A DNA stretch of 64,000 nt from Comamonas antarctica. Its GTDB lineage: Bacteria; Pseudomonadota; Gammaproteobacteria; Burkholderiales; Burkholderiaceae_C. Location: positions 2,659,501-2,723,500 of the forward strand of contig NZ_CP054840.1 in assembly GCF_013363755.1 (NCBI RefSeq). The letters are read 5' to 3'. The notes beneath the pieces are model-generated. The model had not been told where the DNA came from, ran no database searches, and saw nothing but the letters and a program-made list of their open reading frames with translations. The number at the start of each line of letters is the position of its first letter. The first letter of the stretch is position 1. Positions 1 through 64,000 of this stretch are shown one piece after another. The position numbers were made by a program, and so were the translations under genes.

Positions 1-1458
1 CCCCTTGAGAAGCGTTTCTATGTCGCGCGAGACCGGCAGCCGGCCCTGCGCCAGCAGGCTGCGGTGCTTGTCGATCTTCTTCAGGTCGTAGAGATAGTTG
101 ACCATCAGCCCGAAGGACTGCCTGGCGCCCTTGGCCGACGGATCGCCGCCCCAGTTCAGGCGCTCGACGCGCGCGCCATTGCCCAGGTGAAAGCGCGCCA
201 CCGGATCGAGCGGCCGGCCGTTGTGGCTTTCCTTGCCCAGGTAATGCGCGGCGCACCACAGCAGCGCGCGGCGCACCGGCGACTGCTGGGGCAGCTGCGC
301 GGCCTTCTCGGCGGCTTCGAGCAGGATGGCCGCATCGAGCGTGGCCTGTGGCGCCAGTCCCAGCGCGCGCGCGAGTTCGCCGCGCGGCTTGTCGCTCATC
401 TTTGCGAGCAGCGGCGTGCCGTTCTTGGCCAGCCAGGAGCGGAAGCCCGGAATCGGCGAGAGCGTGGCAAAGGTGCGCAGCCGCGGGAACTCGGCGCTGA
501 GCGTCTGCGCGACATGCTTGATCAGCGAATCGCCGAAGCTCACGCCGCGCAGCCCGGCCTGGGTGTTGCTGATCGAGTAGAAGATGGCGGTGCTGGCGCG
601 GCTGATGTCGGCGGTGGCGGCGTTCTCGTCGAGCAGCGGCGTGATGCTGTCGGACAGATCATCGACCAGCGCCACCTCGACGAAGATCAGCGGCTCGCCC
701 GGCAGCCGCGGGTGGAAGAAGCCGTAGCAGCGGCGGTCGCTGTCGAGCCGGTTCTTCAGGTCGGTCCAGCTGCGGATGTCATGCACCGCCTCATACTGGA
801 TCAGCTTCTCCAGCAGAGAGGCCGGCGAGTCCCAGCTCAGCCGCTGCAGTTCGAGGAAGGCGACGTCGAACCAGGTCGAAAACAGATGCTCCAGCTCGGC
901 ATCGAGCGCCGCAAAGCGCCGGTCCGACTTGGGCAACTCCAGCAGTTCGGCGCGCAGGTCGAGCAGGAAGCGCATGCCGCCTGAGGGCACCGCGAAGCGC
1001 TGCAGCAGCCGCGTGCGCGCCGAGGTCAGCGCGCGGCGCAGCGCGATCTCGGCCTGGCTGCGCTCGACTTCGGAATCGGCTTCGTCATAGTGCTGGCGCG
1101 CGCGCTGCAAGCGCTCGGCATCGGGGCCGAACTGCTCGCAGATCAGCAGCCACAGGTCCTGGCGCGCCTCGGGCGCCGCGCTGGCGTACCAGTCGATCAC
1201 ATCCCGGGCACGGCGCCCGCCCTCGACTTCGCTGACCTGCTCGGCGGAAGCCGCCTGCAGGTCCTCCATCAGCCGGCGCAGCACACGCGGCGGCAGCACC
1301 TCCGCGCCGCGGCGCAGCGTGGCCTTGAGCCGTTCATGCGTGGAACGCACGGGCGCCGCCTTGGGCGCGGGCTTGGGGTCCTCGGATGCGGCCGTGGCCG
1401 GCTCCGAGGTGCGCAGCTTAGACACCCCGCGCGCAATCCATTCCGATGCGAGATTCAT
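1..1458 (-). CDS. Malonyl-CoA decarboxylase (3' end outside window)
   Basis: Decarboxylates malonyl-CoA to acetyl-CoA plus CO2. The reading frame starts at an ATG at 1458 (MNLASEWIARGVSK) and stays open for 486 codons to the window edge, so only a short C-terminal tail can be missing; family members are usually about 450-500 residues. The N-terminal half is helical; the C-terminal half carries the family block with PVARFHLGNGA and RLNWGGDPS followed by GLMVNYLYDL, where the His of RFHLGNGA corresponds to the catalytic histidine of this family. In malonate users this gene often sits beside a malonyl-CoA synthetase and a transporter; any such partner would lie left of the window. The downstream neighbour in this orientation is not visible. 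Identification rests on motif recall. Confidence 0.85.
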   Translation of the reverse strand, partial: MNLASEWIARGVSKLRTSEPATAASEDPKPAPKAAPVRSTHERLKATLRRGAEVLPPRVLRRLMEDLQAASAEQVSEVEGGRRARDVIDWYASAAPEARQDLWLLICEQFGPDAERLQRARQHYDEADSEVERSQAEIALRRALTSARTRLLQRFAVPSGGMRFLLDLRAELLELPKSDRRFAALDAELEHLFSTWFDVAFLELQRLSWDSPASLLEKLIQYEAVHDIRSWTDLKNRLDSDRRCYGFFHPRLPGEPLIFVEVALVDDLSDSITPLLDENAATADISRASTAIFYSISNTQAGLRGVSFGDSLIKHVAQTLSAEFPRLRTFATLSPIPGFRSWLAKNGTPLLAKMSDKPRGELARALGLAPQATLDAAILLEAAEKAAQLPQQSPVRRALLWCAAHYLGKESHNGRPLDPVARFHLGNGARVERLNWGGDPSAKGARQSFGLMVNYLYDLKKIDKHRSLLAQGRLPVSRDIETLLKG

Positions 1459-1579
1459 GCAGCAGGTCCTTATGACAGATAACCACAGGATCGCATCCTC
1501 ATGGCCCTGGCGCCATTATGGGTTGCCCTGCCCCGACCTCCTGCCCGCGGGCAGCGCGCGCGCTGTCGCGCGCGCGACC

Positions 1580-2401
1580 TCAGGCGATGCTGCGCTGCGG
1601 CTGGCGCCCGGCCCAGACCCACATGGCCACGCCGGCGGCCATCATCGGCAGGCACAGCCACTGGCCCATGCTCAGGCCCATCGACAGCAGGCCCAGGTAG
1701 TCATCGGGCTCGCGGAAGTACTCAGCGATGAAGCGCAGCAGGCCATAGCCGAACAGGAAGGCCGCCGCGACCTGGCCCTGGCGGTGCTCCTTGCGCGCAT
1801 AGAGCCACAGCAGCACGAACAGCAGCAGGCCTTCGAGCAGGAACTGGTAGATCTGCGAGGGGTGGCGCGGCAGCATCGAGCCGCTTTGCGGGAACACCAT
1901 GCCCCAGGGCAGGTCCGGGCTCGAAAAGCGGCCCCAGAGCTCGCCGTTGATGAAGTTGCCGATGCGCCCGGCCGCGAGGCCTGTGGGCACGCACGGGGCA
2001 ACGAAGTCCGCGACCTGCAGCCAGGAGCGGCGGCGCGAATGCGCAAACCACAGCATCGCGCAAATCACGCCCAGCAGCCCGCCATGGAAAGCCATGCCGC
2101 CCTGCCAGACGGCAAAGATCTCGAGCGGATGCGACAGGTAATAGCCGGGCTTGTAGAACAGGCAGTAGCCCAGCCGGCCGCCGACCACGACGCCGACCAC
2201 GCCCAGGAACAGGATGTCCTCGACATCCTTGCGCGTCCAGGCCTGCTCGCCCGTGAGCCGCGAGAACGGCGGATGGCGCAGGCGCCGCGTGCCCAGGAAC
2301 AGGAACAGGCCGAACGCGGCCAGATAGGTGAGTCCGTACCAGTGCACGGCAATGGGGCCGAGCTGCAGCGCGACGGGATCGATATGGGGATAGGTCAGCA
2401 T
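1580..2401 (-). CDS. lgt: Phosphatidylglycerol--prolipoprotein diacylglyceryl transferase
   Basis: Inner-membrane enzyme that transfers diacylglycerol from phosphatidylglycerol to the lipobox cysteine of prolipoproteins, the first step of lipoprotein maturation. 273 residues with the start at [10 protein letters not shown]; a longer frame runs upstream to 2530 but passes through a repeat element and lacks family resemblance. Seven or so hydrophobic segments are visible. Family hallmarks present: HGGLLG (catalytic-region histidine) and the signature [14 protein letters not shown], with a downstream [11 protein letters not shown] block. The window encodes likely Lgt substrates, including lipoproteins with LSGC lipoboxes at 14455-14931 and 61642-63036. 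It lies 121 bp downstream of the start of the malonyl-CoA decarboxylase gene on the same strand, without evident operon coupling. Confidence 0.95.
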
Positions 2402-2424
2402 CCGCTGATTGTGCAGTATGAATA

Positions 2425-2524
2425 GCACCCCCTGAGCGGCTTCGCCGCTTCCCCCTCTCATCCTTCGGTGGAGGGGGACGGCACCATCGCTGCGGGGCGG
2501 CCCTTGCTCGGTGCCCCCCGTGAG
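2425..2524. repeat. Dispersed intergenic repeat of Comamonadaceae style
   Basis: Between lgt and ilvD. It contains two consecutive inverted repeats: AGCGGC-TTC-GCCGCT, and a pair of C-rich and G-rich arms (CCCCCTC ... GAGGGGG), followed by a GC-rich stretch ending in GTGCCCCCC. This layout resembles short non-coding palindromic elements that I recall as being scattered between genes in Acidovorax, Delftia and Comamonas genomes. It contains no plausible reading frame of its own. Copy number cannot be assessed here. Confidence 0.5.
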
Positions 2525-2566
2525 GGACAAGCCACGTTTTGGCGCCGCTTAGACGCGAAAAACAGC

Positions 2567-4423
2567 TCAATCCAGCAGCGACAGATCGCGCACCGCGCCC
2601 TTGTCCGCCGACATCACCAGCTTGGCATACGCCTTGAGCGCGGCCGAGACCTTGCGTGGGCGCGGTTTGGCGGGTTTCCAGCCCTTGGCGTTCTGGGCTT
2701 CGCGGCGGCGCGCGAGTTCCTCGTCGCTGACGAGCACGTTGATCGCGCGGTTCGGGATGTCGATCAGGATGCGGTCGCCGTCCTGCACCAGGCCGATCGC
2801 GCCGCCGGCCGCGGCTTCGGGCGAGCAGTGGCCGATGGACAGGCCCGAGGTGCCGCCCGAGAAGCGGCCGTCGGTCAGCAGCGCGCAGGCCTTGCCCAGG
2901 CCCTTGGACTTGATGTAGCTGGTCGGGTAGAGCATTTCCTGCATGCCCGGGCCGCCCTTGGGACCTTCGTAGCGCACGATAACGATGTCGCCGGCGACGA
3001 CCTTGTCGGCCAGGATGTTCTCGACGGCTTCGTCCTGCGATTCGGTCACATGCGCGCGGCCTTCGAACACCAGCAGCGAATCGTCGACCCCCGCGGTCTT
3101 GACCACGCAGCCGTCGAGGGCGATGTTGCCCGTGAGCACGGCCAGGCCGCCTTCCTTGGAGAACGCATGCTCGTACGAGCGGATGCAGCCTTCGGCGCGG
3201 TCGAGGTCCAGGCTCGGCCAGCGCGTGGCCTGGCTGAACGCGGTCTGCGTCGGAATGCCCGCGGGGCCGGCCTTGTAGAAGGTCTGCACGGCTTCGCTGG
3301 GCGCGCGCGCGATGTCCCATTCGTCCAGGGCTTCCTGGAGCGAAGCGCCATAGACCGTAGGCACGTCGGTGTGCAGGCGGCCGGCGCGGTCGAGCTCGCC
3401 CAGGATGGCCATGATGCCGCCCGCGCGGTGCACGTCCTCGATGTGGTACTTGTTGGTGTTGGGCGCGACCTTGCACAGCTGCGGCACGGTGCGCGACATG
3501 CGGTCGATGTCGGCCATGCCGAAGTCGATCTCGGCTTCCTGGGCAATGGCCAGCAGGTGCAGGATGGTATTTGTCGAGCCGCCCATCGCGATGTCCAGCG
3601 TGATCGCGTTCTCGAAGGCCTTCTTGCCCACCGCGCGCGGCAGCGCGCGCTCGTCGTCGCCTTCGTAATAGCGCTTGGCCAGTTCGACGATGGTGCGGCC
3701 GGCGCGCAGGAACAGCTGCTCGCGGTCGGCGTGCGTGGCCAGCACCGTGCCATTGCCCGGCAGCGACAGGCCCAGCGCTTCGGTCAGGCAGTTCATCGAG
3801 TTGGCGGTGAACATGCCCGAGCACGAACCGCAGGTCGGGCAGGCCGAGCGTTCGACTTCGGCGACCTGCTCGTCGGTGTACTGGTCGTCGGCGGCCATGA
3901 CCATCGCGTCGACCAGGTCGAGCTTCTTGAACTCGATCTTGTGCGTGGTGGGATTGGCCAGGCGCACCTTGCCGGCCTCCATCGGGCCGCCCGACACGAA
4001 GATCACCGGGATGTTCAGGCGCATCGCGGCCATCAGCATGCCGGGGGTGATCTTGTCGCAGTTGGAGATGCACACCAGCGCATCGGCGCAGTGGGCATTC
4101 ACCATGTATTCGACCGAGTCGGCAATGATGTCGCGGCTGGGCAGCGAATACAGCATGCCGTCGTGGCCCATCGCAATGCCGTCGTCCACCGCGATGGTGT
4201 TGAATTCCTTGGCCACGCCGCCCGCCTTCTCGATCTCGCGCGCCACCAGCTGGCCCAGGTCCTTCAGGTGCACGTGGCCGGGCACGAACTGGGTGAAGGA
4301 GTTGGCAATGGCAATGATGGGCTTGCTGAAATCTTCGTCCTTCATGCCGGTGGCACGCCACAGGGAGCGCGCACCAGCCATGTTGCGGCCGGCAGTGGAA
4401 GTCTTGGAACGGTAGGCGGGCAT
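2567..4423 (-). CDS. ilvD: Dihydroxy-acid dehydratase
   Basis: Dehydrates 2,3-dihydroxy-isovalerate or -methylvalerate to the 2-oxo acids of valine and isoleucine synthesis; cytoplasmic Fe-S enzyme. 618 residues, matching the E. coli-type length (616). The N-terminal half carries [19 protein letters not shown] and [19 protein letters not shown], which supply the cluster cysteines; the C-terminal half carries [21 protein letters not shown]. The start [20 protein letters not shown] is the usual N-terminus of this family, so the ATG at 4423 is secure. No other branched-chain genes are adjacent. Confidence 0.97.
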
Positions 4424-4506
4424 GGTGATCTCGGGATAGGTTGCGGTAAGGCTCGTGGGGAAGCCCGATTATGTCGCACCTGCACTGCCGCCGCCTGCCG
4501 GGGGGG

Positions 4507-4743
4507 TCAGCGCCGCCGCTGCGTGCCCAGGGCCTGCTTTTGCCGGTCGATGCGCTTTTGCCGGCGGGCCTCTTCCTGCTCCACCACGCGGCGCTTGGTC
4601 AGCCCCGAGGCATCGGCATAGCCCCACCAGGCCACCGTGAGCCCATAGGGCAGCAGCAGCCACCACCACGACAGCTGCGCCAGCGGGCCGACCTCGAGGA
4701 AGCGCAAAACCGTCAACAACAATGCAATCAGCAACATCCACAT
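4507..4743 (-). CDS. Small Trp-rich membrane protein (TIGR04438-like)
   Basis: 78 residues of unknown function. The ATG at 4743 is chosen because AGGAG lies at correct spacing upstream; a longer frame to 4794 lacks such a site. The N-terminus has two short hydrophobic helices (MWMLLIALLLTVLRFLEVGP, then a WWWLLLPYGLTVAWWGYADASG segment) followed by a charged tail rich in Arg, Gln and Glu. The run of tryptophans and the DASGL[T]KRR motif match my recollection of the small Trp-rich protein family found in Burkholderiales, especially Comamonadaceae. It is transcribed divergently from the cytochrome c gene. Confidence 0.75.
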   Translation of the reverse strand: MWMLLIALLLTVLRFLEVGPLAQLSWWWLLLPYGLTVAWWGYADASGLTKRRVVEQEEARRQKRIDRQKQALGTQRRR

Positions 4744-4835
4744 GGAAGACTCCTCTGGAAAAGCCCATGATCTGCGTGCCGCCGCAGGCGCCACTACAAT
4801 TTCCCGCAGAACAAGACACCGACCGAAAGTTTACG

Positions 4836-5141
4836 ATGAAGCGCACCCTGATCACTCTTGCCCTGGCCCTGGGCGCTGCGGCTCCCGCCATGGCCGACCT
4901 GGCGCTTGCCAAGGCCAAGAACTGCATGGCCTGCCATGCCGTCGAGAAGAAGCTGGTCGGCCCCTCGTTCAAGGACGTGGCCGCCAAATATGCCAACCAG
5001 AAGGATGCTGCCGACAAGCTCGCGGCCAAGATCGTCAAGGGCGGCGGCGGGGTCTGGGGACCGCTGCCGATGCCGGCCAACGCCACGGTGAGCGACGCCG
5101 ATGCCAAGGCGCTTGCAGCCTGGGTTCTCGACCAGAAGTAA
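4836..5141 (+). CDS. Cytochrome c, class I (c551/c552-like)
   Basis: Small periplasmic electron carrier, 101 residues. A signal peptide of about 20 residues (MKRTLITLALALGAAAPAMA) precedes DLALAKAKNCMACHAV, in which CMACH is the covalent haem-binding motif. A downstream PLPMPAN provides the methionine axial ligand, and the C-terminal helix ADAKALAAWVLDQK is typical of cytochrome c8/c551. The ATG at 4836 is preferred over the upstream in-frame ATG at 4722 because it begins the signal peptide. A strong bidirectional terminator follows. The redox partner is not identifiable from the neighbours. Confidence 0.9.
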   Translation: MKRTLITLALALGAAAPAMADLALAKAKNCMACHAVEKKLVGPSFKDVAAKYANQKDAADKLAAKIVKGGGGVWGPLPMPANATVSDADAKALAAWVLDQK

Positions 5142-5161
5142 GCACTGCGCCGGTGCGCATG

Positions 5162-5187
5162 AAAAAGCCGCCCTCGGGCGGCTTTTT
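5162..5187. terminator. Bidirectional rho-independent terminator
   Basis: A GCCGCCC-TC-GGGCGGC stem is flanked by AAAAA on the left and TTTTT on the right. It lies between the convergent cytochrome c gene and the LapA-like gene and can end transcription from both sides. Confidence 0.9.
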
Positions 5188-5206
5188 GCTGGGCGCGCTT
5201 TTTGAC

Positions 5207-5746
5207 TCAGGGAAATTCGCGCGCGGGCGGCACGAAGCCGCGGTCTTCGATGCGGTGCTCATCGAGGCGGCGATCGTCGAGCCGATGCTCCTCGACACGC
5301 CGGTCGCGCAGCTGCTGCTCGAGCTGGCCGATATAGGCGGCGTTGCTGTTTTCCAGTTCCTTCGAGCGGGCCTGGGCACGCGCATCCAGCGTGTCGAGGC
5401 GCTCGAGCACGGCGTTCTGGCCTTGCAGGTGCTGGGCTTCGAGCACGGCGCGCAGCTCGGTGAAGCGCGAGGCCTCGGCCTTGTCGGCGAGTTCGCGCTG
5501 GGCCTGCATCTCCTTGTTGTGGCGGCGCGTCTCGAGCAGCACCGAGGTCTGCAGCGACAGCACATAGGCCACGAAGAAAATGCCCAGCAGCAGCGTCAGG
5601 CCCAGCATGATCACGCCCAGCGGCGCCTGCACGGTGGTGATGCCGAGGTTCACGGCGGAGATGGCCGCGAGCGCCGGCCAGTTCAGCGCCGCGAGCGCGG
5701 CAATGGCCAGCACGATCAGGGCCAGGATGATGGTTCGGAAATGCAT
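5207..5746 (-). CDS. LapA-domain-like inner-membrane protein with coiled coil
   Basis: 179 residues. Two N-terminal transmembrane helices are visible (residues about 5-30 and 40-68: MHFRTIILALIVLAIAALAA, then LGVIMLGLTLLLGIFFVAYV), the arrangement of the LapA/DUF1049 (lipopolysaccharide assembly A) domain. A long charged region follows, predicted to be coiled coil, ending in an Arg/Asp/Glu-rich repeat (RRVEEHRLDDRRLDEHRIEDRG). Its role is unknown; LapA proteins act with LapB in regulating LPS synthesis, but no lapB is adjacent, so a similar role here is only a possibility. It lies downstream of acs on the same strand with a gap of about 130 bp. Confidence 0.65.
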   Translation of the reverse strand: MHFRTIILALIVLAIAALAALNWPALAAISAVNLGITTVQAPLGVIMLGLTLLLGIFFVAYVLSLQTSVLLETRRHNKEMQAQRELADKAEASRFTELRAVLEAQHLQGQNAVLERLDTLDARAQARSKELENSNAAYIGQLEQQLRDRRVEEHRLDDRRLDEHRIEDRGFVPPAREFP

Positions 5747-5879
5747 GCTGTTTCTTCTCCTCGATCAACGCGCGGTCCCGGGCTGGGCCGCCTGCCCTGC
5801 GTTTTTACCCCAGCCCGGACCCTGCGCGCGATCCGGCAGCGCAAGCGGTGGCGCCGTCCTACAGTCCGCGCGCGACCGG

Positions 5880-7874
5880 TCAGTTGGCTTCGGACAACTG
5901 CTCGAGAATTGCGGGATTTTCCAGCGTGCTGGTGTCCTGCGTGATGGCTTCGCCCTTGGCCAGCGCGCGCAGCAGGCGGCGCATGATCTTGCCGCTGCGG
6001 GTCTTGGGCAGGTTGTCGCCGAAGCGGATCTCCTTGGGCTTGGCGATCGGGCCGATTTCCTTGGCCACCCAGTCGCGCAGCTCCTTGGCGATCTGCTTGG
6101 CCTCGTCGCCCGTGGGCCGGCCGCGCTTGAGCACCACGAAGGCGCAGATCGCCTCGCCGGTCACGTCGTCGGGCCGGCCGACCACGGCGGCCTCGGCCAC
6201 GAGATCGGTCTTGGCAACCAGCGCCGACTCGATCTCCATCGTGCCCATGCGGTGGCCCGAGACATTGAGCACGTCGTCGATGCGGCCGGTGATGCGGAAG
6301 TAGCTGCGGTCGCTGCTGCGCACCGCGCCGTCGCCGGCGAGGTAGTAGCCCTTGAGCTCCTCGGGAAAGTAGCTCTTTTTGAAGCGCGCCGGATCGTTCC
6401 AGATATTGCGGATCATGCTGGGCCAGGGCCGCTTGATGACCAGGATGCCGCCCGTGCCGTCGGCGATGTCGTTGCCCAGCTCGTCGACGATGGCCGCGGT
6501 GATGCCCGGCAGCGGCAGCGTGCACGAGCCCGGCACCAGCGGCGTCGCGCCCGGCAGCGGCGTGATCACATGGCCGCCGGTCTCGGTCTGCCAGAAGGTA
6601 TCGACGATGGGGCAGCGCTCGCCGCCCACATGGCGGTGGTACCACATCCAGGCTTCGGGGTTGATCGGCTCGCCGACGCTGCCCAGCAGGCGCAGGCTCG
6701 ACAGGTCGCTGCGGTCGGGATGCACCGCGGGATCGGCTTCGGCGGCCTTGATCAGCGAGCGGATGGCGGTGGGCGCGGTGTAGAAGATCGAGCAGCGGTG
6801 GCGCTCGATCATCTGCCAGAAGCGGCCGGCATTGGGGAAGGTGGGCACGCCCTCGAACACCACCTGCGTCGCGCCCGCGGCCAGCGGGCCGTAGGCGACA
6901 TAGGTGTGGCCCGTGATCCAGCCGATGTCGGCGGTGCACCAGAACACGTCGTCGGGGCGCAGGTCGAAGGTCCAGTCCATGGTCAGCTTGGCCCACAGCA
7001 GGTAGCCGCCGGTGCTGTGCTGCACGCCCTTGGGCTTGCCCGTGGAGCCGCTGGTGTAGAGGATGAACAGCGGATGCTCGGCGCCCACGGCCACGGGCGC
7101 GCACTCGGCGGGCTGGCCGGCGAGCACTTCGGCAAAGGTCTTGTCGCGGCCGGGCTGCATGGCGCAGGCCGTGGCCGTGCGTTCGTAGACCAGCACCTGG
7201 CGCACGCTGGGGCACTCGCCCGAAGCCAGCGCGTCGTCGACGATGGCCTTGAGCGGCAGCTCCTTGCCGCCGCGCAGCTGGTAGTTGGCGGTGATGACCA
7301 CCACCGCGCCCGCATCGATGATGCGCTCCTGCACGGCCTTGGCCGAGAAGCCGCCGAACACCACGCTGTGCGTGGCGCCGATGCGCGCGCAGGCCTGCAT
7401 CGCCACCACGCCCTCGATGGTCATGGGCATGTAGATCAGCACGCGGTCGCCCTTTTGCACGCCCTGGGCCTTGAGCGCGTTGGCGAAGCGGGCCACGCGC
7501 TCGAGCAGCTCGCGGTAGCTGACGCGCGTCACCGCGCCGTCATCGGCCTCGAAGATGATCGCCGTCTTGTGCTCGACGGGCGTGCCCATGTGGCGGTCGA
7601 GGCAGTTGGCGCTGGCGTTGAGCTCGCCATCGGCAAACCACTGGAAGAACGGCGCGTTCGAGCTGTCGAGCGTCTGGCTGAAAGGCTTGTTCCAGTCGAG
7701 GTGCTCGCGCGCCAGCCGCGCCCAGAAGCCTTCGTAGTCGGCCTCGGCCTCGGCGCACAGCGCCTGGTAGGCGGGCATTCCGGAAATGCGCGCGGCTTGG
7801 GCAAATTCCGCGGGCGGGGGGAAAACACGGTTCTCGACGAGGACGGATTCAATCGCGGATGGCGAAGCGCTCAT
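5880..7874 (-). CDS. acs: Acetyl-CoA synthetase (AMP-forming)
   Basis: Activates acetate to acetyl-CoA via acetyl-AMP. 664 residues from the ATG at 7874 ([14 protein letters not shown]); the longer open frame to 8060 has no family resemblance. ANL-superfamily motifs are intact: the P-loop [11 protein letters not shown], the [20 protein letters not shown] block around the adenylate site, and the C-terminal [12 protein letters not shown], whose lysine is the residue reversibly acetylated in Acs enzymes. It is divergent from the YqhA-like gene at 8063 with a 188-bp gap. Confidence 0.96.
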
Positions 7875-8062
7875 GGTAATTCTGTCTCCTAGGCAGTTCG
7901 GTTCATTGTGCCGCGACTGTCGCCTGCGGGTCTTACACGTCACTGACTGGACGGCGCCGTGCCGGTCCGTCATGGCAGCCTGTGCGTTCAACCCCAGGCC
8001 ACACCGCCGGTCAGGCCGCACCGATACAATCGCGCACCTATTCCTTTGCCTTTTCCACACCC

Positions 8063-8674
8063 ATGGACACCCCCAATCCCCCGGGCCTCCCAGCCTCTTC
8101 CAAGATGGGCCTGCTGGCCTCCTTCATCTTTGCCAGCCGCTGGTTGCAGGTGCCGCTGTATCTGGGCCTGATCCTGGCGCAAGGCGTCTACGTCTGGCAT
8201 TTCCTGCTGGAGCTGTGGCACCTGGTCGAGGCCGCGTTCGGCAGCCAGGAAGCGCTGCAGGCGCTGGTCACGAGCATCGGCTACAAGCCCGACGCGCCGC
8301 TGACCAGCCTCAACGAAACCGTGATCATGCTGGTGGTGCTGGCGCTGATCGACGTGGTCATGATCTCCAACCTGTTGATCATGGTGATCATCGGCGGCTA
8401 CGAGACCTTCGTCAGCCGGCTGAACATCGAGGGCCACCCCGACCAGCCCGAATGGCTGAGCCATGTCGACGCCACCGTGCTCAAGGTCAAGCTGGGCCTG
8501 TCGATCATCGGCATCAGCTCGATCCACCTGCTCAAGACCTTCATCAACGCCGCCAACTACGACTCCAAGGTGCTGATTGCGCAGACGGCAATCCATATTG
8601 CCTTCCTGCTGAGCGCACTGGCCATCGCCTTCACCGACCGCCTGCTGCGCAACAACACCCTGCGCAGCCACTGA
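8063..8674 (+). CDS. YqhA/UPF0114 family membrane protein
   Basis: 203 residues with about four transmembrane helices. The family block [20 protein letters not shown], the [22 protein letters not shown] segment and the [12 protein letters not shown] stretch match the UPF0114 (YqhA, TIGR00645) family, whose function is unknown. The ATG at 8063 ([10 protein letters not shown]) follows a short pyrimidine-rich leader. A strong terminator starts about 30 bp after the stop, so the gene is probably monocistronic. Confidence 0.88.
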
Positions 8675-8705
8675 ACGCTGCGCATCCAGCGCCTAGCAAA
8701 CCCGC

Positions 8706-8732
8706 CCCGCGCTCCGCGGCGCGGGTTTTTTT
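8706..8732 (+). terminator. Rho-independent terminator of the YqhA-like gene
   Basis: A CCCGCGC stem, a six-base loop and GCGCGGG are followed directly by seven T residues. Confidence 0.92.
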
Positions 8733-9177
8733 ACGCCCGGCGTGGACTGCCGAGCAAAAAACGCGCGCGTGATAACACAGCCCAAAAAAACCTTTTATTG
8801 ACAGAAAAACACTCAATTCATACAATTCAACGCTTCTTTACAACCTGCCATGCAGGTAATCGATGCGTTTCCTGACGTTTCGATCCACTTCAGGCGGCGT
8901 TGCCTTGGCAGCCCCGTCATCGGGCCGATCGTGGTCCTGATGCCCAGTGCGGCGGTTTTCACCACCACTGGATCGCCGGCAGACAGGTGTCGATCACCGC
9001 GTTGTTGCTGCGTTTTGCCTGGCTCCCCGAGCCCATGTGCTGCGCTCATTTCCGGCGTGCACCAGCCCTTCGCGGTCGCTGGTGGGCCTTGCATCAGGTG
9101 CTGCCTTCGGCCTTGCACGCCAGCCTTTTTCGCGAAAGCGCTGGACTGTATCCAATCCAACGAGGGAGAGAGAAACA
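8733..9177 (+). other. proV upstream region and long untranslated leader
   Basis: About 445 bp with no supported gene. The left third is AT-rich and holds the promoter at 8798-8826. From the predicted start of transcription near 8833 the leader would be about 345 nt, GC-rich and without a convincing reading frame; a minus-strand frame at 8813-9160 has no recognisable features. A GAGGGAGAG ribosome-binding site closes the leader just before the GTG of proV. The leader's length suggests post-transcriptional control, but no known riboswitch class is recognised. Confidence 0.55.
8798..8826 (+). promoter_or_regulatory. Near-consensus sigma70 promoter for proVWX
   Basis: TTGACA (8798-8803), a 17-bp spacer and TACAAT (8821-8826) within an AT-rich patch that contrasts with the surrounding GC-rich DNA. 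It points toward proV. Confidence 0.8.
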
Positions 9178-10431
9178 GTGGCCAAACAGATCACCATCGA
9201 ACATGTCTTCAAGGTCTTCGGCGATGCGCCGCAGGACGCGCTGGACCTGGTCCAGCAGGGCATGAGCAAATCCGAGATCCTCGCGCGCACCGGCCAGTCG
9301 ATCGGCGTGTTCGATGCCGACTTCGAGATCCAGGCCGGCGAGATCTTCGTCATCATGGGCCTGTCGGGCTCGGGCAAGTCCACGCTGGTGCGCATGCTCA
9401 ACCGCCTGATCGAGCCCACCTCGGGCCGCATCCTGGTGGACGGCACCGACCTGGGCAGCCTGAGCCCCCGGGAACTGCGCGCGCTGCGCCGCAAGGACAT
9501 CTCCATGGTGTTCCAGTCATTCGCGCTGCTGCCGCACGTGAACGTGCTGGACAACACGGCGTTCGGCCTGGAACTCGCCGGTGTCGACCGCGCCGAACGC
9601 CAGGCCGCGGCCCAGGCCGCGCTGGAGCAGGTCGGCCTCGACGGCTGGGGCGCGAGCTACCCCGACGAGCTCTCGGGCGGCATGCAGCAGCGCGTCGGCC
9701 TGGCGCGGGCGCTGGCCTCCGATCCGTCCATCCTGCTGATGGACGAAGCCTTCTCGGCGCTCGACCCCATCATCCGCACCGAGATGCAGTCCGAGCTGCT
9801 GCGCCTGCAGGAAGTCAAGCGCCGCACCATCGTCTTCATCTCGCATGACCTCGACGAAGCCATGCGCATCGGCGACCGCATTGCGATCATGAAGGACGGC
9901 CAGGTGATCCAGGTCGGCACGCCCGACGACATCCTGCGCAACCCGGCCAACGACTACGTGAGCCACTTCATCCGCGGCGTCGATGCCGCGGCCGTGTTCA
10001 AGGCCGGCGACATCGCGCGCCGCGCGCTCACCGTGGTCAACGAGCACAGCGACCGCGGCTGCCGTCCGGCGCTGCGCATGATCGAGGAATCGGACCGCGA
10101 CTTCGCCTACGTGCTGAGCCCGCGCCAGCGCTACCTGGGCACGGTGTCGGCCGAGTCGCTGCGCCGCGCGCTGCAGGGCCATGTCGGCACGCTGGGGCTG
10201 CAGCATGCGTATCTCGACAACGTGCCCTCGATTGCCGTGGATGCGCCCGTGGCCAACCTGTTCGGCCAGGTCGCGGCCGCGCCCTGCGCGCTGCCCGTGG
10301 TGCAGGCCGACGGACGCTTTGCGGGCGTGGTCAGCAAGACCATGCTGCTCAAGTTCCTCGACCGCGACACGCCGCCCGTGCCGCCAAGCCCGCCCTCCTC
10401 CGTCACCGCAACCACCGGGAGCGCCGCATGA
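9178..10431 (+). CDS. proV: Glycine betaine/proline ABC transporter ATP-binding protein
   Basis: Cytoplasmic ATPase of an osmoprotectant importer. The start is GTG at 9178 (VAKQITIEHVFKVFG), preceded by GAGGGAGAG; 417 residues, close to E. coli ProV (400). The nucleotide-binding domain carries Walker A GLSGSGKST, signature LSGGMQQRVGLARAL, Walker B ILLMDEAFSALD and the switch histidine in FISHDLDEA. After residue about 290 there is a C-terminal regulatory region with a CBS-like pattern, as in OpuA/ProV proteins that sense ionic strength. The N-terminal ALDLVQQGMSKSEILARTG segment is characteristic of ProV. The stop overlaps the proW start as ATGA, indicating translational coupling. Confidence 0.95.
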   Translation: MAKQITIEHVFKVFGDAPQDALDLVQQGMSKSEILARTGQSIGVFDADFEIQAGEIFVIMGLSGSGKSTLVRMLNRLIEPTSGRILVDGTDLGSLSPRELRALRRKDISMVFQSFALLPHVNVLDNTAFGLELAGVDRAERQAAAQAALEQVGLDGWGASYPDELSGGMQQRVGLARALASDPSILLMDEAFSALDPIIRTEMQSELLRLQEVKRRTIVFISHDLDEAMRIGDRIAIMKDGQVIQVGTPDDILRNPANDYVSHFIRGVDAAAVFKAGDIARRALTVVNEHSDRGCRPALRMIEESDRDFAYVLSPRQRYLGTVSAESLRRALQGHVGTLGLQHAYLDNVPSIAVDAPVANLFGQVAAAPCALPVVQADGRFAGVVSKTMLLKFLDRDTPPVPPSPPSSVTATTGSAA

Positions 10432-11705
10432 GCAGTACCGCCGTGAACACCCCCTCCGCCGCCGGCGCGCAACTGGCCCAGGTCAGCACCGATGCGCTTG
10501 ACTCCACCACCATGGACATGTCCGCAATGCCCCTGCCGCTGACCGACGTGCCCGCGGATACCGCCGCCAGCGTCGCCGATCCCGTTGCCGCGATGGACCC
10601 CTGGACACTGGGCAACAGCGGCGGCGTCCAAGCCGGCAACACCGACTGGCTCGACGGCCCGCGCCTGGTCAACGATGCCCTGGGTGGCGCTTCTTCCGAC
10701 ACCCCGGCCACGCTGGCGCAAATGCTCGACGTGCAGCACTGGATGGGCGACTCGGCCCAGGTGCAGAACAGCATCAACCACGGCCTCGAATGGGTCGTCA
10801 CGCATTTCCGGCCCTTCTTCCAGACGGTGCGCGCGCCCATCGATGCCACGCTGACAGGCGTCGAGGGCCTGCTCACGAGCGTGCCATCGATGGTCATGAT
10901 TGCCGTCATGGTGCTGCTGGCCTGGCAGTTCGCGGGCCGCGCGATCGCCATCGGCACGCTGGTCTCGCTGGCCATCGTCGCGCTGCTGGGCATCTGGCCC
11001 GAGGCCATGGTCACGCTGTCGCTGGTGCTGACCTCGCTGGCGTTCTGCATTCTGATCGGCCTGCCGGTGGGGATTGCGCTGGCCGCGAGCGAACGTGCCC
11101 AGCGCTGGACGCGTCCGTTCCTGGATGCGATGCAGACCACGCCGGCGTTCGTCTACCTGGTGCCCGTGGTCATGCTGTTCGGCATTGGCAACGTGCCGGG
11201 CGTGATCGTGACCATCGTGTTCGCGCTGCCGCCGCTGATCCGCCTCACCAACCTGGGCATCCGCCAGGTGCGCCCCGACCTGATCGAAGCCAGCCGCGCT
11301 TATGGCGCCTCGCCGCTGCAGATGCTGTTCAAGGTGCAGCTGCCGCTGGCCATGCCGTCCATCATGGCCGGCATCAACCAGGCGCTGATGCTGTCGCTGT
11401 CGATGGTGGTGATTGCCTCGATGATTGCCGTCGGCGGCCTGGGACAGATGGTGCTGCGCGGCATCGGCCGCCTCGACATGGGCCTGGCCACCGTGGGCGG
11501 CCTGGGCATCGTGCTGCTGGCCATCGCGCTGGACCGCATCACCCAGGCCATGGGCAAGCCCCAGCGCGGCGGCGAAGGCTGGACGCAGCGCGGCCCGCTG
11601 GGCTGGGTGCTGCGCAGCCTGCGCTCCCGCCCGGCCCCGGCGCCTGCCGCCGCCGCACCCGCGGCGCCGTCGGCCGCGCCCACCGGCAACGCCGCCCGCG
11701 CCTGA
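10428..11705 (+). CDS. proW: Glycine betaine/proline ABC transporter permease
   Basis: Inner-membrane permease of the ProVWX importer, 425 residues. A long, polar, Ala/Pro/Thr-rich N-terminus of about 140 residues precedes the first membrane segment; E. coli ProW also has a periplasmic N-terminal tail, but shorter. The permease core includes the TTPAFVYLVPVVMLFGIGNV region and the EAA-loop IEASRAYGASPLQMLFKVQLPLA that contacts ProV. The C-terminal tail is again Ala/Pro-rich. The gene is coupled to proV by a 4-base ATGA overlap and is followed about 100 bp later by proX. Confidence 0.95.
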   Translation: MSSTAVNTPSAAGAQLAQVSTDALDSTTMDMSAMPLPLTDVPADTAASVADPVAAMDPWTLGNSGGVQAGNTDWLDGPRLVNDALGGASSDTPATLAQMLDVQHWMGDSAQVQNSINHGLEWVVTHFRPFFQTVRAPIDATLTGVEGLLTSVPSMVMIAVMVLLAWQFAGRAIAIGTLVSLAIVALLGIWPEAMVTLSLVLTSLAFCILIGLPVGIALAASERAQRWTRPFLDAMQTTPAFVYLVPVVMLFGIGNVPGVIVTIVFALPPLIRLTNLGIRQVRPDLIEASRAYGASPLQMLFKVQLPLAMPSIMAGINQALMLSLSMVVIASMIAVGGLGQMVLRGIGRLDMGLATVGGLGIVLLAIALDRITQAMGKPQRGGEGWTQRGPLGWVLRSLRSRPAPAPAAAAPAAPSAAPTGNAARA

Positions 11706-11801
11706 CGACCGGCGCCCGCCATGGCCTGCGGGCCATGGCCGACCGCCCTGCCCGCGACCGCAACATGTCCGGGCCCCTTCCCCAGAACACAGGAAATCGA
11801 T

Positions 11802-12824
11802 ATGTCGCACACCCCCTCCCGCCTGCGCCGCGCACTGCTGGCCTCCTGCCTTGCGGGCTTCAGCCTGATGGCCGCGGCCCAGGCCCCCGGCAGCGAACTG
11901 CCCGGCAAGGGCGTCAAGGTCTATCCGCTCAAGAGCCCGATTGCCGAGGAAAGCTTCCAGACCCAGATCGTCGTCAAGGCACTGCAAAAGCTCGGCTACG
12001 ACGTGCAGCCAGTGCAGGAAGTCGAGTACCCCACGGCCCATCTGGCCATCGCCAACGGCGATGCGACCTTCATGGCCAACCACTGGATTCCGCTGCATGA
12101 AAGCTTCTACAAGAATGCCGGCGGCGACGCCAAGCTCACGCGCAAGGGCACGTTTGCCGACGGCGCCATCCAGGGCTACCTGATCGACAAGAAGACCGCG
12201 AGCCAGTACGGCATCACCAGCATCGACCAGCTCAAGGACCCCAAGCTGGCCACGCTGTTCGATACCAATGGCGACGGCAAGGCCGACCTGACGGGCTGCA
12301 CGCCGGGCTGGGGTTGCGAAGCCGCCATCGAGCACCAGCTCGATGCCTTCCAGCTGCGCGGCACGGTGTCGCACCAGCAAGGCACCTATTCGGCGCTGAT
12401 TGCCGACACCATCTCGCGCTACAAGGCCGGCAAGCCCGTGCTGTACTACACCTGGACGCCGTTCTGGGTCAGCGCCCAGCTCAAGCCTGGCACCGACGTG
12501 ATGTGGCTCGAAGTGCCCTTCAGCGCGGCGCCTGGCGACCATGGCGGCGTGGACACCAAGCTGCCCAACGGCAAGAACTACGGTTTCCTGCCCAACAGCC
12601 AGCACATCCTGGCCAACAAGCAATGGGCCGAGAAGAACCCGGCCGCGGGCAAGCTGTTCGAAATCATGCAGCTGCCGGTCAACGACATCAATGCCGAGAA
12701 CAACCGCATGTTCGAGGGCGAGAACAAGCCCGGCGACATCGAGCGCCATGTGGCGGGCTGGATCGAGGCGCACCAGACCACCTTCGACGGCTGGCTGGCC
12801 GAGGCGCGCAAGGCCGCGCGATAA
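11802..12824 (+). CDS. proX: Glycine betaine/proline periplasmic binding protein
   Basis: Periplasmic receptor delivering betaine or proline to ProVW. 340 residues from the ATG at 11802 ([10 protein letters not shown]), with a signal peptide ending near [10 protein letters not shown]. The mature protein shows the ProX-type substrate site: [36 protein letters not shown] and [16 protein letters not shown], rich in the tryptophans that form the quaternary-amine cage. It completes the proV-proW-proX order of the classical osmoprotectant operon. The two cysteines in CTPGWGC probably form a disulfide. Confidence 0.94.
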
Positions 12825-12922
12825 CCACGCCCTGCGCATAGCCTTGGGGGCTGCGTACCGGACTCCCCCTACACTGGCCCAGGATTGCCACCCGCTGGCG
12901 GCCATGGGAAAGGATGTTCGGC

Positions 12923-14446
12923 ATGCGCAGTCTTTTGCTGGGCGGCGAGGTCGCCTGCCCTGAATCCGCGGCCGCGGCCCGCGCGGCGGATGCCTCTCAA
13001 ACGCAGCCCCTGCTGGCCGCAGACGACACTACCGCCCATTGCGAGATCGCCATCATCGGCGGCGGCGTGGCGGGGCTGCACACGGCGCTGCGGCTGGCTT
13101 CGCGCTACGGCCCGCGCATGTGCCTGTTCGAGCGCGATGCCGGGCTGGGCGGGCGCGTGGCCGATGTGCCCGCCTCGGACGAACAGGTCGGAGGACCGTT
13201 CGTGCAGCTCGGAGCGCGGCGCATCATGGAAGGGCAGGACGTGCTGGTGCAACTGGCCCATGAGCTGGATATCCCGCTGCAAAAACCCCAGATGCTGGAA
13301 GAGCTGGGCTATACGCGCGGCATGTATGCCACCCACAACGACGAATTCATCCGCGTGTTTCCCAGCCTCGATGTCGACCGCGACCGCGGCGGCTACGAGA
13401 TCCAGCTCTATGAAAAACTGCTGCGCGGCCCCGAGCGCGCCCATGTCGAGCGCTACCCGAGCCTGCGTGCCTATGCCGAGAAAGTGATAGGGGCCGAAGG
13501 CTGCGCCTTCCTGCACGAAACCTACCGCTTCCGTGCCGATCTCGAGTACGACCTCAACGCCAGGGCCTACCTCGACTACCTCGACGAGGAAAACGACGCC
13601 GGGGCCATCTGCCCGAGCGGCCATTGCCAGAGCCTCTACCCGGTGGGCGGCATGTCGGCCTATACGCGCGCCATGGAGCAGCGCGTGCGCGAACTCGGCG
13701 CGCAGATCCATCTCGATGAAGCCGTGCTGTCCATCGACAAGTCGCCCGCCGGCTACCTGATCAAGACCCCGCGCCGCGCAATCACCGCCGGCACGCTGGC
13801 GATTGCGCTGCCGCCGGTCGCGCTGGCCCAGGTGCAGGGGGAAATTGCCGATCGCATCCGCGCCCAGCCCGAGTACCAGGCGCTGGTCGGCGTGCGCGTC
13901 ACCACCATCACCCAGTGGTACGACCACCCCTGGTGGCGCGGCATCATCACGCCGGACGGCCGCCATGTGTGGCGCGCCTGGACCACGGGCCACTGCATCA
14001 ACTCGGTGGAGATTCCGCTGGAGGATTATGCGTCCACGCAGAACGCCATCCGCGTGGTCTACAACGACCAGTCCGAATGCGCCGACCTCTGGGCGCAGCT
14101 GGCGCGCGGCCCGCTCGAAGCGCTGGAAAAGGAAGTCGCGATCGGGTTGAACCACCTGTTCGCCAACAATGGCGTGACCCGCCCCGTGACCATCGGCGCG
14201 CCACGCAAGACGGTGTTCCGCGAATGGCCCGACGCCTGGTACTACCTGCGCGCCGGCAACCAGTTCAGCAACCGCGACATCTTCCGCTGGGCCGTGCAGC
14301 CGCTGCCCAGCGAAGATGTGGCGCTGGTGAGCGACGGCTACAACCCGCAGCGCTCGGGCTGGGCCGATGCGGCCTACAAGTCATCGATACGCTATCTCAA
14401 CCGGCGCTTCGGCATGGGGTTGCCGGGACTCGAAGCCCGGCGCTGA
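12923..14446 (+). CDS. FAD-dependent oxidoreductase, flavin amine-oxidase-like
   Basis: A dinucleotide-binding motif IAIIGGGVAGLHTALRLAS near residue 45 is followed by the FERDAGLGGRV ribose-contact segment and a C-terminal DGYNPQRSGWADAA region, the general plan of flavin amine oxidases and related monooxygenases. Length is 507 residues from the ATG at 12923, which has GGGAAAGG nine bases upstream; an ATG at 12914 directly abuts that site and would add three residues. The substrate is unknown. CPSGHCQSLYPVGGMSAYTRAM is a notable Cys/Gly-rich block in mid-protein. There is no signal peptide, though the first 40 residues are Ala-rich and probably disordered. It may stand alone: the gene after it is on the other strand. 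Confidence 0.75.
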   Translation: MRSLLLGGEVACPESAAAARAADASQTQPLLAADDTTAHCEIAIIGGGVAGLHTALRLASRYGPRMCLFERDAGLGGRVADVPASDEQVGGPFVQLGARRIMEGQDVLVQLAHELDIPLQKPQMLEELGYTRGMYATHNDEFIRVFPSLDVDRDRGGYEIQLYEKLLRGPERAHVERYPSLRAYAEKVIGAEGCAFLHETYRFRADLEYDLNARAYLDYLDEENDAGAICPSGHCQSLYPVGGMSAYTRAMEQRVRELGAQIHLDEAVLSIDKSPAGYLIKTPRRAITAGTLAIALPPVALAQVQGEIADRIRAQPEYQALVGVRVTTITQWYDHPWWRGIITPDGRHVWRAWTTGHCINSVEIPLEDYASTQNAIRVVYNDQSECADLWAQLARGPLEALEKEVAIGLNHLFANNGVTRPVTIGAPRKTVFREWPDAWYYLRAGNQFSNRDIFRWAVQPLPSEDVALVSDGYNPQRSGWADAAYKSSIRYLNRRFGMGLPGLEARR

Positions 14447-14454
14447 CAAGCCCG

Positions 14455-14931
14455 CTACCAGCCGGCGCACGAGCCCTGGCTCGACACCGACACGAAGCGC
14501 TCGACCAGCAGCACCAGTTCCTGCTCTTTCGCCGACGGCGGCGCATCGGCGCGCGCGCGCAACACCCAGCGCCCTTGCACTTCCACCAAGAGCGGCGCAC
14601 CGGGCGCAGCCCGGCTTGCCAGGTAGGCCGCATCGAGCAAGGCCTTGTCGCCCGCCTCGGCCACGCGCATCTCGGCGCCGCTGCGGCATTCGGTGAAGCG
14701 CCCGGCATCGGCCTGCTGGCGGTAGGTACCGCGCCAGGTCTCGGTGCGCTCGGTGGGCTGCAGCGTGGCCGCCTGCAGCGCGGGCGCGACGGCCGGCGCC
14801 TGGGGTTTGGCGGCAGACATCCAGCCGGTCAACGACGGCATCGAGGGCATCGACGGCATGCGCAGTCCGGAGCAGCCGGAAAGCGCAATGGCGGCGGCCA
14901 GCAGCGCGGTGCGCAGGGGCGGGAGATACAT
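14455..14931 (-). CDS. Putative lipoprotein of unknown function
   Basis: 158 residues. The N-terminus MYLPPLRTALLAAAIALSGC is a lipoprotein signal with lipobox ALSGC, so the mature protein starts at Cys20. A low-complexity MPSMPSMPSL segment follows, then a domain with WRGTYRQQADAGRFTECRSG and LLVEVQGRWVLR that faintly resembles the NlpE/copper-homeostasis type of envelope lipoprotein domain; that comparison is from memory and weak. It is convergent with the FAD oxidoreductase. The longer upstream frame to 15135 runs through a repeat and is rejected. Confidence 0.65.
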   Translation of the reverse strand: MYLPPLRTALLAAAIALSGCSGLRMPSMPSMPSLTGWMSAAKPQAPAVAPALQAATLQPTERTETWRGTYRQQADAGRFTECRSGAEMRVAEAGDKALLDAAYLASRAAPGAPLLVEVQGRWVLRARADAPPSAKEQELVLLVERFVSVSSQGSCAGW

Positions 14932-15069
14932 GGGAAGCTTTCGGGCGGGGAACAAGGCGCGCACCTTAGCAGATGCCAGGCGTCCGGCCGCAGCACTGCA
15001 TCCTCTCGGGGCAAGGACGCTCATCCTGCGAATCGGATTCGCAGGCAGGCTCGGAACGCATGACTGATA

Positions 15070-15129
15070 CCGTTCGTCCTGAGCCCTGAGCCCTGAGCCC
15101 TGAGCCTTTCGGAGGGTCGAAGGATGAGC
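15070..15129. repeat. Palindromic element with four tandem CCTGAGC heptamers
   Basis: The segment begins CCGTTCGTCCTGAGC and ends in TTTCGGAGGGTCGAAGGATGAGC, a version of the CGTTCGCCCTGAGC...TCGAAGG element common between proteobacterial genes. Between the two halves, CCTGAGC is repeated four times without change (15078-15105). A second, longer version lies at 19275-19378. Confidence 0.75.
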
Positions 15130-15144
15130 CGCCACTCCTCGATT

Positions 15145-16560
15145 TCAGGCCATCCCGTCCCTGCTCAGATTCCCCACCATCTGCGACGGCACCACCCAGG
15201 CATCGAACTGCTCGGCCGTCAGGTGGCCGCTGGCCACGGCGGCTTCGCGCAGGCTGGTGCCTTCGCGGTGGGCCTTCTTGGCGATGTAGGCGGCCTTGTC
15301 GTAGCCGATATGCGGGTTCAGCGCCGTGACCAGCATCAGCGAGCGCTGCACCAGTTCGGCAATGCGCTCCTCGTTGGGCGTGATGCCCACGGCGCAGTGG
15401 TCGTTGAAGCTGCGCATGCCATCCGACAGCAGGCGCACGCTCTGCAGGAAGTTGTGGATCACCATCGGGCGGAACACATTGAGCTCGAAATTGCCCGAGG
15501 CACCGCCAATGTTGATGGCCACGTCATTGCCCATGACCTGCGCGGCCAGCATGGTCAGCGCCTCGCTTTGCGTGGGATTGACCTTGCCCGGCATGATGGA
15601 CGAGCCCGGCTCGTTCTCGGGAATGCTGAGCTCGCCGATGCCGCTGCGCGGGCCGCTCGACAGCCAGCGCACGTCGTTGGCGATCTTGGTCAGGCTCGCG
15701 GCCAGGGTCTTGAGCGCGCCGTGGGCGTGCACCAGCGCATCGACGCTGGCCAGGGCCTCGAACTTGTTCGGGGCGGTGACGAACGGCAGGCCCGTGATTT
15801 CCGCGAGCTCGACGGCGACCGCGCCCGCATAGCCATTGGGCGCGTTCAGGCCCGTGCCCACGGCCGTGCCGCCGAGCGCGAGTTCGCACAGGTGCGCGAT
15901 GGACGCGCGCACATGGCCCTGGCCGTGGGCCAGCTGCGCGACATAGCCCGAGAACTCCTGGCCCAGCGTCAGCGGCGTGGCGTCCTGCAGGTGGGTGCGG
16001 CCGATCTTGATGATGCCGTCAAAGGCGCGCGACTTCTCCTCGAGCGTCGCCTGCAGCTGGGCAATGGCGGGAAGCACCTGGTACGTCAGGCCCTGCACGG
16101 CCGCGACATGCATCGCCGTGGGGAACACATCGTTGCTCGACTGGCTCTTGTTCACGTCGTCGTTCGGGTGCACCAGCCGGCCTTCGCCGCGCTCGCCGCC
16201 CAGCAGTTCGCTGGCGCGGTTGGCCAGCACCTCGTTGACGTTCATATTGGTCTGCGTGCCCGAGCCGGTCTGCCAGACGACCAGCGGGAACTCATCGTCA
16301 TGCTTGCCTTCGACGACTTCGTTGGCGGCGGCAATGATGGCTTCGGACTTGGCACCATCGAGCAGGCCCAGTTCGCGGTTGACCTGGGCCGACGCGCGCT
16401 TGACCAGCGCCAAGGCATAGATCAGCTCGCGCGGCTGGCGCTCGCCCGAGATGTCGAAATTCTGCAGGGAGCGCTGGGTCTGCGCGCCCCACAGCCGGTC
16501 GGCCGGGACCTCGATCGGGCCGAAAGTGTCACGTTCCTGTCGCGTTGCCGGTTGCGTCAT
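15145..16560 (-). CDS. fumC: Fumarate hydratase class II
   Basis: Iron-independent, tetrameric fumarase of the TCA cycle, 471 residues from the ATG at 16560 ([11 protein letters not shown]), with GGAGAC upstream; a TTG two codons earlier is possible but unnecessary. The lyase-superfamily signature [13 protein letters not shown] is intact, as are the substrate-binding blocks [27 protein letters not shown] and [18 protein letters not shown]. It is divergent from a class I Fe-S fumarase, and a candidate Fur box lies 40-55 bp upstream of its start. Confidence 0.97.
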
Positions 16561-16598
16561 CCGCAAGTCTCCATAAGGTGAAAGAAAACAATCAAATG

Positions 16599-16614
16599 AA
16601 TGATACCCATTCTC
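16599..16614. promoter_or_regulatory. Candidate Fur box between the fumarase genes
   Basis: AATGATACCCATTCTC matches 13 of the last 16 positions of the classical 19-bp Fur consensus (GATAATGATAATCATTATC), in an AT-rich patch 39-54 bp upstream of fumC. The location suits control of the fumC promoter. Binding is inferred from sequence only. Confidence 0.45.
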
Positions 16615-16759
16615 ACTGGCTCATTCCCCGTGGACCGTGGCATGGTGCACAAGACAGCGTGAATCCGTCAACTGTTATAGAAGACTGGCGCACTTTGCAG
16701 CGCTTTGCCGCGAAGCACAGGATAATCGCGGGTTGCGTTCCCCACATAGAAAACCCACG

Positions 16760-18313
16760 ATGACAACCACGATCCGCCAGCAGGACCTGATCGATTCGAT
16801 CGCAGGCGCCCTGCAGTACATCAGCTATTACCACCCTGCCGACTACATTGCCCACCTGGCGCGCGCCTACGAGCGCGAGCAGAGCCCGGCGGCAAAGGAC
16901 GCGATGGCCCAGATCCTGACCAACTCGAAGATGTCGGCCATCGGCCACCGTCCGATCTGCCAGGACACGGGCATCGTCAACGTGTTCCTGAAGATCGGCA
17001 TGGACGTGCGCTGGGAAGGCTTCACCGGCGGACTCGAGGATGCGGTCAACGAAGGCGTGCGGCGCGGCTACAACCACCCCGACAACATGCTGCGCGCCTC
17101 GGTGGTGGCCGACCCGCACTTCGCGCGCAAGAACACCAAGGACAACACGCCGGCCGTGATCTTCACGCAGATCGTTCCCGGCAACACCGTCGACATCACC
17201 GTCGCGGCCAAGGGCGGCGGCTCGGAAAACAAGTCGAAGATGATCATGATGAACCCCGGCGACAGCATCGTCGACTGGGTGCTCAAGACCATCCCGACGA
17301 TGGGCGCGGGCTGGTGCCCGCCGGGCATGATCGGCATCGGCATCGGCGGCACCGCCGAGAAGGCCGTGCTGCTCGCCAAGGAAAGCCTGATGGAAGACCT
17401 GGACATGTATGAACTCCAGGCCAAGTCGCAGCGTGGCGAGAAGCTCGACCAGGTCGAGGAAATGCGCCTCGAACTGTACGAGAAGGTCAACGCCCTGGGC
17501 ATCGGCGCGCAGGGCCTGGGCGGCCTGTCGACGGTGCTCGACGTCAAGATCAAGATGTACCCGACGCACGCGGCGTCCAAGCCCGTGGCCATGATCCCCA
17601 ACTGCGCCGCCACGCGCCACGCGCATTTCGTCATGGACGGCTCGGGCCCGGTCTACATGGACCCGCCTTCGCTGGACCTGTGGCCCAAGGTCGAATGGGC
17701 GCCCGACACGCAAAAGAGCAAGCGCGTCGACCTGAACGCCCTGACCAAGGAAGAGGTCGCGAGCTGGAAGCCCGGCGACACGCTGCTGCTCAACGGCAAG
17801 ATGCTGACCGGCCGCGATGCGGCGCACAAGCGCATCCAGGACATGCTGGCCAAGGGCGAACCCCTGCCCGTCGATTTCACCAACCGCGTGATCTACTACG
17901 TCGGCCCCGTGGACCCGGTGGGCGACGAAGCCGTGGGCCCGGCCGGCCCGACCACGGCCACGCGCATGGACTCGTTCACCAACATGATGCTGGAGAAGAC
18001 CGGCCTGATCGCCATGATCGGCAAAGCCGAGCGCGGCCCGGTGGCCATCGAGGCCATCAAGCAGCACAAGAGCGCCTACCTGATGGCCGTGGGCGGCGCC
18101 GCCTACCTGGTGTCGAAGGCCATCCGGAACGCCAAGGTCGTGGGCTTTGCCGACCTGGGCATGGAAGCGATCTATGAATTCGACGTGGTCGACATGCCCG
18201 TCACGGTGGCCGTCGATGCGGGCGGCACCAGCGCCCACATCACCGGCCCGGCGATCTGGAAGGAAAAGATCGCCACCGGTCAGTTCAAGGGCATTGCGGT
18301 CGAAGGCGTCTGA
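16760..18313 (+). CDS. Fumarate hydratase class I (Fe-S)
   Basis: Oxygen-sensitive [4Fe-4S] fumarase, 517 residues from the ATG at 16760 (MTTTIRQQDLIDSIAG). It is the single-chain FumA/FumB type: the N-terminal alpha domain carries ICQDTGIVNVF, WCPPGMIGIGIGGTAEKA and IPNCAATRHAHF (cluster cysteines), and the C-terminal beta domain carries GKMLTGRDAAHKR and GPTTATRMDSF. It catalyses the same reaction as the divergent fumC and could serve under iron-replete or low-oxidant conditions. Confidence 0.94.
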   Translation: MTTTIRQQDLIDSIAGALQYISYYHPADYIAHLARAYEREQSPAAKDAMAQILTNSKMSAIGHRPICQDTGIVNVFLKIGMDVRWEGFTGGLEDAVNEGVRRGYNHPDNMLRASVVADPHFARKNTKDNTPAVIFTQIVPGNTVDITVAAKGGGSENKSKMIMMNPGDSIVDWVLKTIPTMGAGWCPPGMIGIGIGGTAEKAVLLAKESLMEDLDMYELQAKSQRGEKLDQVEEMRLELYEKVNALGIGAQGLGGLSTVLDVKIKMYPTHAASKPVAMIPNCAATRHAHFVMDGSGPVYMDPPSLDLWPKVEWAPDTQKSKRVDLNALTKEEVASWKPGDTLLLNGKMLTGRDAAHKRIQDMLAKGEPLPVDFTNRVIYYVGPVDPVGDEAVGPAGPTTATRMDSFTNMMLEKTGLIAMIGKAERGPVAIEAIKQHKSAYLMAVGGAAYLVSKAIRNAKVVGFADLGMEAIYEFDVVDMPVTVAVDAGGTSAHITGPAIWKEKIATGQFKGIAVEGV

Positions 18314-18368
18314 CGCCTGCCACCGGGCTGCGTCCTGCAGCCCGGCGCTGGACGGGGCATACTGGCAC

Positions 18369-18393
18369 GCGGGCCGGTCCGGCCCGCCTTTTC
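18369..18393 (+). terminator. Probable terminator after the class I fumarase gene
   Basis: GCGGGCCGG and CCGGCCCGC form a nine-base-arm hairpin followed by CTTTTC. It ends only about 12 bp before the murI start, so murI may depend on readthrough or on a promoter overlapping this hairpin. A second GC hairpin without a T tract lies at 18323-18345. Confidence 0.55.
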
Positions 18394-18405
18394 CTGTCCC
18401 ACCCC

Positions 18406-19251
18406 ATGCATCCAGCCTCCCCCATCGGCATCTTCGACAGCGGCATCGGCGGCCTCAGCGTCTTGCAGGCGCTGCGCCATGAACTGCCGCACGAGCACTT
18501 CATCTATGTGGCCGACAGCGGCTACGCGCCGTATGGCGAGCGCGACGAGGCTTTCGTGCAGCAGCGCACCAGCGCCATCGCGCGCCACCTGCGCGCGCAG
18601 CATGGCATCAAGGCATTGGTCATCGCCTGCAACACGGCCACGGCCGCGGCCGTCGAGCATGTGCGCCGCGAAATGCCCGACCTGCCGCTGATCGGCGTCG
18701 AGCCTGCGCTCAAGCCCGCGGCGCTGGGCAGCCAAACGCACCATGTGGGCGTGATGGCCACGCGCGGCACCGTCAGCAGCGCACGCTTCGCGCGGCTGCT
18801 GGGCGAGCATTCGCAGAACACGCATTTCGCCGTCGAGGCCTGCGACGGCCTGGCGCATGCCATCGAACAAGCCACCGAACTGCCGCAGCCCGCGGACCTG
18901 CACAGCACCGAGCTCTGGGCGCGCTGCGCGCAGCATGTGCAGGCCCTGGGCAGCTTCGGCCTGAAGACCGGCGAGATCGACACGCTGGTGCTGGGCTGCA
19001 CCCACTACATCTTTGTCAAGGACGAACTGCGCGCGCTGCTCGGCCCCGAGGTGCAGCTGATCGACACCGGCGCGGCCGTGGCGCGCCAGGTGCGGCGCCT
19101 GCTGGGGCAGATGGACCTGCTGGCGCCCGCGGGCGGCGGCGCGCCAGAGATCGAGCTGTATGCAACGGGGGGGTTGAACAGCCTGAAGGCTGCGGCGCAG
19201 CGCTGGCTGGGGGTGGCGCCGCAGCGGTGCGAGGCGGTGGAGATCGGGTAG
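18406..19251 (+). CDS. murI: Glutamate racemase
   Basis: Interconverts L- and D-glutamate for peptidoglycan. 281 residues. The two catalytic cysteines lie in IACNTATAAAV (about residue 74) and VLGCTHYIF (about residue 193), and the N-terminus has the family start IGIFDSGIGGLSVLQAL and YVADSGYAPYGE. No adjacent gene is functionally linked, though murB is 2 kb away. A repeat element follows the stop. Confidence 0.96.
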   Translation: MHPASPIGIFDSGIGGLSVLQALRHELPHEHFIYVADSGYAPYGERDEAFVQQRTSAIARHLRAQHGIKALVIACNTATAAAVEHVRREMPDLPLIGVEPALKPAALGSQTHHVGVMATRGTVSSARFARLLGEHSQNTHFAVEACDGLAHAIEQATELPQPADLHSTELWARCAQHVQALGSFGLKTGEIDTLVLGCTHYIFVKDELRALLGPEVQLIDTGAAVARQVRRLLGQMDLLAPAGGGAPEIELYATGGLNSLKAAAQRWLGVAPQRCEAVEIG

Positions 19252-19274
19252 GAACTTGAGAGCAGAACGTCCAG

Positions 19275-19378
19275 CCTTCGACCCTTCGACCCTTCGACAT
19301 GCTCAGGGCTCAGGGCTCAGGGCTCAGGGCTCAGGGCGAACGGCAAAGAATCCGTTCGCCCTGAGCCCAGTCGAAGGG
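19275..19378. repeat. Palindromic element with expanded octamer and heptamer arrays
   Basis: Starts with three tandem CCTTCGAC octamers (19275-19298), then five perfect tandem GCTCAGG heptamers (19301-19335), then GCGAACGG, a short spacer and the inverse arm CCGTTCGCCCTGAGCCCAGTCGAAGGG. The whole is a large inverted repeat whose left arm has been internally expanded. It lies between murI and the metallopeptidase gene, which converge on it. Confidence 0.85.
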
Positions 19379-19407
19379 TGAGCGGCCTCACTTAAAACCC
19401 AGCCCTG

Positions 19408-19920
19408 TCAACTCTCGCCCCACAACCTCCCCCCACCCGCCTCCAGATGGGTGAGATACAGGCGCACATCGAACTCATACTGGTGGTATGACGGCTCCAT
19501 GTGTGCGCACAGCTGGTAGAACGCCTTGTCGTGGTCCTTCTCGCGCAGGTGGGCCAGTTCGTGGACCACGATCATGCGCAGGAATTCCTCGGGGGTGTTC
19601 TTGAACATCGAGGCCACGCGGATCTCGTGGCGCGCCGACAGCTTGCCGCCCTGCACCAGCGAGCGGCTGGTGTGCAGTCCCAGCGCATTGCGCACCACAT
19701 GGATCTTGCTGTCGTAGGTGACCTTGTGCACCGTGCCGCCCTTGCGCAGATGGCGCGCCTTGAGTTCGGCCGTGTACTCGTAGAGCGCCTTGTCGGTGCG
19801 CAGCGCATGCGCCTGCGGATAACGGCGCTGCAGCAGTTCGGCCGTGCCGTTCTTCGCCAGCAGCGCGCGCACCTGGTCTTGCAGCTGCGCCGGATAGGAG
19901 CGCAGGTAGGGAAGGTCCAT
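19408..19920 (-). CDS. YgjP-like M48-type metallopeptidase
   Basis: 170 residues. The zinc-binding motif HELAHLREKDHDKAFYQLC, with a downstream second His, matches the YgjP-like/WLM metallopeptidase domain (DUF45). There is no signal peptide, so it is probably cytoplasmic; the substrate is unknown. The ATG at 19920 overlaps the stop of the upstream gene as TGATG, so the two are translationally coupled. Confidence 0.82.
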   Translation of the reverse strand: MDLPYLRSYPAQLQDQVRALLAKNGTAELLQRRYPQAHALRTDKALYEYTAELKARHLRKGGTVHKVTYDSKIHVVRNALGLHTSRSLVQGGKLSARHEIRVASMFKNTPEEFLRMIVVHELAHLREKDHDKAFYQLCAHMEPSYHQYEFDVRLYLTHLEAGGGRLWGES

Positions 19921-20555
19921 CAATGCAGGTGGCGCGGGCGGCGGCCGCCGCCGCTGCCGTGTCCGGAACCACCCGAGCCGCCCGGGCCGCGTGGCGGCTT
20001 GCCGATCTCGAGCGAGTTCACCAGCGCGTCGAAGCGCAGCGAGAACAGCTTGTCGATCTCGGCGACCACGCCGCCGAGTTCGGCGCCGTCGAAATGGCGC
20101 TCCATCATGTTGACCACATCCTGCACCAGCAGGTCGCGCTGCACCTGCATGATGGCCGCGGGCGTCGGGCCGACGAACAGCATCACGAAGTCGTCGCGCG
20201 ACTCGGCATCATCGGCCTCTTCCTCGTCGTCGAACTCGGTGTCGTAGAACGTGACTTCAATCGCCGCGCCCTGCTCCGAGAGCTCGTTGAGGTTCATGCA
20301 CATCTCGTCGAGCGACTGGCGGAAATCGTCGTCGCCGCGCACCGTCCAGCAGACCTGCAGCCGGTGCTCGCGCGCGTCGAACTGGATGCCCGGCTCTTCT
20401 TCGTAGACGCTGGCCGCGCCATCGGCCAGCGAACGCGCGCCGGCATAGGTCCACAGCGGCTTGAGCGCTTCCTGCAGCTGCTCGAAGCTGGTCTGGGGCG
20501 TCAGTACCACCTGGCCGTGGACATGGATTTCAAAGGGAGGGTTGTAACTTGACAT
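19920..20555 (-). CDS. Conserved hypothetical acidic protein
   Basis: 211 residues, start at MSSYNPPFEIHVHGQVVL. No known domain is recognised. The middle is strongly acidic (DTEFDDEEEADDAESRDDF), and the C-terminus is a Gly/Arg/His-rich low-complexity tail (GPGGSGGSGHGSGGGRRPRH). No membrane segment or signal peptide is seen. It is the first gene of a two-gene unit with the metallopeptidase that follows, which may point to a shared function such as substrate or partner. Confidence 0.7.
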   Translation of the reverse strand: MSSYNPPFEIHVHGQVVLTPQTSFEQLQEALKPLWTYAGARSLADGAASVYEEEPGIQFDAREHRLQVCWTVRGDDDFRQSLDEMCMNLNELSEQGAAIEVTFYDTEFDDEEEADDAESRDDFVMLFVGPTPAAIMQVQRDLLVQDVVNMMERHFDGAELGGVVAEIDKLFSLRFDALVNSLEIGKPPRGPGGSGGSGHGSGGGRRPRHLH

Positions 20556-20714
20556 GTTCGAATCTCGCTGGGGCACTGGCCTGGGGAAAACCGCTGTTTG
20601 TGACGTGTCTTTTTCGGGGCAATTTCCACGCGCCGTCCGGAGAGCACCATGCAGACCGGACATCCCGCCGTGCCGAGACCGGTTATTTTCGCATGTATCG
20701 CAGCCGCGCAGGGC

Positions 20715-21776
20715 TCAGACCACGACCGGCTCGGGTTCAAGCCGGATGCCGAAGCGCTCGTAGACGCTGGTCTGGATGGCGCGCGCCAGCGTCATGACTT
20801 CGCCGCCCGTGACGCTTGCGTCGTTGGAATTGCGGTCGCCGCGGTTGACCAGCACCAGCGCCTGGCGTTCGTAGACGCCGGCCTTGCCCATGGATTTGCC
20901 TTTCCAGCCGCAGGCATCGATGAGCCAGCCCGCGGCCAGCTTGATGCTGCCGTCCGTGAGCGGGTAATGCACGATGCGCGGCTCGCGCGCGATGATGTCC
21001 GCGCACTGCTCGGCCGTGACCGTGGGATTCTTGAAGAAGCTGCCGGCGTTGCCCAGCACCTGCGGATCGGGCAGCTTGGCGCGGCGGATCTCGCAGACCC
21101 AGTCGAAGATCTGCCGCGCCGTGGGCTGGTCGACGCCAGCTTCGGCGCGCTTGCGCTCGATGTCCAGGTAGCCGATCTCGGGTTTCCAGGCCTTGGGCAG
21201 CGCGAAGCGCACGCGCGTGATGACCGCGCGCCCCGCCAGGCCCATGCCGCGCGCGCCGGCCGGCGCATGCTTGAACACCGAGTCGCGGTAGCTGAAGGCG
21301 CACTGCGCCGCATCGAGCGTGAAGCCCTGCCCCGTGCTCAGGTCGATGCCGTCGAGCGAGTCGAAGCGGTCCTGCAGCTCGACGCCATAGGCGCCGATGT
21401 TCTGCACGGGCGCCGCGCCCACGGTGCCCGGGATCAGCGCCAGGTTCTCCAGCCCGGGCAGGTCGTGGTCCAGCGTCCAGGCAACGAGGTCATGCCAGCG
21501 CTCGCCGGCCCCGGCCTCGACGATCCAGGCCGCGGGGGTCTCGCCCACCACGCGGATGCCCTTGATCTCCATCTTCAGCACCACGGGCTCGACATCGCCG
21601 GTCAGCACGATATTGCTGCCGCCGCCCAGCACCAGCACCGGCTGCCGGCCCCAGAGCGGGTCGGCGCGCAGCGCATGCACATCGCCATCGGAACGCACGC
21701 GCACCAGGGCATGGGCGCGCGCCGCGATGCCAAAGGTGTTGCTGTGCTGCAGGGGTACATTTTTCTCGACTAACAT
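20715..21776 (-). CDS. murB: UDP-N-acetylenolpyruvoylglucosamine reductase
   Basis: FAD- and NADPH-dependent reductase of peptidoglycan precursor synthesis, 353 residues (E. coli-like type I). Motifs: [15 protein letters not shown], the FAD-binding [29 protein letters not shown], and the catalytic-serine region [11 protein letters not shown]. The ATG at 21776 gives [16 protein letters not shown], the usual start. It is divergent from yajQ. Confidence 0.96.
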
Positions 21777-21883
21777 CAGGTGGATTGTCGCACCGCGCCC
21801 CGGGCCGCGCTGGGCACCGGCTTTCGCCGCTGCCGCCGCCGTACCGCCGTGCGCCCCCAGACCCTTTCAGGAAAGAGAAAACC

Positions 21884-22369
21884 ATGCCATCCTTTGATAC
21901 CGTTTGCGAAGCCGATTTCGTCGAAGTGAAGAACGCGGTGGAGAACGCCTCCAAGGAAATCGCCACGCGCTTCGACTTCAAGGGCAGCTCGGCAGCCGTC
22001 GAGCTCAAGGACAAGGAAATCACCATGTATGGCGATGCCGACTTCCAGCTGACCCAGGTCGAAGACCTGCTGCGCAACAAGCTGACCAAGCGCAGCGTCG
22101 ACGTGCGCTTCCTCGACATCCAGAAGGCGCAGAAGATCGGCGGCGACAAGCTCAAGCAGGTCGTCAAGGTGCGCAACGGCATCGAGTCCGAGCTGGCCAA
22201 GAAGCTGCAGAAGCTGATGAAGGAAAGCAAGCTCAAGGTCCAGGCCGCGATCCAGGACGAAAAAGTGCGCATCACCGGCGCCAAGCGCGACGATCTGCAG
22301 GCCGCGATGGCGTTGATCCGCAAGGAAATCGACGACGTGCCGCTGTCGTTCAACAACTTCCGCGATTGA
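21884..22369 (+). CDS. yajQ: YajQ family nucleotide-binding protein
   Basis: 161 residues, the normal length. [22 protein letters not shown] and [14 protein letters not shown] are diagnostic, and the C-terminus ends in [12 protein letters not shown]. Members bind cyclic di-GMP or RNA and act as regulators in several proteobacteria. A GGAAAGAG ribosome-binding site precedes the ATG at 21884. The aspartic protease gene follows 10 bp later. Confidence 0.95.
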
Positions 22370-22379
22370 GCGCTACGCG

Positions 22380-23054
22380 ATGGGCGCAGCTGCCTGGCTG
22401 GCCACTGCCGGCGTTCTCGGACTGTGCCTGGCGCCGGCATCGGCGAATGCACAGTCGGTGGCGCTGGCCGGCATCCTGGGCAGCAAGGCGCTGCTCGTGA
22501 TCGACGGCGGCGCGCCGCGCAGCCTGGCGGCGGGCGACAGCCTGGGTGCGGTGCGGGTGCTGCAGGTCGGCCGTGACGACGCATTGCTGGACATCGCGGG
22601 CCGCCAGCAGCGGCTGCAGCTGGGTGCGGCGCCGGTGCAGCTGGGCGCGGGCCGGCCCGCGGACGCAGGTCCGTCGGACCGCCGCCCCGCGCGGCTGGTG
22701 CTCTATGCCGACAGCCAGGGACATTTCATCGAACAGGGGCTGATCAATGGCCAGTCCATGCGCTATCTCATCGATACCGGTGCCAGCACCGTGGCCATTG
22801 GCCGCGCCGAGGCCGACCGCCTGGGCCTGCCCTACCTGCAGGGCCAGAGCGTGCAGATGGGCACGGCCAACGGCGCGGTGCGCGCGTGGCGGCTGCGGCT
22901 CGACTCGGTGCGCATCGGCGGCCTCGAGGCGCGCGGCGTCGATGCCGTGGTCACGCCCCAGCCCATGCCGTTCGTGCTGCTGGGCAACAGTTTTCTCGCG
23001 CAGTTCCACATGACGCGCCAGGACGACCAGATGGTGCTGGAAAAGCGCCGCTGA
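22380..23054 (+). CDS. Retropepsin-like clan AA aspartic protease
   Basis: 224 residues with an N-terminal signal peptide (about residues 1-25, ending SANAQ). The catalytic motif is YLIDTGASTVAIG near residue 131, followed by the second-half hydrophobic pattern PFVLLGNSFLAQFHMTRQDDQ typical of the single-domain TIGR02281 family. It is predicted to be periplasmic and to act as a dimer. It begins 10 bp after yajQ and may be co-transcribed with it. Confidence 0.85.
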   Translation: MGAAAWLATAGVLGLCLAPASANAQSVALAGILGSKALLVIDGGAPRSLAAGDSLGAVRVLQVGRDDALLDIAGRQQRLQLGAAPVQLGAGRPADAGPSDRRPARLVLYADSQGHFIEQGLINGQSMRYLIDTGASTVAIGRAEADRLGLPYLQGQSVQMGTANGAVRAWRLRLDSVRIGGLEARGVDAVVTPQPMPFVLLGNSFLAQFHMTRQDDQMVLEKRR

Positions 23055-23078
23055 CCCCCTTTGGCATCCGCTCCTTCC

Positions 23079-24098
23079 ATGTCCCACACCCTTAGCGCGC
23101 CCACGCTGGCGGCCGATCAGCACTACGAAGACCTGCGTGGCCTCTGGGCCGAGCTCGAGGCCGCGCTGGCGCTGCTGCTGGGCGCGCCGCTGCAGGTACA
23201 GAACTTCGCCGCCCGGCTGCGCCAGCTCGGCGACTGGCTGCAGGAACTGGTGGCGCACGACAGCGATGCCGCGCTGTACCTGATGTTCCAGCTGGCCGCC
23301 GATTCGGCCGCAGGCTACAGCGCCTCGCATGCGCTGGTCACCGCCACGCTGTGCCAGGTGCTTGCGCCCGAGCTCGAACTGCCGGCGCACGAGCGCCAGG
23401 CGCTGGTGTCTGCGGCGTTCACCATGAACATCGGCATGACCCGTCTGCAGGACCAGCTGGCGCTGCAGCGCGAGCCGCCGACGGCGGCGCAGCGCGCGCA
23501 GATCGAACGCCATCCGCTGGAGAGCCAGGCGCTGCTGGTGCGGCTGTTCATCGACGACCCGCTGTGGCTCGAGGCCGTGGGCGCGCACCATCCGCAAGGC
23601 AAGGCCCCGGCCCCGCTCGCGCAGCTCGCTGCGGGGCAGCGGCTGGCGCGCATCTTGGCCGGCGTCGACCGCTACGCCGCGATGCTGAGCCCGCGCAAGT
23701 CGCGCAGCGGGCGCAGCGCCACCGATTCGGTACGGGTCATCGTCGGCAGCGAGCCGGCCTGGGGCGATGAAGTCGGCTATGCGCTGGTGCGCCGCGTCGG
23801 GCTGTGCCCGCCCGGCACGCTGGTGCGGCTGGACAATGGCGATACCGCCGTGGTGCTGCGCCGCAGCAGCCAGCCACTGATGCCGCTGGTGGCGCGCGTG
23901 CTCGATGCTTCTGGACAACCGTTCAAGACCCCGGCGCTGCACGATACCGCGCGCGGTGCGCCGCGCATCGAGGCCGCGCTCGCGCGCTCGGCGCTGGCCC
24001 AGCGCATCACGCCGCTGACGCTGGCGCTGCTGGGGGTCTATGTCGGCCGCTCGCGCCCCGCGCCGGCCGCAGCGCGGCGCGAAGCGCCGGCCAGCTGA
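23079..24098 (+). CDS. Degenerate HD-GYP-domain protein
   Basis: 339 residues from the ATG at 23079 (MSHTLSAPTLAADQ). The fold pattern is that of an HD-GYP phosphodiesterase: SASHALVTATLCQVL, AAFTMNIGMTRLQDQL, then RHPLESQALLVR and GAHHPQGKAP. The metal-binding HD pair is replaced by MN in FTMNIG and no GYP motif is present, so c-di-GMP hydrolysis is unlikely. The C-terminal VGLCPPGTLVRLDNGDTAVVL segment is the extension often found in HD-GYP proteins. It follows the protease gene by 24 bp. Confidence 0.7.
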   Translation: MSHTLSAPTLAADQHYEDLRGLWAELEAALALLLGAPLQVQNFAARLRQLGDWLQELVAHDSDAALYLMFQLAADSAAGYSASHALVTATLCQVLAPELELPAHERQALVSAAFTMNIGMTRLQDQLALQREPPTAAQRAQIERHPLESQALLVRLFIDDPLWLEAVGAHHPQGKAPAPLAQLAAGQRLARILAGVDRYAAMLSPRKSRSGRSATDSVRVIVGSEPAWGDEVGYALVRRVGLCPPGTLVRLDNGDTAVVLRRSSQPLMPLVARVLDASGQPFKTPALHDTARGAPRIEAALARSALAQRITPLTLALLGVYVGRSRPAPAAARREAPAS

Positions 24099-24102
24099 GG
24101 CT

Positions 24103-24747
24103 TCAGCCCTTGGCCTTGGTGTCGGCCTTCTTGCCCAGGCGCGACTCCTTGCCGGCCATCAGGCGCTTGATGTTCTCGCGGTGGCGCCAGATCAGCAGCA
24201 GCCCCATGGCGATAATGGCCGCCGTGACCGGAGCTTCCGCATACCAGGCCACGCCACTGAACAGCACGTAGTACAGCGGCGCGAACACCGCGGCGACCAG
24301 CGAGGCCAGCGACGAATAGCGGAAGAAGTAGGCGATGATCAGCCAGGTCAGCGCCGTGGCCAGGCCCAGCCAGCCGCTGATGCCCAGCAGCACGCCCAGG
24401 GCCGTCGCCACGCCCTTGCCGCCCTGGAAGCGGAAGAACACCGGATAGAGATGGCCCAGGAACGCAGCCAGGCCGACCGCGGCCAGCGTGCCGTCGCCCA
24501 GGCCGTAGGGCCGGCCGAACCAGTGCACCAGCGCCACCGGCAACCAGCCCTTGATCGCATCGAGCAGCAGCGTGGCAATGGCCGCAGCCTTGCTGCCAGA
24601 GCGCAGTACATTGGTGGCGCCCGGGTTGCCGCTGCCATACGTGCGCGGATCGTGCAGGCCCATGACCCGGCTGACGATCACGGCAAACGACAGCGAGCCG
24701 ATCAGATAGGCGGCCAGCGTGGCGAGGATGGGATAAAACGCGTTCAA
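24103..24747 (-). CDS. plsY: Glycerol-3-phosphate acyltransferase
   Basis: Membrane enzyme that transfers acyl from acyl-phosphate to glycerol-3-phosphate, starting phospholipid synthesis. 214 residues, five or so membrane helices. The three family motifs are visible: [35 protein letters not shown] and a C-terminal [10 protein letters not shown]. The start is TTG at 24747 ([18 protein letters not shown]), with AAGGA seven bases upstream; the nearby ATG is out of frame and soon stops. Confidence 0.94.
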
Positions 24748-24841
24748 TTCATTTCCTTGGCCCGCATCGGGCCGGTGTGCAACAACAGGTCGCGCCGGCA
24801 CCGGGCGGCGCCTGAGCGCGCGCCCGCCGCGCGCGGGAGTG

Positions 24842-25336
24842 CTATTCTGCCAGCGCGCACTGCACCGGCCGCGCTTGCAGCAGATCCAGACATACCCGGG
24901 GGTCGAGCTGCACCAGGAAACCGCGGCGCCCGCCATTGATGGCAATGCGCGGCAGATCGAGGATGCTTTGCTCGATGTACACCGGCATCTCGCGGCGCGT
25001 GCCGAAGGGCGAGGTGCCGCCCACCAGATAACCGCTGTGCCGGTTGGCGACCTCGGGCTTGCAGGGCTCGACCGACTTGGCGCCGATCTGGCGCGCGAGG
25101 TTCTTGGTTGAAACCTTGCAGTCGCCATGCATCAGCACGATCAGCGGCTTCGCGTCCTGGTCCTGCATGACCAGGGTCTTGACCACGCAGTGCTCGTCGA
25201 GGCCCAGGCTCGCGGCGCTGTGCGACGTGCCGCCATGCTCCTGGTACTCGTACGGGTGCTCGGTGAACGCCACCTTGTGCGCACGCAACAGCTGCGTGGC
25301 CGGCGTTTCGCTCACGTGGGCGGACTTCTTGCTCAT
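24842..25336 (-). CDS. ybaK: Cys-tRNA(Pro)/Cys-tRNA(Cys) deacylase, YbaK type
   Basis: Trans-editing enzyme that removes cysteine mischarged on tRNA(Pro). 164 residues. [21 protein letters not shown] at the start, GCK-like [18 protein letters not shown] and [21 protein letters not shown] are diagnostic for the YbaK/EbsC subfamily. The start overlaps the stop of the aldo/keto reductase gene as ATGA, so they are coupled; plsY follows at 95 bp. Confidence 0.94.
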
Positions 25337-26391
25337 ACCGCGGGATCGCGCATTTCCCAGCGCAACTGGTCGATCCCGGCCAGCAGCTCGGGCGCCAGCG
25401 GCGTGCCCCAGACCGCACAGTCTTCTTCGAGCTGGGCCAGCGAGGTCACGCCAATGATGGTGCTGGCCACGCAGCGCCGGCCGTAGCAGAACGCCAGGGC
25501 CATCTGCGTCGGGCTCAACCCATGGTCGCGCGCCAGCTGGTTGTAGCGGCGCGCGGCCGCCAGCGCATCGGGCCGGCCCCAGCGCTGCTTGCGCACCGAT
25601 TCATACGACAGCCGCGTGCCCGCGGGCGCGTCGGGGCCGGTAATGCCGCTGGCGTCGTACTTGCCGCTGAGCAGCCCCACGCCCAGCGGTGAATAGGCCA
25701 GCAGCGAGACATCGAGGCGGTCGCAGGTTTCATCGAGCGCGTTCTCGTAGCTGCGGTTGAGCAGGCAATAGGGATTCTGGATGCTGGCGACGCGCGGCAG
25801 GCCATGCTCCTCGGCCAGGCGCACGAACTCATGCACGCCATACGGGGTTTCATTCGACAGGCCGACATGGCGGATCTTGCCCTGGCGCACCAGCGTGGCC
25901 AGCGTTTCGAGCTGCTCGCGGATCGGGGTCTGGGTCGTTTCCTTGGCCGGGTCGTAGTAGAGCGCGCCGAACGCCGGCACATGGCGTTCGGGCCAGTGGA
26001 TCTGGTAGAGGTCGATGGCATCGGTGCGCAGCCGGCGCAGGCTGGCCTCGCACGAAGCCACGATGTCGGCCGAGCTCATGCCCGCGCCTTCGCGGATCCA
26101 GGGCATGCCGCGCGACGGACCGGCCACCTTGCTGGCCAGCACCAGCTTGGCGCGCATGCCGGGGCGGCTTGCAAACCAGTTGCCCAGAATGGTCTCGGTG
26201 GCGCCGAAGGTCGCGGCGCGCGCGGGCACGGCATACATCTCGGCGGTATCGAGAAAATTGATGCCGAGCTCGACTGCACGATCGAGGATGGCATGCGCCG
26301 CGGCTTCATTCACCTGCTCGCCAAAGGTCATGGTGCCCAGGCAAATGGGCGTGACCTGCAAATCGCTTTTTCCTAACTGAACCTTGTGCAT
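25333..26391 (-). CDS. Aldo/keto reductase, Tas type
   Basis: NADP-dependent oxidoreductase, 352 residues, close to E. coli Tas (346). Catalytic tetrad positions appear in order: Asp and Tyr in FLDTAEMYAVP, Lys in LASKVAG and His in YQIHWPERH. The insertion GATETILGNWFASRPGMRAKL and the VQN-type IQNPYCLLNRSYEN block match the Tas/YajO group. The physiological substrate is unknown. The ATG at 26391 follows a divergent gap of about 105 bp from the hydrolase at 26498. Confidence 0.9.
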   Translation of the reverse strand: MHKVQLGKSDLQVTPICLGTMTFGEQVNEAAAHAILDRAVELGINFLDTAEMYAVPARAATFGATETILGNWFASRPGMRAKLVLASKVAGPSRGMPWIREGAGMSSADIVASCEASLRRLRTDAIDLYQIHWPERHVPAFGALYYDPAKETTQTPIREQLETLATLVRQGKIRHVGLSNETPYGVHEFVRLAEEHGLPRVASIQNPYCLLNRSYENALDETCDRLDVSLLAYSPLGVGLLSGKYDASGITGPDAPAGTRLSYESVRKQRWGRPDALAAARRYNQLARDHGLSPTQMALAFCYGRRCVASTIIGVTSLAQLEEDCAVWGTPLAPELLAGIDQLRWEMRDPAV

Positions 26392-26497
26392 GCAATCTCC
26401 GGTGACTGGGATGAGAGCCGCCAGTTTACGGAATCCTGCGGCCCGGCTGTCCCTGCGACGACTGCAAACGCGCGCGCGCCGGGAAATAATCGCCGCC

Positions 26498-27454
26498 ATG
26501 TATACCGAACAACGCCCCGGCCGCTGCGAAACCCTGCCCGTACGCGGGATCGACTACCACGTGCGCCGCTGGGGGCCATCCACCAGCTCCAGCTCCAGCA
26601 CCAGCGGCGCGAGCGCGCGGGCGCCGCTGGTGCTGGTGCATGGCTGGATGGACGTGGCCGCTTCGTACCAGTTCGTGGTCGATGCGTTGTCGGCGGATTT
26701 CATGGCCGGGCGCACGATCATCGCGCCCGATTGGCGCGGCTTCGGCCTGACGCGGCCGAAGGCGCCGGTCGACCATTACCAGTTTGTCGACTACCTCGCC
26801 GATCTGGACCAGCTGCTGGACCACTACGCGCCCGGGCAGGCGGTCGATCTCGTCGGCCACAGCATGGGCGGCAATGTCGCCATGCTGTATGCCGGCGCGC
26901 GGCCCGCGCGCATCCGGCGCCTGGTCAATCTCGAAGGTTTCGGCCTGGCCGCGACGCAGCCCGGCGACGCGCCCGCGCGCTATGCGCAGTGGCTCGATGA
27001 AATGCAGGCGCTGGCGCGCGGCGAGCTCGATCTCAAGCACTACGACAGCCTGGACGGCGTGGCCCAGCGGCTGCGCAAGACCAACCGCCGCCTCGATGCG
27101 GACAAGGCGCTGTGGCTGGCGCAGCACTGGGCCGCACCGGATGCCGATGGGCGCTGGCACATCCTGGGCGACGCCGCGCACAAGGTCACCAATCCGCATC
27201 TGTTCCGGGTGGACGAGGTGCTGGCGCTGTATGCCGCGATCACCGCGCCGACGCTGGCCGTCGAGGCCAGCGACGACAGCCTGGCGCAGTGGAACAAGGG
27301 CCGCTACACGCTGGCCGAATACCACGCGCGGCTGGCCCATGTGCGCGACTGCCGCACGGCGCGCGTCGACGATGCGGGCCACATGCTGCACCACGACCAG
27401 CCGCGCGCCGTGGCGCAGCTGATCGAGCAGTTCCTGGGCGATACCCAGGCATAG
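26498..27454 (+). CDS. Alpha/beta-fold hydrolase
   Basis: 318 residues from the ATG at 26498 (MYTEQRPGRCETLPVRG). Core motifs are the oxyanion VLVHGWMDVAASYQ, the nucleophile elbow VGHSMGGNVAML, and the C-terminal catalytic His in DDAGHMLHHDQP; the acid is probably in VEASDDS. The lid and substrate are unknown. A run of serines (STSSSSSTSG) lies near residue 25, encoded by a repetitive AGCTCC stretch. The gene is divergent from the aldo/keto reductase gene. Confidence 0.88.
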   Translation: MYTEQRPGRCETLPVRGIDYHVRRWGPSTSSSSSTSGASARAPLVLVHGWMDVAASYQFVVDALSADFMAGRTIIAPDWRGFGLTRPKAPVDHYQFVDYLADLDQLLDHYAPGQAVDLVGHSMGGNVAMLYAGARPARIRRLVNLEGFGLAATQPGDAPARYAQWLDEMQALARGELDLKHYDSLDGVAQRLRKTNRRLDADKALWLAQHWAAPDADGRWHILGDAAHKVTNPHLFRVDEVLALYAAITAPTLAVEASDDSLAQWNKGRYTLAEYHARLAHVRDCRTARVDDAGHMLHHDQPRAVAQLIEQFLGDTQA

Positions 27455-27487
27455 GCCGCACGCCATAGGCCGCCCAACGCGCCGGGC

Positions 27488-27865
27488 TCATCGGGCGCCC
27501 GGCTTCCTATCCATGCGCATGCCGGCATCGCTGGCGATGTCGCTGCGATAGCCATTGGCCTCGCGCGAGAAGAAAATCAGCGTGCTTCCCTCGCGGTCGA
27601 GCAGGGAGATGCCATCGGGCGCGGGACGCCAGGCCACCGCATTCATGGAGAAGTTGCAGGCTTCGGGGCAGGTATCCACCGTAAGCCGGTATCCATTGGC
27701 GTTCGGAATTTCATCGATCCACAAATGGATGGCGCACGAGCGCCCCGCATCGGACAAGACCCAGTCTCCGGCCAGGTCTCGCGCCAGCGGCACGGGAGGC
27801 AGCGTACTGCCCATGGAAGCAGCGGTAAACATGCTTGAGAGCAAAAGAGTGGAAATGAGCCTCAT
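27488..27865 (-). CDS. AprI/Inh-family metalloprotease inhibitor
   Basis: 125 residues with an N-terminal signal peptide (MRLISTLLLSSMFTAASMGS), so probably periplasmic. The domain begins LAGDWVLSDAGRSCAIHL, the hallmark of the Erwinia/Pseudomonas alkaline-proteinase inhibitor family: an eight-stranded barrel whose N-terminal strand enters the protease active-site cleft. Several cysteines (SCAIHLW and TCPEACNF) could form a disulfide. It lies directly downstream of the serralysin gene on the same strand, the usual arrangement, where the inhibitor protects the producing cell. Base composition is lower in GC than most neighbours. Its identity rests on short motif similarity plus context. Confidence 0.78.
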   Translation of the reverse strand: MRLISTLLLSSMFTAASMGSTLPPVPLARDLAGDWVLSDAGRSCAIHLWIDEIPNANGYRLTVDTCPEACNFSMNAVAWRPAPDGISLLDREGSTLIFFSREANGYRSDIASDAGMRMDRKPGAR

Positions 27866-27936
27866 GATATTGGACTTTCAAAAAGTGGCAGAAATTTCCT
27901 GCCAGGCTGCATCGCCCTGATGGTTGATTCAATGAT

Positions 27937-27972
27937 GGGATGAAATTCCGGCATTTGCCGGAATTTCATCCC
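27937..27972 (-). promoter_or_regulatory. Perfect 16-bp hairpin between protease and inhibitor genes
   Basis: GGGATGAAATTCCGGC and its exact inverse complement are separated by a 4-base ATTT loop. No U tract follows in the gene direction, so it is more likely to be a partial terminator or an mRNA-stabilising hairpin at the 3' end of the protease message than a full terminator. Confidence 0.8.
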
Positions 27973-27977
27973 TCAGA

Positions 27978-29426
27978 TCACATGATCAAATCATGCGCGA
28001 GGTCGATCTGCCCGACCAGATGAATCTTCATATCGGGAATGCCATCTTTATCAAGACTCAGCAAGATATCACTGGTGTTGCTCTGGGCATCGTAGGACAT
28101 TACCACTTCGCCTGCCGCACCCGTGAAAGCCTGTGAAACGTGGATAAATCCTGGCTGGCCCGCCTTTTGGTTGAAAAACGAGAAGTCGATCTTGTCGATG
28201 CCGGTTTGGAAATCCATGATCTTGTCGAATGCCGCCACGGTGGAGTCGGAGGCCTGGGTATAGACAAAGACGTCCGCTCCGGCGCCGCCCTTGAGCACAT
28301 CCTGGCCGGCGCCACCATAAATGGTGTCGTTTCCGTTGCCGCCATCGATGGAATTGTCGGCGGCGTTGCCGACGATCACGTCATTGCCCGACCCGCCGAT
28401 TGCATTCTCCAGCGTCACACCCTTTGCAATCGACACATTCTTCTTCATTCCGCCGACGTCCGAGAACGAGGCCTCGTTGAGATTGATATTCTGGTTCTGG
28501 CTGTAGCCGGAGAAATCAAAGGTATCATTTCCACCCGCATCCCAGACGGAGAAAATCACCTTCTGGTCCGAGCTTTTGATGGTGAAGAAATCACGCTCGG
28601 AATTCGAATTGAAACCATAGACGGTGTCCCCAGTCCGGGTTTCCATGTTCGCTCCATACAGGCGCTGGATGGCGGCAATGTCATCCATGAGCGGCGCAGC
28701 GGCGTAATAACCCTTGTTATCGCCACCGGTATTGGCCTCTGCCCAATAGCTCATGCTGGTGTACTGGCGGGTATCCTCCGCATAGGATGCATTGCGATAG
28801 GTCGGGTTGCCTTGGCCAGCGTTGTAATTGCCAGGATGGTTCAACCCCAGGGTATGACCGATCTCATGGGTGATGGTCAATCTGCCGTAATTGCCCAGCT
28901 CCGGGTGCAGGTTCGCATACAGGCCGTCACGCGTCGTGGCTTGCGAGTAGTTGATGTTGAACCACGCCTGGCCATCGGAGCTATGGCCGCGGTAGTCCCG
29001 GGGCGCATAGGTGAACGGCATCATGGCATAGGCCTGTCCCTGTCCGACATAGTTGCCGAAGGTGATATTGGCTTTTTCCGTGGGCGCTTTCTTGACGAAA
29101 GTGATATTCGCCAGGTCGGACCAGGATTGCAGCGCCAGTTCAGTCTGCTCCTGCTGCTGCTCGGTGAATTTGCTGAGCCTGGTATTGCGGCCCACGTTGT
29201 ACTGGTTGTATTGCCATTCGGGGAAGGAGTAGCTTACTTCGGCCTCCTTGCCGATCACACCGGGACCATTCCAGGTTTTATTGTCGCGTGAAATCTGTTT
29301 TCCGGCGGCGTCGACGTCGTAGGACGGCTTGTAATTGCGCCCTGCATCACCGCCACGATTTGAATTATTCAGAACACTATTGACCGAGCTTACCGAAGTC
29401 GAAACAGAAACATTGTTGACGTTCAT
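27978..29426 (-). CDS. Serralysin-type RTX metalloprotease
   Basis: Secreted zinc endopeptidase of the M10B family, 482 residues (usual 450-480). The ATG at 29426 has AGGTGG seven bases upstream. After a propeptide-like N-terminus, the catalytic domain carries HEIGHTLGLNHPG (about residues 187-199) with the third His ligand, and the Met-turn SMSYW near residue 225. Four to five Ca2+-binding RTX nonapeptides (GGSGNDVIV, GGNGNDTIY, GGAGQDVLK, GGAGADVFV) lie at about 344-388. The C-terminus ends DLIM, matching the acidic-plus-three-hydrophobic end of type 1 substrates. There is no signal peptide. An inhibitor gene and a type 1 secretion locus flank it. GC content is visibly lower than in surrounding genes, suggesting transfer. 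Confidence 0.96.
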   Translation of the reverse strand: MNVNNVSVSTSVSSVNSVLNNSNRGGDAGRNYKPSYDVDAAGKQISRDNKTWNGPGVIGKEAEVSYSFPEWQYNQYNVGRNTRLSKFTEQQQEQTELALQSWSDLANITFVKKAPTEKANITFGNYVGQGQAYAMMPFTYAPRDYRGHSSDGQAWFNINYSQATTRDGLYANLHPELGNYGRLTITHEIGHTLGLNHPGNYNAGQGNPTYRNASYAEDTRQYTSMSYWAEANTGGDNKGYYAAAPLMDDIAAIQRLYGANMETRTGDTVYGFNSNSERDFFTIKSSDQKVIFSVWDAGGNDTFDFSGYSQNQNINLNEASFSDVGGMKKNVSIAKGVTLENAIGGSGNDVIVGNAADNSIDGGNGNDTIYGGAGQDVLKGGAGADVFVYTQASDSTVAAFDKIMDFQTGIDKIDFSFFNQKAGQPGFIHVSQAFTGAAGEVVMSYDAQSNTSDILLSLDKDGIPDMKIHLVGQIDLAHDLIM

Positions 29427-29485
29427 CACTTAACCACCTAAAAGATATGAATTGCGCTTTTCAGTTCTGTCATGGCGGGAGCGAG

Positions 29486-29500
29486 GTTCAAGGAATGAAC
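29486..29500. promoter_or_regulatory. Candidate operator GTTCA-N5-TGAAC, protease side
   Basis: GTTCAAGGAATGAAC, 60-74 bp upstream of the serralysin start, at a position suitable for activation or repression of its promoter. The same half-sites and spacing recur at 29867. Confidence 0.5.
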
Positions 29501-29866
29501 GCGCGCCCACCGATACGGGCATATCACCCGACAAAAGAAATTGACAACTGATTTGCAGAGAAGTCCAGAAGGACAGGCAGAGATATCGAAACCATGAAAT
29601 TCGCTGTGGCTACCCCTTGAATTTCCCCTGTGTTGCAGCGGTTTTTTCTCCCGCACTGCGTGAAGACCTTGAGAAAGCAAAGCCCTATTGCCCGACTGGC
29701 AATAATGAGCACAACAAAGGGTTGGTTGGTGAGAGGATGAAACCTTCAGCAAGTCACTGAAATCCATCCGCGTGCGGTCAAATGTCGCAACCAGATTAAC
29801 CGCTTCACCGACATTCCGGATTGGTGATGACTGATTGTCGAGAATTTCAATGAGGTCGTTAATAGC

Positions 29867-29881
29867 GTTCACTAGGTGAAC
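29867..29881. promoter_or_regulatory. Candidate operator GTTCA-N5-TGAAC, regulator side
   Basis: GTTCACTAGGTGAAC, 34-48 bp upstream of the IclR-family gene. It has the same half-sites and spacing as the copy at 29486, consistent with an autoregulated divergent control region. Confidence 0.5.
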
Positions 29882-29914
29882 GAAATACCCGGATCAATTT
29901 CCGGGATTTAACCC

Positions 29915-30757
29915 ATGTCCCATCCGATCGATGAAACCAATGCTGCCTATAAGGAAATTCGCAGCCTCAAGCGCGGCATCGAACTGCTGCGCTGCCTGAA
30001 CCAGTGCCCCGGGGGAATCGGCACCACCAGCACACTGAGCGTAATGAGCCGCATCCCGCGCCCCACGGTCAAAAGGATCCTGGAAACCTTGAGGTCATGC
30101 GGACTGGTGCGCCCCACCGACCGGGACGGCCAGTACACGCTGACGTTCGAAGTGCGCAGCCTGAGCGAGGGCTTCATCGACGACGAATGGATCACGCAGG
30201 TTGCCGCTCCGCTGCTGCGGGCCTATGTCAAAGCACTGTTGTGGCCCTGCGACCTGGCGACCATGGAAGTCGAATTCATGGTGATACGCGAGAGCACGCA
30301 TCGCTTCAGCATGCTCTCGCAGCACCATTCCATGATCGGCACGCGGCTGCCCATCCTGCTGAGCGCGGTGGGCCGCGCCTATCTCGCGGCCTGCACCGAT
30401 GAACAGCTGGACAACATCCTGAACATGCTGGGCCGGCGCGACGACGAACTGGGCAAGATGGCCAGGAACAGGAGGGAGATCGACACGATGCTGGCAGAAA
30501 CCCGCCGTTGCGGCTACTCGATCAACCGCGGCGAATGGGAGGACGAGCCCGACTTCTCCGCCATCGGCCTCGCGGTCAAGAGCGCAGGCCAGCTGATCGC
30601 GGCCATCAACATGGTCTATCCCAACGCTTCGGTCGATACCGCCGCCATCGAAGCCCGGTACCTGCCGGTGTTGCAGGAACTGGCGCAGCGCATCGGCCAC
30701 GACAGCGAACCGTGGTTCGCGCAGGCAGCCGACGCGCCCGCGGGCCCGGGCCGCTAG
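29915..30757 (+). CDS. IclR-family transcriptional regulator
   Basis: 280 residues. The N-terminal winged helix-turn-helix (about residues 14-75) includes IRSLKRGIELLRCLN, the recognition helix segment IPRPTVKRILETL and the wing VRPTDRDGQYTL. The C-terminal effector domain contains GTRLPILLSAVGRAYLAA and GYSINRGEWEDEPDFSAIGLAV, the usual IclR small-molecule module of the MhpR-like subgroup. It is divergent from the protease and 28 bp upstream of the first secretion ATPase, so it may control both. The effector is unknown. Confidence 0.9.
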   Translation: MSHPIDETNAAYKEIRSLKRGIELLRCLNQCPGGIGTTSTLSVMSRIPRPTVKRILETLRSCGLVRPTDRDGQYTLTFEVRSLSEGFIDDEWITQVAAPLLRAYVKALLWPCDLATMEVEFMVIRESTHRFSMLSQHHSMIGTRLPILLSAVGRAYLAACTDEQLDNILNMLGRRDDELGKMARNRREIDTMLAETRRCGYSINRGEWEDEPDFSAIGLAVKSAGQLIAAINMVYPNASVDTAAIEARYLPVLQELAQRIGHDSEPWFAQAADAPAGPGR

Positions 30758-30784
30758 CGCCGCAGGCCGCTGCCAAAGGCTGCA

Positions 30785-32512
30785 ATGACGTCCACCCCCG
30801 CTCCCAGCGAGTTGCGCATGGCGCTGGCTGCGCTCAAGCCCTACTTTCGCCGCGCCGCAGCGTTGAGCCTGCTGTCCAGCATCCTGGTGCTCGCGCCCTC
30901 GGTATACATGCTCGCGGTATACGACCGGGTGGTGAACAGCCGCAACCCGCTGACGCTGCTGATGCTCACGCTTGCCGTGCTGGGCGCCTATGCAGTCATG
31001 GAGGTGCTGGAATGGGCCCGCAGCGAAATCATGCGCGCGGCCGGCATCGCGCTCGATGCGCAGCTCAGCGAGCGCATCTTCGGCGCGATCTTCGCGGCCC
31101 GGCTGCGGCAACTGGCGGGGGGCACAGGACAACCCATCAACGACTTCAAGCTGGTCCGCGACTTCCTGCATTCTCCGGCCCTGCTGGCCTGGATGGAGGC
31201 GCCGGTGGCGCTGATCATGATGCTGCTGCTGTTTCTCATCAGCCCGGTGCTGGGCTGGTCGGCGCTGGTGTTCGCGCTGCTGCAGGTCGGCGTGGCATGG
31301 GCCAACGAACGGAGCAGCAAGCCGCTGCTGACCCAGGCCAGCCGCCAATCCTTCGTGGCCCAGCAATATGCCGACAACAGCCTGCGCAACGCCGAGGTCA
31401 TCGAATCCATGGGCATGCTGCACGACCTGCAGGGCCGCTGGCTGAAAAAGCAGCGCGCCTTCCTGGACCTGCAGGCGCGCGCCTCCGAGAGCTCGGGCGG
31501 ATTCGTGGCATTGGGCAAGCTGCTGCAAAACACCATGGGTTCGCTGCTGCTGGGCCTGGGCTGCTGGCTGCTGCTGCACGGCCAGCTCCATGGCGGCGAG
31601 GGCATGATGATCATTGCCTCGATCCTGGGCGGGCGCATGCTGGCGCCGCTGGTGCAGGCGGTCGCGCAGTGGCAGAACGTGATCCATGCACGCGACGCAT
31701 GGACGCGGCTGCAGGCACTGCTGCGCGAGGTGCCGGCCGCGGCCGATGCCATGCCGCTGCCCGCGCCGCGCGGTCGCGTTCAGGTCGAGCAGTTGGTCGC
31801 GGGCGCACCCGGCATTGCCACCCCGCTGCTGTACGACATCCATTTCTCGCTCGATCCCGGCGATGTGCTGGCCGTGATCGGCCCGTCGGGCAGCGGCAAG
31901 ACCACGCTGGCGCGCCAGCTGGTCGGATTGTGGCCCGCACTCGGCGGCAAGGTGCGCCTCGACGGCGCCGACATCCACAGCTGGAACAAGCGGGAACTCG
32001 GACCCCATCTGGGCTACCTGCCCCAGGACGTGGAGCTGTTCGAAGGCAGCGTCGCGGAGAACATCGCGCGCTTCGGCTCCGCCAACCCGGACGCGGTGGA
32101 AAACGCGGCCCGCGCCGTCGGAATCCATCAGTTCATCCTCGGCCTGCCCGGCGGCTATGCGGCCCCGATCGGAGCTGACGGCGCGCGCCTATCCGGCGGG
32201 CAGCGCCAGCGCCTGGCCCTGGCACGCGCGCTGTATGGCAAGCCGGTGCTGGTGGTGCTCGACGAGCCCGACGCCAACCTCGACCAGGAGGGCCACGCCG
32301 CGCTGACGCAGGCGATCCGCGGCGCCAGCGCGCATGGCACCACCTTCGTGATCGTCACCCATCTGGGCAGTGTGCTGCAGGCCGCGAACAAGCTGCTGCT
32401 GCTGTATGCCGGCAAGCAGCAGGCATTCGGCCCGCGCGCCGAGGTGCTGGCACCGATCCAGCGCGCCACGCGCGCCGGACCGGCTGGCAGCACTTCCAGG
32501 GACGGCTCCTGA
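30785..32512 (+). CDS. Type 1 secretion ABC permease/ATPase, subtype A, unit 1
   Basis: Inner-membrane exporter half for RTX-type substrates, 575 residues, PrtD/AprD-like without a C39 domain. Six membrane helices occupy about residues 20-300 (starting LSLLSSILVLAPSVYMLAVYDRVVNSRNP). The ATPase domain carries Walker A GPSGSGKTT, Q-loop YLPQDVELFEG, signature LSGGQRQRLALARAL, Walker B VLVVLDEPDANLD and switch VTHLGS; all are intact. It differs from the next gene in the sequence after NSRNP and in the HSPALLAWMEAPVALIMM helix, where classical PrtD has a FDxPWxPxY block. The unit-1 B gene starts 1 bp after its stop. Confidence 0.93.
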   Translation: MTSTPAPSELRMALAALKPYFRRAAALSLLSSILVLAPSVYMLAVYDRVVNSRNPLTLLMLTLAVLGAYAVMEVLEWARSEIMRAAGIALDAQLSERIFGAIFAARLRQLAGGTGQPINDFKLVRDFLHSPALLAWMEAPVALIMMLLLFLISPVLGWSALVFALLQVGVAWANERSSKPLLTQASRQSFVAQQYADNSLRNAEVIESMGMLHDLQGRWLKKQRAFLDLQARASESSGGFVALGKLLQNTMGSLLLGLGCWLLLHGQLHGGEGMMIIASILGGRMLAPLVQAVAQWQNVIHARDAWTRLQALLREVPAAADAMPLPAPRGRVQVEQLVAGAPGIATPLLYDIHFSLDPGDVLAVIGPSGSGKTTLARQLVGLWPALGGKVRLDGADIHSWNKRELGPHLGYLPQDVELFEGSVAENIARFGSANPDAVENAARAVGIHQFILGLPGGYAAPIGADGARLSGGQRQRLALARALYGKPVLVVLDEPDANLDQEGHAALTQAIRGASAHGTTFVIVTHLGSVLQAANKLLLLYAGKQQAFGPRAEVLAPIQRATRAGPAGSTSRDGS

Positions 32513-32513
32513 G

Positions 32514-34265
32514 ATGGCCCGCGCCCTGGAACGCGGCGCCGGGCGCATCCGCGCAGCGACACAGCGCAGCGAGTTGGCGGGCGTGCTGTGGTCGCTGCGC
32601 CGCGAATTCGCGATGGTGGCGCTCTTCAGCATGCTGACCAACCTGCTGCTGCTGGTGCCCACGCTTTACATGCTGCAGATCTTCGACCGCATCATGGTCA
32701 GCCGCAACCAGCTGACCCTGCTTTTCCTGTCGCTGATCACGCTGTTCCTGTTGCTGGTGATGGCATTTTCCGAGTGGACCCGCTCCAAGGTGCTGGTGCG
32801 CACCGGCATGCAGCTGGACAACCGGCTCGGGCCACGCGTTTTCCAGGCCAGCTTCGCCGCCCGCCTGGACCATGCCGGCACGCACGACAGCCAGGCCTTT
32901 TCCGACCTGCTGCAATTGCGCCAGTTCCTCACCGGCAACGGCATCTTCGCGCTGTTCGATGCGCCCTGGACGCCGATCTATCTCGCCGTGCTGTTTTTCC
33001 TGCACCCCTGGCTTGGCATCCTCGCGCTGGGCTTTGCGCTGGTGCAGGTGGCGCTGGTGCAATTCGGCCACCGCCGCTCGGTCGCCCCCACCGAAGCCGC
33101 GAACCAGGCCAACGCCGATGCCCGCGCCTACCTGCACAGCAAGCTGCGCAATGTCGAAGTGCTCGAGTCCATGGGCATGCTGCAGCATCTGCGCCCGCGT
33201 TGGCTGCGCCGCCACCGCGAGGCGCTGGCGCGGCTGGGCGCGGCGCAGGCGCTGACCCACCGCATCACGGCCTGGAGCAAGTTCGTGCGCTATTCACAGC
33301 AGTCACTGGGCCTGGGCGCAGGCGCGCTGCTGGTGATCAACGGCCAGCTCTCGCCGGGCGAGATGATTGCCGCCAACGTGTTGATGACGCGTACCTTGAC
33401 GCCCATCGACCAGTTGGCCGGCACCTGGCGCGACTTCATCACCGCACGCGGCGGATTTGCGCGCCTGCAGGCCCTGCTGCATACGCATCCGGCGCGCGAC
33501 GCCACACTGGCCCGCACCGACGCGTCCCGTGTCGAGCCCGGGGGCAGGCTCTGCCTGCATGACGTGCAGGCCGTTGCACCGGGGCGCGCGCAGCCGCTGC
33601 TGCAGGATATCAACCTGGTGCTGGAGCCCGGCACGGTGACCATCATCCTCGGCGCCTCAGGCGCGGGAAAGTCGACCCTGGCGCGCTGCATGGTAGGTGT
33701 CTGGCCCGGGCGCCGCGGCGCGGTACTGCTCGACGGCCGGCCGCTCGAACATTGGCGCCGGGCCGATCTCGGCCCCCGGATGGGTTACCTGCCCCAGGAC
33801 ATCGAGCTGTTCGAAGGCACGATCGCCGAGAACGTTGCGCGGTTCGGCGCCGTCGACCCGGACAAGGTCATCGCCGCGACGCGCAGCGCCGGACTGCATG
33901 AAATGGTCCTGCATCTGCCCGGTGGCTACGACACGCCGGTCGGCGAGGCCGGCGCGCTGCTGTCCGGCGGGCAGCGCCAGCGCATCGGCCTGGCGCGTGC
34001 GATCTACGGCCACCCGGTGCTGGTGGTGCTCGACGAGCCCAACTCCCACCTCGACGAGGCCGGCGAAGCGGCCCTGGTGCGCGCGGTGCGCGAACTGCGC
34101 TCACGGCGCAGCACGGTCGTGCTCGTCACCCACCGCCCCGGCATTGTCGCGGTCGCCGACCGCGTCATCGTGCTGCATGGCGGCAGGGTGCAGGCCGACG
34201 GGCCGCGCGATGCCGTGATCGAAGCGCAGCGTCAGGCGCCGATGCCGCCGCCGCCGGACACCTGA
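32514..34265 (+). CDS. Type 1 secretion ABC permease/ATPase, subtype B, unit 1
   Basis: 583 residues, ATG at 32514, one base after the upstream stop. It resembles classical PrtD more closely than its neighbour: IFALFDAPWTPIYLAVLFFLHPWLG in the membrane domain and SKFVRYSQQSLGLGAGALLVI. The ATPase domain has Walker A GASGAGKST, Q-loop YLPQDIELFEG, signature LSGGQRQRIGLARAI, Walker B VLVVLDEPNSHLD and switch VTHRPG. With both A and B intact, a heterodimer with two working sites is possible, or each may form a homodimer. The membrane-fusion gene follows at 52 bp. Confidence 0.93.
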   Translation: MARALERGAGRIRAATQRSELAGVLWSLRREFAMVALFSMLTNLLLLVPTLYMLQIFDRIMVSRNQLTLLFLSLITLFLLLVMAFSEWTRSKVLVRTGMQLDNRLGPRVFQASFAARLDHAGTHDSQAFSDLLQLRQFLTGNGIFALFDAPWTPIYLAVLFFLHPWLGILALGFALVQVALVQFGHRRSVAPTEAANQANADARAYLHSKLRNVEVLESMGMLQHLRPRWLRRHREALARLGAAQALTHRITAWSKFVRYSQQSLGLGAGALLVINGQLSPGEMIAANVLMTRTLTPIDQLAGTWRDFITARGGFARLQALLHTHPARDATLARTDASRVEPGGRLCLHDVQAVAPGRAQPLLQDINLVLEPGTVTIILGASGAGKSTLARCMVGVWPGRRGAVLLDGRPLEHWRRADLGPRMGYLPQDIELFEGTIAENVARFGAVDPDKVIAATRSAGLHEMVLHLPGGYDTPVGEAGALLSGGQRQRIGLARAIYGHPVLVVLDEPNSHLDEAGEAALVRAVRELRSRRSTVVLVTHRPGIVAVADRVIVLHGGRVQADGPRDAVIEAQRQAPMPPPPDT

Positions 34266-34317
34266 ACGCAGCTGCCACGCCGCCACCCCCATCACCTTTC
34301 GACAAACCGGCTCCACC

Positions 34318-35682
34318 ATGTCGCCATCCCCTGCACCACTTGCTGCCGCGCCAGCCGCGGCCGCCGACACCGACACCGACGCTCCTGAACTCGATGGCGC
34401 CCGGCTCGCGCGCCGCGCGGGACGCATCGGCCTTTGGATCCTGGCAGTGGGGTTCGGCGGTTTCCTGCTGTGGGCGGCTTTCGCGCCACTCGACGAAGGC
34501 GTGCCTGGCACCGGCGTGGTGGCCATAGACACCAAGCGCAAGACGGTCCAGCACCTGCATGGCGGTATCGTCAGCAAGGTGCTGGTGCGCGAGGGGGACA
34601 CCGTGCGCAAGGGCCAGTTGCTGATGCAGCTGGACCCCACATCGACGGAAGCCAGCCATGCGGCCTCGCGCCTGCGCTATCTGGGCCGGCGCGCCGAGCA
34701 GGCGCGCCTCACGGCCGAATATGCCGGGGCGCAATCGCTGCACTTCCACGACGACCTGCTGGCCGCGCAGTCAGAGCCAGTGATCCGGCAGCAGATGCAG
34801 GTGCAGCAGCAACTGTTCCTGACGCGCAGCCGCCTGCTGCGCGCAGACCTGCAATCCATCGAGGAAAACATCCTGGGGCTGCAGGGCATGCAGCAGGCCT
34901 ACGCCAGCATGCTGCAAAGCCGCACCCAGCAGCTGTCCCTGCTGAACGAGGAATTGCACAACCTGCGCGGCCTGGTCAGCGAAGGCTATGTGCCGCGCAA
35001 CCGCCAGCTGGAGCTCGAACGCCAGGTGGCCGACGCCAACACGGCAATTGCCGATCTGCAAGGCAATGCGGTGCGCACGCTGCGCGGCATTGCCGAGCAG
35101 CGCCAGCGCCTTCTGTCGCGCCAGCAGGAGCAGCGCAAGGAGGTCGAGTCCCGCCTCACCGAAGTCGAGCGCGAAGTATCCGCCGAGCAGGAAAAATTCA
35201 AGGCCCTGGCCGACGAGCTGGCCCGGCTGGACATCCGCTCGCCCGCGGACGGGCAGGTGGTCGGCCTGATGGCCCAGACCGTCGGCGGCGTGATCCAGCC
35301 CGGCCAGACGCTGATGGACATCGTTCCGATGAACGCGCCGCTGCTCCTCGAGGCACGGGTGCCGCCCCATCTGATCGACCGCGTGCGTGCCGGCATGCCC
35401 GTGGATGTGCGCTTTTCCTCCTTTGCCCATTCGCCCCAGCTGGCGGTCGAGGGCCAGGTGCATTCGGTATCGGCCGACCTGTTGACCGACGAGAAAACCG
35501 GCACGACCTATTACCTGGCGCGGATCGGCGTCACCCCGCGCGGCATGCAGCGCCTGGGGCCGCGCCAGCTGCAGCCGGGAATGCCGGTGGAAGTGGTTTT
35601 CAAGACCGGCGAACGCTCGCTGCTGACCTACCTGCTGCACCCGTTGACCAAGCGCATCGCGGCCTCGATGACCGAGGAGTGA
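34318..35682 (+). CDS. Type 1 secretion membrane-fusion protein, unit 1
   Basis: HlyD/PrtE-type periplasmic adaptor linking the ABC exporter to TolC, 454 residues. A polar Ala/Pro-rich cytoplasmic tail of about 35 residues precedes one membrane helix (IGLWILAVGFGGFLLWAAFA), then the lipoyl/barrel start GVVAIDTKRKTVQHLHGGIV, a long alpha-helical hairpin (about 110-290), the second lipoyl half LDIRSPADGQVVGLMAQTVGG and the C-terminal FKTGERSLLTYLLHPLTKR. It is closely similar to the unit-2 copy across its whole length, showing duplication. Confidence 0.93.
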   Translation: MSPSPAPLAAAPAAAADTDTDAPELDGARLARRAGRIGLWILAVGFGGFLLWAAFAPLDEGVPGTGVVAIDTKRKTVQHLHGGIVSKVLVREGDTVRKGQLLMQLDPTSTEASHAASRLRYLGRRAEQARLTAEYAGAQSLHFHDDLLAAQSEPVIRQQMQVQQQLFLTRSRLLRADLQSIEENILGLQGMQQAYASMLQSRTQQLSLLNEELHNLRGLVSEGYVPRNRQLELERQVADANTAIADLQGNAVRTLRGIAEQRQRLLSRQQEQRKEVESRLTEVEREVSAEQEKFKALADELARLDIRSPADGQVVGLMAQTVGGVIQPGQTLMDIVPMNAPLLLEARVPPHLIDRVRAGMPVDVRFSSFAHSPQLAVEGQVHSVSADLLTDEKTGTTYYLARIGVTPRGMQRLGPRQLQPGMPVEVVFKTGERSLLTYLLHPLTKRIAASMTEE

Positions 35683-35815
35683 AGGCGGCCTGCAACGCAC
35701 GCGCTCCGGAACTTTGCCTACCCGCGTGCCACTCATGCGCAGTGGGGATGGCAGGTTTGCAGTCTGCTGCTGCCGCGTGCGGCACAGCAAACACACAATT
35801 GGCATTTACTATTGA

Positions 35816-35848
35816 ATTATTGATTTCAATAATAAATAGCTATAGAAT
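35816..35848 (+). promoter_or_regulatory. Promoter and palindrome upstream of secretion unit 2
   Basis: In an AT-rich patch within the 286-bp gap after unit 1, TTGATT (35820-35825), a 17-bp spacer and TAGAAT (35843-35848) form a sigma70-like promoter. An ATTATTG-ATTT-CAATAAT palindrome (35816-35833) overlaps the -35 box. Unit 2 may therefore be transcribed independently. Confidence 0.5.
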
Positions 35849-35968
35849 TTGCCTATCGTCGATGGCGTGCTTTTCATCCTCTTCGACTGCAGCCTGCCGT
35901 GGCTCCAGCCAACGGGCAATGCCGAAAGCGCCATCCACTGGCCGGCACCACAACCAGAAGACAAGCCA

Positions 35969-37729
35969 ATGAAAACCGATTCCTCTCCCAACGAACTGCG
36001 CCAGGCACTGGGCGCGCTCAAGCCCCATTTCCTGCGCGCCGGAGGGTTCAGCCTGCTGGCGAGCCTGCTGGTGCTTGCCCCATCGGTATACATGCTCGAA
36101 GTCTATGACCGCGTCGTGAACAGCCGCAACCCGTTCACGCTGCTGATGCTCACCGTGGCCGTACTGGCGGCATATGCGCTGATGGAGGTGCTGGAATGGG
36201 CGCGCAGCGAAATCATGCGCGCCGCCGGCGGCCAGCTCGATGCGCGGCTCCGCGAACGCGTCTTCGACGCCATCTTTGCGGTGCGGCTGCAGCGGCCGGG
36301 CAGCGCCAGCGTCCAGCCGCTGAGCGACTTGCGCCTGATCTGCGACTTCCTTCATTCGCCCGCGCTGCTGGCATTGATGGAAGCGCCGATCGCGCTGGTG
36401 ATGATGGTGCTGCTGTTCGCCATCAGCCCCGTGCTGGGTTGGTCCGCGGTGGTGTTTGCGCTGCTGCAGGTGGGGGTGGCCTGGTGCAACGAGCGCCGCA
36501 CCAAGCCGCCGCTGATGCAGGCCAACCGCAGCTCGATGGCAGCGCAGCAATACGCCGACGCCAGCCTGCGCAATGCCGAGGTCATCGAAGCCATGGGCAT
36601 GCTGCGCCACCTGCAGCGCCGCTGGCTGGGCAAGCAGCGGCACTTCCTTGCGCTGCAGGCGCAGGCTTCGGAAAGCGCGGGGGGATTCCAGGCACTGGGC
36701 AAGCTGCTGCAGAACACGCTGGGCTCGCTGCTGCTGGGCCTGGGCTGCTGGCTGCTGCTGCACGGTCAACTGGGCGGCGGCGGCGGCATGATGATGATTG
36801 GCTCCATCCTGGGCGGGCGCATGCTGGCGCCGCTGGTGCAAGCGGTGGCGCAGTGGCAGGGCGTGGTCAACGTGCGCGATGCCTGGAGCCGGCTGCAGCA
36901 GTTGCTGGCGGCCGTGCCGGTGCGCGCTCCTGCCATGGCGCTGCCGGCGCCGCGCGGGCGGCTCCAGGTCGAGCAGCTCGTGGCCGGCGCGCCTGGCACG
37001 CCGGCGCCCATCCTGCGCGGCATGGCGTTCGCGCTCAACCCGGGCGATGTGCTGGCGGTGATCGGCCCCTCGGCCAGCGGCAAGACCACGCTGGCGCGGC
37101 TGCTGGTGGGCCTGTGGCCGGCGCAAGCCGGCAAGGTGCGGCTCGACGATGCCGACATCCACCGCTGGAACAAGCAGGAACTCGGTCCTCATCTGGGCTA
37201 CCTGCCCCAGGGCGTGGAGCTGTTTGACGGCACGGTGGCCGAGAACATCGCGCGCTTCGGTGCGGTGCAGCCGGCCCAGGTCGAGGCCGCCGCGCGCGCC
37301 GTCGGCATGCACGACTTCATCCTGAGCCTGCCGCGCGGCTACGACAGCCCGATCGGCGAAGGCGGCGCGCGGCTGTCCGGCGGCCAGCGCCAGCGCATCG
37401 GCCTGGCGCGCGCGCTCTACGGACGGCCGGTGCTGGTGGTTCTGGACGAGCCCAACTCCAGCCTCGACGAGGCAGGCAACGCCGCGCTGGCACAGGCCAT
37501 CGCCGGCGCCAGCGCCGAGGGCACGACCTTCGTGGTCATTACCCACCTCGCCAGCGTGCTGGGCGTCGCCAACAAGCTGCTGGTCGTGAGCGAAGGACGC
37601 CAGCAGGCGTTCGGCCCCTGTGCAGAAGTCCTGGGCGCGATGGCCAGGCAGACGCGCGCGGCGGGAGCCGGCCATGGCCCGGCCCCTGCGGCCCCCGCTG
37701 CCGCGCCGCTTCAGCCGACCCTTGCCTGA
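35969..37729 (+). CDS. Type 1 secretion ABC permease/ATPase, subtype A, unit 2
   Basis: 586 residues from the ATG at 35969 (MKTDSSPNELRQAL); a longer frame upstream crosses the promoter and is rejected. It is a close paralogue of the unit-1 A protein, sharing LKPHFLRAGGFSLLASLLVLAPSVYM, HSPALLALMEAPIALVMM and LLQNTLGSLLLGLGCWLLLHGQL. Walker A is GPSASGKTT, the signature LSGGQRQRIGLARAL, Walker B VLVVLDEPNSSLD and the switch ITHLAS. The Q-loop reads YLPQGVELFDG, with Gly where the other three copies have Asp. The C-terminus is Ala/Pro-rich. The stop overlaps the next ATG as TGATG. Confidence 0.93.
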   Translation: MKTDSSPNELRQALGALKPHFLRAGGFSLLASLLVLAPSVYMLEVYDRVVNSRNPFTLLMLTVAVLAAYALMEVLEWARSEIMRAAGGQLDARLRERVFDAIFAVRLQRPGSASVQPLSDLRLICDFLHSPALLALMEAPIALVMMVLLFAISPVLGWSAVVFALLQVGVAWCNERRTKPPLMQANRSSMAAQQYADASLRNAEVIEAMGMLRHLQRRWLGKQRHFLALQAQASESAGGFQALGKLLQNTLGSLLLGLGCWLLLHGQLGGGGGMMMIGSILGGRMLAPLVQAVAQWQGVVNVRDAWSRLQQLLAAVPVRAPAMALPAPRGRLQVEQLVAGAPGTPAPILRGMAFALNPGDVLAVIGPSASGKTTLARLLVGLWPAQAGKVRLDDADIHRWNKQELGPHLGYLPQGVELFDGTVAENIARFGAVQPAQVEAAARAVGMHDFILSLPRGYDSPIGEGGARLSGGQRQRIGLARALYGRPVLVVLDEPNSSLDEAGNAALAQAIAGASAEGTTFVVITHLASVLGVANKLLVVSEGRQQAFGPCAEVLGAMARQTRAAGAGHGPAPAAPAAAPLQPTLA

Positions 37730-39468
37730 TGCGCGCCGCGCCTTCACAGAAATCCGATGCCATGAAAAACCGTGCCCTCTTCCAGCGCAGCGAGTTGACA
37801 CAGGCGCTGTGGTGCTTTCGCCGCGAGTTCGCCATGGTCGGCGTGTTCAGCATGCTGTCGAATCTGCTGCTGCTGTCGCCGACGATCTACATGCTGCAGG
37901 TCTTCGACCGGGTGATGGTCAGCCAGAACGAACTCACGCTGGCAATGATATCGCTGATCACCTTGTTCCTGTTCACGGTGATGGCCTTTGCCGAATGGAT
38001 ACGCTCCAAGGTGCTGGTGCGCAGCGGCATGCGCCTGGACAACCTGCTGGGTTCGCGCGTGTTCGAGGCCAGTTTCGAGGCGCGGCTGAGCCGCAGTGGC
38101 GACGCTGCGCCGCGCGCGTTCGGCGATCTGCTGGTGCTGCGCCAGTTCCTCACCGGCAACGGCATCTTCGCGCTGTTCGACGCGCCCTGGACGCCGATCT
38201 ACCTCACGGTGCTGTTGTTCCTGCACCCGGTGCTGGGCGGCATTGCGCTGTGCTTTGCACTGGCCCAGGCGGCGCTGGTCTGGTTCGGCCACCGCAAGAC
38301 CGTGGCGCCGGCGCAGGCCGCGAGCGATTCGGCGGCCGCGGCGCGCAGCTACCTGCAAGGCAAGCTGCGCAACGCCGAAGTGCTCGAACCCATGGGCATG
38401 GTGCACAACCTGCGCCCGCAGTGGGCCGAGCGCTACTGCCGGGCACTGGGCCTGCAGGGCGAGGCCCAGGGGCTCACGCACCGCATCACCGCGTGGAGCA
38501 AGTTCGTGCGCTATTCCCAGCAGTCGCTGGGCCTGGGCGCGGGCGCGCTGCTGGTGATCAACCACCAGCTGTCGCCGGGCGAGATGATCGCCGCCAATGT
38601 GCTGATGACGCGCACGCTCGCGCCCATCGACCTGCTGGTCAGCACCTGGCGCGGTTTCATCGCCGCGCGCGCCGCGTTTGCGCGCCTCGACGGGCTGCTC
38701 GGCCAGCACCCGGTGCGCGACCCGCGCCTGCAGCGCACGGCGCCGGCGGGCCGCATCGAGCTGCGTGGGCTGATGGCCCATACCCAGGACCGCGAGCAAC
38801 CCATCCTGCACGGAGTGAACCTGGTGCTGCGCCCGGGTACGGTCACCGCCATCCTGGGGCCTTCAGGTTCGGGCAAGTCGACGCTGGCGCGCTGCCTGAT
38901 CGGCGTGTGGCCCTGGACCAGCGGCGAAGTGCTGCTGGACGAACGGCCGCTGGCCGGCTGGGACCGGGCCGAGCTGGGCCCGCACCTGGGCTATCTGCCG
39001 CAGGACATCGAACTGTTCGAGGGCACGATTGCCGAGAACATCGCGCGCTTTGGCGACATCGACGCGCAGAAGGTGATTGCCGCGACGCGCAGCGCCGGGC
39101 TGCACGAGATGATCCTGCGCCTGCCGCAAGGCTACGAAACCCCCGTGGGCGAGGCCGGCGGGCTGCTGTCAGGCGGCCAGCGCCAGCGCCTTGCGCTGGC
39201 GCGCGCCATCTATGGCCAGCCGCAGCTGGTGGTGCTCGACGAGCCCAATGCCAATCTCGACGACGCCGGCGAAGCCGCGCTGGTGCGCGCCGTGCAGGAG
39301 CTGCGCAGCCAGGGCAGCAGCGTCGTGCTGGTCACGCACCGCCCTGGCATCCTGGCCGCCGCCGACCGGGTGCTGACGCTGCGCGGCGGCCGCATCGAAA
39401 GCGATGTGCCGCGCGACGCGGCATCCGCCGCTCCCGCCGCCCCCGCGTCGCGGCTGCACGCGCTGTGA
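37729..39468 (+). CDS. Type 1 secretion ABC permease/ATPase, subtype B, unit 2
   Basis: 579 residues if started at the overlapping ATG at 37729; the ATG at 37762 (MKNRALFQRSELTQALW) gives 568 and aligns with the unit-1 B start region, so either is possible. It is a clear paralogue of the unit-1 B protein: FALFDAPWTPIYLTVLLFLHPVLGG, SKFVRYSQQSLGLGAGALLVI and GEMIAANVLMTRTL are shared. Walker A GPSGSGKST, signature LSGGQRQRLALARAI, Walker B LVVLDEPNANLD and switch VTHRPG are intact. Confidence 0.93.
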   Translation: MRAAPSQKSDAMKNRALFQRSELTQALWCFRREFAMVGVFSMLSNLLLLSPTIYMLQVFDRVMVSQNELTLAMISLITLFLFTVMAFAEWIRSKVLVRSGMRLDNLLGSRVFEASFEARLSRSGDAAPRAFGDLLVLRQFLTGNGIFALFDAPWTPIYLTVLLFLHPVLGGIALCFALAQAALVWFGHRKTVAPAQAASDSAAAARSYLQGKLRNAEVLEPMGMVHNLRPQWAERYCRALGLQGEAQGLTHRITAWSKFVRYSQQSLGLGAGALLVINHQLSPGEMIAANVLMTRTLAPIDLLVSTWRGFIAARAAFARLDGLLGQHPVRDPRLQRTAPAGRIELRGLMAHTQDREQPILHGVNLVLRPGTVTAILGPSGSGKSTLARCLIGVWPWTSGEVLLDERPLAGWDRAELGPHLGYLPQDIELFEGTIAENIARFGDIDAQKVIAATRSAGLHEMILRLPQGYETPVGEAGGLLSGGQRQRLALARAIYGQPQLVVLDEPNANLDDAGEAALVRAVQELRSQGSSVVLVTHRPGILAAADRVLTLRGGRIESDVPRDAASAAPAAPASRLHAL

Positions 39469-39506
39469 CACACGCCGCCCTTCCCTCCTATTCACCGAGC
39501 AGTACC

Positions 39507-40862
39507 ATGAATCCACCACTGACGGCTTCCCTCCCCACCCTGCCTGCCGCCCTGGGCGCTGCCGGCGACGGCGCCCCCGCCGCGGACGCCCGCCGCATCG
39601 GCCGCATCGGCCTGCTCGCGCTGGCGCTGGGCTTTGGCGGTTTTCTGCTATGGGCCGCGCTGGCCCCGCTGGACGAAGGCGTGCCCGGCACGGGCATGGT
39701 GGCCATCGATACCAAACGCAAGGCGGTGCAGCACCTGACGGGCGGCATCATCGAGAAGGTCGTGGTGCGCGAAGGCGACCAGGTGCGCGAGGGCCAGTTG
39801 CTGATCCGCCTCGACACCGCGATGGCCCGCGCCAATCACGAATCGGTGCGGCAGCGCTATCTGGGACTGCGTGCCATGCAGGCACGGCTCACGGCGGAAA
39901 TGTCCGGGGCAAAGCACCTGGAGTTCCACGATGACCTGCAGGCCGCGGCCGCCGACCCGCTGATCCGGCAGCAGATGCGGACCCAGGAGCAACTGTTCGA
40001 GACCCGCACGCGCCTGCTGCGCTCGGACCTGCAGTCGATCGAGGAAAGCATCGAAGGCCAGCGCGGCATGTACGAGGCCTATACGCGCATGCTGCGCAAC
40101 CGCCAGGCGCAGAACCAGTCGCTCAACGATGAGCTGGGCAATCTGCGCGGACTCGTGGCCGAAGGCTACGCGCCGCGCAACCGCCAGCATGAACTCGAAC
40201 GCATGGTGGTCGACTCGAACAGCGGCATGGCCGACTTGCTGGGCAACAGCGTGCGCGCGCAGCGCAGCATGGCTGAACTGCGCCAGCGCGCGTTCTCGCG
40301 CCAGCAGGAGCAGCACCGCGAAGTGCAAACCCAGCTGACCGAGGTCGAACGCGAGGTGCTGTCCGAGCAGGAGAAGGTCCGCGCCCTGGCCGATGAACTC
40401 GCGCGCATGGAGATCAAGTCGCCGGCCGACGGCCAGGTGGTGGGCCTGGCGGTCCAGACCGTGGGCGGCGTGATCCAGCCCGGCCAGAAGCTGATGGACA
40501 TCGTGCCCGGCGCCGCGCCGCTGCTGCTCGAAGCCCAGGTCGCGCCGCACCTGATCGACCGCGTGCAGGCGGGCTTGCCCGTCGACGTGCGTTTCTCATC
40601 GTTTGCGCATTCGCCGCAACTGGTGGTCGAAGGCAAGGTGCAGTCGATCTCCTCCGACCTGCTGACCGATCCGCAGACGCTGATGAACTACTACCTGGCG
40701 CGCGTCGAAGTCACCGACGAAGGCCGCAGGCGCCTGGGCAAGCGCCAGCTCCAGCCCGGCATGCCGGTCGAGGTGGTCTTCAAGACCGGCGAACGTTCGC
40801 TGCTGACCTATCTGCTGCACCCGCTGATCAAGCGCGTCGCCGCCTCCCTGACCGAAGAGTGA
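39507..40862 (+). CDS. Type 1 secretion membrane-fusion protein, unit 2
   Basis: 451 residues from the ATG at 39507 (MNPPLTASLPTL). The layout is the same as in unit 1: short cytoplasmic tail, one membrane helix (IGLLALALGFGGFLLWAALA), GMVAIDTKRKAVQHLTGGII, a long coiled-coil hairpin, ADGQVVGLAVQTVGGVIQPG and the C-terminal FKTGERSLLTYLLHPLIKR. Divergence from unit 1 is greatest in the coiled coil and N-terminal tail. The tolC-like gene starts 4 bp after its stop. Confidence 0.93.
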   Translation: MNPPLTASLPTLPAALGAAGDGAPAADARRIGRIGLLALALGFGGFLLWAALAPLDEGVPGTGMVAIDTKRKAVQHLTGGIIEKVVVREGDQVREGQLLIRLDTAMARANHESVRQRYLGLRAMQARLTAEMSGAKHLEFHDDLQAAAADPLIRQQMRTQEQLFETRTRLLRSDLQSIEESIEGQRGMYEAYTRMLRNRQAQNQSLNDELGNLRGLVAEGYAPRNRQHELERMVVDSNSGMADLLGNSVRAQRSMAELRQRAFSRQQEQHREVQTQLTEVEREVLSEQEKVRALADELARMEIKSPADGQVVGLAVQTVGGVIQPGQKLMDIVPGAAPLLLEAQVAPHLIDRVQAGLPVDVRFSSFAHSPQLVVEGKVQSISSDLLTDPQTLMNYYLARVEVTDEGRRRLGKRQLQPGMPVEVVFKTGERSLLTYLLHPLIKRVAASLTEE

Positions 40863-40866
40863 TTCC

Positions 40867-42225
40867 ATGCCAACCCACCCATTGCGCATCCGTGCGCTGC
40901 TGGCCGCGGGCGTTGCCTCAGGCGCTGCCGCGGCCCTCCCGGCCCCTGCGATGGACCTGCGCCAGGCCTATGACGCAGCAACAGTCCAGGATGCCACCGT
41001 GCGCGCCGCGCGCGCCAACGCCGAAGCGGGCCGCGAGCGCCTGCCGCAGGCCCTGGCACAGCAGCGCCCGCAGCTGTCGCTGAGCGCCGGGCGCAACTAC
41101 AACGACCTGAGCACGCGCAGCATCGACAATTTCGGCCAGAACCGGCGCTGGGACAACGACTACTACAGCGGCAACCAGACGCTGAGCCTGCGCCAGCCGC
41201 TGTTGCGCCCCGCCCTGGGCGCGCAGGTGCAACAGGCGCGCGCGCAGGTCGAGGAAAGCGACGCCCAGCTCGAACAGAACGAGCAGGCGCTGGTCCGGCG
41301 CGTCGGCGAGGCCTATTTCGATGCGTTGCTGGCGCGCGACCAGGTGGGGCTGCTGCAGGTGCAAAAAGCCAACCACCTGCTGCAGCTCGATGCCGCGCGC
41401 AAGAGCTTTGCCGCGGGCGCGGGCGCGCGCACCGACATCGACGAAGTGCAATCCCGGCTGGACATGACGCTGGCCCAGGAGCTCGAGGCCGCGCAGCATG
41501 TCGACTTCACCCGGCACCGCCTCGAGGTGCTGACCGGCCAGAGCGCTGCCCGGCTCGCGGCCGTGGACATGCCGCGCTTCGTGCCCACGCCGCCCGAGCC
41601 GCAGCGGCTCGACGACTGGATTGCGCGCGCCGAGGCGGCGAGTCCCGAATTGCAGGCGTTGCGCGCGCAGGCCGAAGCCGCGCGCCTCGAAGTGCGCAAG
41701 GCCCAAGCCGGCCATCTGCCGACGCTCGATGCCGTGGCGCAGGTGTCGCGCAGCCAGAGCGACAGCGTCTACAACGTCAATTCGCGCAACATGCAGAAGA
41801 CCATCGGCCTGCAGCTCAACATCCCGCTGTACTCGGGCGGCGCGGTCAGCTCCCAGGTGCGCCAGGCGCTGGCCAGCGAGGAGCGCGCGCGCGAATCGCT
41901 CGAGGCCGCGCGCCGCGATCTGGGCGTGCGCGTGCACCAGGAATTCCGCGGCATGACCGAAGGGGTGCTGCGCGTGCGCGCGCTGGAGCAGGCGGTGCGC
42001 TCGGCGCAGCAGGCGCTGCTGTCGAACCAGAAGTCGCTGCAGGCCGGCGCGCGCAGCACGCTGGACGTGCTGCAAGCCGAGCAGCAGCACATCACCGCGC
42101 TGCGCGACCTGACCCAGGCGCGCTACCGCTATCTGCTGGCGCAACTGCAACTGCAGAGCCTCGCGGGACAGGATCGATCGGCCAATGTCGGCCAGGTGAA
42201 CGCCTGGCTTGAATCGGGAGGCTGA
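40867..42225 (+). CDS. TolC-family outer-membrane channel for the secretion locus
   Basis: 452 residues with an N-terminal signal peptide ending near PAPA (about residue 27). Two similar halves give the TolC pattern, each with a helical DLRQAYDAATVQDATVRAARANAE-type start and membrane-strand segments (PLLRPALGAQVQQA; NIPLYSGGAVSSQVRQA). The C-terminal GARSTLDVLQAEQQHITALRDL motif is diagnostic. It is the only outer-membrane component in the locus, so both units would share it. It converges on the penicillin-acylase gene with a 10-bp gap. Confidence 0.94.
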   Translation: MPTHPLRIRALLAAGVASGAAAALPAPAMDLRQAYDAATVQDATVRAARANAEAGRERLPQALAQQRPQLSLSAGRNYNDLSTRSIDNFGQNRRWDNDYYSGNQTLSLRQPLLRPALGAQVQQARAQVEESDAQLEQNEQALVRRVGEAYFDALLARDQVGLLQVQKANHLLQLDAARKSFAAGAGARTDIDEVQSRLDMTLAQELEAAQHVDFTRHRLEVLTGQSAARLAAVDMPRFVPTPPEPQRLDDWIARAEAASPELQALRAQAEAARLEVRKAQAGHLPTLDAVAQVSRSQSDSVYNVNSRNMQKTIGLQLNIPLYSGGAVSSQVRQALASEERARESLEAARRDLGVRVHQEFRGMTEGVLRVRALEQAVRSAQQALLSNQKSLQAGARSTLDVLQAEQQHITALRDLTQARYRYLLAQLQLQSLAGQDRSANVGQVNAWLESGG

Positions 42226-42235
42226 GCGCCGCTGC

Positions 42236-44761
42236 TCAGCGTTGCGCAGCCAGCACCAGCTGGTGCTTCCACTGCGCGGGTTCGCGCTGCAGCAGCCGGT
42301 ATCCGCCCTGCGCCCAGGCCTGGCGCATGTCGGCATGGCGCGGCGACAACACATTGCCGCTTTGCCCGGTCTGGTAGATGAAGCGCGAGTTCTCGAGATC
42401 GGCCAGATCGAACAGCGCGCGCAGCGAGGCTGCATGGCGGTTGGCAAACGCGCCGCCCTTCACATCGCCGGCGTTGTACTGCCCCACGTTGACGGTATAG
42501 CCGTCGCCGGATGAAGGCACCTGCACGTTGAAAAAGCGCGCCAGCGCCGCCACGCTGCCCAGCGGGCGGTGGCTGCTCACGGCCGGATGCGCCTGGCCCC
42601 AGCGCCACTGCGCGGGCTGCGCGCCATAGGCGGCCTGCAGGCGCGCGAGCGCGCGCTCCAGGGCCAGCGCCGATTGCGCCGCGCAGCTGTGCGGCGCGCA
42701 CCACCAGCCATCGTCGCGCGCCAGGATGCCTTCGACGGCGGCGCGGAAGTCGCGCTTGCCATAGGTGGCGGCAAAGCGCGCGCTGCCGATGCGCGGCACG
42801 ATCAGACCGCGCGCGAGTTCATCGGCCCAGGCCGCAAACACCAGCGGCGCGGGCTGGTCGGCGGCCATGCGGCCGTCGAAGCCGGCCAGCAGCCGGGCCA
42901 CCGGCGCGGCCAGCGGATGGTCGGCCTGCGCCGCAGCCGTGCGCAGTGCCGGCAGCAGCCGCTGCGTGGCCAGCGAGGTGACATCGTTCTGGATCGCGGC
43001 CAGGCTGTCGAGGTCATGCAAGGGACGTGCTTCAAGCAGCTGCGCGATGCGCTCGTAGCGGTACGGCAGCACCCAGTCCTGGGTCAGGAAATGCGCATAG
43101 CCGGGCGGCGTGACGCGCTGGTTGGCGGTGGCGATCCAGCCCTGCTTGGCGCCATCGTCCTGCGGGGCCTGGTCATGCGTGAGCCAGCCCTGCCAGTCGT
43201 AGCGCGCGTCCCATCCGGGCGCGGGCGCGACGCCGCGCAGGTCGTTGTCCGGGTGGCGCAACGGCACGCGGCCCGCGGCCCTGAAGGCAATCGCGCCATC
43301 GGCATCGGCCATCACGATGCTCTGCATGGGCGAGTGGTAATGGCGAAACGCCTGCTGCAGTTCTTCCACCGACTGCGCGGCGTTGGCCAGCAGGCCCGCC
43401 AGTACGCTGTGGTTGTCGGCATCGAGCGCATTCCAGCGCAGCGCGAGCACATACTTCGACAGGTCGAGCACCTGGCCGTGGCTGGCCTGCGCATCGCTGA
43501 GCACCGGGCCGTGGCGTGTGGCGCGCAACTGCAGCTGCAGCTCGGGCTGGCCCTTGATGTGGATGGTTTCGCGGCGCAGCGTGAACGGCGCCCAGCCATC
43601 GGGCGTGCGGTAGCGCGTGGGATCGCGCGCATCGATCTGCTCCAGGTACAGGTCCTGCACATCCGGGCCGGTGTTGGTGAAACCCCAGGCGGCGCGCGCC
43701 GTGCGGCCCAGCACCACGAAGGGCAGGCCCGGCAGCGTGGCGCCGATGGCGTCGACCGCGGCAATGGGCGTGCCGTCGGCGGCGCGGCCCGCGGGCGACT
43801 GCAGATGCGCGTAGTACCAGATGGCCGGCGCGCTCAGTCCCAGGTGCGGGTCGTTGGCCAGCAGTGGCTTGCCGCTGGTGCTGCGCGTGCCCGCCAGCAC
43901 CCAGTTGTTGCTGCCCTTGCCAGCGTTGTTGCCGGCCTCCTGGGCCAGCGCCTGGGCCCAGTCGCTGCGCGCCTGGTCGACCAGTGCGGCCATGCCGCCG
44001 GCCGGCGCTGCAGCGGCCGCGCCCTGCGCGCCTTCGGGCGCATAGACGCCCAGCCCGCGGTACAGCGCGGCGAGATCGGTGGCCGTGGCCGGCGGCTCGC
44101 CCGGATACGGCGGCATCAGCTGCCATAGCCGCTCGGTGTCGAGGCCGCGCAGCAGCGACAGCCGCGCGAACTCATTGCCCCAGTTGCCGCCCAGATCGAG
44201 CGCCATCATCAGCGCCCAGCCGACGCTGTCCTCGGGTGCCCAGGCGGGGCCCTCCTGCCCGCCCTCATGGCCGGGCTTCACGCCCAGCAGCAGGAATTCG
44301 GGCGTCAGCGCCTGGGGCCGGCGCGCATGGAAGGCGGCAATGCCGGCGCTGTAGGCCTGCAACGCCTCGCGCGCCTGCGCCGGCAGGCCTGCATATTGGC
44401 GCCGCGCCGCGCCGCGGATGTCGAGCGCGCGCATCAGCTTGTCGGTTTCCAGTGTCGCCGGGCCCAGCACCTCGGACAGCGTGCCATGCATCACGCGGCG
44501 GTTGAACTCGAGTTGCCAGGTGCGCTCCTGCGCATGCACAAAACCCATCGCATGCCACAGGTCCTGCGGTGTCTGCGCCGCGAGATGGGTCACGTCGGCG
44601 GCATCGCGGCGCACCTGCACCGGCTGCGCGAGCCCGGCCACCGGCAAGCGGCCATCGAGCTGGGCCTGGGTGCGCAGCGCATAGACCGCTGCCGCGCCGC
44701 CCGCGAGCAGCGCCAGCCCCACCAGCGCTGCTGCGCCCCTCCCCAGCATCCCTGTGCCCAT
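42236..44761 (-). CDS. Penicillin acylase family Ntn-hydrolase
   Basis: 841 residues from the ATG at 44761; GGAG lies six bases upstream of it, whereas the ATG at 44767 abuts that site. A signal/anchor segment (about residues 6-28) exports it. The precursor should self-cleave at the Ser of GKGSNNWVLAGTRSTSGKPL (residue about 284), which becomes the nucleophile of the beta chain; NDPHLGLSAP and the C-terminal region with SGDGYTVNVGQYN also match. Family members hydrolyse amide side chains of beta-lactams or acyl-homoserine lactones; the substrate cannot be read from sequence. A role in quorum quenching is possible but unproven. Confidence 0.9.
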   Translation of the reverse strand: MGTGMLGRGAAALVGLALLAGGAAAVYALRTQAQLDGRLPVAGLAQPVQVRRDAADVTHLAAQTPQDLWHAMGFVHAQERTWQLEFNRRVMHGTLSEVLGPATLETDKLMRALDIRGAARRQYAGLPAQAREALQAYSAGIAAFHARRPQALTPEFLLLGVKPGHEGGQEGPAWAPEDSVGWALMMALDLGGNWGNEFARLSLLRGLDTERLWQLMPPYPGEPPATATDLAALYRGLGVYAPEGAQGAAAAAPAGGMAALVDQARSDWAQALAQEAGNNAGKGSNNWVLAGTRSTSGKPLLANDPHLGLSAPAIWYYAHLQSPAGRAADGTPIAAVDAIGATLPGLPFVVLGRTARAAWGFTNTGPDVQDLYLEQIDARDPTRYRTPDGWAPFTLRRETIHIKGQPELQLQLRATRHGPVLSDAQASHGQVLDLSKYVLALRWNALDADNHSVLAGLLANAAQSVEELQQAFRHYHSPMQSIVMADADGAIAFRAAGRVPLRHPDNDLRGVAPAPGWDARYDWQGWLTHDQAPQDDGAKQGWIATANQRVTPPGYAHFLTQDWVLPYRYERIAQLLEARPLHDLDSLAAIQNDVTSLATQRLLPALRTAAAQADHPLAAPVARLLAGFDGRMAADQPAPLVFAAWADELARGLIVPRIGSARFAATYGKRDFRAAVEGILARDDGWWCAPHSCAAQSALALERALARLQAAYGAQPAQWRWGQAHPAVSSHRPLGSVAALARFFNVQVPSSGDGYTVNVGQYNAGDVKGGAFANRHAASLRALFDLADLENSRFIYQTGQSGNVLSPRHADMRQAWAQGGYRLLQREPAQWKHQLVLAAQR

Positions 44762-44895
44762 GGCCATCTCCGGTTGTTGTAATACTGCCGGCTGGTTTTA
44801 ACCGCTGCACCGGCCTGGCGCAGCACGGGCTTACCCCAGCCTGGCGCACAATGGATGCCTTGCGCGCACCGGCGCGGCTATCTCTTGCAACCAGT

Positions 44896-45276
44896 ATGTG
44901 GCCTTTCGACCTTCTCAAAAAACTCAGCCGCGACCCGGATGTGGGGCAGACCCGCGGCGACTATATCGGCTGCTACCTGCTGGGCACCGAAACCCCGGGC
45001 CAGCATGACGCCAGCTACCACTCGCTGGCCACCACGCGGGCCGCGCTGATCGATGACGCGCGCGCTTTCCTGCAGGGCTTTCTGGATGCGCATCCGGGAC
45101 TGCCCGAAAGCGAACGCGCGCAGCTGCAATCGCTGCTGGACCATCTCGAGGCGCGCATCGATGCGCATCTTGCCGGCGATACCAAGAAGCCGCTGGCAGT
45201 CCAGGGCGGCACGCACCTCTTTCTGCGTCCCGGAATGCGCGCACGCAAAAAGGAACAGGGCCGCTACCTGGAGTGA
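44896..45276 (+). CDS. Conserved hypothetical protein
   Basis: 126 residues from the ATG at 44896 (MWPFDLLKKLSRDPDVGQTRG); an in-frame ATG at 44851 would add 15 residues. The protein is soluble, mostly helical and charged, with no signal peptide. The middle (RAFLQGFLDAHPGLPESERAQLQSLLDHLEARIDAH) suggests a helical bundle. No known domain is recognised. It is divergent from the penicillin-acylase gene and ends at a repeat element. Confidence 0.65.
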   Translation: MWPFDLLKKLSRDPDVGQTRGDYIGCYLLGTETPGQHDASYHSLATTRAALIDDARAFLQGFLDAHPGLPESERAQLQSLLDHLEARIDAHLAGDTKKPLAVQGGTHLFLRPGMRARKKEQGRYLE

Positions 45277-45279
45277 ATG

Positions 45280-45362
45280 GCCCCCACGCTGGCGCGCCCA
45301 GCGTGCTGCGCTGCCCCCCCGAGGGGGCGGTTTTTGGCTTGGGGCGGCCCGGCGCCAAAAAG
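45280..45362. repeat. GC-rich intergenic repeat of Comamonadaceae style
   Basis: GGCCCCCACGCTGGCGCGCCCAG, CTGCGCTGCCCCCCCGAGGGGGC and GGGGCGGCCCGGCGCC follow each other with a CCCCC-GA-GGGGG hairpin in the middle. I recall this layout from dispersed elements downstream of genes in Comamonadaceae. Confidence 0.5.
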
Positions 45363-45395
45363 CAACGGCGCCGCTACCGGAGGTAGCAGCGCCGT
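45357..45395 (-). terminator. Terminator for the glycine-zipper gene
   Basis: On the minus strand ACGGCGC-N2-CTACC-loop-GGTAG-N2-GCGCCGT is followed by TGCTTTTT. It lies about 75 bp past the stop of the glycine-zipper gene. Confidence 0.6.
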
Positions 45396-45470
45396 GGGTT
45401 ACCCGGCCGATGAATGGCGCATCCGCGCCGGGTTGCAACCGCGACGCCTGCCAAGGCAGGCGCCACCGTA

Positions 45471-45956
45471 TCACTTGCCGTCGCGATCCGAGTCGCCGGG
45501 CACCGCGCGCTCGACGCGGTCGCTCAGGCGCTGCCAGGCATCGCGCGCGGCGGGACGCGCACGGTCCCAGTCGAGCGTGGACGTGCCGCGGGTGCTGCCC
45601 CAGTCGCGGCTCAGCTCGGTGTCGACATCGTCGAACGAGCGGCCCTGGTACTTCGAATAGGAATCGACGCCGTAGCGGTAAGCCGGGCCGTACTCGTCAT
45701 AGCTGGCGCCGCTGGCGTAGGGGCGCGTCGAGTAGTTGTCGCGCCAGTAGGTGTCTTCCGCCACCGGGTCGGCATTGGCCACGCCCTTGCCGGCCAGTGC
45801 GCCCACGGCGGCACCCGCCAGCGCGCCCACGGCAGCCCCCACGGGGCCGGTCATGCCGCCAATGGCGGCACCGGCGGCGGCACCACCGGCGACACCGCCA
45901 GCCACGCCACCCAGAACGGCACCCGTGCCAGTTGCTGTTTTTTCCTTGTCGTCCAT
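45471..45956 (-). CDS. Glycine-zipper domain protein
   Basis: 161 residues from the ATG at 45956 (MDDKEKTATGTG), with AGGAGA upstream. Residues about 12-60 form a glycine zipper (GGVAGGVAGGAAAGAAIGGM and GAAVGALAGAAVGALAG), a pattern that inserts into or associates with membranes. The hydrophilic tail (NYSTRPYASGASYDEYGPAY ... DWDRARPAARDAWQRLSDR) is of a type common in Burkholderiales proteins of unknown function. There is no signal peptide. Confidence 0.75.
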   Translation of the reverse strand: MDDKEKTATGTGAVLGGVAGGVAGGAAAGAAIGGMTGPVGAAVGALAGAAVGALAGKGVANADPVAEDTYWRDNYSTRPYASGASYDEYGPAYRYGVDSYSKYQGRSFDDVDTELSRDWGSTRGTSTLDWDRARPAARDAWQRLSDRVERAVPGDSDRDGK

Positions 45957-46074
45957 CTTGGTCTCCTGAAAGTGGTTGGGAGCCTTGAAGATAAGGGTCG
46001 TCACCAAACCCCTACTGACGGACAATTACTACGTGGCGCGTGGGACAGCCGCATGCCTGGCTGCCATCCAGTTT

Positions 46075-47157
46075 TCAGTGGGTATGGCCCCAGTAGATCA
46101 GCGCGTCGCGGCCTTCGACCGAGAGCGAGACCTGCGCGCCCACCGGCAGCAGCACCTTGGTTTCGACATGGCCGAAAGGCAGGTTGGTGAGCACCGGCGC
46201 GGCAATCTGCGTGCGCAGCCACTGGACCACGCTTTGCAGCTTGTAGCCCTTGTCCTGGGGCGTGGGCTTGTGGCCCGTGAACTGGCCCAGCACCACCGCC
46301 TGCTGGTGGCCCAGCACGCCTGCCTGCAGCAGCTGGCCCAGCATGCGTTCGATGCGGTAGGGCTGCTCGCCCACATCCTCGAGGAACAGGATGCCGTCCT
46401 TGATTTCGGGCAGATAGGGCGTGCCGACCAGCGAGGCGATCATGGCCAGGTTGCCGCCCCACAGCGTCGCGCCCTCGATATAGGTTTCGGGCACGGCCGG
46501 CGTGCCGTCGGCGCGCGCGGCCTCCTTGGGCATGCGCCAGCCGCTGCCTTCGCCCTGGCCCGACAGCAGGTCGTCGAAGCAGTCCAGCATGATGTCGTCG
46601 ATGCCCTCGGCCGCGCCGAAGTCTCCGGCCAGCGCCGGGCCGGCCCAGCTGCGCGTGCCGGTGCGCGCTAGCAGCGCGCACTGGAAGGCGGTGAAATCGC
46701 TGAAGCCGACGAACTCGGTGCCACGCTCCACGGCCTTGGCCACGGCCGCGTAGTCGATCTGCGGCAGCAGCCGGCCCAGGCCGTAGCCGCCGCGCGAGAT
46801 CAGCGCCACATCGGCGCCGCTCGCGGCCGCGCGGTGGATGGCGGCCAGCCGTGTCGCATCGTCGCCCGCGAAGCGCGTGTCGCGCGACAGCGCATCGGCG
46901 TCGATCTCCACTTCGTGGCCCATGGCACGCAGCCGCGCGATGCCGCGCTTGAATGCCGGCTTGTCGATCACCGCGCTGGACGGCGAATAGACATAGATAT
47001 GGCGCGGCCCCTGCGTATGCGCATGGCCGCAGCAGGCGCCATCGGCGTCATGCACATGCACGGGCGCAGGGCCGCAGCAGTTGCCGTCGGCATCATGCAC
47101 GTGCTCGGCGTGGTCATGGGAATGGGCGTGGTGGTGGTGTGCGGACTTCGAAGACAA
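46075..47157 (-). CDS. Muramoyltetrapeptide LD-carboxypeptidase (S66) with His/Cys-rich head
   Basis: Cleaves the terminal D-Ala from tetrapeptides during peptidoglycan recycling. The S66 domain has the nucleophile in FVGFSDFTAFQ (Ser153 from this start), SRGGYGLGRLLPQID, LWGGNLAMI and the C-terminal GHVETKVLLPVGA with the catalytic His region. Unusually, about 50 residues at the N-terminus hold 13 His and four Cys, including two copies of VHDADGxCCG, resembling a metal-binding tail. The TTG start at 47157 is chosen because no ATG occurs before the catalytic domain and upstream in-frame sequence is the tadA shadow; the ribosome-binding site is weak. 360 residues. Confidence 0.8.
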   Translation of the reverse strand: MSSKSAHHHHAHSHDHAEHVHDADGNCCGPAPVHVHDADGACCGHAHTQGPRHIYVYSPSSAVIDKPAFKRGIARLRAMGHEVEIDADALSRDTRFAGDDATRLAAIHRAAASGADVALISRGGYGLGRLLPQIDYAAVAKAVERGTEFVGFSDFTAFQCALLARTGTRSWAGPALAGDFGAAEGIDDIMLDCFDDLLSGQGEGSGWRMPKEAARADGTPAVPETYIEGATLWGGNLAMIASLVGTPYLPEIKDGILFLEDVGEQPYRIERMLGQLLQAGVLGHQQAVVLGQFTGHKPTPQDKGYKLQSVVQWLRTQIAAPVLTNLPFGHVETKVLLPVGAQVSLSVEGRDALIYWGHTH

Positions 47158-47222
47158 GGCGTTCAGGCTGCCGATGCAGCCTGCTCCGGGTAGAAACGGG
47201 GCCGGGGTGAAGACCCCAGGAT

Positions 47223-48715
<1,493 letters not shown>

Positions 48716-48746
48716 AAAAAAGCCAGCCGGCATGCACCGGCTGGCT
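48716..48746 (-). terminator. Terminator of the TonB-dependent receptor gene
   Basis: AGCCAGCCGG, a six-base loop and CCGGCTGGCT are followed on the minus strand by TTTTT, 20 bp past the receptor stop. Confidence 0.92.
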
Positions 48747-48766
48747 TCAGGCAGGCCCTCACGGGT

Positions 48767-50935
48767 TTAGAACTTGACGTTGGCCGTGATCCACAGCGTG
48801 CGGCCCGGCGGCGTCGTGCCGGCAATCGAGGCGCCGCCCTGGAAGTACTCGTTGATCTGCGTCGGCGTGCCGTTGACATTGACCAGGCGGTACTGGCGGA
48901 AGTCCTTGTCCAGCAGGTTGTAGAGGTTGGCGCTGAGCGTCACGCTCTTCGACAGCTCGTAGCTGCCGCCCAGGTGCAGCATGCCATAGGCCTTGGTCTG
49001 GTCGCCGAGCGCGTCGTAGATCGCGCGGTTGGCCGGGGTCAGCGATTCGGGCAGCGCGTTGAAGCGCGGACTCTTGCCGCGGTACTCGCCGCGCAGCCAC
49101 AGGCGCCATTGGGCGTTCGGGTTCCAGTCGAGCTGGGCCGTGGCGATGTGCTTGGCGGTGAGCGCGAGCTGGCCGGTCTTCACGCCGCCCTCGATCACTT
49201 CGCTGTTGGTCCAGGTGTAGCCCAGGCGCATGCTCCATGCGGGCGCGAGCTGCGCGCGCGTGCTGAACTCCAGGCCCCAGGTCTTGGCCTGGTCGACGTT
49301 GATGCTGTAGTCGGCCGTGGGGTTGAAGCTGCAGCTCGAGATCGCCAGGTCGGCGCAGTTGCCGCCGCTGCTGATCTTGTCCTTGACGCGGTTGTAGAAC
49401 AGCGTGGTCGAGGCCGTGACGCCATCGAGGTTGTCGAACAGCGCCGCGATCTCGGTGCTGGTGCTGACTTCGGGCTTGAGGTTGGGGTTGCCGATGTTGA
49501 GGATCGCGCCCTGGCCCGAAACGCCGCTCACGCCGTCGATCAGCTGGTTCAGGCGCGGCGCGCGGAAGCCCTGGCTCACGCCGCCCTTGAAGGTCCACTG
49601 GCGGCTCGCGTCCCAGACCAGGTAGGCGCGCGGGCTCACATGGCCGCCAAACGCGTCGTGGTGGTCATAGCGCGCGCCCAGCGTCGCCGTGAGGTCGTCG
49701 CGCAGGCGCCACTCGTCTTCGGCAAACAGCGCCCACAGGGTCTGGCTGTGGCGCTCGGGCAGCAGGCCGTCGGTGAGCTTGGCGTCCCACCACTGGCCGC
49801 CCACGGTGAGCAGGTGCGCGTCGCCCAGCGGCGCGATCAGCTTGGAATCGAGCACCAGATTGGTGGTGCTGAGCTCGCGCGGCGTGCCGCGGCGCGCATC
49901 GCCCGCGGGCACGGCCGCGCCGGGAATGGTGCGGCCCTCGGTTTCGGTCTCGGTGCGCATCAGGCTGGTTTCAAGCTTGCCGAAGCCCAGATGGGCGTTG
50001 TAGCCCACGGCCACCTGGTCGCGGTTGAAGCGCAAGGTGTCGGCGTAGCCCGGCGGGTTGCGCGGCGCGAGCGCATCGCGGTTGCCCAGGCGGCCGTCGG
50101 AATTGTCGTAGCGCGTGCGGCCCTGCTCCATGTCCAGCCACAGGTCATGGCCGCGCGCGGGCGTGAGCGTCAGGCGCGCGCCGATGTTGTGCTGGCGCGT
50201 GTCGGCGGGCGCCGGGTTGCGCGCCTGCGTGGGCTGGGTGGTGTCGGGCGGCAGCACCCAGTCCGAGGCTTCGCGGTCGTAGATGCTGCCGCGCAGCGCC
50301 AGGCCCAGCATGTTCTGCCTGATCGGGCCATTCAGGTAGAAGTCGGCGCGGCCCTGCGTGCCCCACGCATCGTCCTGCGGAATGCCGGCCGAGACATTGG
50401 CCTCGCCGCCCCATTCCCGGGCCACCTTGCGCGTGATGATGTTGACCACGCCGCCCATTGCGTCCGAGCCATAGAGCGTGGACATCGGGCCGCGGATGAC
50501 CTCGATGCGCTCGATGGCCGAGATCGGCGGCATGAAGCTGTTGAGCGCCGCGCCGTAGCCGTTGGGCGTGACGTCGCCGGCAACGTTCTGGCGCCGGCCG
50601 TCGATCAGGATCAGCGTGTAGTCGCTGGGCATGCCGCGGATGCTGATGTCCAGGCCGCCGGTCTTGCCGGTGCCGCCCATCACATCGACGCCTTCGACGC
50701 CTTGCAGCGCTTCTGCCAGGTCGCGGAAATTCTTGGTTTCAAGCTCCTCGCGGGTGACGACGGCAATGGAAGCCGGCGCCTGCTTGAGTTCCTGCTCGAA
50801 GCCCGTGGCCGAGACCACGACTTCGGACATGACGGTGCCTGGCGTGGAGGGCGACTGGGCATGGGCGGCGGCGCAGGCGGCGGCCAGGGTCAGCAGGCCA
50901 GGCTGCAAGAGGGTGCGGTACGAACGGACAGGCAT
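48767..50935 (-). CDS. TonB-dependent outer-membrane receptor (siderophore type)
   Basis: 722 residues with a signal peptide (about residues 1-26, ending AHAQ). The plug domain has the TonB-box-like VMSEVVVSATG, then IRGMPSDYTLILIDGRRQN, IERIEVIRGPMSTLYGSDAMGGVVNIITR. The barrel ends with the typical C-terminal Phe after ITANVKF. The NLYNLLDKDFRQY region matches FepA/BfrA-like receptors. The ligand is unknown. It is divergent from an fbpABC Fe3+ importer with a candidate Fur box upstream, so iron uptake is the likely role. Confidence 0.93.
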   Translation of the reverse strand: MPVRSYRTLLQPGLLTLAAACAAAHAQSPSTPGTVMSEVVVSATGFEQELKQAPASIAVVTREELETKNFRDLAEALQGVEGVDVMGGTGKTGGLDISIRGMPSDYTLILIDGRRQNVAGDVTPNGYGAALNSFMPPISAIERIEVIRGPMSTLYGSDAMGGVVNIITRKVAREWGGEANVSAGIPQDDAWGTQGRADFYLNGPIRQNMLGLALRGSIYDREASDWVLPPDTTQPTQARNPAPADTRQHNIGARLTLTPARGHDLWLDMEQGRTRYDNSDGRLGNRDALAPRNPPGYADTLRFNRDQVAVGYNAHLGFGKLETSLMRTETETEGRTIPGAAVPAGDARRGTPRELSTTNLVLDSKLIAPLGDAHLLTVGGQWWDAKLTDGLLPERHSQTLWALFAEDEWRLRDDLTATLGARYDHHDAFGGHVSPRAYLVWDASRQWTFKGGVSQGFRAPRLNQLIDGVSGVSGQGAILNIGNPNLKPEVSTSTEIAALFDNLDGVTASTTLFYNRVKDKISSGGNCADLAISSCSFNPTADYSINVDQAKTWGLEFSTRAQLAPAWSMRLGYTWTNSEVIEGGVKTGQLALTAKHIATAQLDWNPNAQWRLWLRGEYRGKSPRFNALPESLTPANRAIYDALGDQTKAYGMLHLGGSYELSKSVTLSANLYNLLDKDFRQYRLVNVNGTPTQINEYFQGGASIAGTTPPGRTLWITANVKF

Positions 50936-51093
50936 GACGTTTCCTCGCCGGCGCAGGCCGGCGAATGTTTCGGAAGTGAAGGGAAGAGGATTTGCCGAAA
51001 CGGACCCGGTGAAAGCACGGGTCCATGGCTGAGACCGCCCCCGGTGTCATGTGTCTTTATGTAAGGGCGAGCGCCGCATCATAGGGCAATAAC

Positions 51094-51110
51094 AATGAGA
51101 TCGATTCTCA
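51094..51110. promoter_or_regulatory. Candidate Fur box upstream of the receptor gene
   Basis: AATGAGATCGATTCTCA, with inverted half-sites GAGA and TCTC, is of the Fur-box type in the AT-rich stretch 159-175 bp upstream of the receptor start. It lies between the divergent receptor and fbpA genes and could serve either. Confidence 0.5.
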
Positions 51111-51242
51111 GTTCTTCACGCCGCAAGGGTACTGTTGCAGCCACGCTGCATTTGCAGTAGTGCGCCGCCAGCGCGATTTCGATGGATCCCTCACGATCTG
51201 CCCCGATTTGCACCCATCGTCTGGCTCAACCTGCTTTAGAAT

Positions 51243-51276
51243 CCGGCCGCTGGGAATTGTTCTTATTCCCAGCCGG
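51243..51276 (+). promoter_or_regulatory. Large imperfect palindrome in the fbpA leader
   Basis: CCGGC-N3-TGGGAAT, a 7-base loop and ATTCCCA-GCCGG. It is about 90 bp upstream of fbpA. It could be an operator or a leader hairpin; no T tract follows, so a terminator is unlikely. Confidence 0.45.
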
Positions 51277-51365
51277 ACGCACAACGAAATTCCAAAATCG
51301 TCCAATCTCCTGCCCGCGCAGCCACCCGCTGCCCGCGGCGCGCCCTCCCCGTCCCGAGATTCACC

Positions 51366-52385
51366 ATGACATTCTGGAAAACCGCCCTGTGCGCCGGCGC
51401 CTTCGGCGTGGCCACGCTGGCCCAGGCCCAGCCCGCCCCTGCCGCCGTCACCGTCTACTCCTCGCGCATCGAGAACCTGCTCAAGCCGACGCTGGACCAG
51501 TACACGCAGCAGACCGGCGTCAAGATCAACCTGCTCACCGACCGCGGCGGCTCGCTGTCCGAGCGCCTTGCGGCCGAAGGCAAGAGCTCGCCCGCCGACG
51601 TGCTGATCACGGTCGACATGGGCAACCTGCACAACGCCGCCGAGCGCGGCCTGCTGCGCAGGATCGAATCGCCGATGCTCAACGCCAATGTGCCGGCCAA
51701 TTTCCGCGATCCGCAGGGCCGCTGGTACGGCCTGTCGCAGCGCGAACGCACCATCTTCTACGCGCCCGGCCGCGTGCAGCCCGGCCAGCTGAGCACCTAT
51801 GAAGACCTCGCCGACCCCAAGTGGAAGGGCAAGCTGTGCCTGCGCACGGGCAAGCAGACCTACACCCAGTCGCTGGTGGCGATGATGATCGCCAAGCATG
51901 GCGTGCCCAAGGCCGAGGCGATTGCCAAGGGCTGGGTCGCCAACCTGGCCGGCGATGTGTTCACCAACGACAACAGCCTGCTCAAGGCGATTGCCGCGGG
52001 CCAGTGCGATGTCGGCATCGCCAACACCTACTACTACGGCCGCATCCTGTCGCGCGAACCCGATTTCGGCAACAGCGTGAAGCTGTTCTGGGCCAACCCG
52101 GGCGCGAACCAGGGCGGCGCGCATGTGAACCTGTCGGGCGCGGGCGTCACGGCGAATGCGAAAAACCCCGAAGGCGCGCGCAAGCTGCTCGAGTGGCTGT
52201 CGTCCGAAGGCGTGCAGACGGCCTACACCCATGGCACGTTCGAGAGCCCGATCAACACCAAGGCCAAGGCCGATCCCATCGTGCAGGCCTGGGGCAAGTT
52301 CACGCCCAGCCCGCTGAATGCCGCCGACATCGGATCGCACCAGGCCGAAGCCATCCGCCTGCTGGACCGCGTGGGCTACCGCTGA
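51366..52385 (+). CDS. fbpA: Fe3+ ABC transporter substrate-binding protein
   Basis: Periplasmic ferric-ion binding protein, 339 residues with a signal peptide (about residues 1-22, ending LAQAQ). The FutA/FbpA pattern is clear: VTVYSSRIENLLKP, TDRGGSLSERLAAEG, the LSQRERTIFYAPGRV block, and NTYYYGRILSREPDF with adjacent tyrosines that bind iron. It is the first gene of fbpABC; fbpB starts 16 bp after its stop. Confidence 0.94.
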   Translation: MTFWKTALCAGAFGVATLAQAQPAPAAVTVYSSRIENLLKPTLDQYTQQTGVKINLLTDRGGSLSERLAAEGKSSPADVLITVDMGNLHNAAERGLLRRIESPMLNANVPANFRDPQGRWYGLSQRERTIFYAPGRVQPGQLSTYEDLADPKWKGKLCLRTGKQTYTQSLVAMMIAKHGVPKAEAIAKGWVANLAGDVFTNDNSLLKAIAAGQCDVGIANTYYYGRILSREPDFGNSVKLFWANPGANQGGAHVNLSGAGVTANAKNPEGARKLLEWLSSEGVQTAYTHGTFESPINTKAKADPIVQAWGKFTPSPLNAADIGSHQAEAIRLLDRVGYR

Positions 52386-52401
52386 TCGAGGCCGCTGCTT
52401 C

Positions 52402-54063
52402 TTGTCTGCCTTGACCCCTGCCGCGCCGGCCTTGCGCCGGCGCGGCCTTCTTCCATCCGGGCGCGGCTTTGTGCTGGCATTGCCGATCGCGCTGCTGACC
52501 CTGGTGCCGCTGGCCGCCGTGCTGGGCCTGGCGCTCGCGCCCCAGGCCGAGATCTGGGGGCATCTCTGGCAATACGTGCTGCCGCGCGTGCTGGCCAACA
52601 CCGCCGTGCTGATGCTGCTGGTGGGCGTGGCGGTGCTGGCCGTGGGCGTGCCGCTGGCCTGGCTCACGGCGATGTGCGAGTTTCCCGGGCGGCGCTTCTT
52701 TGCCTGGGCGCTGGTGCTGCCGCTGGCGATCCCGGCCTATGTGCTGGCTTTCGTGCAGATGGGCCTGTTTGAATATGCGGGCCCGGTGCAGGCCGCGCTG
52801 CGCGATGCGTTCGGCAGCAGCCGCTGGTTTCCCGATATCCGCGGCAGCCTGTGGGGGCTGGTGCTGGTGCTGGCGCTGGCCTTCTATCCCTACGTCTACC
52901 TGCTCGCGCGCAGCGCCTTCCTGACCCAGGGCCGGCGCTGCATCGAAGCCGCGCAGGCCCTGGGGCTGAGCCCGCTGGCGGCCTTCTTCCAGGTGGCGCT
53001 GCCGCTGGCGCGGCCGTGGATAGGCGCGGGCCTGGCGCTGGTGCTGATGGAAGTGCTGGCCGACTTCGGTGCGATTGCGGTCTTCAACTACGACACCTTC
53101 ACCACCGCGCTCTACAAGTCCTGGTTCGATCTGCACAACATGGCCGCCGCGGCCCAGCTCGCGAGCCTGCTGGTGCTGGCGGTGCTGCTGCTCGTGGCCG
53201 CGGAGCAGCGCTCGCGCCGCGCGCAGCGCTTCCATGCATCGGCCGCGCGCCAGCAACGCATTGCGCTGCAGGGCCCGGCACGCTGGCTCGCCGGCGGTTT
53301 TTGCCTGCTGGTGTTTGCCGCGGCGTTTGCCGTGCCCATGCTGCAGATCGTGCTCTGGGCGCTGTCGGTGTGGCGCACCGACCTGAATGCCGATTACTGG
53401 GGCTATGCCTGGAACACGCTGTTCCTGGGTCTGGTCACAGCCGCGGTCTGCACCTTGCTCGCGCTGCTGCTGGCCTGGGTGCGCCGGCGCCACACCGACG
53501 CCCTCACGCGCTGGACGGTGCGGCTGGCGGTGCTGGGCTATGCGCTGCCCGGCGTGGTGCTGGCGGTGGGCGTGTTCGTGCCGATCGCCTGGCTCGATGC
53601 GCGGCTCATGGCATGGCTCGCGCCGTTCGGCATCGAGACACTGGGCATTCTCAAGGGCAGCCTGGCAGCGATGCTGCTGGCCTTGGCCGCGCGCTTCCTG
53701 GCCGTGGCCTTCCACGCCACCGACTGCGCGATGCAGCGCATCACGCGCAGCCAGGAAGATGCGTGTGCCTCGCTGGGGCTGGGCCCTTGGCAGACGCTGC
53801 GCCGCCTGCACCTGCCGCTGCTGCGCACGGGGCTGCTGTCGGCCTTTTTGCTGGTGATGGTCGACGTGATGAAGGAAATGCCGATCACGCTGATGACGCG
53901 CCAGTTCGGCTGGGACACGCTGGCGGTGCGCGTGTTCCAGCTCACGTCCGAGTCGCTATGGGACCAGGCCGCGCTGCCGGCGCTGGCCATCGTGCTGGTG
54001 GGCGTGATTCCCGTGGTGCTGCTGATGCGCCAGACCGAGCGATCGGCGCCGGGGGCGCCTTGA
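52402..54063 (+). CDS. fbpB: Fe3+ ABC transporter permease
   Basis: 553 residues, two fused permease halves with about 12 membrane helices. Each half has an EAA loop (IEAAQALGLSPLAAFFQVALPLA and EDACASLGLGPWQTLRRLHLPLL) contacting FbpC. The start is the TTG at 52402 (MSALTPAAPALRRRG), with GAGG about ten bases upstream; no ATG occurs before the first helix. Frame continuation upstream overlaps fbpA and is rejected. Confidence 0.92.
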   Translation: MSALTPAAPALRRRGLLPSGRGFVLALPIALLTLVPLAAVLGLALAPQAEIWGHLWQYVLPRVLANTAVLMLLVGVAVLAVGVPLAWLTAMCEFPGRRFFAWALVLPLAIPAYVLAFVQMGLFEYAGPVQAALRDAFGSSRWFPDIRGSLWGLVLVLALAFYPYVYLLARSAFLTQGRRCIEAAQALGLSPLAAFFQVALPLARPWIGAGLALVLMEVLADFGAIAVFNYDTFTTALYKSWFDLHNMAAAAQLASLLVLAVLLLVAAEQRSRRAQRFHASAARQQRIALQGPARWLAGGFCLLVFAAAFAVPMLQIVLWALSVWRTDLNADYWGYAWNTLFLGLVTAAVCTLLALLLAWVRRRHTDALTRWTVRLAVLGYALPGVVLAVGVFVPIAWLDARLMAWLAPFGIETLGILKGSLAAMLLALAARFLAVAFHATDCAMQRITRSQEDACASLGLGPWQTLRRLHLPLLRTGLLSAFLLVMVDVMKEMPITLMTRQFGWDTLAVRVFQLTSESLWDQAALPALAIVLVGVIPVVLLMRQTERSAPGAP

Positions 54064-54080
54064 AACCAACGGAATCCGTG

Positions 54081-55085
<1,005 letters not shown>

Positions 55086-55091
55086 GCCGGC

Positions 55092-56342
55092 TCAGAGATC
55101 GCGTGCCAGGCGCAGGCCGGTGAATTGCCAGCAGGCGCCGGCCGGAAAGAAATTGCGGTAGCTGGGGCGGACATGTCCCGGCGGCGAGGCGCAGGAGCCG
55201 CCGCGCAGCACATACTGGTTGACCATGAACTTGCCGTTGTACTCGCCCACGGCGCCCGCCGCGGGCGCGAAACCCGGGTACGGCGCATAGCTCGACTGGG
55301 TCCATTCCCAGACTTCGCCAGGCGCGGCCTGCGCCGCCGGATGCAGCCGCTGCGCGGGCGCGGCCTGGCCTGGCGCACCCAGCAGCGGCGCCGCGCATTC
55401 CCATTCCGCCTCGGTCGGCAGGCGTGCGCCGGCCCAGCGCGCATACGCGTCGGCCTCGTAATAGCTGATGTGCACCACGGGCTGCGCGGGCTGCAGCGCC
55501 TGCAGGCCGTGCAGCGTGAACTCGGCCCAGCCGCCTTGCGCGGCGCGTTGCCAATACTGCGGCGCCTCGCGTCCCAGCTTCTGCACCCAATCCCAGCCTT
55601 CGGCCAGCCAATGTTCGGCTTGCGCATAGCCGCCGGCATCGACAAACGCCTGGTACTCGGCATTGCTCACGGGTCGCGTGGCCAGTTCGCAGCCATTCAG
55701 ATAGACGCCGTGCCGGGGCAATTCGTTGTCGAACGCAAAGCCCGCGCCCGCATGGCCGATCTCGCGCAGCCCGGCTTCCAGCCGCAGCCAGCGCAGCGGC
55801 GCAGGCGGCGATTCCGCTGGCGCCACCTCCGCATATGCCGGCGCGAGCGGGTTGCACGACAGCAGGTGCTTGATATCGGTCAGCAGCAGTTCCTGGTGCT
55901 GCTGCTCGTGCTGCAGGCCCAGCTCGACCAGCGCCTGCAGCTTCGCGTCGGGCGCCACTGCCAGCAGCGCCTGCATGCGCGCATCGACCTGGGCGCGGTA
56001 GTCGAGCACCTGCTGCAGCCCGGGCCGCGTGATCAGTCCGCGCTCGGCGCGCGGGTGGCGCGCGCCCACGCCCTGATAGTAGGAGTTGAACAGTACGCGG
56101 AACGCCGGATGGAACGGCGCAAAGCCGGGTTCGTGCGGCTCCAGCACGAAGGTCTCGAAGAACCAGGTGGTGTGCGCGAGATGCCATTTGACCGGGCTGG
56201 CATCGGGCATGGACTGCACGCAGCAATCCTCGGCCGACAGCGGCGCGGCCAGGGCCAGGCTGGCGCGGCGCACGCTGGCATAGGACTGCGCCAGCGGTGC
56301 AAGGGCCGGGCGCGTCGCGCCCGGTTCGTCAGGCCTGAGCAT
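55092..56342 (-). CDS. egtB: Ergothioneine biosynthesis protein EgtB
   Basis: Iron-dependent sulfoxide synthase that joins a thiol donor to hercynine, 416 residues. The N-terminal DinB-like domain carries the metal ligands: His in KWHLAHTTWFFE and the HEQQHQE segment. The C-terminal formylglycine-generating/C-type-lectin-like domain includes WLPTEAEWE-type RLPTEAEWECAA, VWEWTQSSY and LRGGSCASPPGHVRPSYRNF. The start overlaps the end of egtD by 14 bp, so the two are coupled. No egtA or egtC is in the window; the enzyme may use cysteine directly. Confidence 0.94.
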   Translation of the reverse strand: MLRPDEPGATRPALAPLAQSYASVRRASLALAAPLSAEDCCVQSMPDASPVKWHLAHTTWFFETFVLEPHEPGFAPFHPAFRVLFNSYYQGVGARHPRAERGLITRPGLQQVLDYRAQVDARMQALLAVAPDAKLQALVELGLQHEQQHQELLLTDIKHLLSCNPLAPAYAEVAPAESPPAPLRWLRLEAGLREIGHAGAGFAFDNELPRHGVYLNGCELATRPVSNAEYQAFVDAGGYAQAEHWLAEGWDWVQKLGREAPQYWQRAAQGGWAEFTLHGLQALQPAQPVVHISYYEADAYARWAGARLPTEAEWECAAPLLGAPGQAAPAQRLHPAAQAAPGEVWEWTQSSYAPYPGFAPAAGAVGEYNGKFMVNQYVLRGGSCASPPGHVRPSYRNFFPAGACWQFTGLRLARDL

Positions 56343-57324
56343 GGATTACCGCAAACCAGTCGTTGTCATCGGTCCAGGCGCGCGTGGCCTTGAAACCGGC
56401 CTGCGTGAGCATCTGCATGAACAGTGGCAGCGGGTACTTGTAGCTGTTCTCGGTATGGATGCGTTCGCCCGCGGCAAACGCGCGCGCGCCGCCGGGCCAG
56501 CGCACCTGCAATGCCTCGCGCGCCTGCAGGTGCATCTCGATGCGCGAGCGCGCATGGTTGAAGAACGCCACATGCTCCCACTGCGCGGGCTCGAAATCGC
56601 TGCCCAGGCAGGCATTGAGGTGGAGGAGCGCATTGCGGTTGAACTCGGCGGTGATGCCGGCCGCGTCGTCGTAGGCGGCTTCAAGCACGGCAGTGGCCTT
56701 GGGCAGGTCGATGCCGATCAGCAGTCCGCCGCCCTCGCCGGCCAGCGCGCGCATCTGGCGCAGCAGCGTCATGGCGCCGGCCGGGCTGAAATTGCCGATC
56801 GACGAACCTGGGTAGAACACCAGGCGCCCCTCCCGCGCGATGCGCGCGGGCAGCGTGACGGGCGCGGTGATGTCGGCCTCGACCGCACAGACCTCGAGGC
56901 CCGGAAACGCGCGCGCCAGTTCATCGACGGCGCCCTGCACGAAATCGCCGGCGATATCGACCCCGACAAAGCATTGCGGCTGCAAGGCCGGCAGCAGCAG
57001 CCGCACCTTCTCGCAATTGCCCGCGCCCAGCTCGATCAGGCTGGTGCAGTTGCCGACGCTGCGCGCGATTTCGGCGCCGCGGCGCAGCAGCAGCGCCTTC
57101 TCGGTGCGTGTGGGGTAGTACTCGGGCAGCCGGGTGATCGCCTCGAACAGCTCGCAGCCGCGCTGGTCGTAGAAATACTTGGCGGAAATGCGCGCCGGCG
57201 TGCGCAGCAGATCCTGCGCGATGGCCTGGGCTTCGTCCCATGCCGCGGACGTTTCCGGCAGCGCGCGCATGTCGGGCGGGGGCGGCGCTGCCTGGGCAAC
57301 GTGGGGGGCAACGGAGAGCAGCAT
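56329..57324 (-). CDS. egtD: L-histidine N(alpha)-methyltransferase EgtD
   Basis: Trimethylates histidine to hercynine with SAM, first step of ergothioneine synthesis. 331 residues. The family motifs are YFYDQRGCELFEAITRLPEYY, the SAM-binding ELGAGNCEKVRLLL, FYPGSSIGNFSP and IGIDLPKATAVLEAAYDDAAG. The N-terminus (about 25 residues) is Ala/Pro-rich. It precedes and overlaps egtB, forming a two-gene operon for this antioxidant thiol, next to iron-uptake genes. Confidence 0.95.
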   Translation of the reverse strand: MLLSVAPHVAQAAPPPPDMRALPETSAAWDEAQAIAQDLLRTPARISAKYFYDQRGCELFEAITRLPEYYPTRTEKALLLRRGAEIARSVGNCTSLIELGAGNCEKVRLLLPALQPQCFVGVDIAGDFVQGAVDELARAFPGLEVCAVEADITAPVTLPARIAREGRLVFYPGSSIGNFSPAGAMTLLRQMRALAGEGGGLLIGIDLPKATAVLEAAYDDAAGITAEFNRNALLHLNACLGSDFEPAQWEHVAFFNHARSRIEMHLQAREALQVRWPGGARAFAAGERIHTENSYKYPLPLFMQMLTQAGFKATRAWTDDNDWFAVIHAQA

Positions 57325-57521
57325 GGGGCACGAACCTTCTTGAAACGATGGCGCTTCCAGCCTAGCCAGCCAGGCTTGTGCCGCGAGTAGGACAGCAGCG
57401 CATGCGGCGCGCTTGATGCTCCGCGCAATTGACCCTGGCCGGCATTGGAGCCATGATGGACCACGGCTGCGCCGCCGCCCATTGCGGACCGCGCCGCGCT
57501 TCTTTCCAGCGGGAGGCTGCC

Positions 57522-57983
57522 ATGAGCGAACGTCTGACGACGGGTGAAATCTGCACGCGCGAAGTGGCCATCGCGTTTCGCCATACCGACCTGGTGACCG
57601 CCGCCCGGTTGATGCGCGAATACCATGTGGGCGCGCTGGTCGTGGTCGATGAAACCCAGGGCCTGCGCACTGTCGCGGGCGTGCTCACCGACCGCGATAT
57701 CGTGATCTCGGTGGTGGCGCCCGAGTTGCAGCCCGGCAACCTCTGCGTGGGCGATGTGATGACCGCCAGGCCCGTCACCGCCGCCGAAGACGCGTCGGTC
57801 ATCGATGTGCTGCGCAGCATGCGCGCGCATGGCGTGCGGCGCATTCCCGTCGTGGGCGCGCAGCAGGCGCTGATCGGCCTGGTGGCGCTCGACGACATCC
57901 TCGAAGTGCTGGCGCAGGAATTCGGCATGCTCGCGGCCACCATCGGCCGCGGCATCGAACGCGAGCGCGCGCAGCGCGCATGA
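57522..57983 (+). CDS. CBS-domain protein
   Basis: 153 residues from the ATG at 57522, with GGGAGG upstream. Two CBS motifs make a Bateman module: VTAARLMREYHVGALVVVD with AGVLTDRDIVISVV, and VIDVLRSMRAHGVRRIPVV with IGLVALDDILEVLA. Such stand-alone modules bind adenine nucleotides and regulate other proteins; the partner is unknown. A perfect GCCCGGCGCGCCGGGC palindrome (57985-58000) follows the stop. Confidence 0.88.
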   Translation: MSERLTTGEICTREVAIAFRHTDLVTAARLMREYHVGALVVVDETQGLRTVAGVLTDRDIVISVVAPELQPGNLCVGDVMTARPVTAAEDASVIDVLRSMRAHGVRRIPVVGAQQALIGLVALDDILEVLAQEFGMLAATIGRGIERERAQRA

Positions 57984-58069
57984 AGCCCGGCGCGCCGGGC
58001 ACGGCCCTTTCACCGACGGCGCAAAAAGAACCAAATCACGACATGGACATTTGCCGCATCCGCCGATAA

Positions 58070-58085
58070 CGGACAATTTTGTCCG
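58070..58085. promoter_or_regulatory. Candidate TetR operator
   Basis: CGGACAA-TT-TTGTCCG, a 7-2-7 palindrome 13-28 bp upstream of the tetR-type start. The position suits autorepression of the regulator and the efflux operon that follows. Confidence 0.55.
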
Positions 58086-58097
58086 ATAATAGCGCCC

Positions 58098-58685
58098 ATG
58101 AAGCCTGCCGCCACCAAACGCCCCGATGCCGCCACACGGCGCGCGCAACTGCTTGACGCTGCCGATGCGGTGTTCATCACCCATGGCGTCAACGCACCGC
58201 TGGAACTGGTGGTGGAGCGCGCCGGTGTCGGCCGCGCCACGCTGTACCGGCAGTTTCCCGACCGCGAGGCGATCTTGCTGGCGCTGCTGGAGCGCTCGAC
58301 CGAACTGCTGCAGGCCCAGGCGCTGGCGGTGCAGGAGCGCCCCGATGCGTTCTTCGCGCTGCTGGGCTATCTGTCCGAGCGCATCGTGCGCTCGCCCGCG
58401 CTCTCGGACTACTGGCGCAGCTCCAGCCTCGTCGATCCGCGCTTCGCGCAGGTGCGCAAGCGTGTCTGGAGCACGCTCGAGCCCGCGCTGGCCCAGGCCC
58501 AGCGCGCCGGGCTGGTGCGCGCCGAGGTGCAGGCCGATGACATCTCGCTGCTGATCGGCATGCTGGGCGCGGCGCTGCGCGGCACCAGCGACGCCGAACG
58601 CCGGCGCCTGGCGCGCCAGGCACTGGAGGTGATCCGCCGCGGCCTGCGGCCCGACGCTGCCACGGACGCCGCATCCCGTGGCTGA
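58098..58685 (+). CDS. TetR-family repressor of the efflux operon
   Basis: 195 residues. The N-terminal helix-turn-helix covers about residues 14-60: RRAQLLDAADAVFITHGVNA, then VVERAGVGRATLYRQFPDREAIL. The C-terminal ligand domain is helical and not assignable. The stop overlaps the start of the transporter gene by 8 bp, so it is part of the emrB-emrA-oprM-type operon and likely represses it until a toxic ligand binds. Confidence 0.9.
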   Translation: MKPAATKRPDAATRRAQLLDAADAVFITHGVNAPLELVVERAGVGRATLYRQFPDREAILLALLERSTELLQAQALAVQERPDAFFALLGYLSERIVRSPALSDYWRSSSLVDPRFAQVRKRVWSTLEPALAQAQRAGLVRAEVQADDISLLIGMLGAALRGTSDAERRRLARQALEVIRRGLRPDAATDAASRG

Positions 58686-60426
58686 AACCGTCTACCTGCG
58701 CCGCCCTCCGGATTGGGAGGAGCACGAGAAACCGGCGCTGCCGGGCTCGCCCGCCATGCTCATGCACTCGCCCTTGGAGCGCGTCTGCTATGCGCTGGTC
58801 GCGATCCTGGTGGGCCTTACCGGCGGCCTGGGCAATGCGCTGTTCACGGTCAATCTCCCGACCATCCAGGGGCAGATGGGACTCACGCCGACCGAAGCCG
58901 CCTGGCTCACGGGCACCTACGTGACCTTCAGCATGACGGCCAACCTGCTGGTCTACAAGTTCCGCCAGCAGTACGGCATGCGCCTGTTCACCGAGATCAG
59001 CCTGGGTCTGTATGCGCTGCTGTGCCTGCTGCACCTGGTGCTGGGCAGCGCGCAGAGCCTGCTGTGGCTGCGCGGCGCGAGCGGCCTGGCCGCGGCTGCC
59101 TGCACCTCGCTGGCCACGCTCTACATGCTGCAGTCGATGCCGCGCGTCTACGTGCTGAAGATGCTGGTGATCGGGGTCGGCGTGAGCCAGCTGGCGACGC
59201 CGCTGGCCTGGCTGCTGTCGCCCCGCCTGCTCGACCACGGCCAGTGGCACAACCTCTATTGGTTCGAGGCCGGGTTGGCATTGATGTCGTTTGCCGCGGT
59301 GGTGCTGCTCAAGCTGCCCGCGGGCATGCAGTTCAAGGCCTTCGAGAAGCGCGATTTCATCAGCATCGGGCTGCTGGTGCCGGGCATCGGGCTGCTGGTC
59401 GCGGTGCTGGTGCAGGGCACGACGCGCTGGTGGTTCAACGCGCCCGAGCTGGCCTGGATGCTGATCGGCGCGATGCTGCTGCTGGGCGCGGGGCTTTATT
59501 TCGAGCACCACCGCAGCAACCCGCTGCTGCACACGCGCTGGTTCACGCAGGGCGCGACCATCCGTTTCGTGATCGGCGCCATCGTGCTGCGCTTTCTCAC
59601 CACGGAGCAGAGCTATGGCGTGGTCGGCATGATGCGCACGCTGGGCATGGCGCCCGACCAGATGCAGCCGCTGTTCGGCGTGATCCTGGCGGGCATGGTG
59701 CTGGGCATGCTGCTGTCGGCGCTGAGCTTCGATCTCGAGCACGCGGGCAAGCAACTGCTCGCGGCGCTGGTGCTGCTGGGCGTCGCCACCTGGCTTGACT
59801 TCGGCCGCACCAGCCTCGACCGGCCCGCGGACTTCTTCCTGAGCCAGTTCCTGCTGGCCGTCGGCTCCGGCATCTTCATGGGACCGCTGATGCTGCAGGG
59901 CATCGTGCAGGGCCTGAAGAACGGCCCCAGCCACATGCTCACGGCCATCATCACCATCTCCATGACCCAGGCGCTGGGCGGCATTGCCGGCTCGGCGCTG
60001 CTGGGCACCTACCAGATCCACCGCGCGCAGGTCTACTCGGTGGCGCTGACGCAGCAGATCAACCCGGCCGACCCGCAGGTCGCGCAGCGGCTGCAATTGC
60101 AGCAGCAGGCGCTGGCCGGCCAGATCACCGACCCCGCGCTGCGCGCCGCGCAGGCCGCGGCCCAGCTGGGCCAGGTGGTGCGCCGCGAGGCGCAGGTGCG
60201 CGCCTGGAACGACGTGTTCCGCGTGGTGGCGATGGTGGCGTTTGCCTATCTGGCCTGGTCGCTGTTCGAGGCCGCGCGCGCGCGCCGCGCCAGCCGCCTC
60301 GAGGCGGTGCGCAATGCCCAGCGCACGGCCGACACCACGCCCGAAGTCGGCACCGACGGCGCCACCGAGCCCGAACCCGAGGCCGACGACGAGGCGCCGG
60401 CGCGCCCACCCGCCACCACCGGCTGA
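58678..60426 (+). CDS. MFS drug exporter of the EmrB/DHA2 type
   Basis: 582 residues from the GTG at 58678 (VAETVYLRRPPDWEEHEK). About 14 membrane segments are visible. The first helix region GNALFTVNLPTIQGQMGLTPTEAAWLTGTY is characteristic of the DHA2/EmrB group. The C-terminal tail is acidic and Pro-rich (TEPEPEADDEAPARPPATTG). It pumps toxic compounds using proton motive force, together with the downstream adaptor and outer-membrane channel. Confidence 0.9.
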   Translation: MAETVYLRRPPDWEEHEKPALPGSPAMLMHSPLERVCYALVAILVGLTGGLGNALFTVNLPTIQGQMGLTPTEAAWLTGTYVTFSMTANLLVYKFRQQYGMRLFTEISLGLYALLCLLHLVLGSAQSLLWLRGASGLAAAACTSLATLYMLQSMPRVYVLKMLVIGVGVSQLATPLAWLLSPRLLDHGQWHNLYWFEAGLALMSFAAVVLLKLPAGMQFKAFEKRDFISIGLLVPGIGLLVAVLVQGTTRWWFNAPELAWMLIGAMLLLGAGLYFEHHRSNPLLHTRWFTQGATIRFVIGAIVLRFLTTEQSYGVVGMMRTLGMAPDQMQPLFGVILAGMVLGMLLSALSFDLEHAGKQLLAALVLLGVATWLDFGRTSLDRPADFFLSQFLLAVGSGIFMGPLMLQGIVQGLKNGPSHMLTAIITISMTQALGGIAGSALLGTYQIHRAQVYSVALTQQINPADPQVAQRLQLQQQALAGQITDPALRAAQAAAQLGQVVRREAQVRAWNDVFRVVAMVAFAYLAWSLFEAARARRASRLEAVRNAQRTADTTPEVGTDGATEPEPEADDEAPARPPATTG

Positions 60427-60472
60427 ACCACCGCTTCCCCCGCTTTCCGCTCCACCATAAAGATCCAACACC

Positions 60473-61645
60473 ATGAGCGCTCCCGCCACTCCCACTCCAA
60501 CACCCGCAGCTCCTGCCGCCCCCGCACCAGCCGCCGCGGCACCGGCCGCCGCGGCACCGGCCGCCGCGGCACCGGCCGCCGACCCCTCGCCCACGCCCAA
60601 GAAGGAGCGCCCTTCGCTGCGCAGCGCGCTGCTGATGGCGGCGCTGGGCGCGGTGGGCATCGTGCTGGTGCTGCGCGCCTGGAATGTCGGCCCGTTCGAG
60701 ACCAGCGACATCTCGACCGACAACGCCTATGTGCGCGGCCAGGTCACGGTGCTCGCGCCCCAGGTCAACGGCTATGTGACCGAAGTGCTGGTGCATGACT
60801 ACGAGCATGTGAAGACCGGCCAGCCGCTGGTGCGCATCGATACCCGCAGCTATGCCGCGGCGCTGGCCCAGGCCCAGGCGCAGCTCGCCAGTGCGCGCGC
60901 GCAACTGGCCAACTCCACGCAGACCCAGTCGCAGAACCAGGCCGGCATGCAGGTGCGCGAGGCCACGCTGGCCGCCGCGCGCGCCGAGTCCGAGCGTGCG
61001 CGCGCCGAGCTGCAGCGCGTCGAGGACCTGGCCGCGCGCGGCTCGGTCTCGCTCAACGAGCGCGACAAGGTGCGCGCCACCGCGCGCCTGGCCGCGGCCA
61101 ATGTCGAGAAGGCCCAGGCCGACATTGCCATCGGCCGCGAAGGCATCAAGGCCACCACCGTCAACCGCGGCGCGCTCGAGGCCGCGGTGCAGATGGCCGA
61201 GGCCCAGGTGCGCCAGGCGCAGATCAACCTGGACAACACCACGGTGCACGCACCCAGCGACGGCCAGGCCAGCGAGGTGTCGGTGCGCCAGGGCCAGTAC
61301 GTGGCCGCGGGCAGCCAACTGCTGTATGTGGTGCCGGCGCAGCTGTGGGTCGTGGCCAACTTCAAGGAAACCCAGACCGCGCGGGTGCGCATCGGCCAGC
61401 CCGCGCGCTTCACCGTCGACGGCCTCGACGGCGCGGCATTCACCGGCAAGGTGCTGGAGATCGCGCCGGCCACGGGCTCGGAGTTCAGCGTGCTCAAGGC
61501 CGACAACGCCACCGGCAACTTCACCAAGGTCGTGCAGCGCCTGCCGGTGAAGATCGCCATCGACCCGGACCAGCCGCTGGCCGCGCGCCTGCGCCCGGGC
61601 ATGTCGGTGATCGCGCATGTCGACACCGCGGGAGCCCAGCCATGA
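60473..61645 (+). CDS. EmrA/HlyD-type efflux adaptor
   Basis: 390 residues. A long Ala/Pro low-complexity tail of about 40 residues precedes one membrane helix (SALLMAALGAVGIVLVLRAW), then the lipoyl motif TDNAYVRGQVTVLAPQVNGYV, a coiled-coil hairpin and the barrel with ASEVSVRQGQYVAAGSQLLYVVP. The tail is encoded by 3.4 copies of a 15-bp unit. The stop overlaps the next start as ATGA. Confidence 0.92.
   Translation: MSAPATPTPTPAAPAAPAPAAAAPAAAAPAAAAPAADPSPTPKKERPSLRSALLMAALGAVGIVLVLRAWNVGPFETSDISTDNAYVRGQVTVLAPQVNGYVTEVLVHDYEHVKTGQPLVRIDTRSYAAALAQAQAQLASARAQLANSTQTQSQNQAGMQVREATLAAARAESERARAELQRVEDLAARGSVSLNERDKVRATARLAAANVEKAQADIAIGREGIKATTVNRGALEAAVQMAEAQVRQAQINLDNTTVHAPSDGQASEVSVRQGQYVAAGSQLLYVVPAQLWVVANFKETQTARVRIGQPARFTVDGLDGAAFTGKVLEIAPATGSEFSVLKADNATGNFTKVVQRLPVKIAIDPDQPLAARLRPGMSVIAHVDTAGAQP
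60530..60580 (+). repeat. 15-bp tandem repeat inside the efflux adaptor gene
   Basis: GCCGCCGCGGCACCG is repeated 3.4 times without change, encoding an Ala-rich segment with single prolines. In-frame copy-number change would alter only tail length. Confidence 0.85.
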
Positions 61646-63036
61646 AGCGCGTGCATTGCGGCGCATCGGCGCTGCTGGCGGCGGCGCTGCTCTCAGGCTG
61701 CGCGGCACTGGCGCCCAACCCTCCGGTTCAGGTCGCGCCGCTGGAGTTGCCCGCGCAGTGGAGCACGCCTGCGGCAACGGCGGCCGTCGACACGGACGCC
61801 GCGAAGATTGCCGCCGACTGGTGGACCCAGCTTGGCGATCCCGAACTCGACCGCCTGGTGGCGCTGGCGCTGGCGCAGAACAATGACCTGCAGACCGCGC
61901 TGGCACGCGTGCGCGAAGCCCAGGCGCAGCTCGACGCCGCGGGCGCGGCCGGCACGCCCCAGCTCAACGCCACGCTGGGCGCGCAGTCCGGGCGCAGCCT
62001 GGGCGCGTTCGGTCCCACGCACACGCGCTCGGTGCAGCCCGGCCTGCAAGCCAGCTGGGAGCTCGATGTCTGGGGCCGGCTGGCGCAGCTGAACCAGGCC
62101 GCGGACGCGCGCCTGCAGGCCAGCCAGGCCGACCGCGATGCGGTCGCGCTCAACGTCGCCGCGACCACGGTGCAGGCCTATGTCGGCTTGCGCGCGCTCG
62201 AAGCGCAACTGGCCATCAGCGAGTCCACGGTCACGGCGCGCCAGCAGGCGCTGGACCTGGCGCTGGACCAGGTGCGCGTGGGCTATATCTCGCAGCTGCA
62301 GCAGACCCAGGCGCGCGCCGAGCTGGCTTCGGTGCAGCAGCAGGTGGAGCAGCTGCGCGCGCAGATCGACCGGCAGCGCAACACGCTGCACCTGCTGCTG
62401 GGCCAGGCCGGCGGCGCGCTGCCCGCGCCCGGCATGCGCCTGCAGGCGCTGCAACTGCCGCCCGTGCCCGCAAGCCTGCCCTCGCAACTGCTCGAGCGCC
62501 GCCCCGACATCGCGCGCGCCGCCGCGCTGCTGGCCGCGAGCGACCACCAGCTGCAGGCCCAGCGCGCGGCCTTCCTGCCGCAGGTGAACCTGAGCGCCAG
62601 CGTCGGCAGCCTGTTGGTCAATGCGCTTTCATACAACCCGCTCACGGTCTGGAACCTGGGCGGCAGCCTGCTCGCGCCGCTGTTCGATGCGGGCCGGCTG
62701 CAGGCCCAGGCCGATGCGGCCAGCGCCCAGCGCGACCAGGCCGCGCTGGCCTACCGCGGCGCGGTGCTGTCGGCGTTTGCCGATACCGAGAACGCGCTGA
62801 CCGGCACGGCTCGCCTGGCCGAACAGACGCGCTTCGCGGTCGAGCGCCGCGATGTGCTCCAGCAAAGCCTGGTCTATGCGCATGACCGCTACCAGGCCGG
62901 CTATGCCAGCTACCTCGAGGAACTCGATGCGCAGCGCAATCTGTTTTCCGCCGAACTGGAGGTGGTGCGGCTGCACCAGGCCGAATTGGACAACCGGGTG
63001 CAGTTGTACAAGGCGCTCGGGGGCGGCTGGAGGTAA
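61642..63036 (+). CDS. Outer-membrane efflux lipoprotein, OprM/NodT type
   Basis: 464 residues with lipoprotein signal MKRVHCGASALLAAALLSGC (lipobox LLSGC). The family repeat blocks are present: WWTQLGDPELDRLVALALAQN, WELDVWGRLAQLNQAADARLQAS, and the C-terminal LLERRPDIARAAALLAASDH. It completes the tripartite efflux system and overlaps the adaptor gene by 4 bp. Confidence 0.94.
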   Translation: MKRVHCGASALLAAALLSGCAALAPNPPVQVAPLELPAQWSTPAATAAVDTDAAKIAADWWTQLGDPELDRLVALALAQNNDLQTALARVREAQAQLDAAGAAGTPQLNATLGAQSGRSLGAFGPTHTRSVQPGLQASWELDVWGRLAQLNQAADARLQASQADRDAVALNVAATTVQAYVGLRALEAQLAISESTVTARQQALDLALDQVRVGYISQLQQTQARAELASVQQQVEQLRAQIDRQRNTLHLLLGQAGGALPAPGMRLQALQLPPVPASLPSQLLERRPDIARAAALLAASDHQLQAQRAAFLPQVNLSASVGSLLVNALSYNPLTVWNLGGSLLAPLFDAGRLQAQADAASAQRDQAALAYRGAVLSAFADTENALTGTARLAEQTRFAVERRDVLQQSLVYAHDRYQAGYASYLEELDAQRNLFSAELEVVRLHQAELDNRVQLYKALGGGWR

Positions 63037-63064
63037 GCCTGCTTAGAGGCGCTAACTCGACCCG

Positions 63065-63081
63065 GCAAATCGAAGATTTGC
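63065..63081. terminator. Weak hairpin after the efflux operon
   Basis: GCAAATC-GAA-GATTTGC, a 7-bp stem with a 3-base loop, 29 bp past the operon end. No T tract follows, so its role as a terminator is uncertain. Confidence 0.4.
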
Positions 63082-63088
63082 GGTAGGT

Positions 63089-63186
63089 GCGAGGCGCGGC
63101 CGGCGAGGCGCGGTCGGCGAGGCGCGGCCGGCTAGGTGTGGCCGGCGAGGCGTGGCCGGCTAGGTGCGGCCGGCTAGGCGCGTTGC
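63089..63186. repeat. 14-bp tandem repeat, six copies plus partial
   Basis: Unit consensus G-C-(G/T)-AGG-(C/T)-G-(C/T)-GG-(C/T)-CG. Copies at 63089, 63103, 63117, 63131, 63145, 63159 differ by one to three transitions or a G/T change, with a decayed seventh at 63173. It lies between the efflux operon and the convergent ompW-like gene and is non-coding in appearance. Confidence 0.8.
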
Positions 63187-63251
63187 CGCAGGCAGTGCGA
63201 ATAGCACGACAAGGCAACGCGACGACGCAGCAAGGGTGGTGTTGGCGACTC

Positions 63252-63848
63252 TTAGAACCGGTATCCGAGACCGACGCCGACGAGCACCGGGTCGACCTTG
63301 AAGTTGCCCTGGTTCACGCCGCCGACATAGACGTCGGCGTTCAGGTAGAGCTTCTTCACGTCGAAGTTCAGCGACCACTGCTTGTTCAGCGGAATGTCGA
63401 AGCCGACCTGCAGCGCGCCGCCAAAGCTGTTGCGCTGCACATCGGCCGCGCCGTTCAGCAGGCTCACGCTGGAAAAGCGCGTGTAGTTGATGCCCGCGCC
63501 GACATAGGGCTTGAAGCCGCCGAACTGCGTGAAGTGGTACTGCAGCAGCAGGCTGGGCGGCAGGTGCTTGAGCGTGCCCAGGTAGCCGGCGACGCTGGAG
63601 GTCACGTCCTGCTTCTGCGGCACCGTGAGCACCAGTTCGGCGGCGATGTTCGGCGTGAAGAAATAGCTGATGTCGATTTCGGCCAGCGTCTTGTTGTTGA
63701 TCGACAGGCCCAGGCCGGTGTTGTCCTTGTTGGCGCTGTCGAGGTGCACAGCGCGCGCGCGCACGAGCCAGGGGCCTTCGGTCTGGGCCATGGCGGAGCC
63801 CGAAGTCAGGGCACAGAGGGCGGCGGCGGCAAGGAGAGTCTTCTTCAT
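63252..63848 (-). CDS. ompW: OmpW-family outer-membrane protein
   Basis: 198 residues with signal peptide (MKKTLLAAAALCALTSGSAM|AQ). The beta-barrel begins GPWLVRARAVHLD and includes INNKTLAEIDISYFFTPNIAAELVLT, LLLQYHF and FKPYVGAGINYTRF; it ends in Phe after GLGYRF. OmpW forms a small eight-stranded barrel with a hydrophobic channel. The neighbours do not suggest a specific substrate. Confidence 0.93.
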   Translation of the reverse strand: MKKTLLAAAALCALTSGSAMAQTEGPWLVRARAVHLDSANKDNTGLGLSINNKTLAEIDISYFFTPNIAAELVLTVPQKQDVTSSVAGYLGTLKHLPPSLLLQYHFTQFGGFKPYVGAGINYTRFSSVSLLNGAADVQRNSFGGALQVGFDIPLNKQWSLNFDVKKLYLNADVYVGGVNQGNFKVDPVLVGVGLGYRF

Positions 63849-63951
63849 GGTGTGGCAATGGTTTCAACGGGGACGACCCCCGTGAAAACCATTGGACACG
63901 GGGACGCACCCCCGGGTTTTGCCCTAGCGCAAGAAACCCGCAGACTGCCGC

Positions 63952-64000
63952 TCAGTGCGCCGCCGCTTCCTGGCCGCGCAGGCGCTGCACCAGGTTCACC
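63952..64000 (-). CDS. Possible C-terminal end of an unidentified gene
   Basis: A frame reads VNLVQRLRGQEAAAH then a stop at 63952-63954. Codon choice is consistent with a real gene but the visible part is only 15 codons, so it cannot be identified. Confidence 0.3.
   Translation of the reverse strand, partial: VNLVQRLRGQEAAAH

Follow-up and report, generated by a model that had tools for sequence, protein, structure and literature searches.

Type 1 secretion is usually pictured as an ABC homodimer acting with one adaptor and one channel. The stretch of Comamonas antarctica DNA analysed here (64,000 nucleotides, referred to as the window) carries a secretion locus in which two different ABC genes stand side by side in each of two units.

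Gene content of the locus

The first-pass annotation had read the gene order across 30785-42225 as A-B-HlyD-A'-B'-HlyD'-TolC, which is correct, with every gene on the + strand (Table 1). A and B are spaced by 1 nt, and A' and B' overlap at TGATG. The 286 bp between the two units (35683-35968) hold the only promoter-like matches of the region 29300-42600, two in number compared with a mean of 0.9 (sd 0.9) in shuffled sequence.

Table 1. Features of the secretion locus, in window coordinates
Feature	Coordinates	Strand	Basis or remark
Serralysin-family RTX metalloprotease	27978..29429	-	NF035945 Zn_serralysin 664.3 bits, cut-off 500
IclR-type transcriptional regulator	29915..30757	+	PF01614 and PF09339 above cut-off; 27-bp gap to unit 1 downstream
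A (unit 1), PrtD-type ABC half-exporter, clade A	30785..32512	+	TIGR01842 614.6 bits; trees
B (unit 1), PrtD-type ABC half-exporter, clade B	32514..34265	+	TIGR01842 637.9 bits; trees
HlyD (unit 1), periplasmic adaptor	34318..35682	+	TIGR01843 380.2 bits, cut-off 208.65
Two overlapping sigma-70-like promoter matches (weak evidence)	35805..35848	+	AT-rich gap preceding unit 2
A' (unit 2), clade A half-exporter	35969..37729	+	TIGR01842 631.2 bits; sister of A, SH-aLRT 100
B' (unit 2), clade B half-exporter	37729..39468, alternative start 37762	+	TIGR01842 621.3 bits; groups as sister to B (SH-aLRT 99)
HlyD' (unit 2), periplasmic adaptor	39507..40862	+	TIGR01843 356.6 bits; sister of HlyD, support 0.992
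Outer-membrane channel of TolC type, single in the cluster	40867..42225	+	TIGR01844 307.2 bits, cut-off 225.15

A, B, A' and B' all lie above the cut-off of the PrtD family (614.6-637.9 bits vs 510.15; TIGR01842, type_I_sec_PrtD, NCBIfam) and below that of the HlyB model (TIGR01846, 211-267 bits vs 725.55), and a profile search of the whole 5.03-Mb genome found no further protein above the PrtD cut-off. The best PDB sequence match for A and for B was Aquifex PrtD (5L22), which was also the best Foldseek match of an AlphaFold model of A (single chain, 12-sequence alignment, pLDDT 82.6, pTM 0.59).

The motifs described in the first-pass annotation are present as claimed. A and A' carry the membrane-domain signature (HSPALLAWMEAP in A, HSPALLALMEAP in A') and the THLxSVL switch region (THLGSVL in A, THLASVL in A'), B and B' carry FDAPWTPIY and THRPG, and the ATPase motifs are complete in all four proteins (Walker A Lys, LSGGQ, Walker B Asp, catalytic Glu and switch His). 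Clade-wide alignment found the catalytic Glu kept in 63/63 A and 63/63 B, the Walker A Lys in 64/64 A and 63/63 B, and the switch His in 62/63 A and 63/63 B. The A protein of unit 1 has an Asp two residues past the catalytic Glu, a position at which 62/63 A-clade proteins have Asn.

Occurrence of the A-B pair in relatives

Co-occurring A and B genes were found in 60 relative loci among the matches listed, with pairing judged in the loci read; there the two genes lie on one strand with A first. The stop of A and the start of B overlap or are at most 50 bp apart in 59/60 loci (1724 bp in the remaining one), HlyD lies directly 3' of B in 57/60 (exceptions L054, L200 and L221), and a second HlyD was present in 0/60 pair-locus stretches. 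The L200 stretch runs out with its contig, and in L221 the HlyD lies farther away.

The few copies of A or B outside the 60 pairs lie at contig ends. In G527 the first 169 residues of B follow directly after A where the contig stops and the rest of B ends another contig, in G406 an ABC C-terminus stands directly before B at a contig start and a truncated A starts another contig, in G550 A lies at a contig end and a piece of B elsewhere, and in G174 B is 84 bp from the contig end. No lone A or B was found in any resolvable context among the loci read.

The searches with A scored at most three candidates per genome; as a check for counter-examples, 54 unread or unsettled genomes with PrtD-type matches were searched using B', among which G174 scored like clade B, and the rest of the unread genomes were judged on score. 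Three genomes in which B' scored somewhat above A (G809, G654 and G1105) were rejected as candidates because their proteins keep the residues of single-ABC proteins and fall outside both clades. G405, reported as a 1185-aa frame and considered as an A-B fusion, is actually an ordinary single ABC protein in a 584-aa frame. A scan of named species with generic ABC peptide patterns gave at least 80 loci, of which 16 of 80 (L111-L126) were analysed for gene anatomy, and the other 64, which match A at 24-40% identity and mostly over partial length, were left out. The named and unnamed collections overlap (the ABC protein of L113 is identical to that of L276), and a count of loci is therefore not exactly a count of genomes.

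Phylogeny and co-inheritance

In the FastTree phylogeny, 62/62 A proteins formed one clade and 59/59 B proteins another (support 1.0), and in the IQ-TREE phylogeny of 94 sequences, hand-picked from 215, 30/30 A and 30/30 B did likewise (SH-aLRT 100). ABC proteins shorter than 480 aa were left out of the FastTree set and those shorter than 440 aa out of the additions preceding IQ-TREE. An enlarged tree again recovered 64/64 A and 63/63 B as clades, and the protein of G174 grouped with B. A single clade uniting A and B was not rejected (AU p 0.526).

We compared the trees over 59 units (60 loci, of which 58 have both proteins at 500 aa or longer and 57 of these an HlyD, plus the two window units). 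The A and B trees have 29/56 splits in common, while the maximum of 200 shuffles was 2, and they conflict at 3 well-supported splits. Distances correlate at r 0.940 for A-B vs 0.883 for A-HlyD and 0.852 for B-HlyD; the HlyD correlations are high too, and the co-inheritance of A and B is partly a result of linkage. The phylogeny gave no sign of A and B evolving in separate loci; they are an operon pair and not independent genes, in agreement with the earlier proposal.

Residue partition between A and B

Single-ABC proteins have 125 columns with a conservation of 90% or more. A and B both keep 98 of these; A alone has lost 11 and B alone 6, and 10 behave otherwise. In the informative columns, which were picked after the alignment was seen, the TM3 Trp is absent from A and kept by B in 59/59 pairs, the NBD Arg391 is kept by A and lost from B in 59/59 pairs, and the FxT Thr is absent from A and kept by B in 56/59 pairs (second window pair excluded; a gap scored as 'not Arg' in B). 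At these three positions 84/88 single-ABC proteins carry Trp/Phe, Arg and Thr/Ser, respectively.

The FxT motif in TM3 of PrtD produces a kink. It reads FLT in B and B' and FLH in A and A', and the Thr is found in 62/63 B and 2/64 A. TM3 of the A model is still broken, at residues 128-130, which is the site of the FxT kink of PrtD; the model thus suggests that the kink may form without the Thr.

Quaternary organisation of the exporter

We consider that A and B probably form an obligate heterodimer, which is the likeliest reading of these sequences. The motor in the inner membrane would be an A:B heterodimer attached to a single adaptor of the HlyD type and a single TolC channel, in which B would provide the classical PrtD transmembrane gate (TM3 FxT and D-x-P-W-x-P-x-Y) and A a remodelled opposite half. 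As each partner keeps every catalytic residue, both ATP sites may be active, and the unfolded substrate would be threaded through, as has been proposed for PrtD.

The same intact catalytic residues mean that A or B could homodimerise in principle, and the residue partition could equally reflect two specialised homodimers. A2 and B2 would then be separate exporters for different substrates or with different rates, using one adaptor and one channel and linked because of their common operon. Each protein is indeed a complete half-exporter above the PrtD cut-off with all catalytic motifs, and the layout of the single-ABC relatives is the same with one ABC gene. However, we regard this arrangement as unlikely, because neither gene stands alone in a resolvable context among the loci read, the 60 stretches hold no second HlyD, the losses of family-wide residues are complementary between the partners, and the A-B distance correlation exceeds that of either with HlyD. 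Still less probable, and in our opinion very unlikely, is a B2 homodimer as the transport motor with A as an accessory or regulatory ABC protein modulating it: B does retain the gate residues that ordinary PrtD proteins have in TM3 and that A has lost, but it lacks residues kept by the singles and by A, such as Arg391 (0/62 B, 88/88 singles, 64/64 A), while A keeps full ATPase motifs and has a dN/dS of 0.34 in comparison with A'.

Duplication of the A-B-HlyD unit

The window differs from the relatives in having the A:B candidate heterodimer encoded twice: 0/60 relative pair loci are doubled within the reach of the stretches read. Identity is 72.9% for A/A', 69.6% for B/B' and 69.8% for HlyD/HlyD', compared with 42.0-43.1% for A or A' vs B or B', and in each of the three trees (A, B, HlyD) the copies are sisters, which bears out the earlier suggestion that the unit was copied as a whole. 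Between units 1 and 2, dS is 0.55-0.72 and dN/dS is 0.32-0.38. Both engines would be retained under purifying selection, probably sharing the one TolC of the cluster. That the second unit is a redundant copy without functional meaning or an assembly artefact, a view that its absence from the relatives might favour, is hardly credible, as the units sit in a 4.2-Mb contig, are ~27-30% apart in protein at the above dS with intact frames, and contain a pair that itself recurs in 60 loci.

Neighbouring genes and candidate substrate

The serralysin gene has the genome's only match to PF08548 (M10 C-terminal domain, 260.2 bits) and a GC content of 0.545 vs 0.69 for the exporter locus. The only RTX ORFs of the genome are this gene and a 5854-aa ORF elsewhere, and the serralysin is the one near the exporter; judged by neighbourhood only, it is the likely substrate. 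The tie between the pair and RTX proteases assumed in the first-pass annotation did not extend to the relatives, where the best ORF of the 60 pair loci reached at most 129 bits against the window serralysin (self-score 1087). Likewise, no relative of the IclR-type regulator was found among the ORFs of the relative loci (E <= 1e-10).

The first gene of the operon in most relatives encodes a TnpB/Cas12f-like protein of ~200-220 aa that lacks RuvC, here called U; it was not found at the window locus. A single-chain model of U matches Cas12f/TnpB proteins over their N-terminal portion (for example 9i8y_A 4-213 and ISDra2 TnpB 3-175), and the RuvC of these proteins lies past the aligned residues. 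We rejected the identification of U as a TldR, a TnpB-like nuclease-dead repressor, in which an inactivated RuvC is still present. Sequence-profile comparison with the PDB gave only HSP90 (E 0.86 or worse), and Pfam searches with 29 U proteins gave scattered matches in 1-2 members; both were taken as noise. No published description of U was found in the open-licence literature.

Taken jointly, these features may describe a distinct type 1 secretion architecture, which we put forward tentatively, the whole combination being rather doubtful: an obligate A:B heterodimer of the PrtD branch, separate in origin from RtxB/RtxE, with the TM3 gate residues in one half only and both ATP sites active, would have arisen once by tandem duplication; the operon U-A-B-HlyD-TolC would be inherited whole, with U (RuvC-less, derived from TnpB/Cas12f) repressing its own promoter by binding a palindrome that spans the -10 box and the start codon; and the window locus would be derived, having lost U, acquired the IclR regulator and the serralysin, and doubled the engine. 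A PrtD-type heterodimer, if true, would allow one half to be mutated at a time to ask which half reads the secretion signal, and would offer a test of the equivalence of the two gate sides and of alternate firing at the two ATP sites. The doubled engine provides two natural variants within one cell.

Comparison with known systems

The locus resembles the PrtD/AprD/LipB-type systems in that its ABC proteins pass the family cut-off, the operon follows the plan ABC-HlyD-TolC and a serralysin is a neighbour in the window, but each of its units has a pair of diverged ABC genes where those systems have one. Unlike PrtD itself (5L22), A has neither the Thr of FxT in TM3 nor the Trp of D-x-P-W, and the unit in the window is doubled. 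Dickeya PrtDEF and Pseudomonas AprDEF are serralysin export systems, and here too a serralysin adjoins PrtD-type exporter genes; unlike in those systems, the gene for the protease is divergent, has a lower GC content and lies next to a doubled two-ABC exporter.

The first-pass annotation knew of no characterised heterodimeric exporter for RTX proteases. No published description of a PrtD-type A+B pair was found in the open-licence literature, but two-ABC type 1 secretion does have a precedent: RtxB and RtxE both appear to be necessary for MARTX secretion in Vibrio, and a heterodimer has been suggested for them (PMC3034196, PMC4316617). Like the MARTX system (RtxB, RtxD, RtxE, TolC), the present locus has two related ABC proteins per adaptor. 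However, RtxB and RtxE, which are of the HlyB branch, belong to ABC Group 2 and AprD-like proteins to Group 3 (PMC4316617), and RtxB and RtxE flank the adaptor gene, whereas here the ABC genes adjoin in the order A-B-HlyD-TolC and are of the PrtD branch by score. We infer that the pair originated independently of RtxB/RtxE, and the heterodimer, if true, would point to at least two origins of the two-ABC design (in MARTX and here).

Further, A and B resemble TmrAB, TM287/288, TAP and IrtAB in being two different half-transporters, and the structures of these are among the fold matches of A. These four are heterodimeric ABC exporters, commonly with one degenerate ATP site. TmrAB is asymmetric (PMC8277102). 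Unlike the heterodimeric exporters with a degenerate ATP site, A and B both keep all catalytic residues.

Structure and duplication of the exporter locus

The exporter genes of the window follow the order A, B, HlyD, A', B', HlyD' and TolC on one strand (see table), and each of the four ABC half-exporters (A, B, A' and B') has a full set of ATPase motifs, both as the first-pass annotation had claimed. By profile score the four proteins exceed the PrtD family cut-off (TIGR01842) and come nowhere near that of HlyB, and no further protein in the 5.03-Mb genome passes the PrtD cut-off. Identity is 72.9% for A/A', 69.6% for B/B', 69.8% for the adaptors HlyD/HlyD', and 42-43% between A-type and B-type proteins. 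Unit 1 (A-B-HlyD) and unit 2 (A'-B'-HlyD') are sisters in the A, B and HlyD trees, which upholds the earlier proposal that they were duplicated as a whole; this placement, together with dS of 0.55-0.72 and dN/dS of 0.32-0.38 between the units, argues for an old duplication maintained under selection. End branches are longer for unit 1 (A 0.26 vs 0.17, B 0.31 vs 0.23; IQ-TREE, 94 rows), and residue 496 of its A protein, two residues past the catalytic Glu, is Asp, the residue being Asn in 62 of 63 A-clade proteins. Within 29300-42600 just two promoter-like matches occur, both in the gap between the units, so unit 2 and TolC may possibly be transcribed separately.

Coordinates of features in the window (plain numbers), elsewhere in its genome (C1) and in loci of relatives (L numbers)
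Feature	Position	Strand	Remark
Serralysin	27978-29429	-	upstream, divergent from IclR-type regulator
IclR-type regulator	29915-30757		upstream of exporter genes
A to TolC	30785-42225	+	seven exporter genes
ORF, 843 aa	42236-44767	-	convergent with TolC; reads as penicillin-acylase-type hydrolase by eye
ABC gene	C1:2123521-2125140		725-aa frame; about 2.4 kb from the PF00353 matches
PF00353 matches	C1:2127582-2128952		in 5854-aa ORF; outside window (G000)
U	L256:11055-11711	-	
U	L060:5305-5988	+	
U	L114:2214-2816	+	
A-B gap	L288:13029-14754		1.7 kb, transposase-like ORFs by eye (G1015)

A and B pairs in related genomes

With A as query, the search covered the order (399 genomes), the family (399) and the class (369) in overlapping draws, with at most three candidates scored per genome, together with named genomes; the DNA around 140 matches and 16 named loci was read. 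The loci are of two kinds. In single-ABC loci the ABC protein is about as distant from A as from B; in pair loci a clearly A-like protein is followed by a clearly B-like one. The search for co-occurring A and B genes, put forward with the first-pass annotation, thus gave 60 pair loci besides the window among the loci read, including Polaromonas (L114) and Limnohabitans (L115). As far as the stretches read extend, the doubled unit is seen in the window only. A precedes B in all 60; the end of A and the start of B overlap or are no more than 50 bp apart in 59 (1724 bp in L288, where A, B, HlyD and TolC are all intact), HlyD is directly behind B in 57, and a second HlyD was found in none of the 60 stretches. 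Among the loci read, no lone A or lone B was present in a resolvable context. Copies are interrupted by contig ends in four genomes (G527, G406, G550 and G174); in G527 the first 169 residues of B stand directly behind A before the contig stops, and in G406 an ABC C-terminus lies ahead of B at the contig start.

FastTree analysis of 194 ABC proteins (62 of type A, 59 of type B and 73 singles) placed every A in one clade and every B in another (support 1.0 each), and IQ-TREE recovered the same clades from 94 picked rows (A 30/30, B 30/30, SH-aLRT 100), as did FastTree with 219 proteins (support 1.0; A 64/64, B 63/63, with the G174 B joining the latter). In this last tree, three proteins of doubtful score (G809, G654, G1105) fell outside both clades and keep the residues of singles. 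The AU test did not reject a constraint that joins A and B in one clade (p 0.526; likelihood 2.35 higher), which is what one ancient tandem duplication would predict. For 59 units, separately built trees of A, B and HlyD are in agreement: the A tree and the B tree have 29 of 56 splits in common (maximum 2 in 200 shuffles), 22 of 33 well-supported splits are common and 3 conflict, and distance correlations are 0.940 (A-B), 0.883 (A-HlyD) and 0.852 (B-HlyD). In the 94-row IQ-TREE some groupings across family codes, such as L262 (f1) with L055 (f2) and L058 (f10) with L051 (f1), recur in the A half and the B half alike, a sign that the pair may also be transferred between lineages as a unit.

Constant pairing among the loci read, co-inheritance, a single adaptor and complementary loss were all observed, and from the sequences we infer an A:B dimer. 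In the best-supported reading, the motor would be an obligate A:B heterodimer on one adaptor and one channel, B would carry the classical gate, and ATP would be hydrolysed at both sites. The main rival, in which A and B form two homodimers with one common adaptor, accounts for the intact catalytic sites but leaves unexplained both the absence of lone A or B genes among the loci read and the complementary losses.

Upstream genes and candidate substrates

The first gene of most two-ABC operons (43/60 pair loci) encodes U, a RuvC-less TnpB/Cas12f-like protein. U is mostly 200-220 aa, too short to include a RuvC domain, and its predicted fold matches TnpB/Cas12f in the N-terminal half. All 38 U-bearing genomes of the family draw also have an A gene; the window genome has no U match. 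In 29 of the 47 U loci (among them L228, L256 and L115) the sequence preceding U has a conserved palindrome with TTCATATAGGA as left arm, TCCTATATGAA as right arm and a -10-like box in the short spacer between them. The right arm often includes the ATG of U, and the palindrome is likely an operator for U autoregulation.

Serralysin is the sole protein in the genome with an M10 C-terminal domain, and RTX repeats (PF00353) occur in just one other ORF; because that ORF lies elsewhere, the four PrtD-type motors have one obvious RTX candidate nearby. The ABC gene near the repeat matches of that ORF scores 306.7 bits with the PrtD model, below the cut-off. The GC content of the serralysin gene (0.545, vs 0.69 in the exporter locus; window 0.679) indicates that it was probably acquired separately. 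In 18 of the 60 pair stretches an ORF carries two or more GGxG(N/D)D repeats, and no ORF in the 60 pair loci exceeded 129 bits against the window's serralysin, so the pair system probably serves other RTX proteins elsewhere and serralysin is probably a local addition. In all five f26 pair loci (L062, L063, L064, L104, L105) an RTX ORF of 685-744 aa lies shortly ahead of A in the same orientation (the L062 frame runs to the edge of the stretch), and its product is a better general substrate candidate than serralysin.

Comparison with MARTX-type secretion

PMC3034196 describes two ABC proteins in the T1SS of the Vibrio MARTX toxins, RtxB and RtxE, each apparently necessary, and according to PMC4316617 (citing Boardman and Satchell 2004) an RtxB/RtxE heterodimer has been suggested. 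The systems are alike in having two ABC genes per T1SS, there RtxB/RtxE and here A/B. However, the window's ABC proteins are AprD-like (Group 3) by profile score, whereas RtxB/RtxE belong to the Group 2 clade in the scheme that PMC4316617 gives for both groups. Given this precedent and the AprD-like scores, the A/B pair may be described as a PrtD-type variant of a known two-ABC design.
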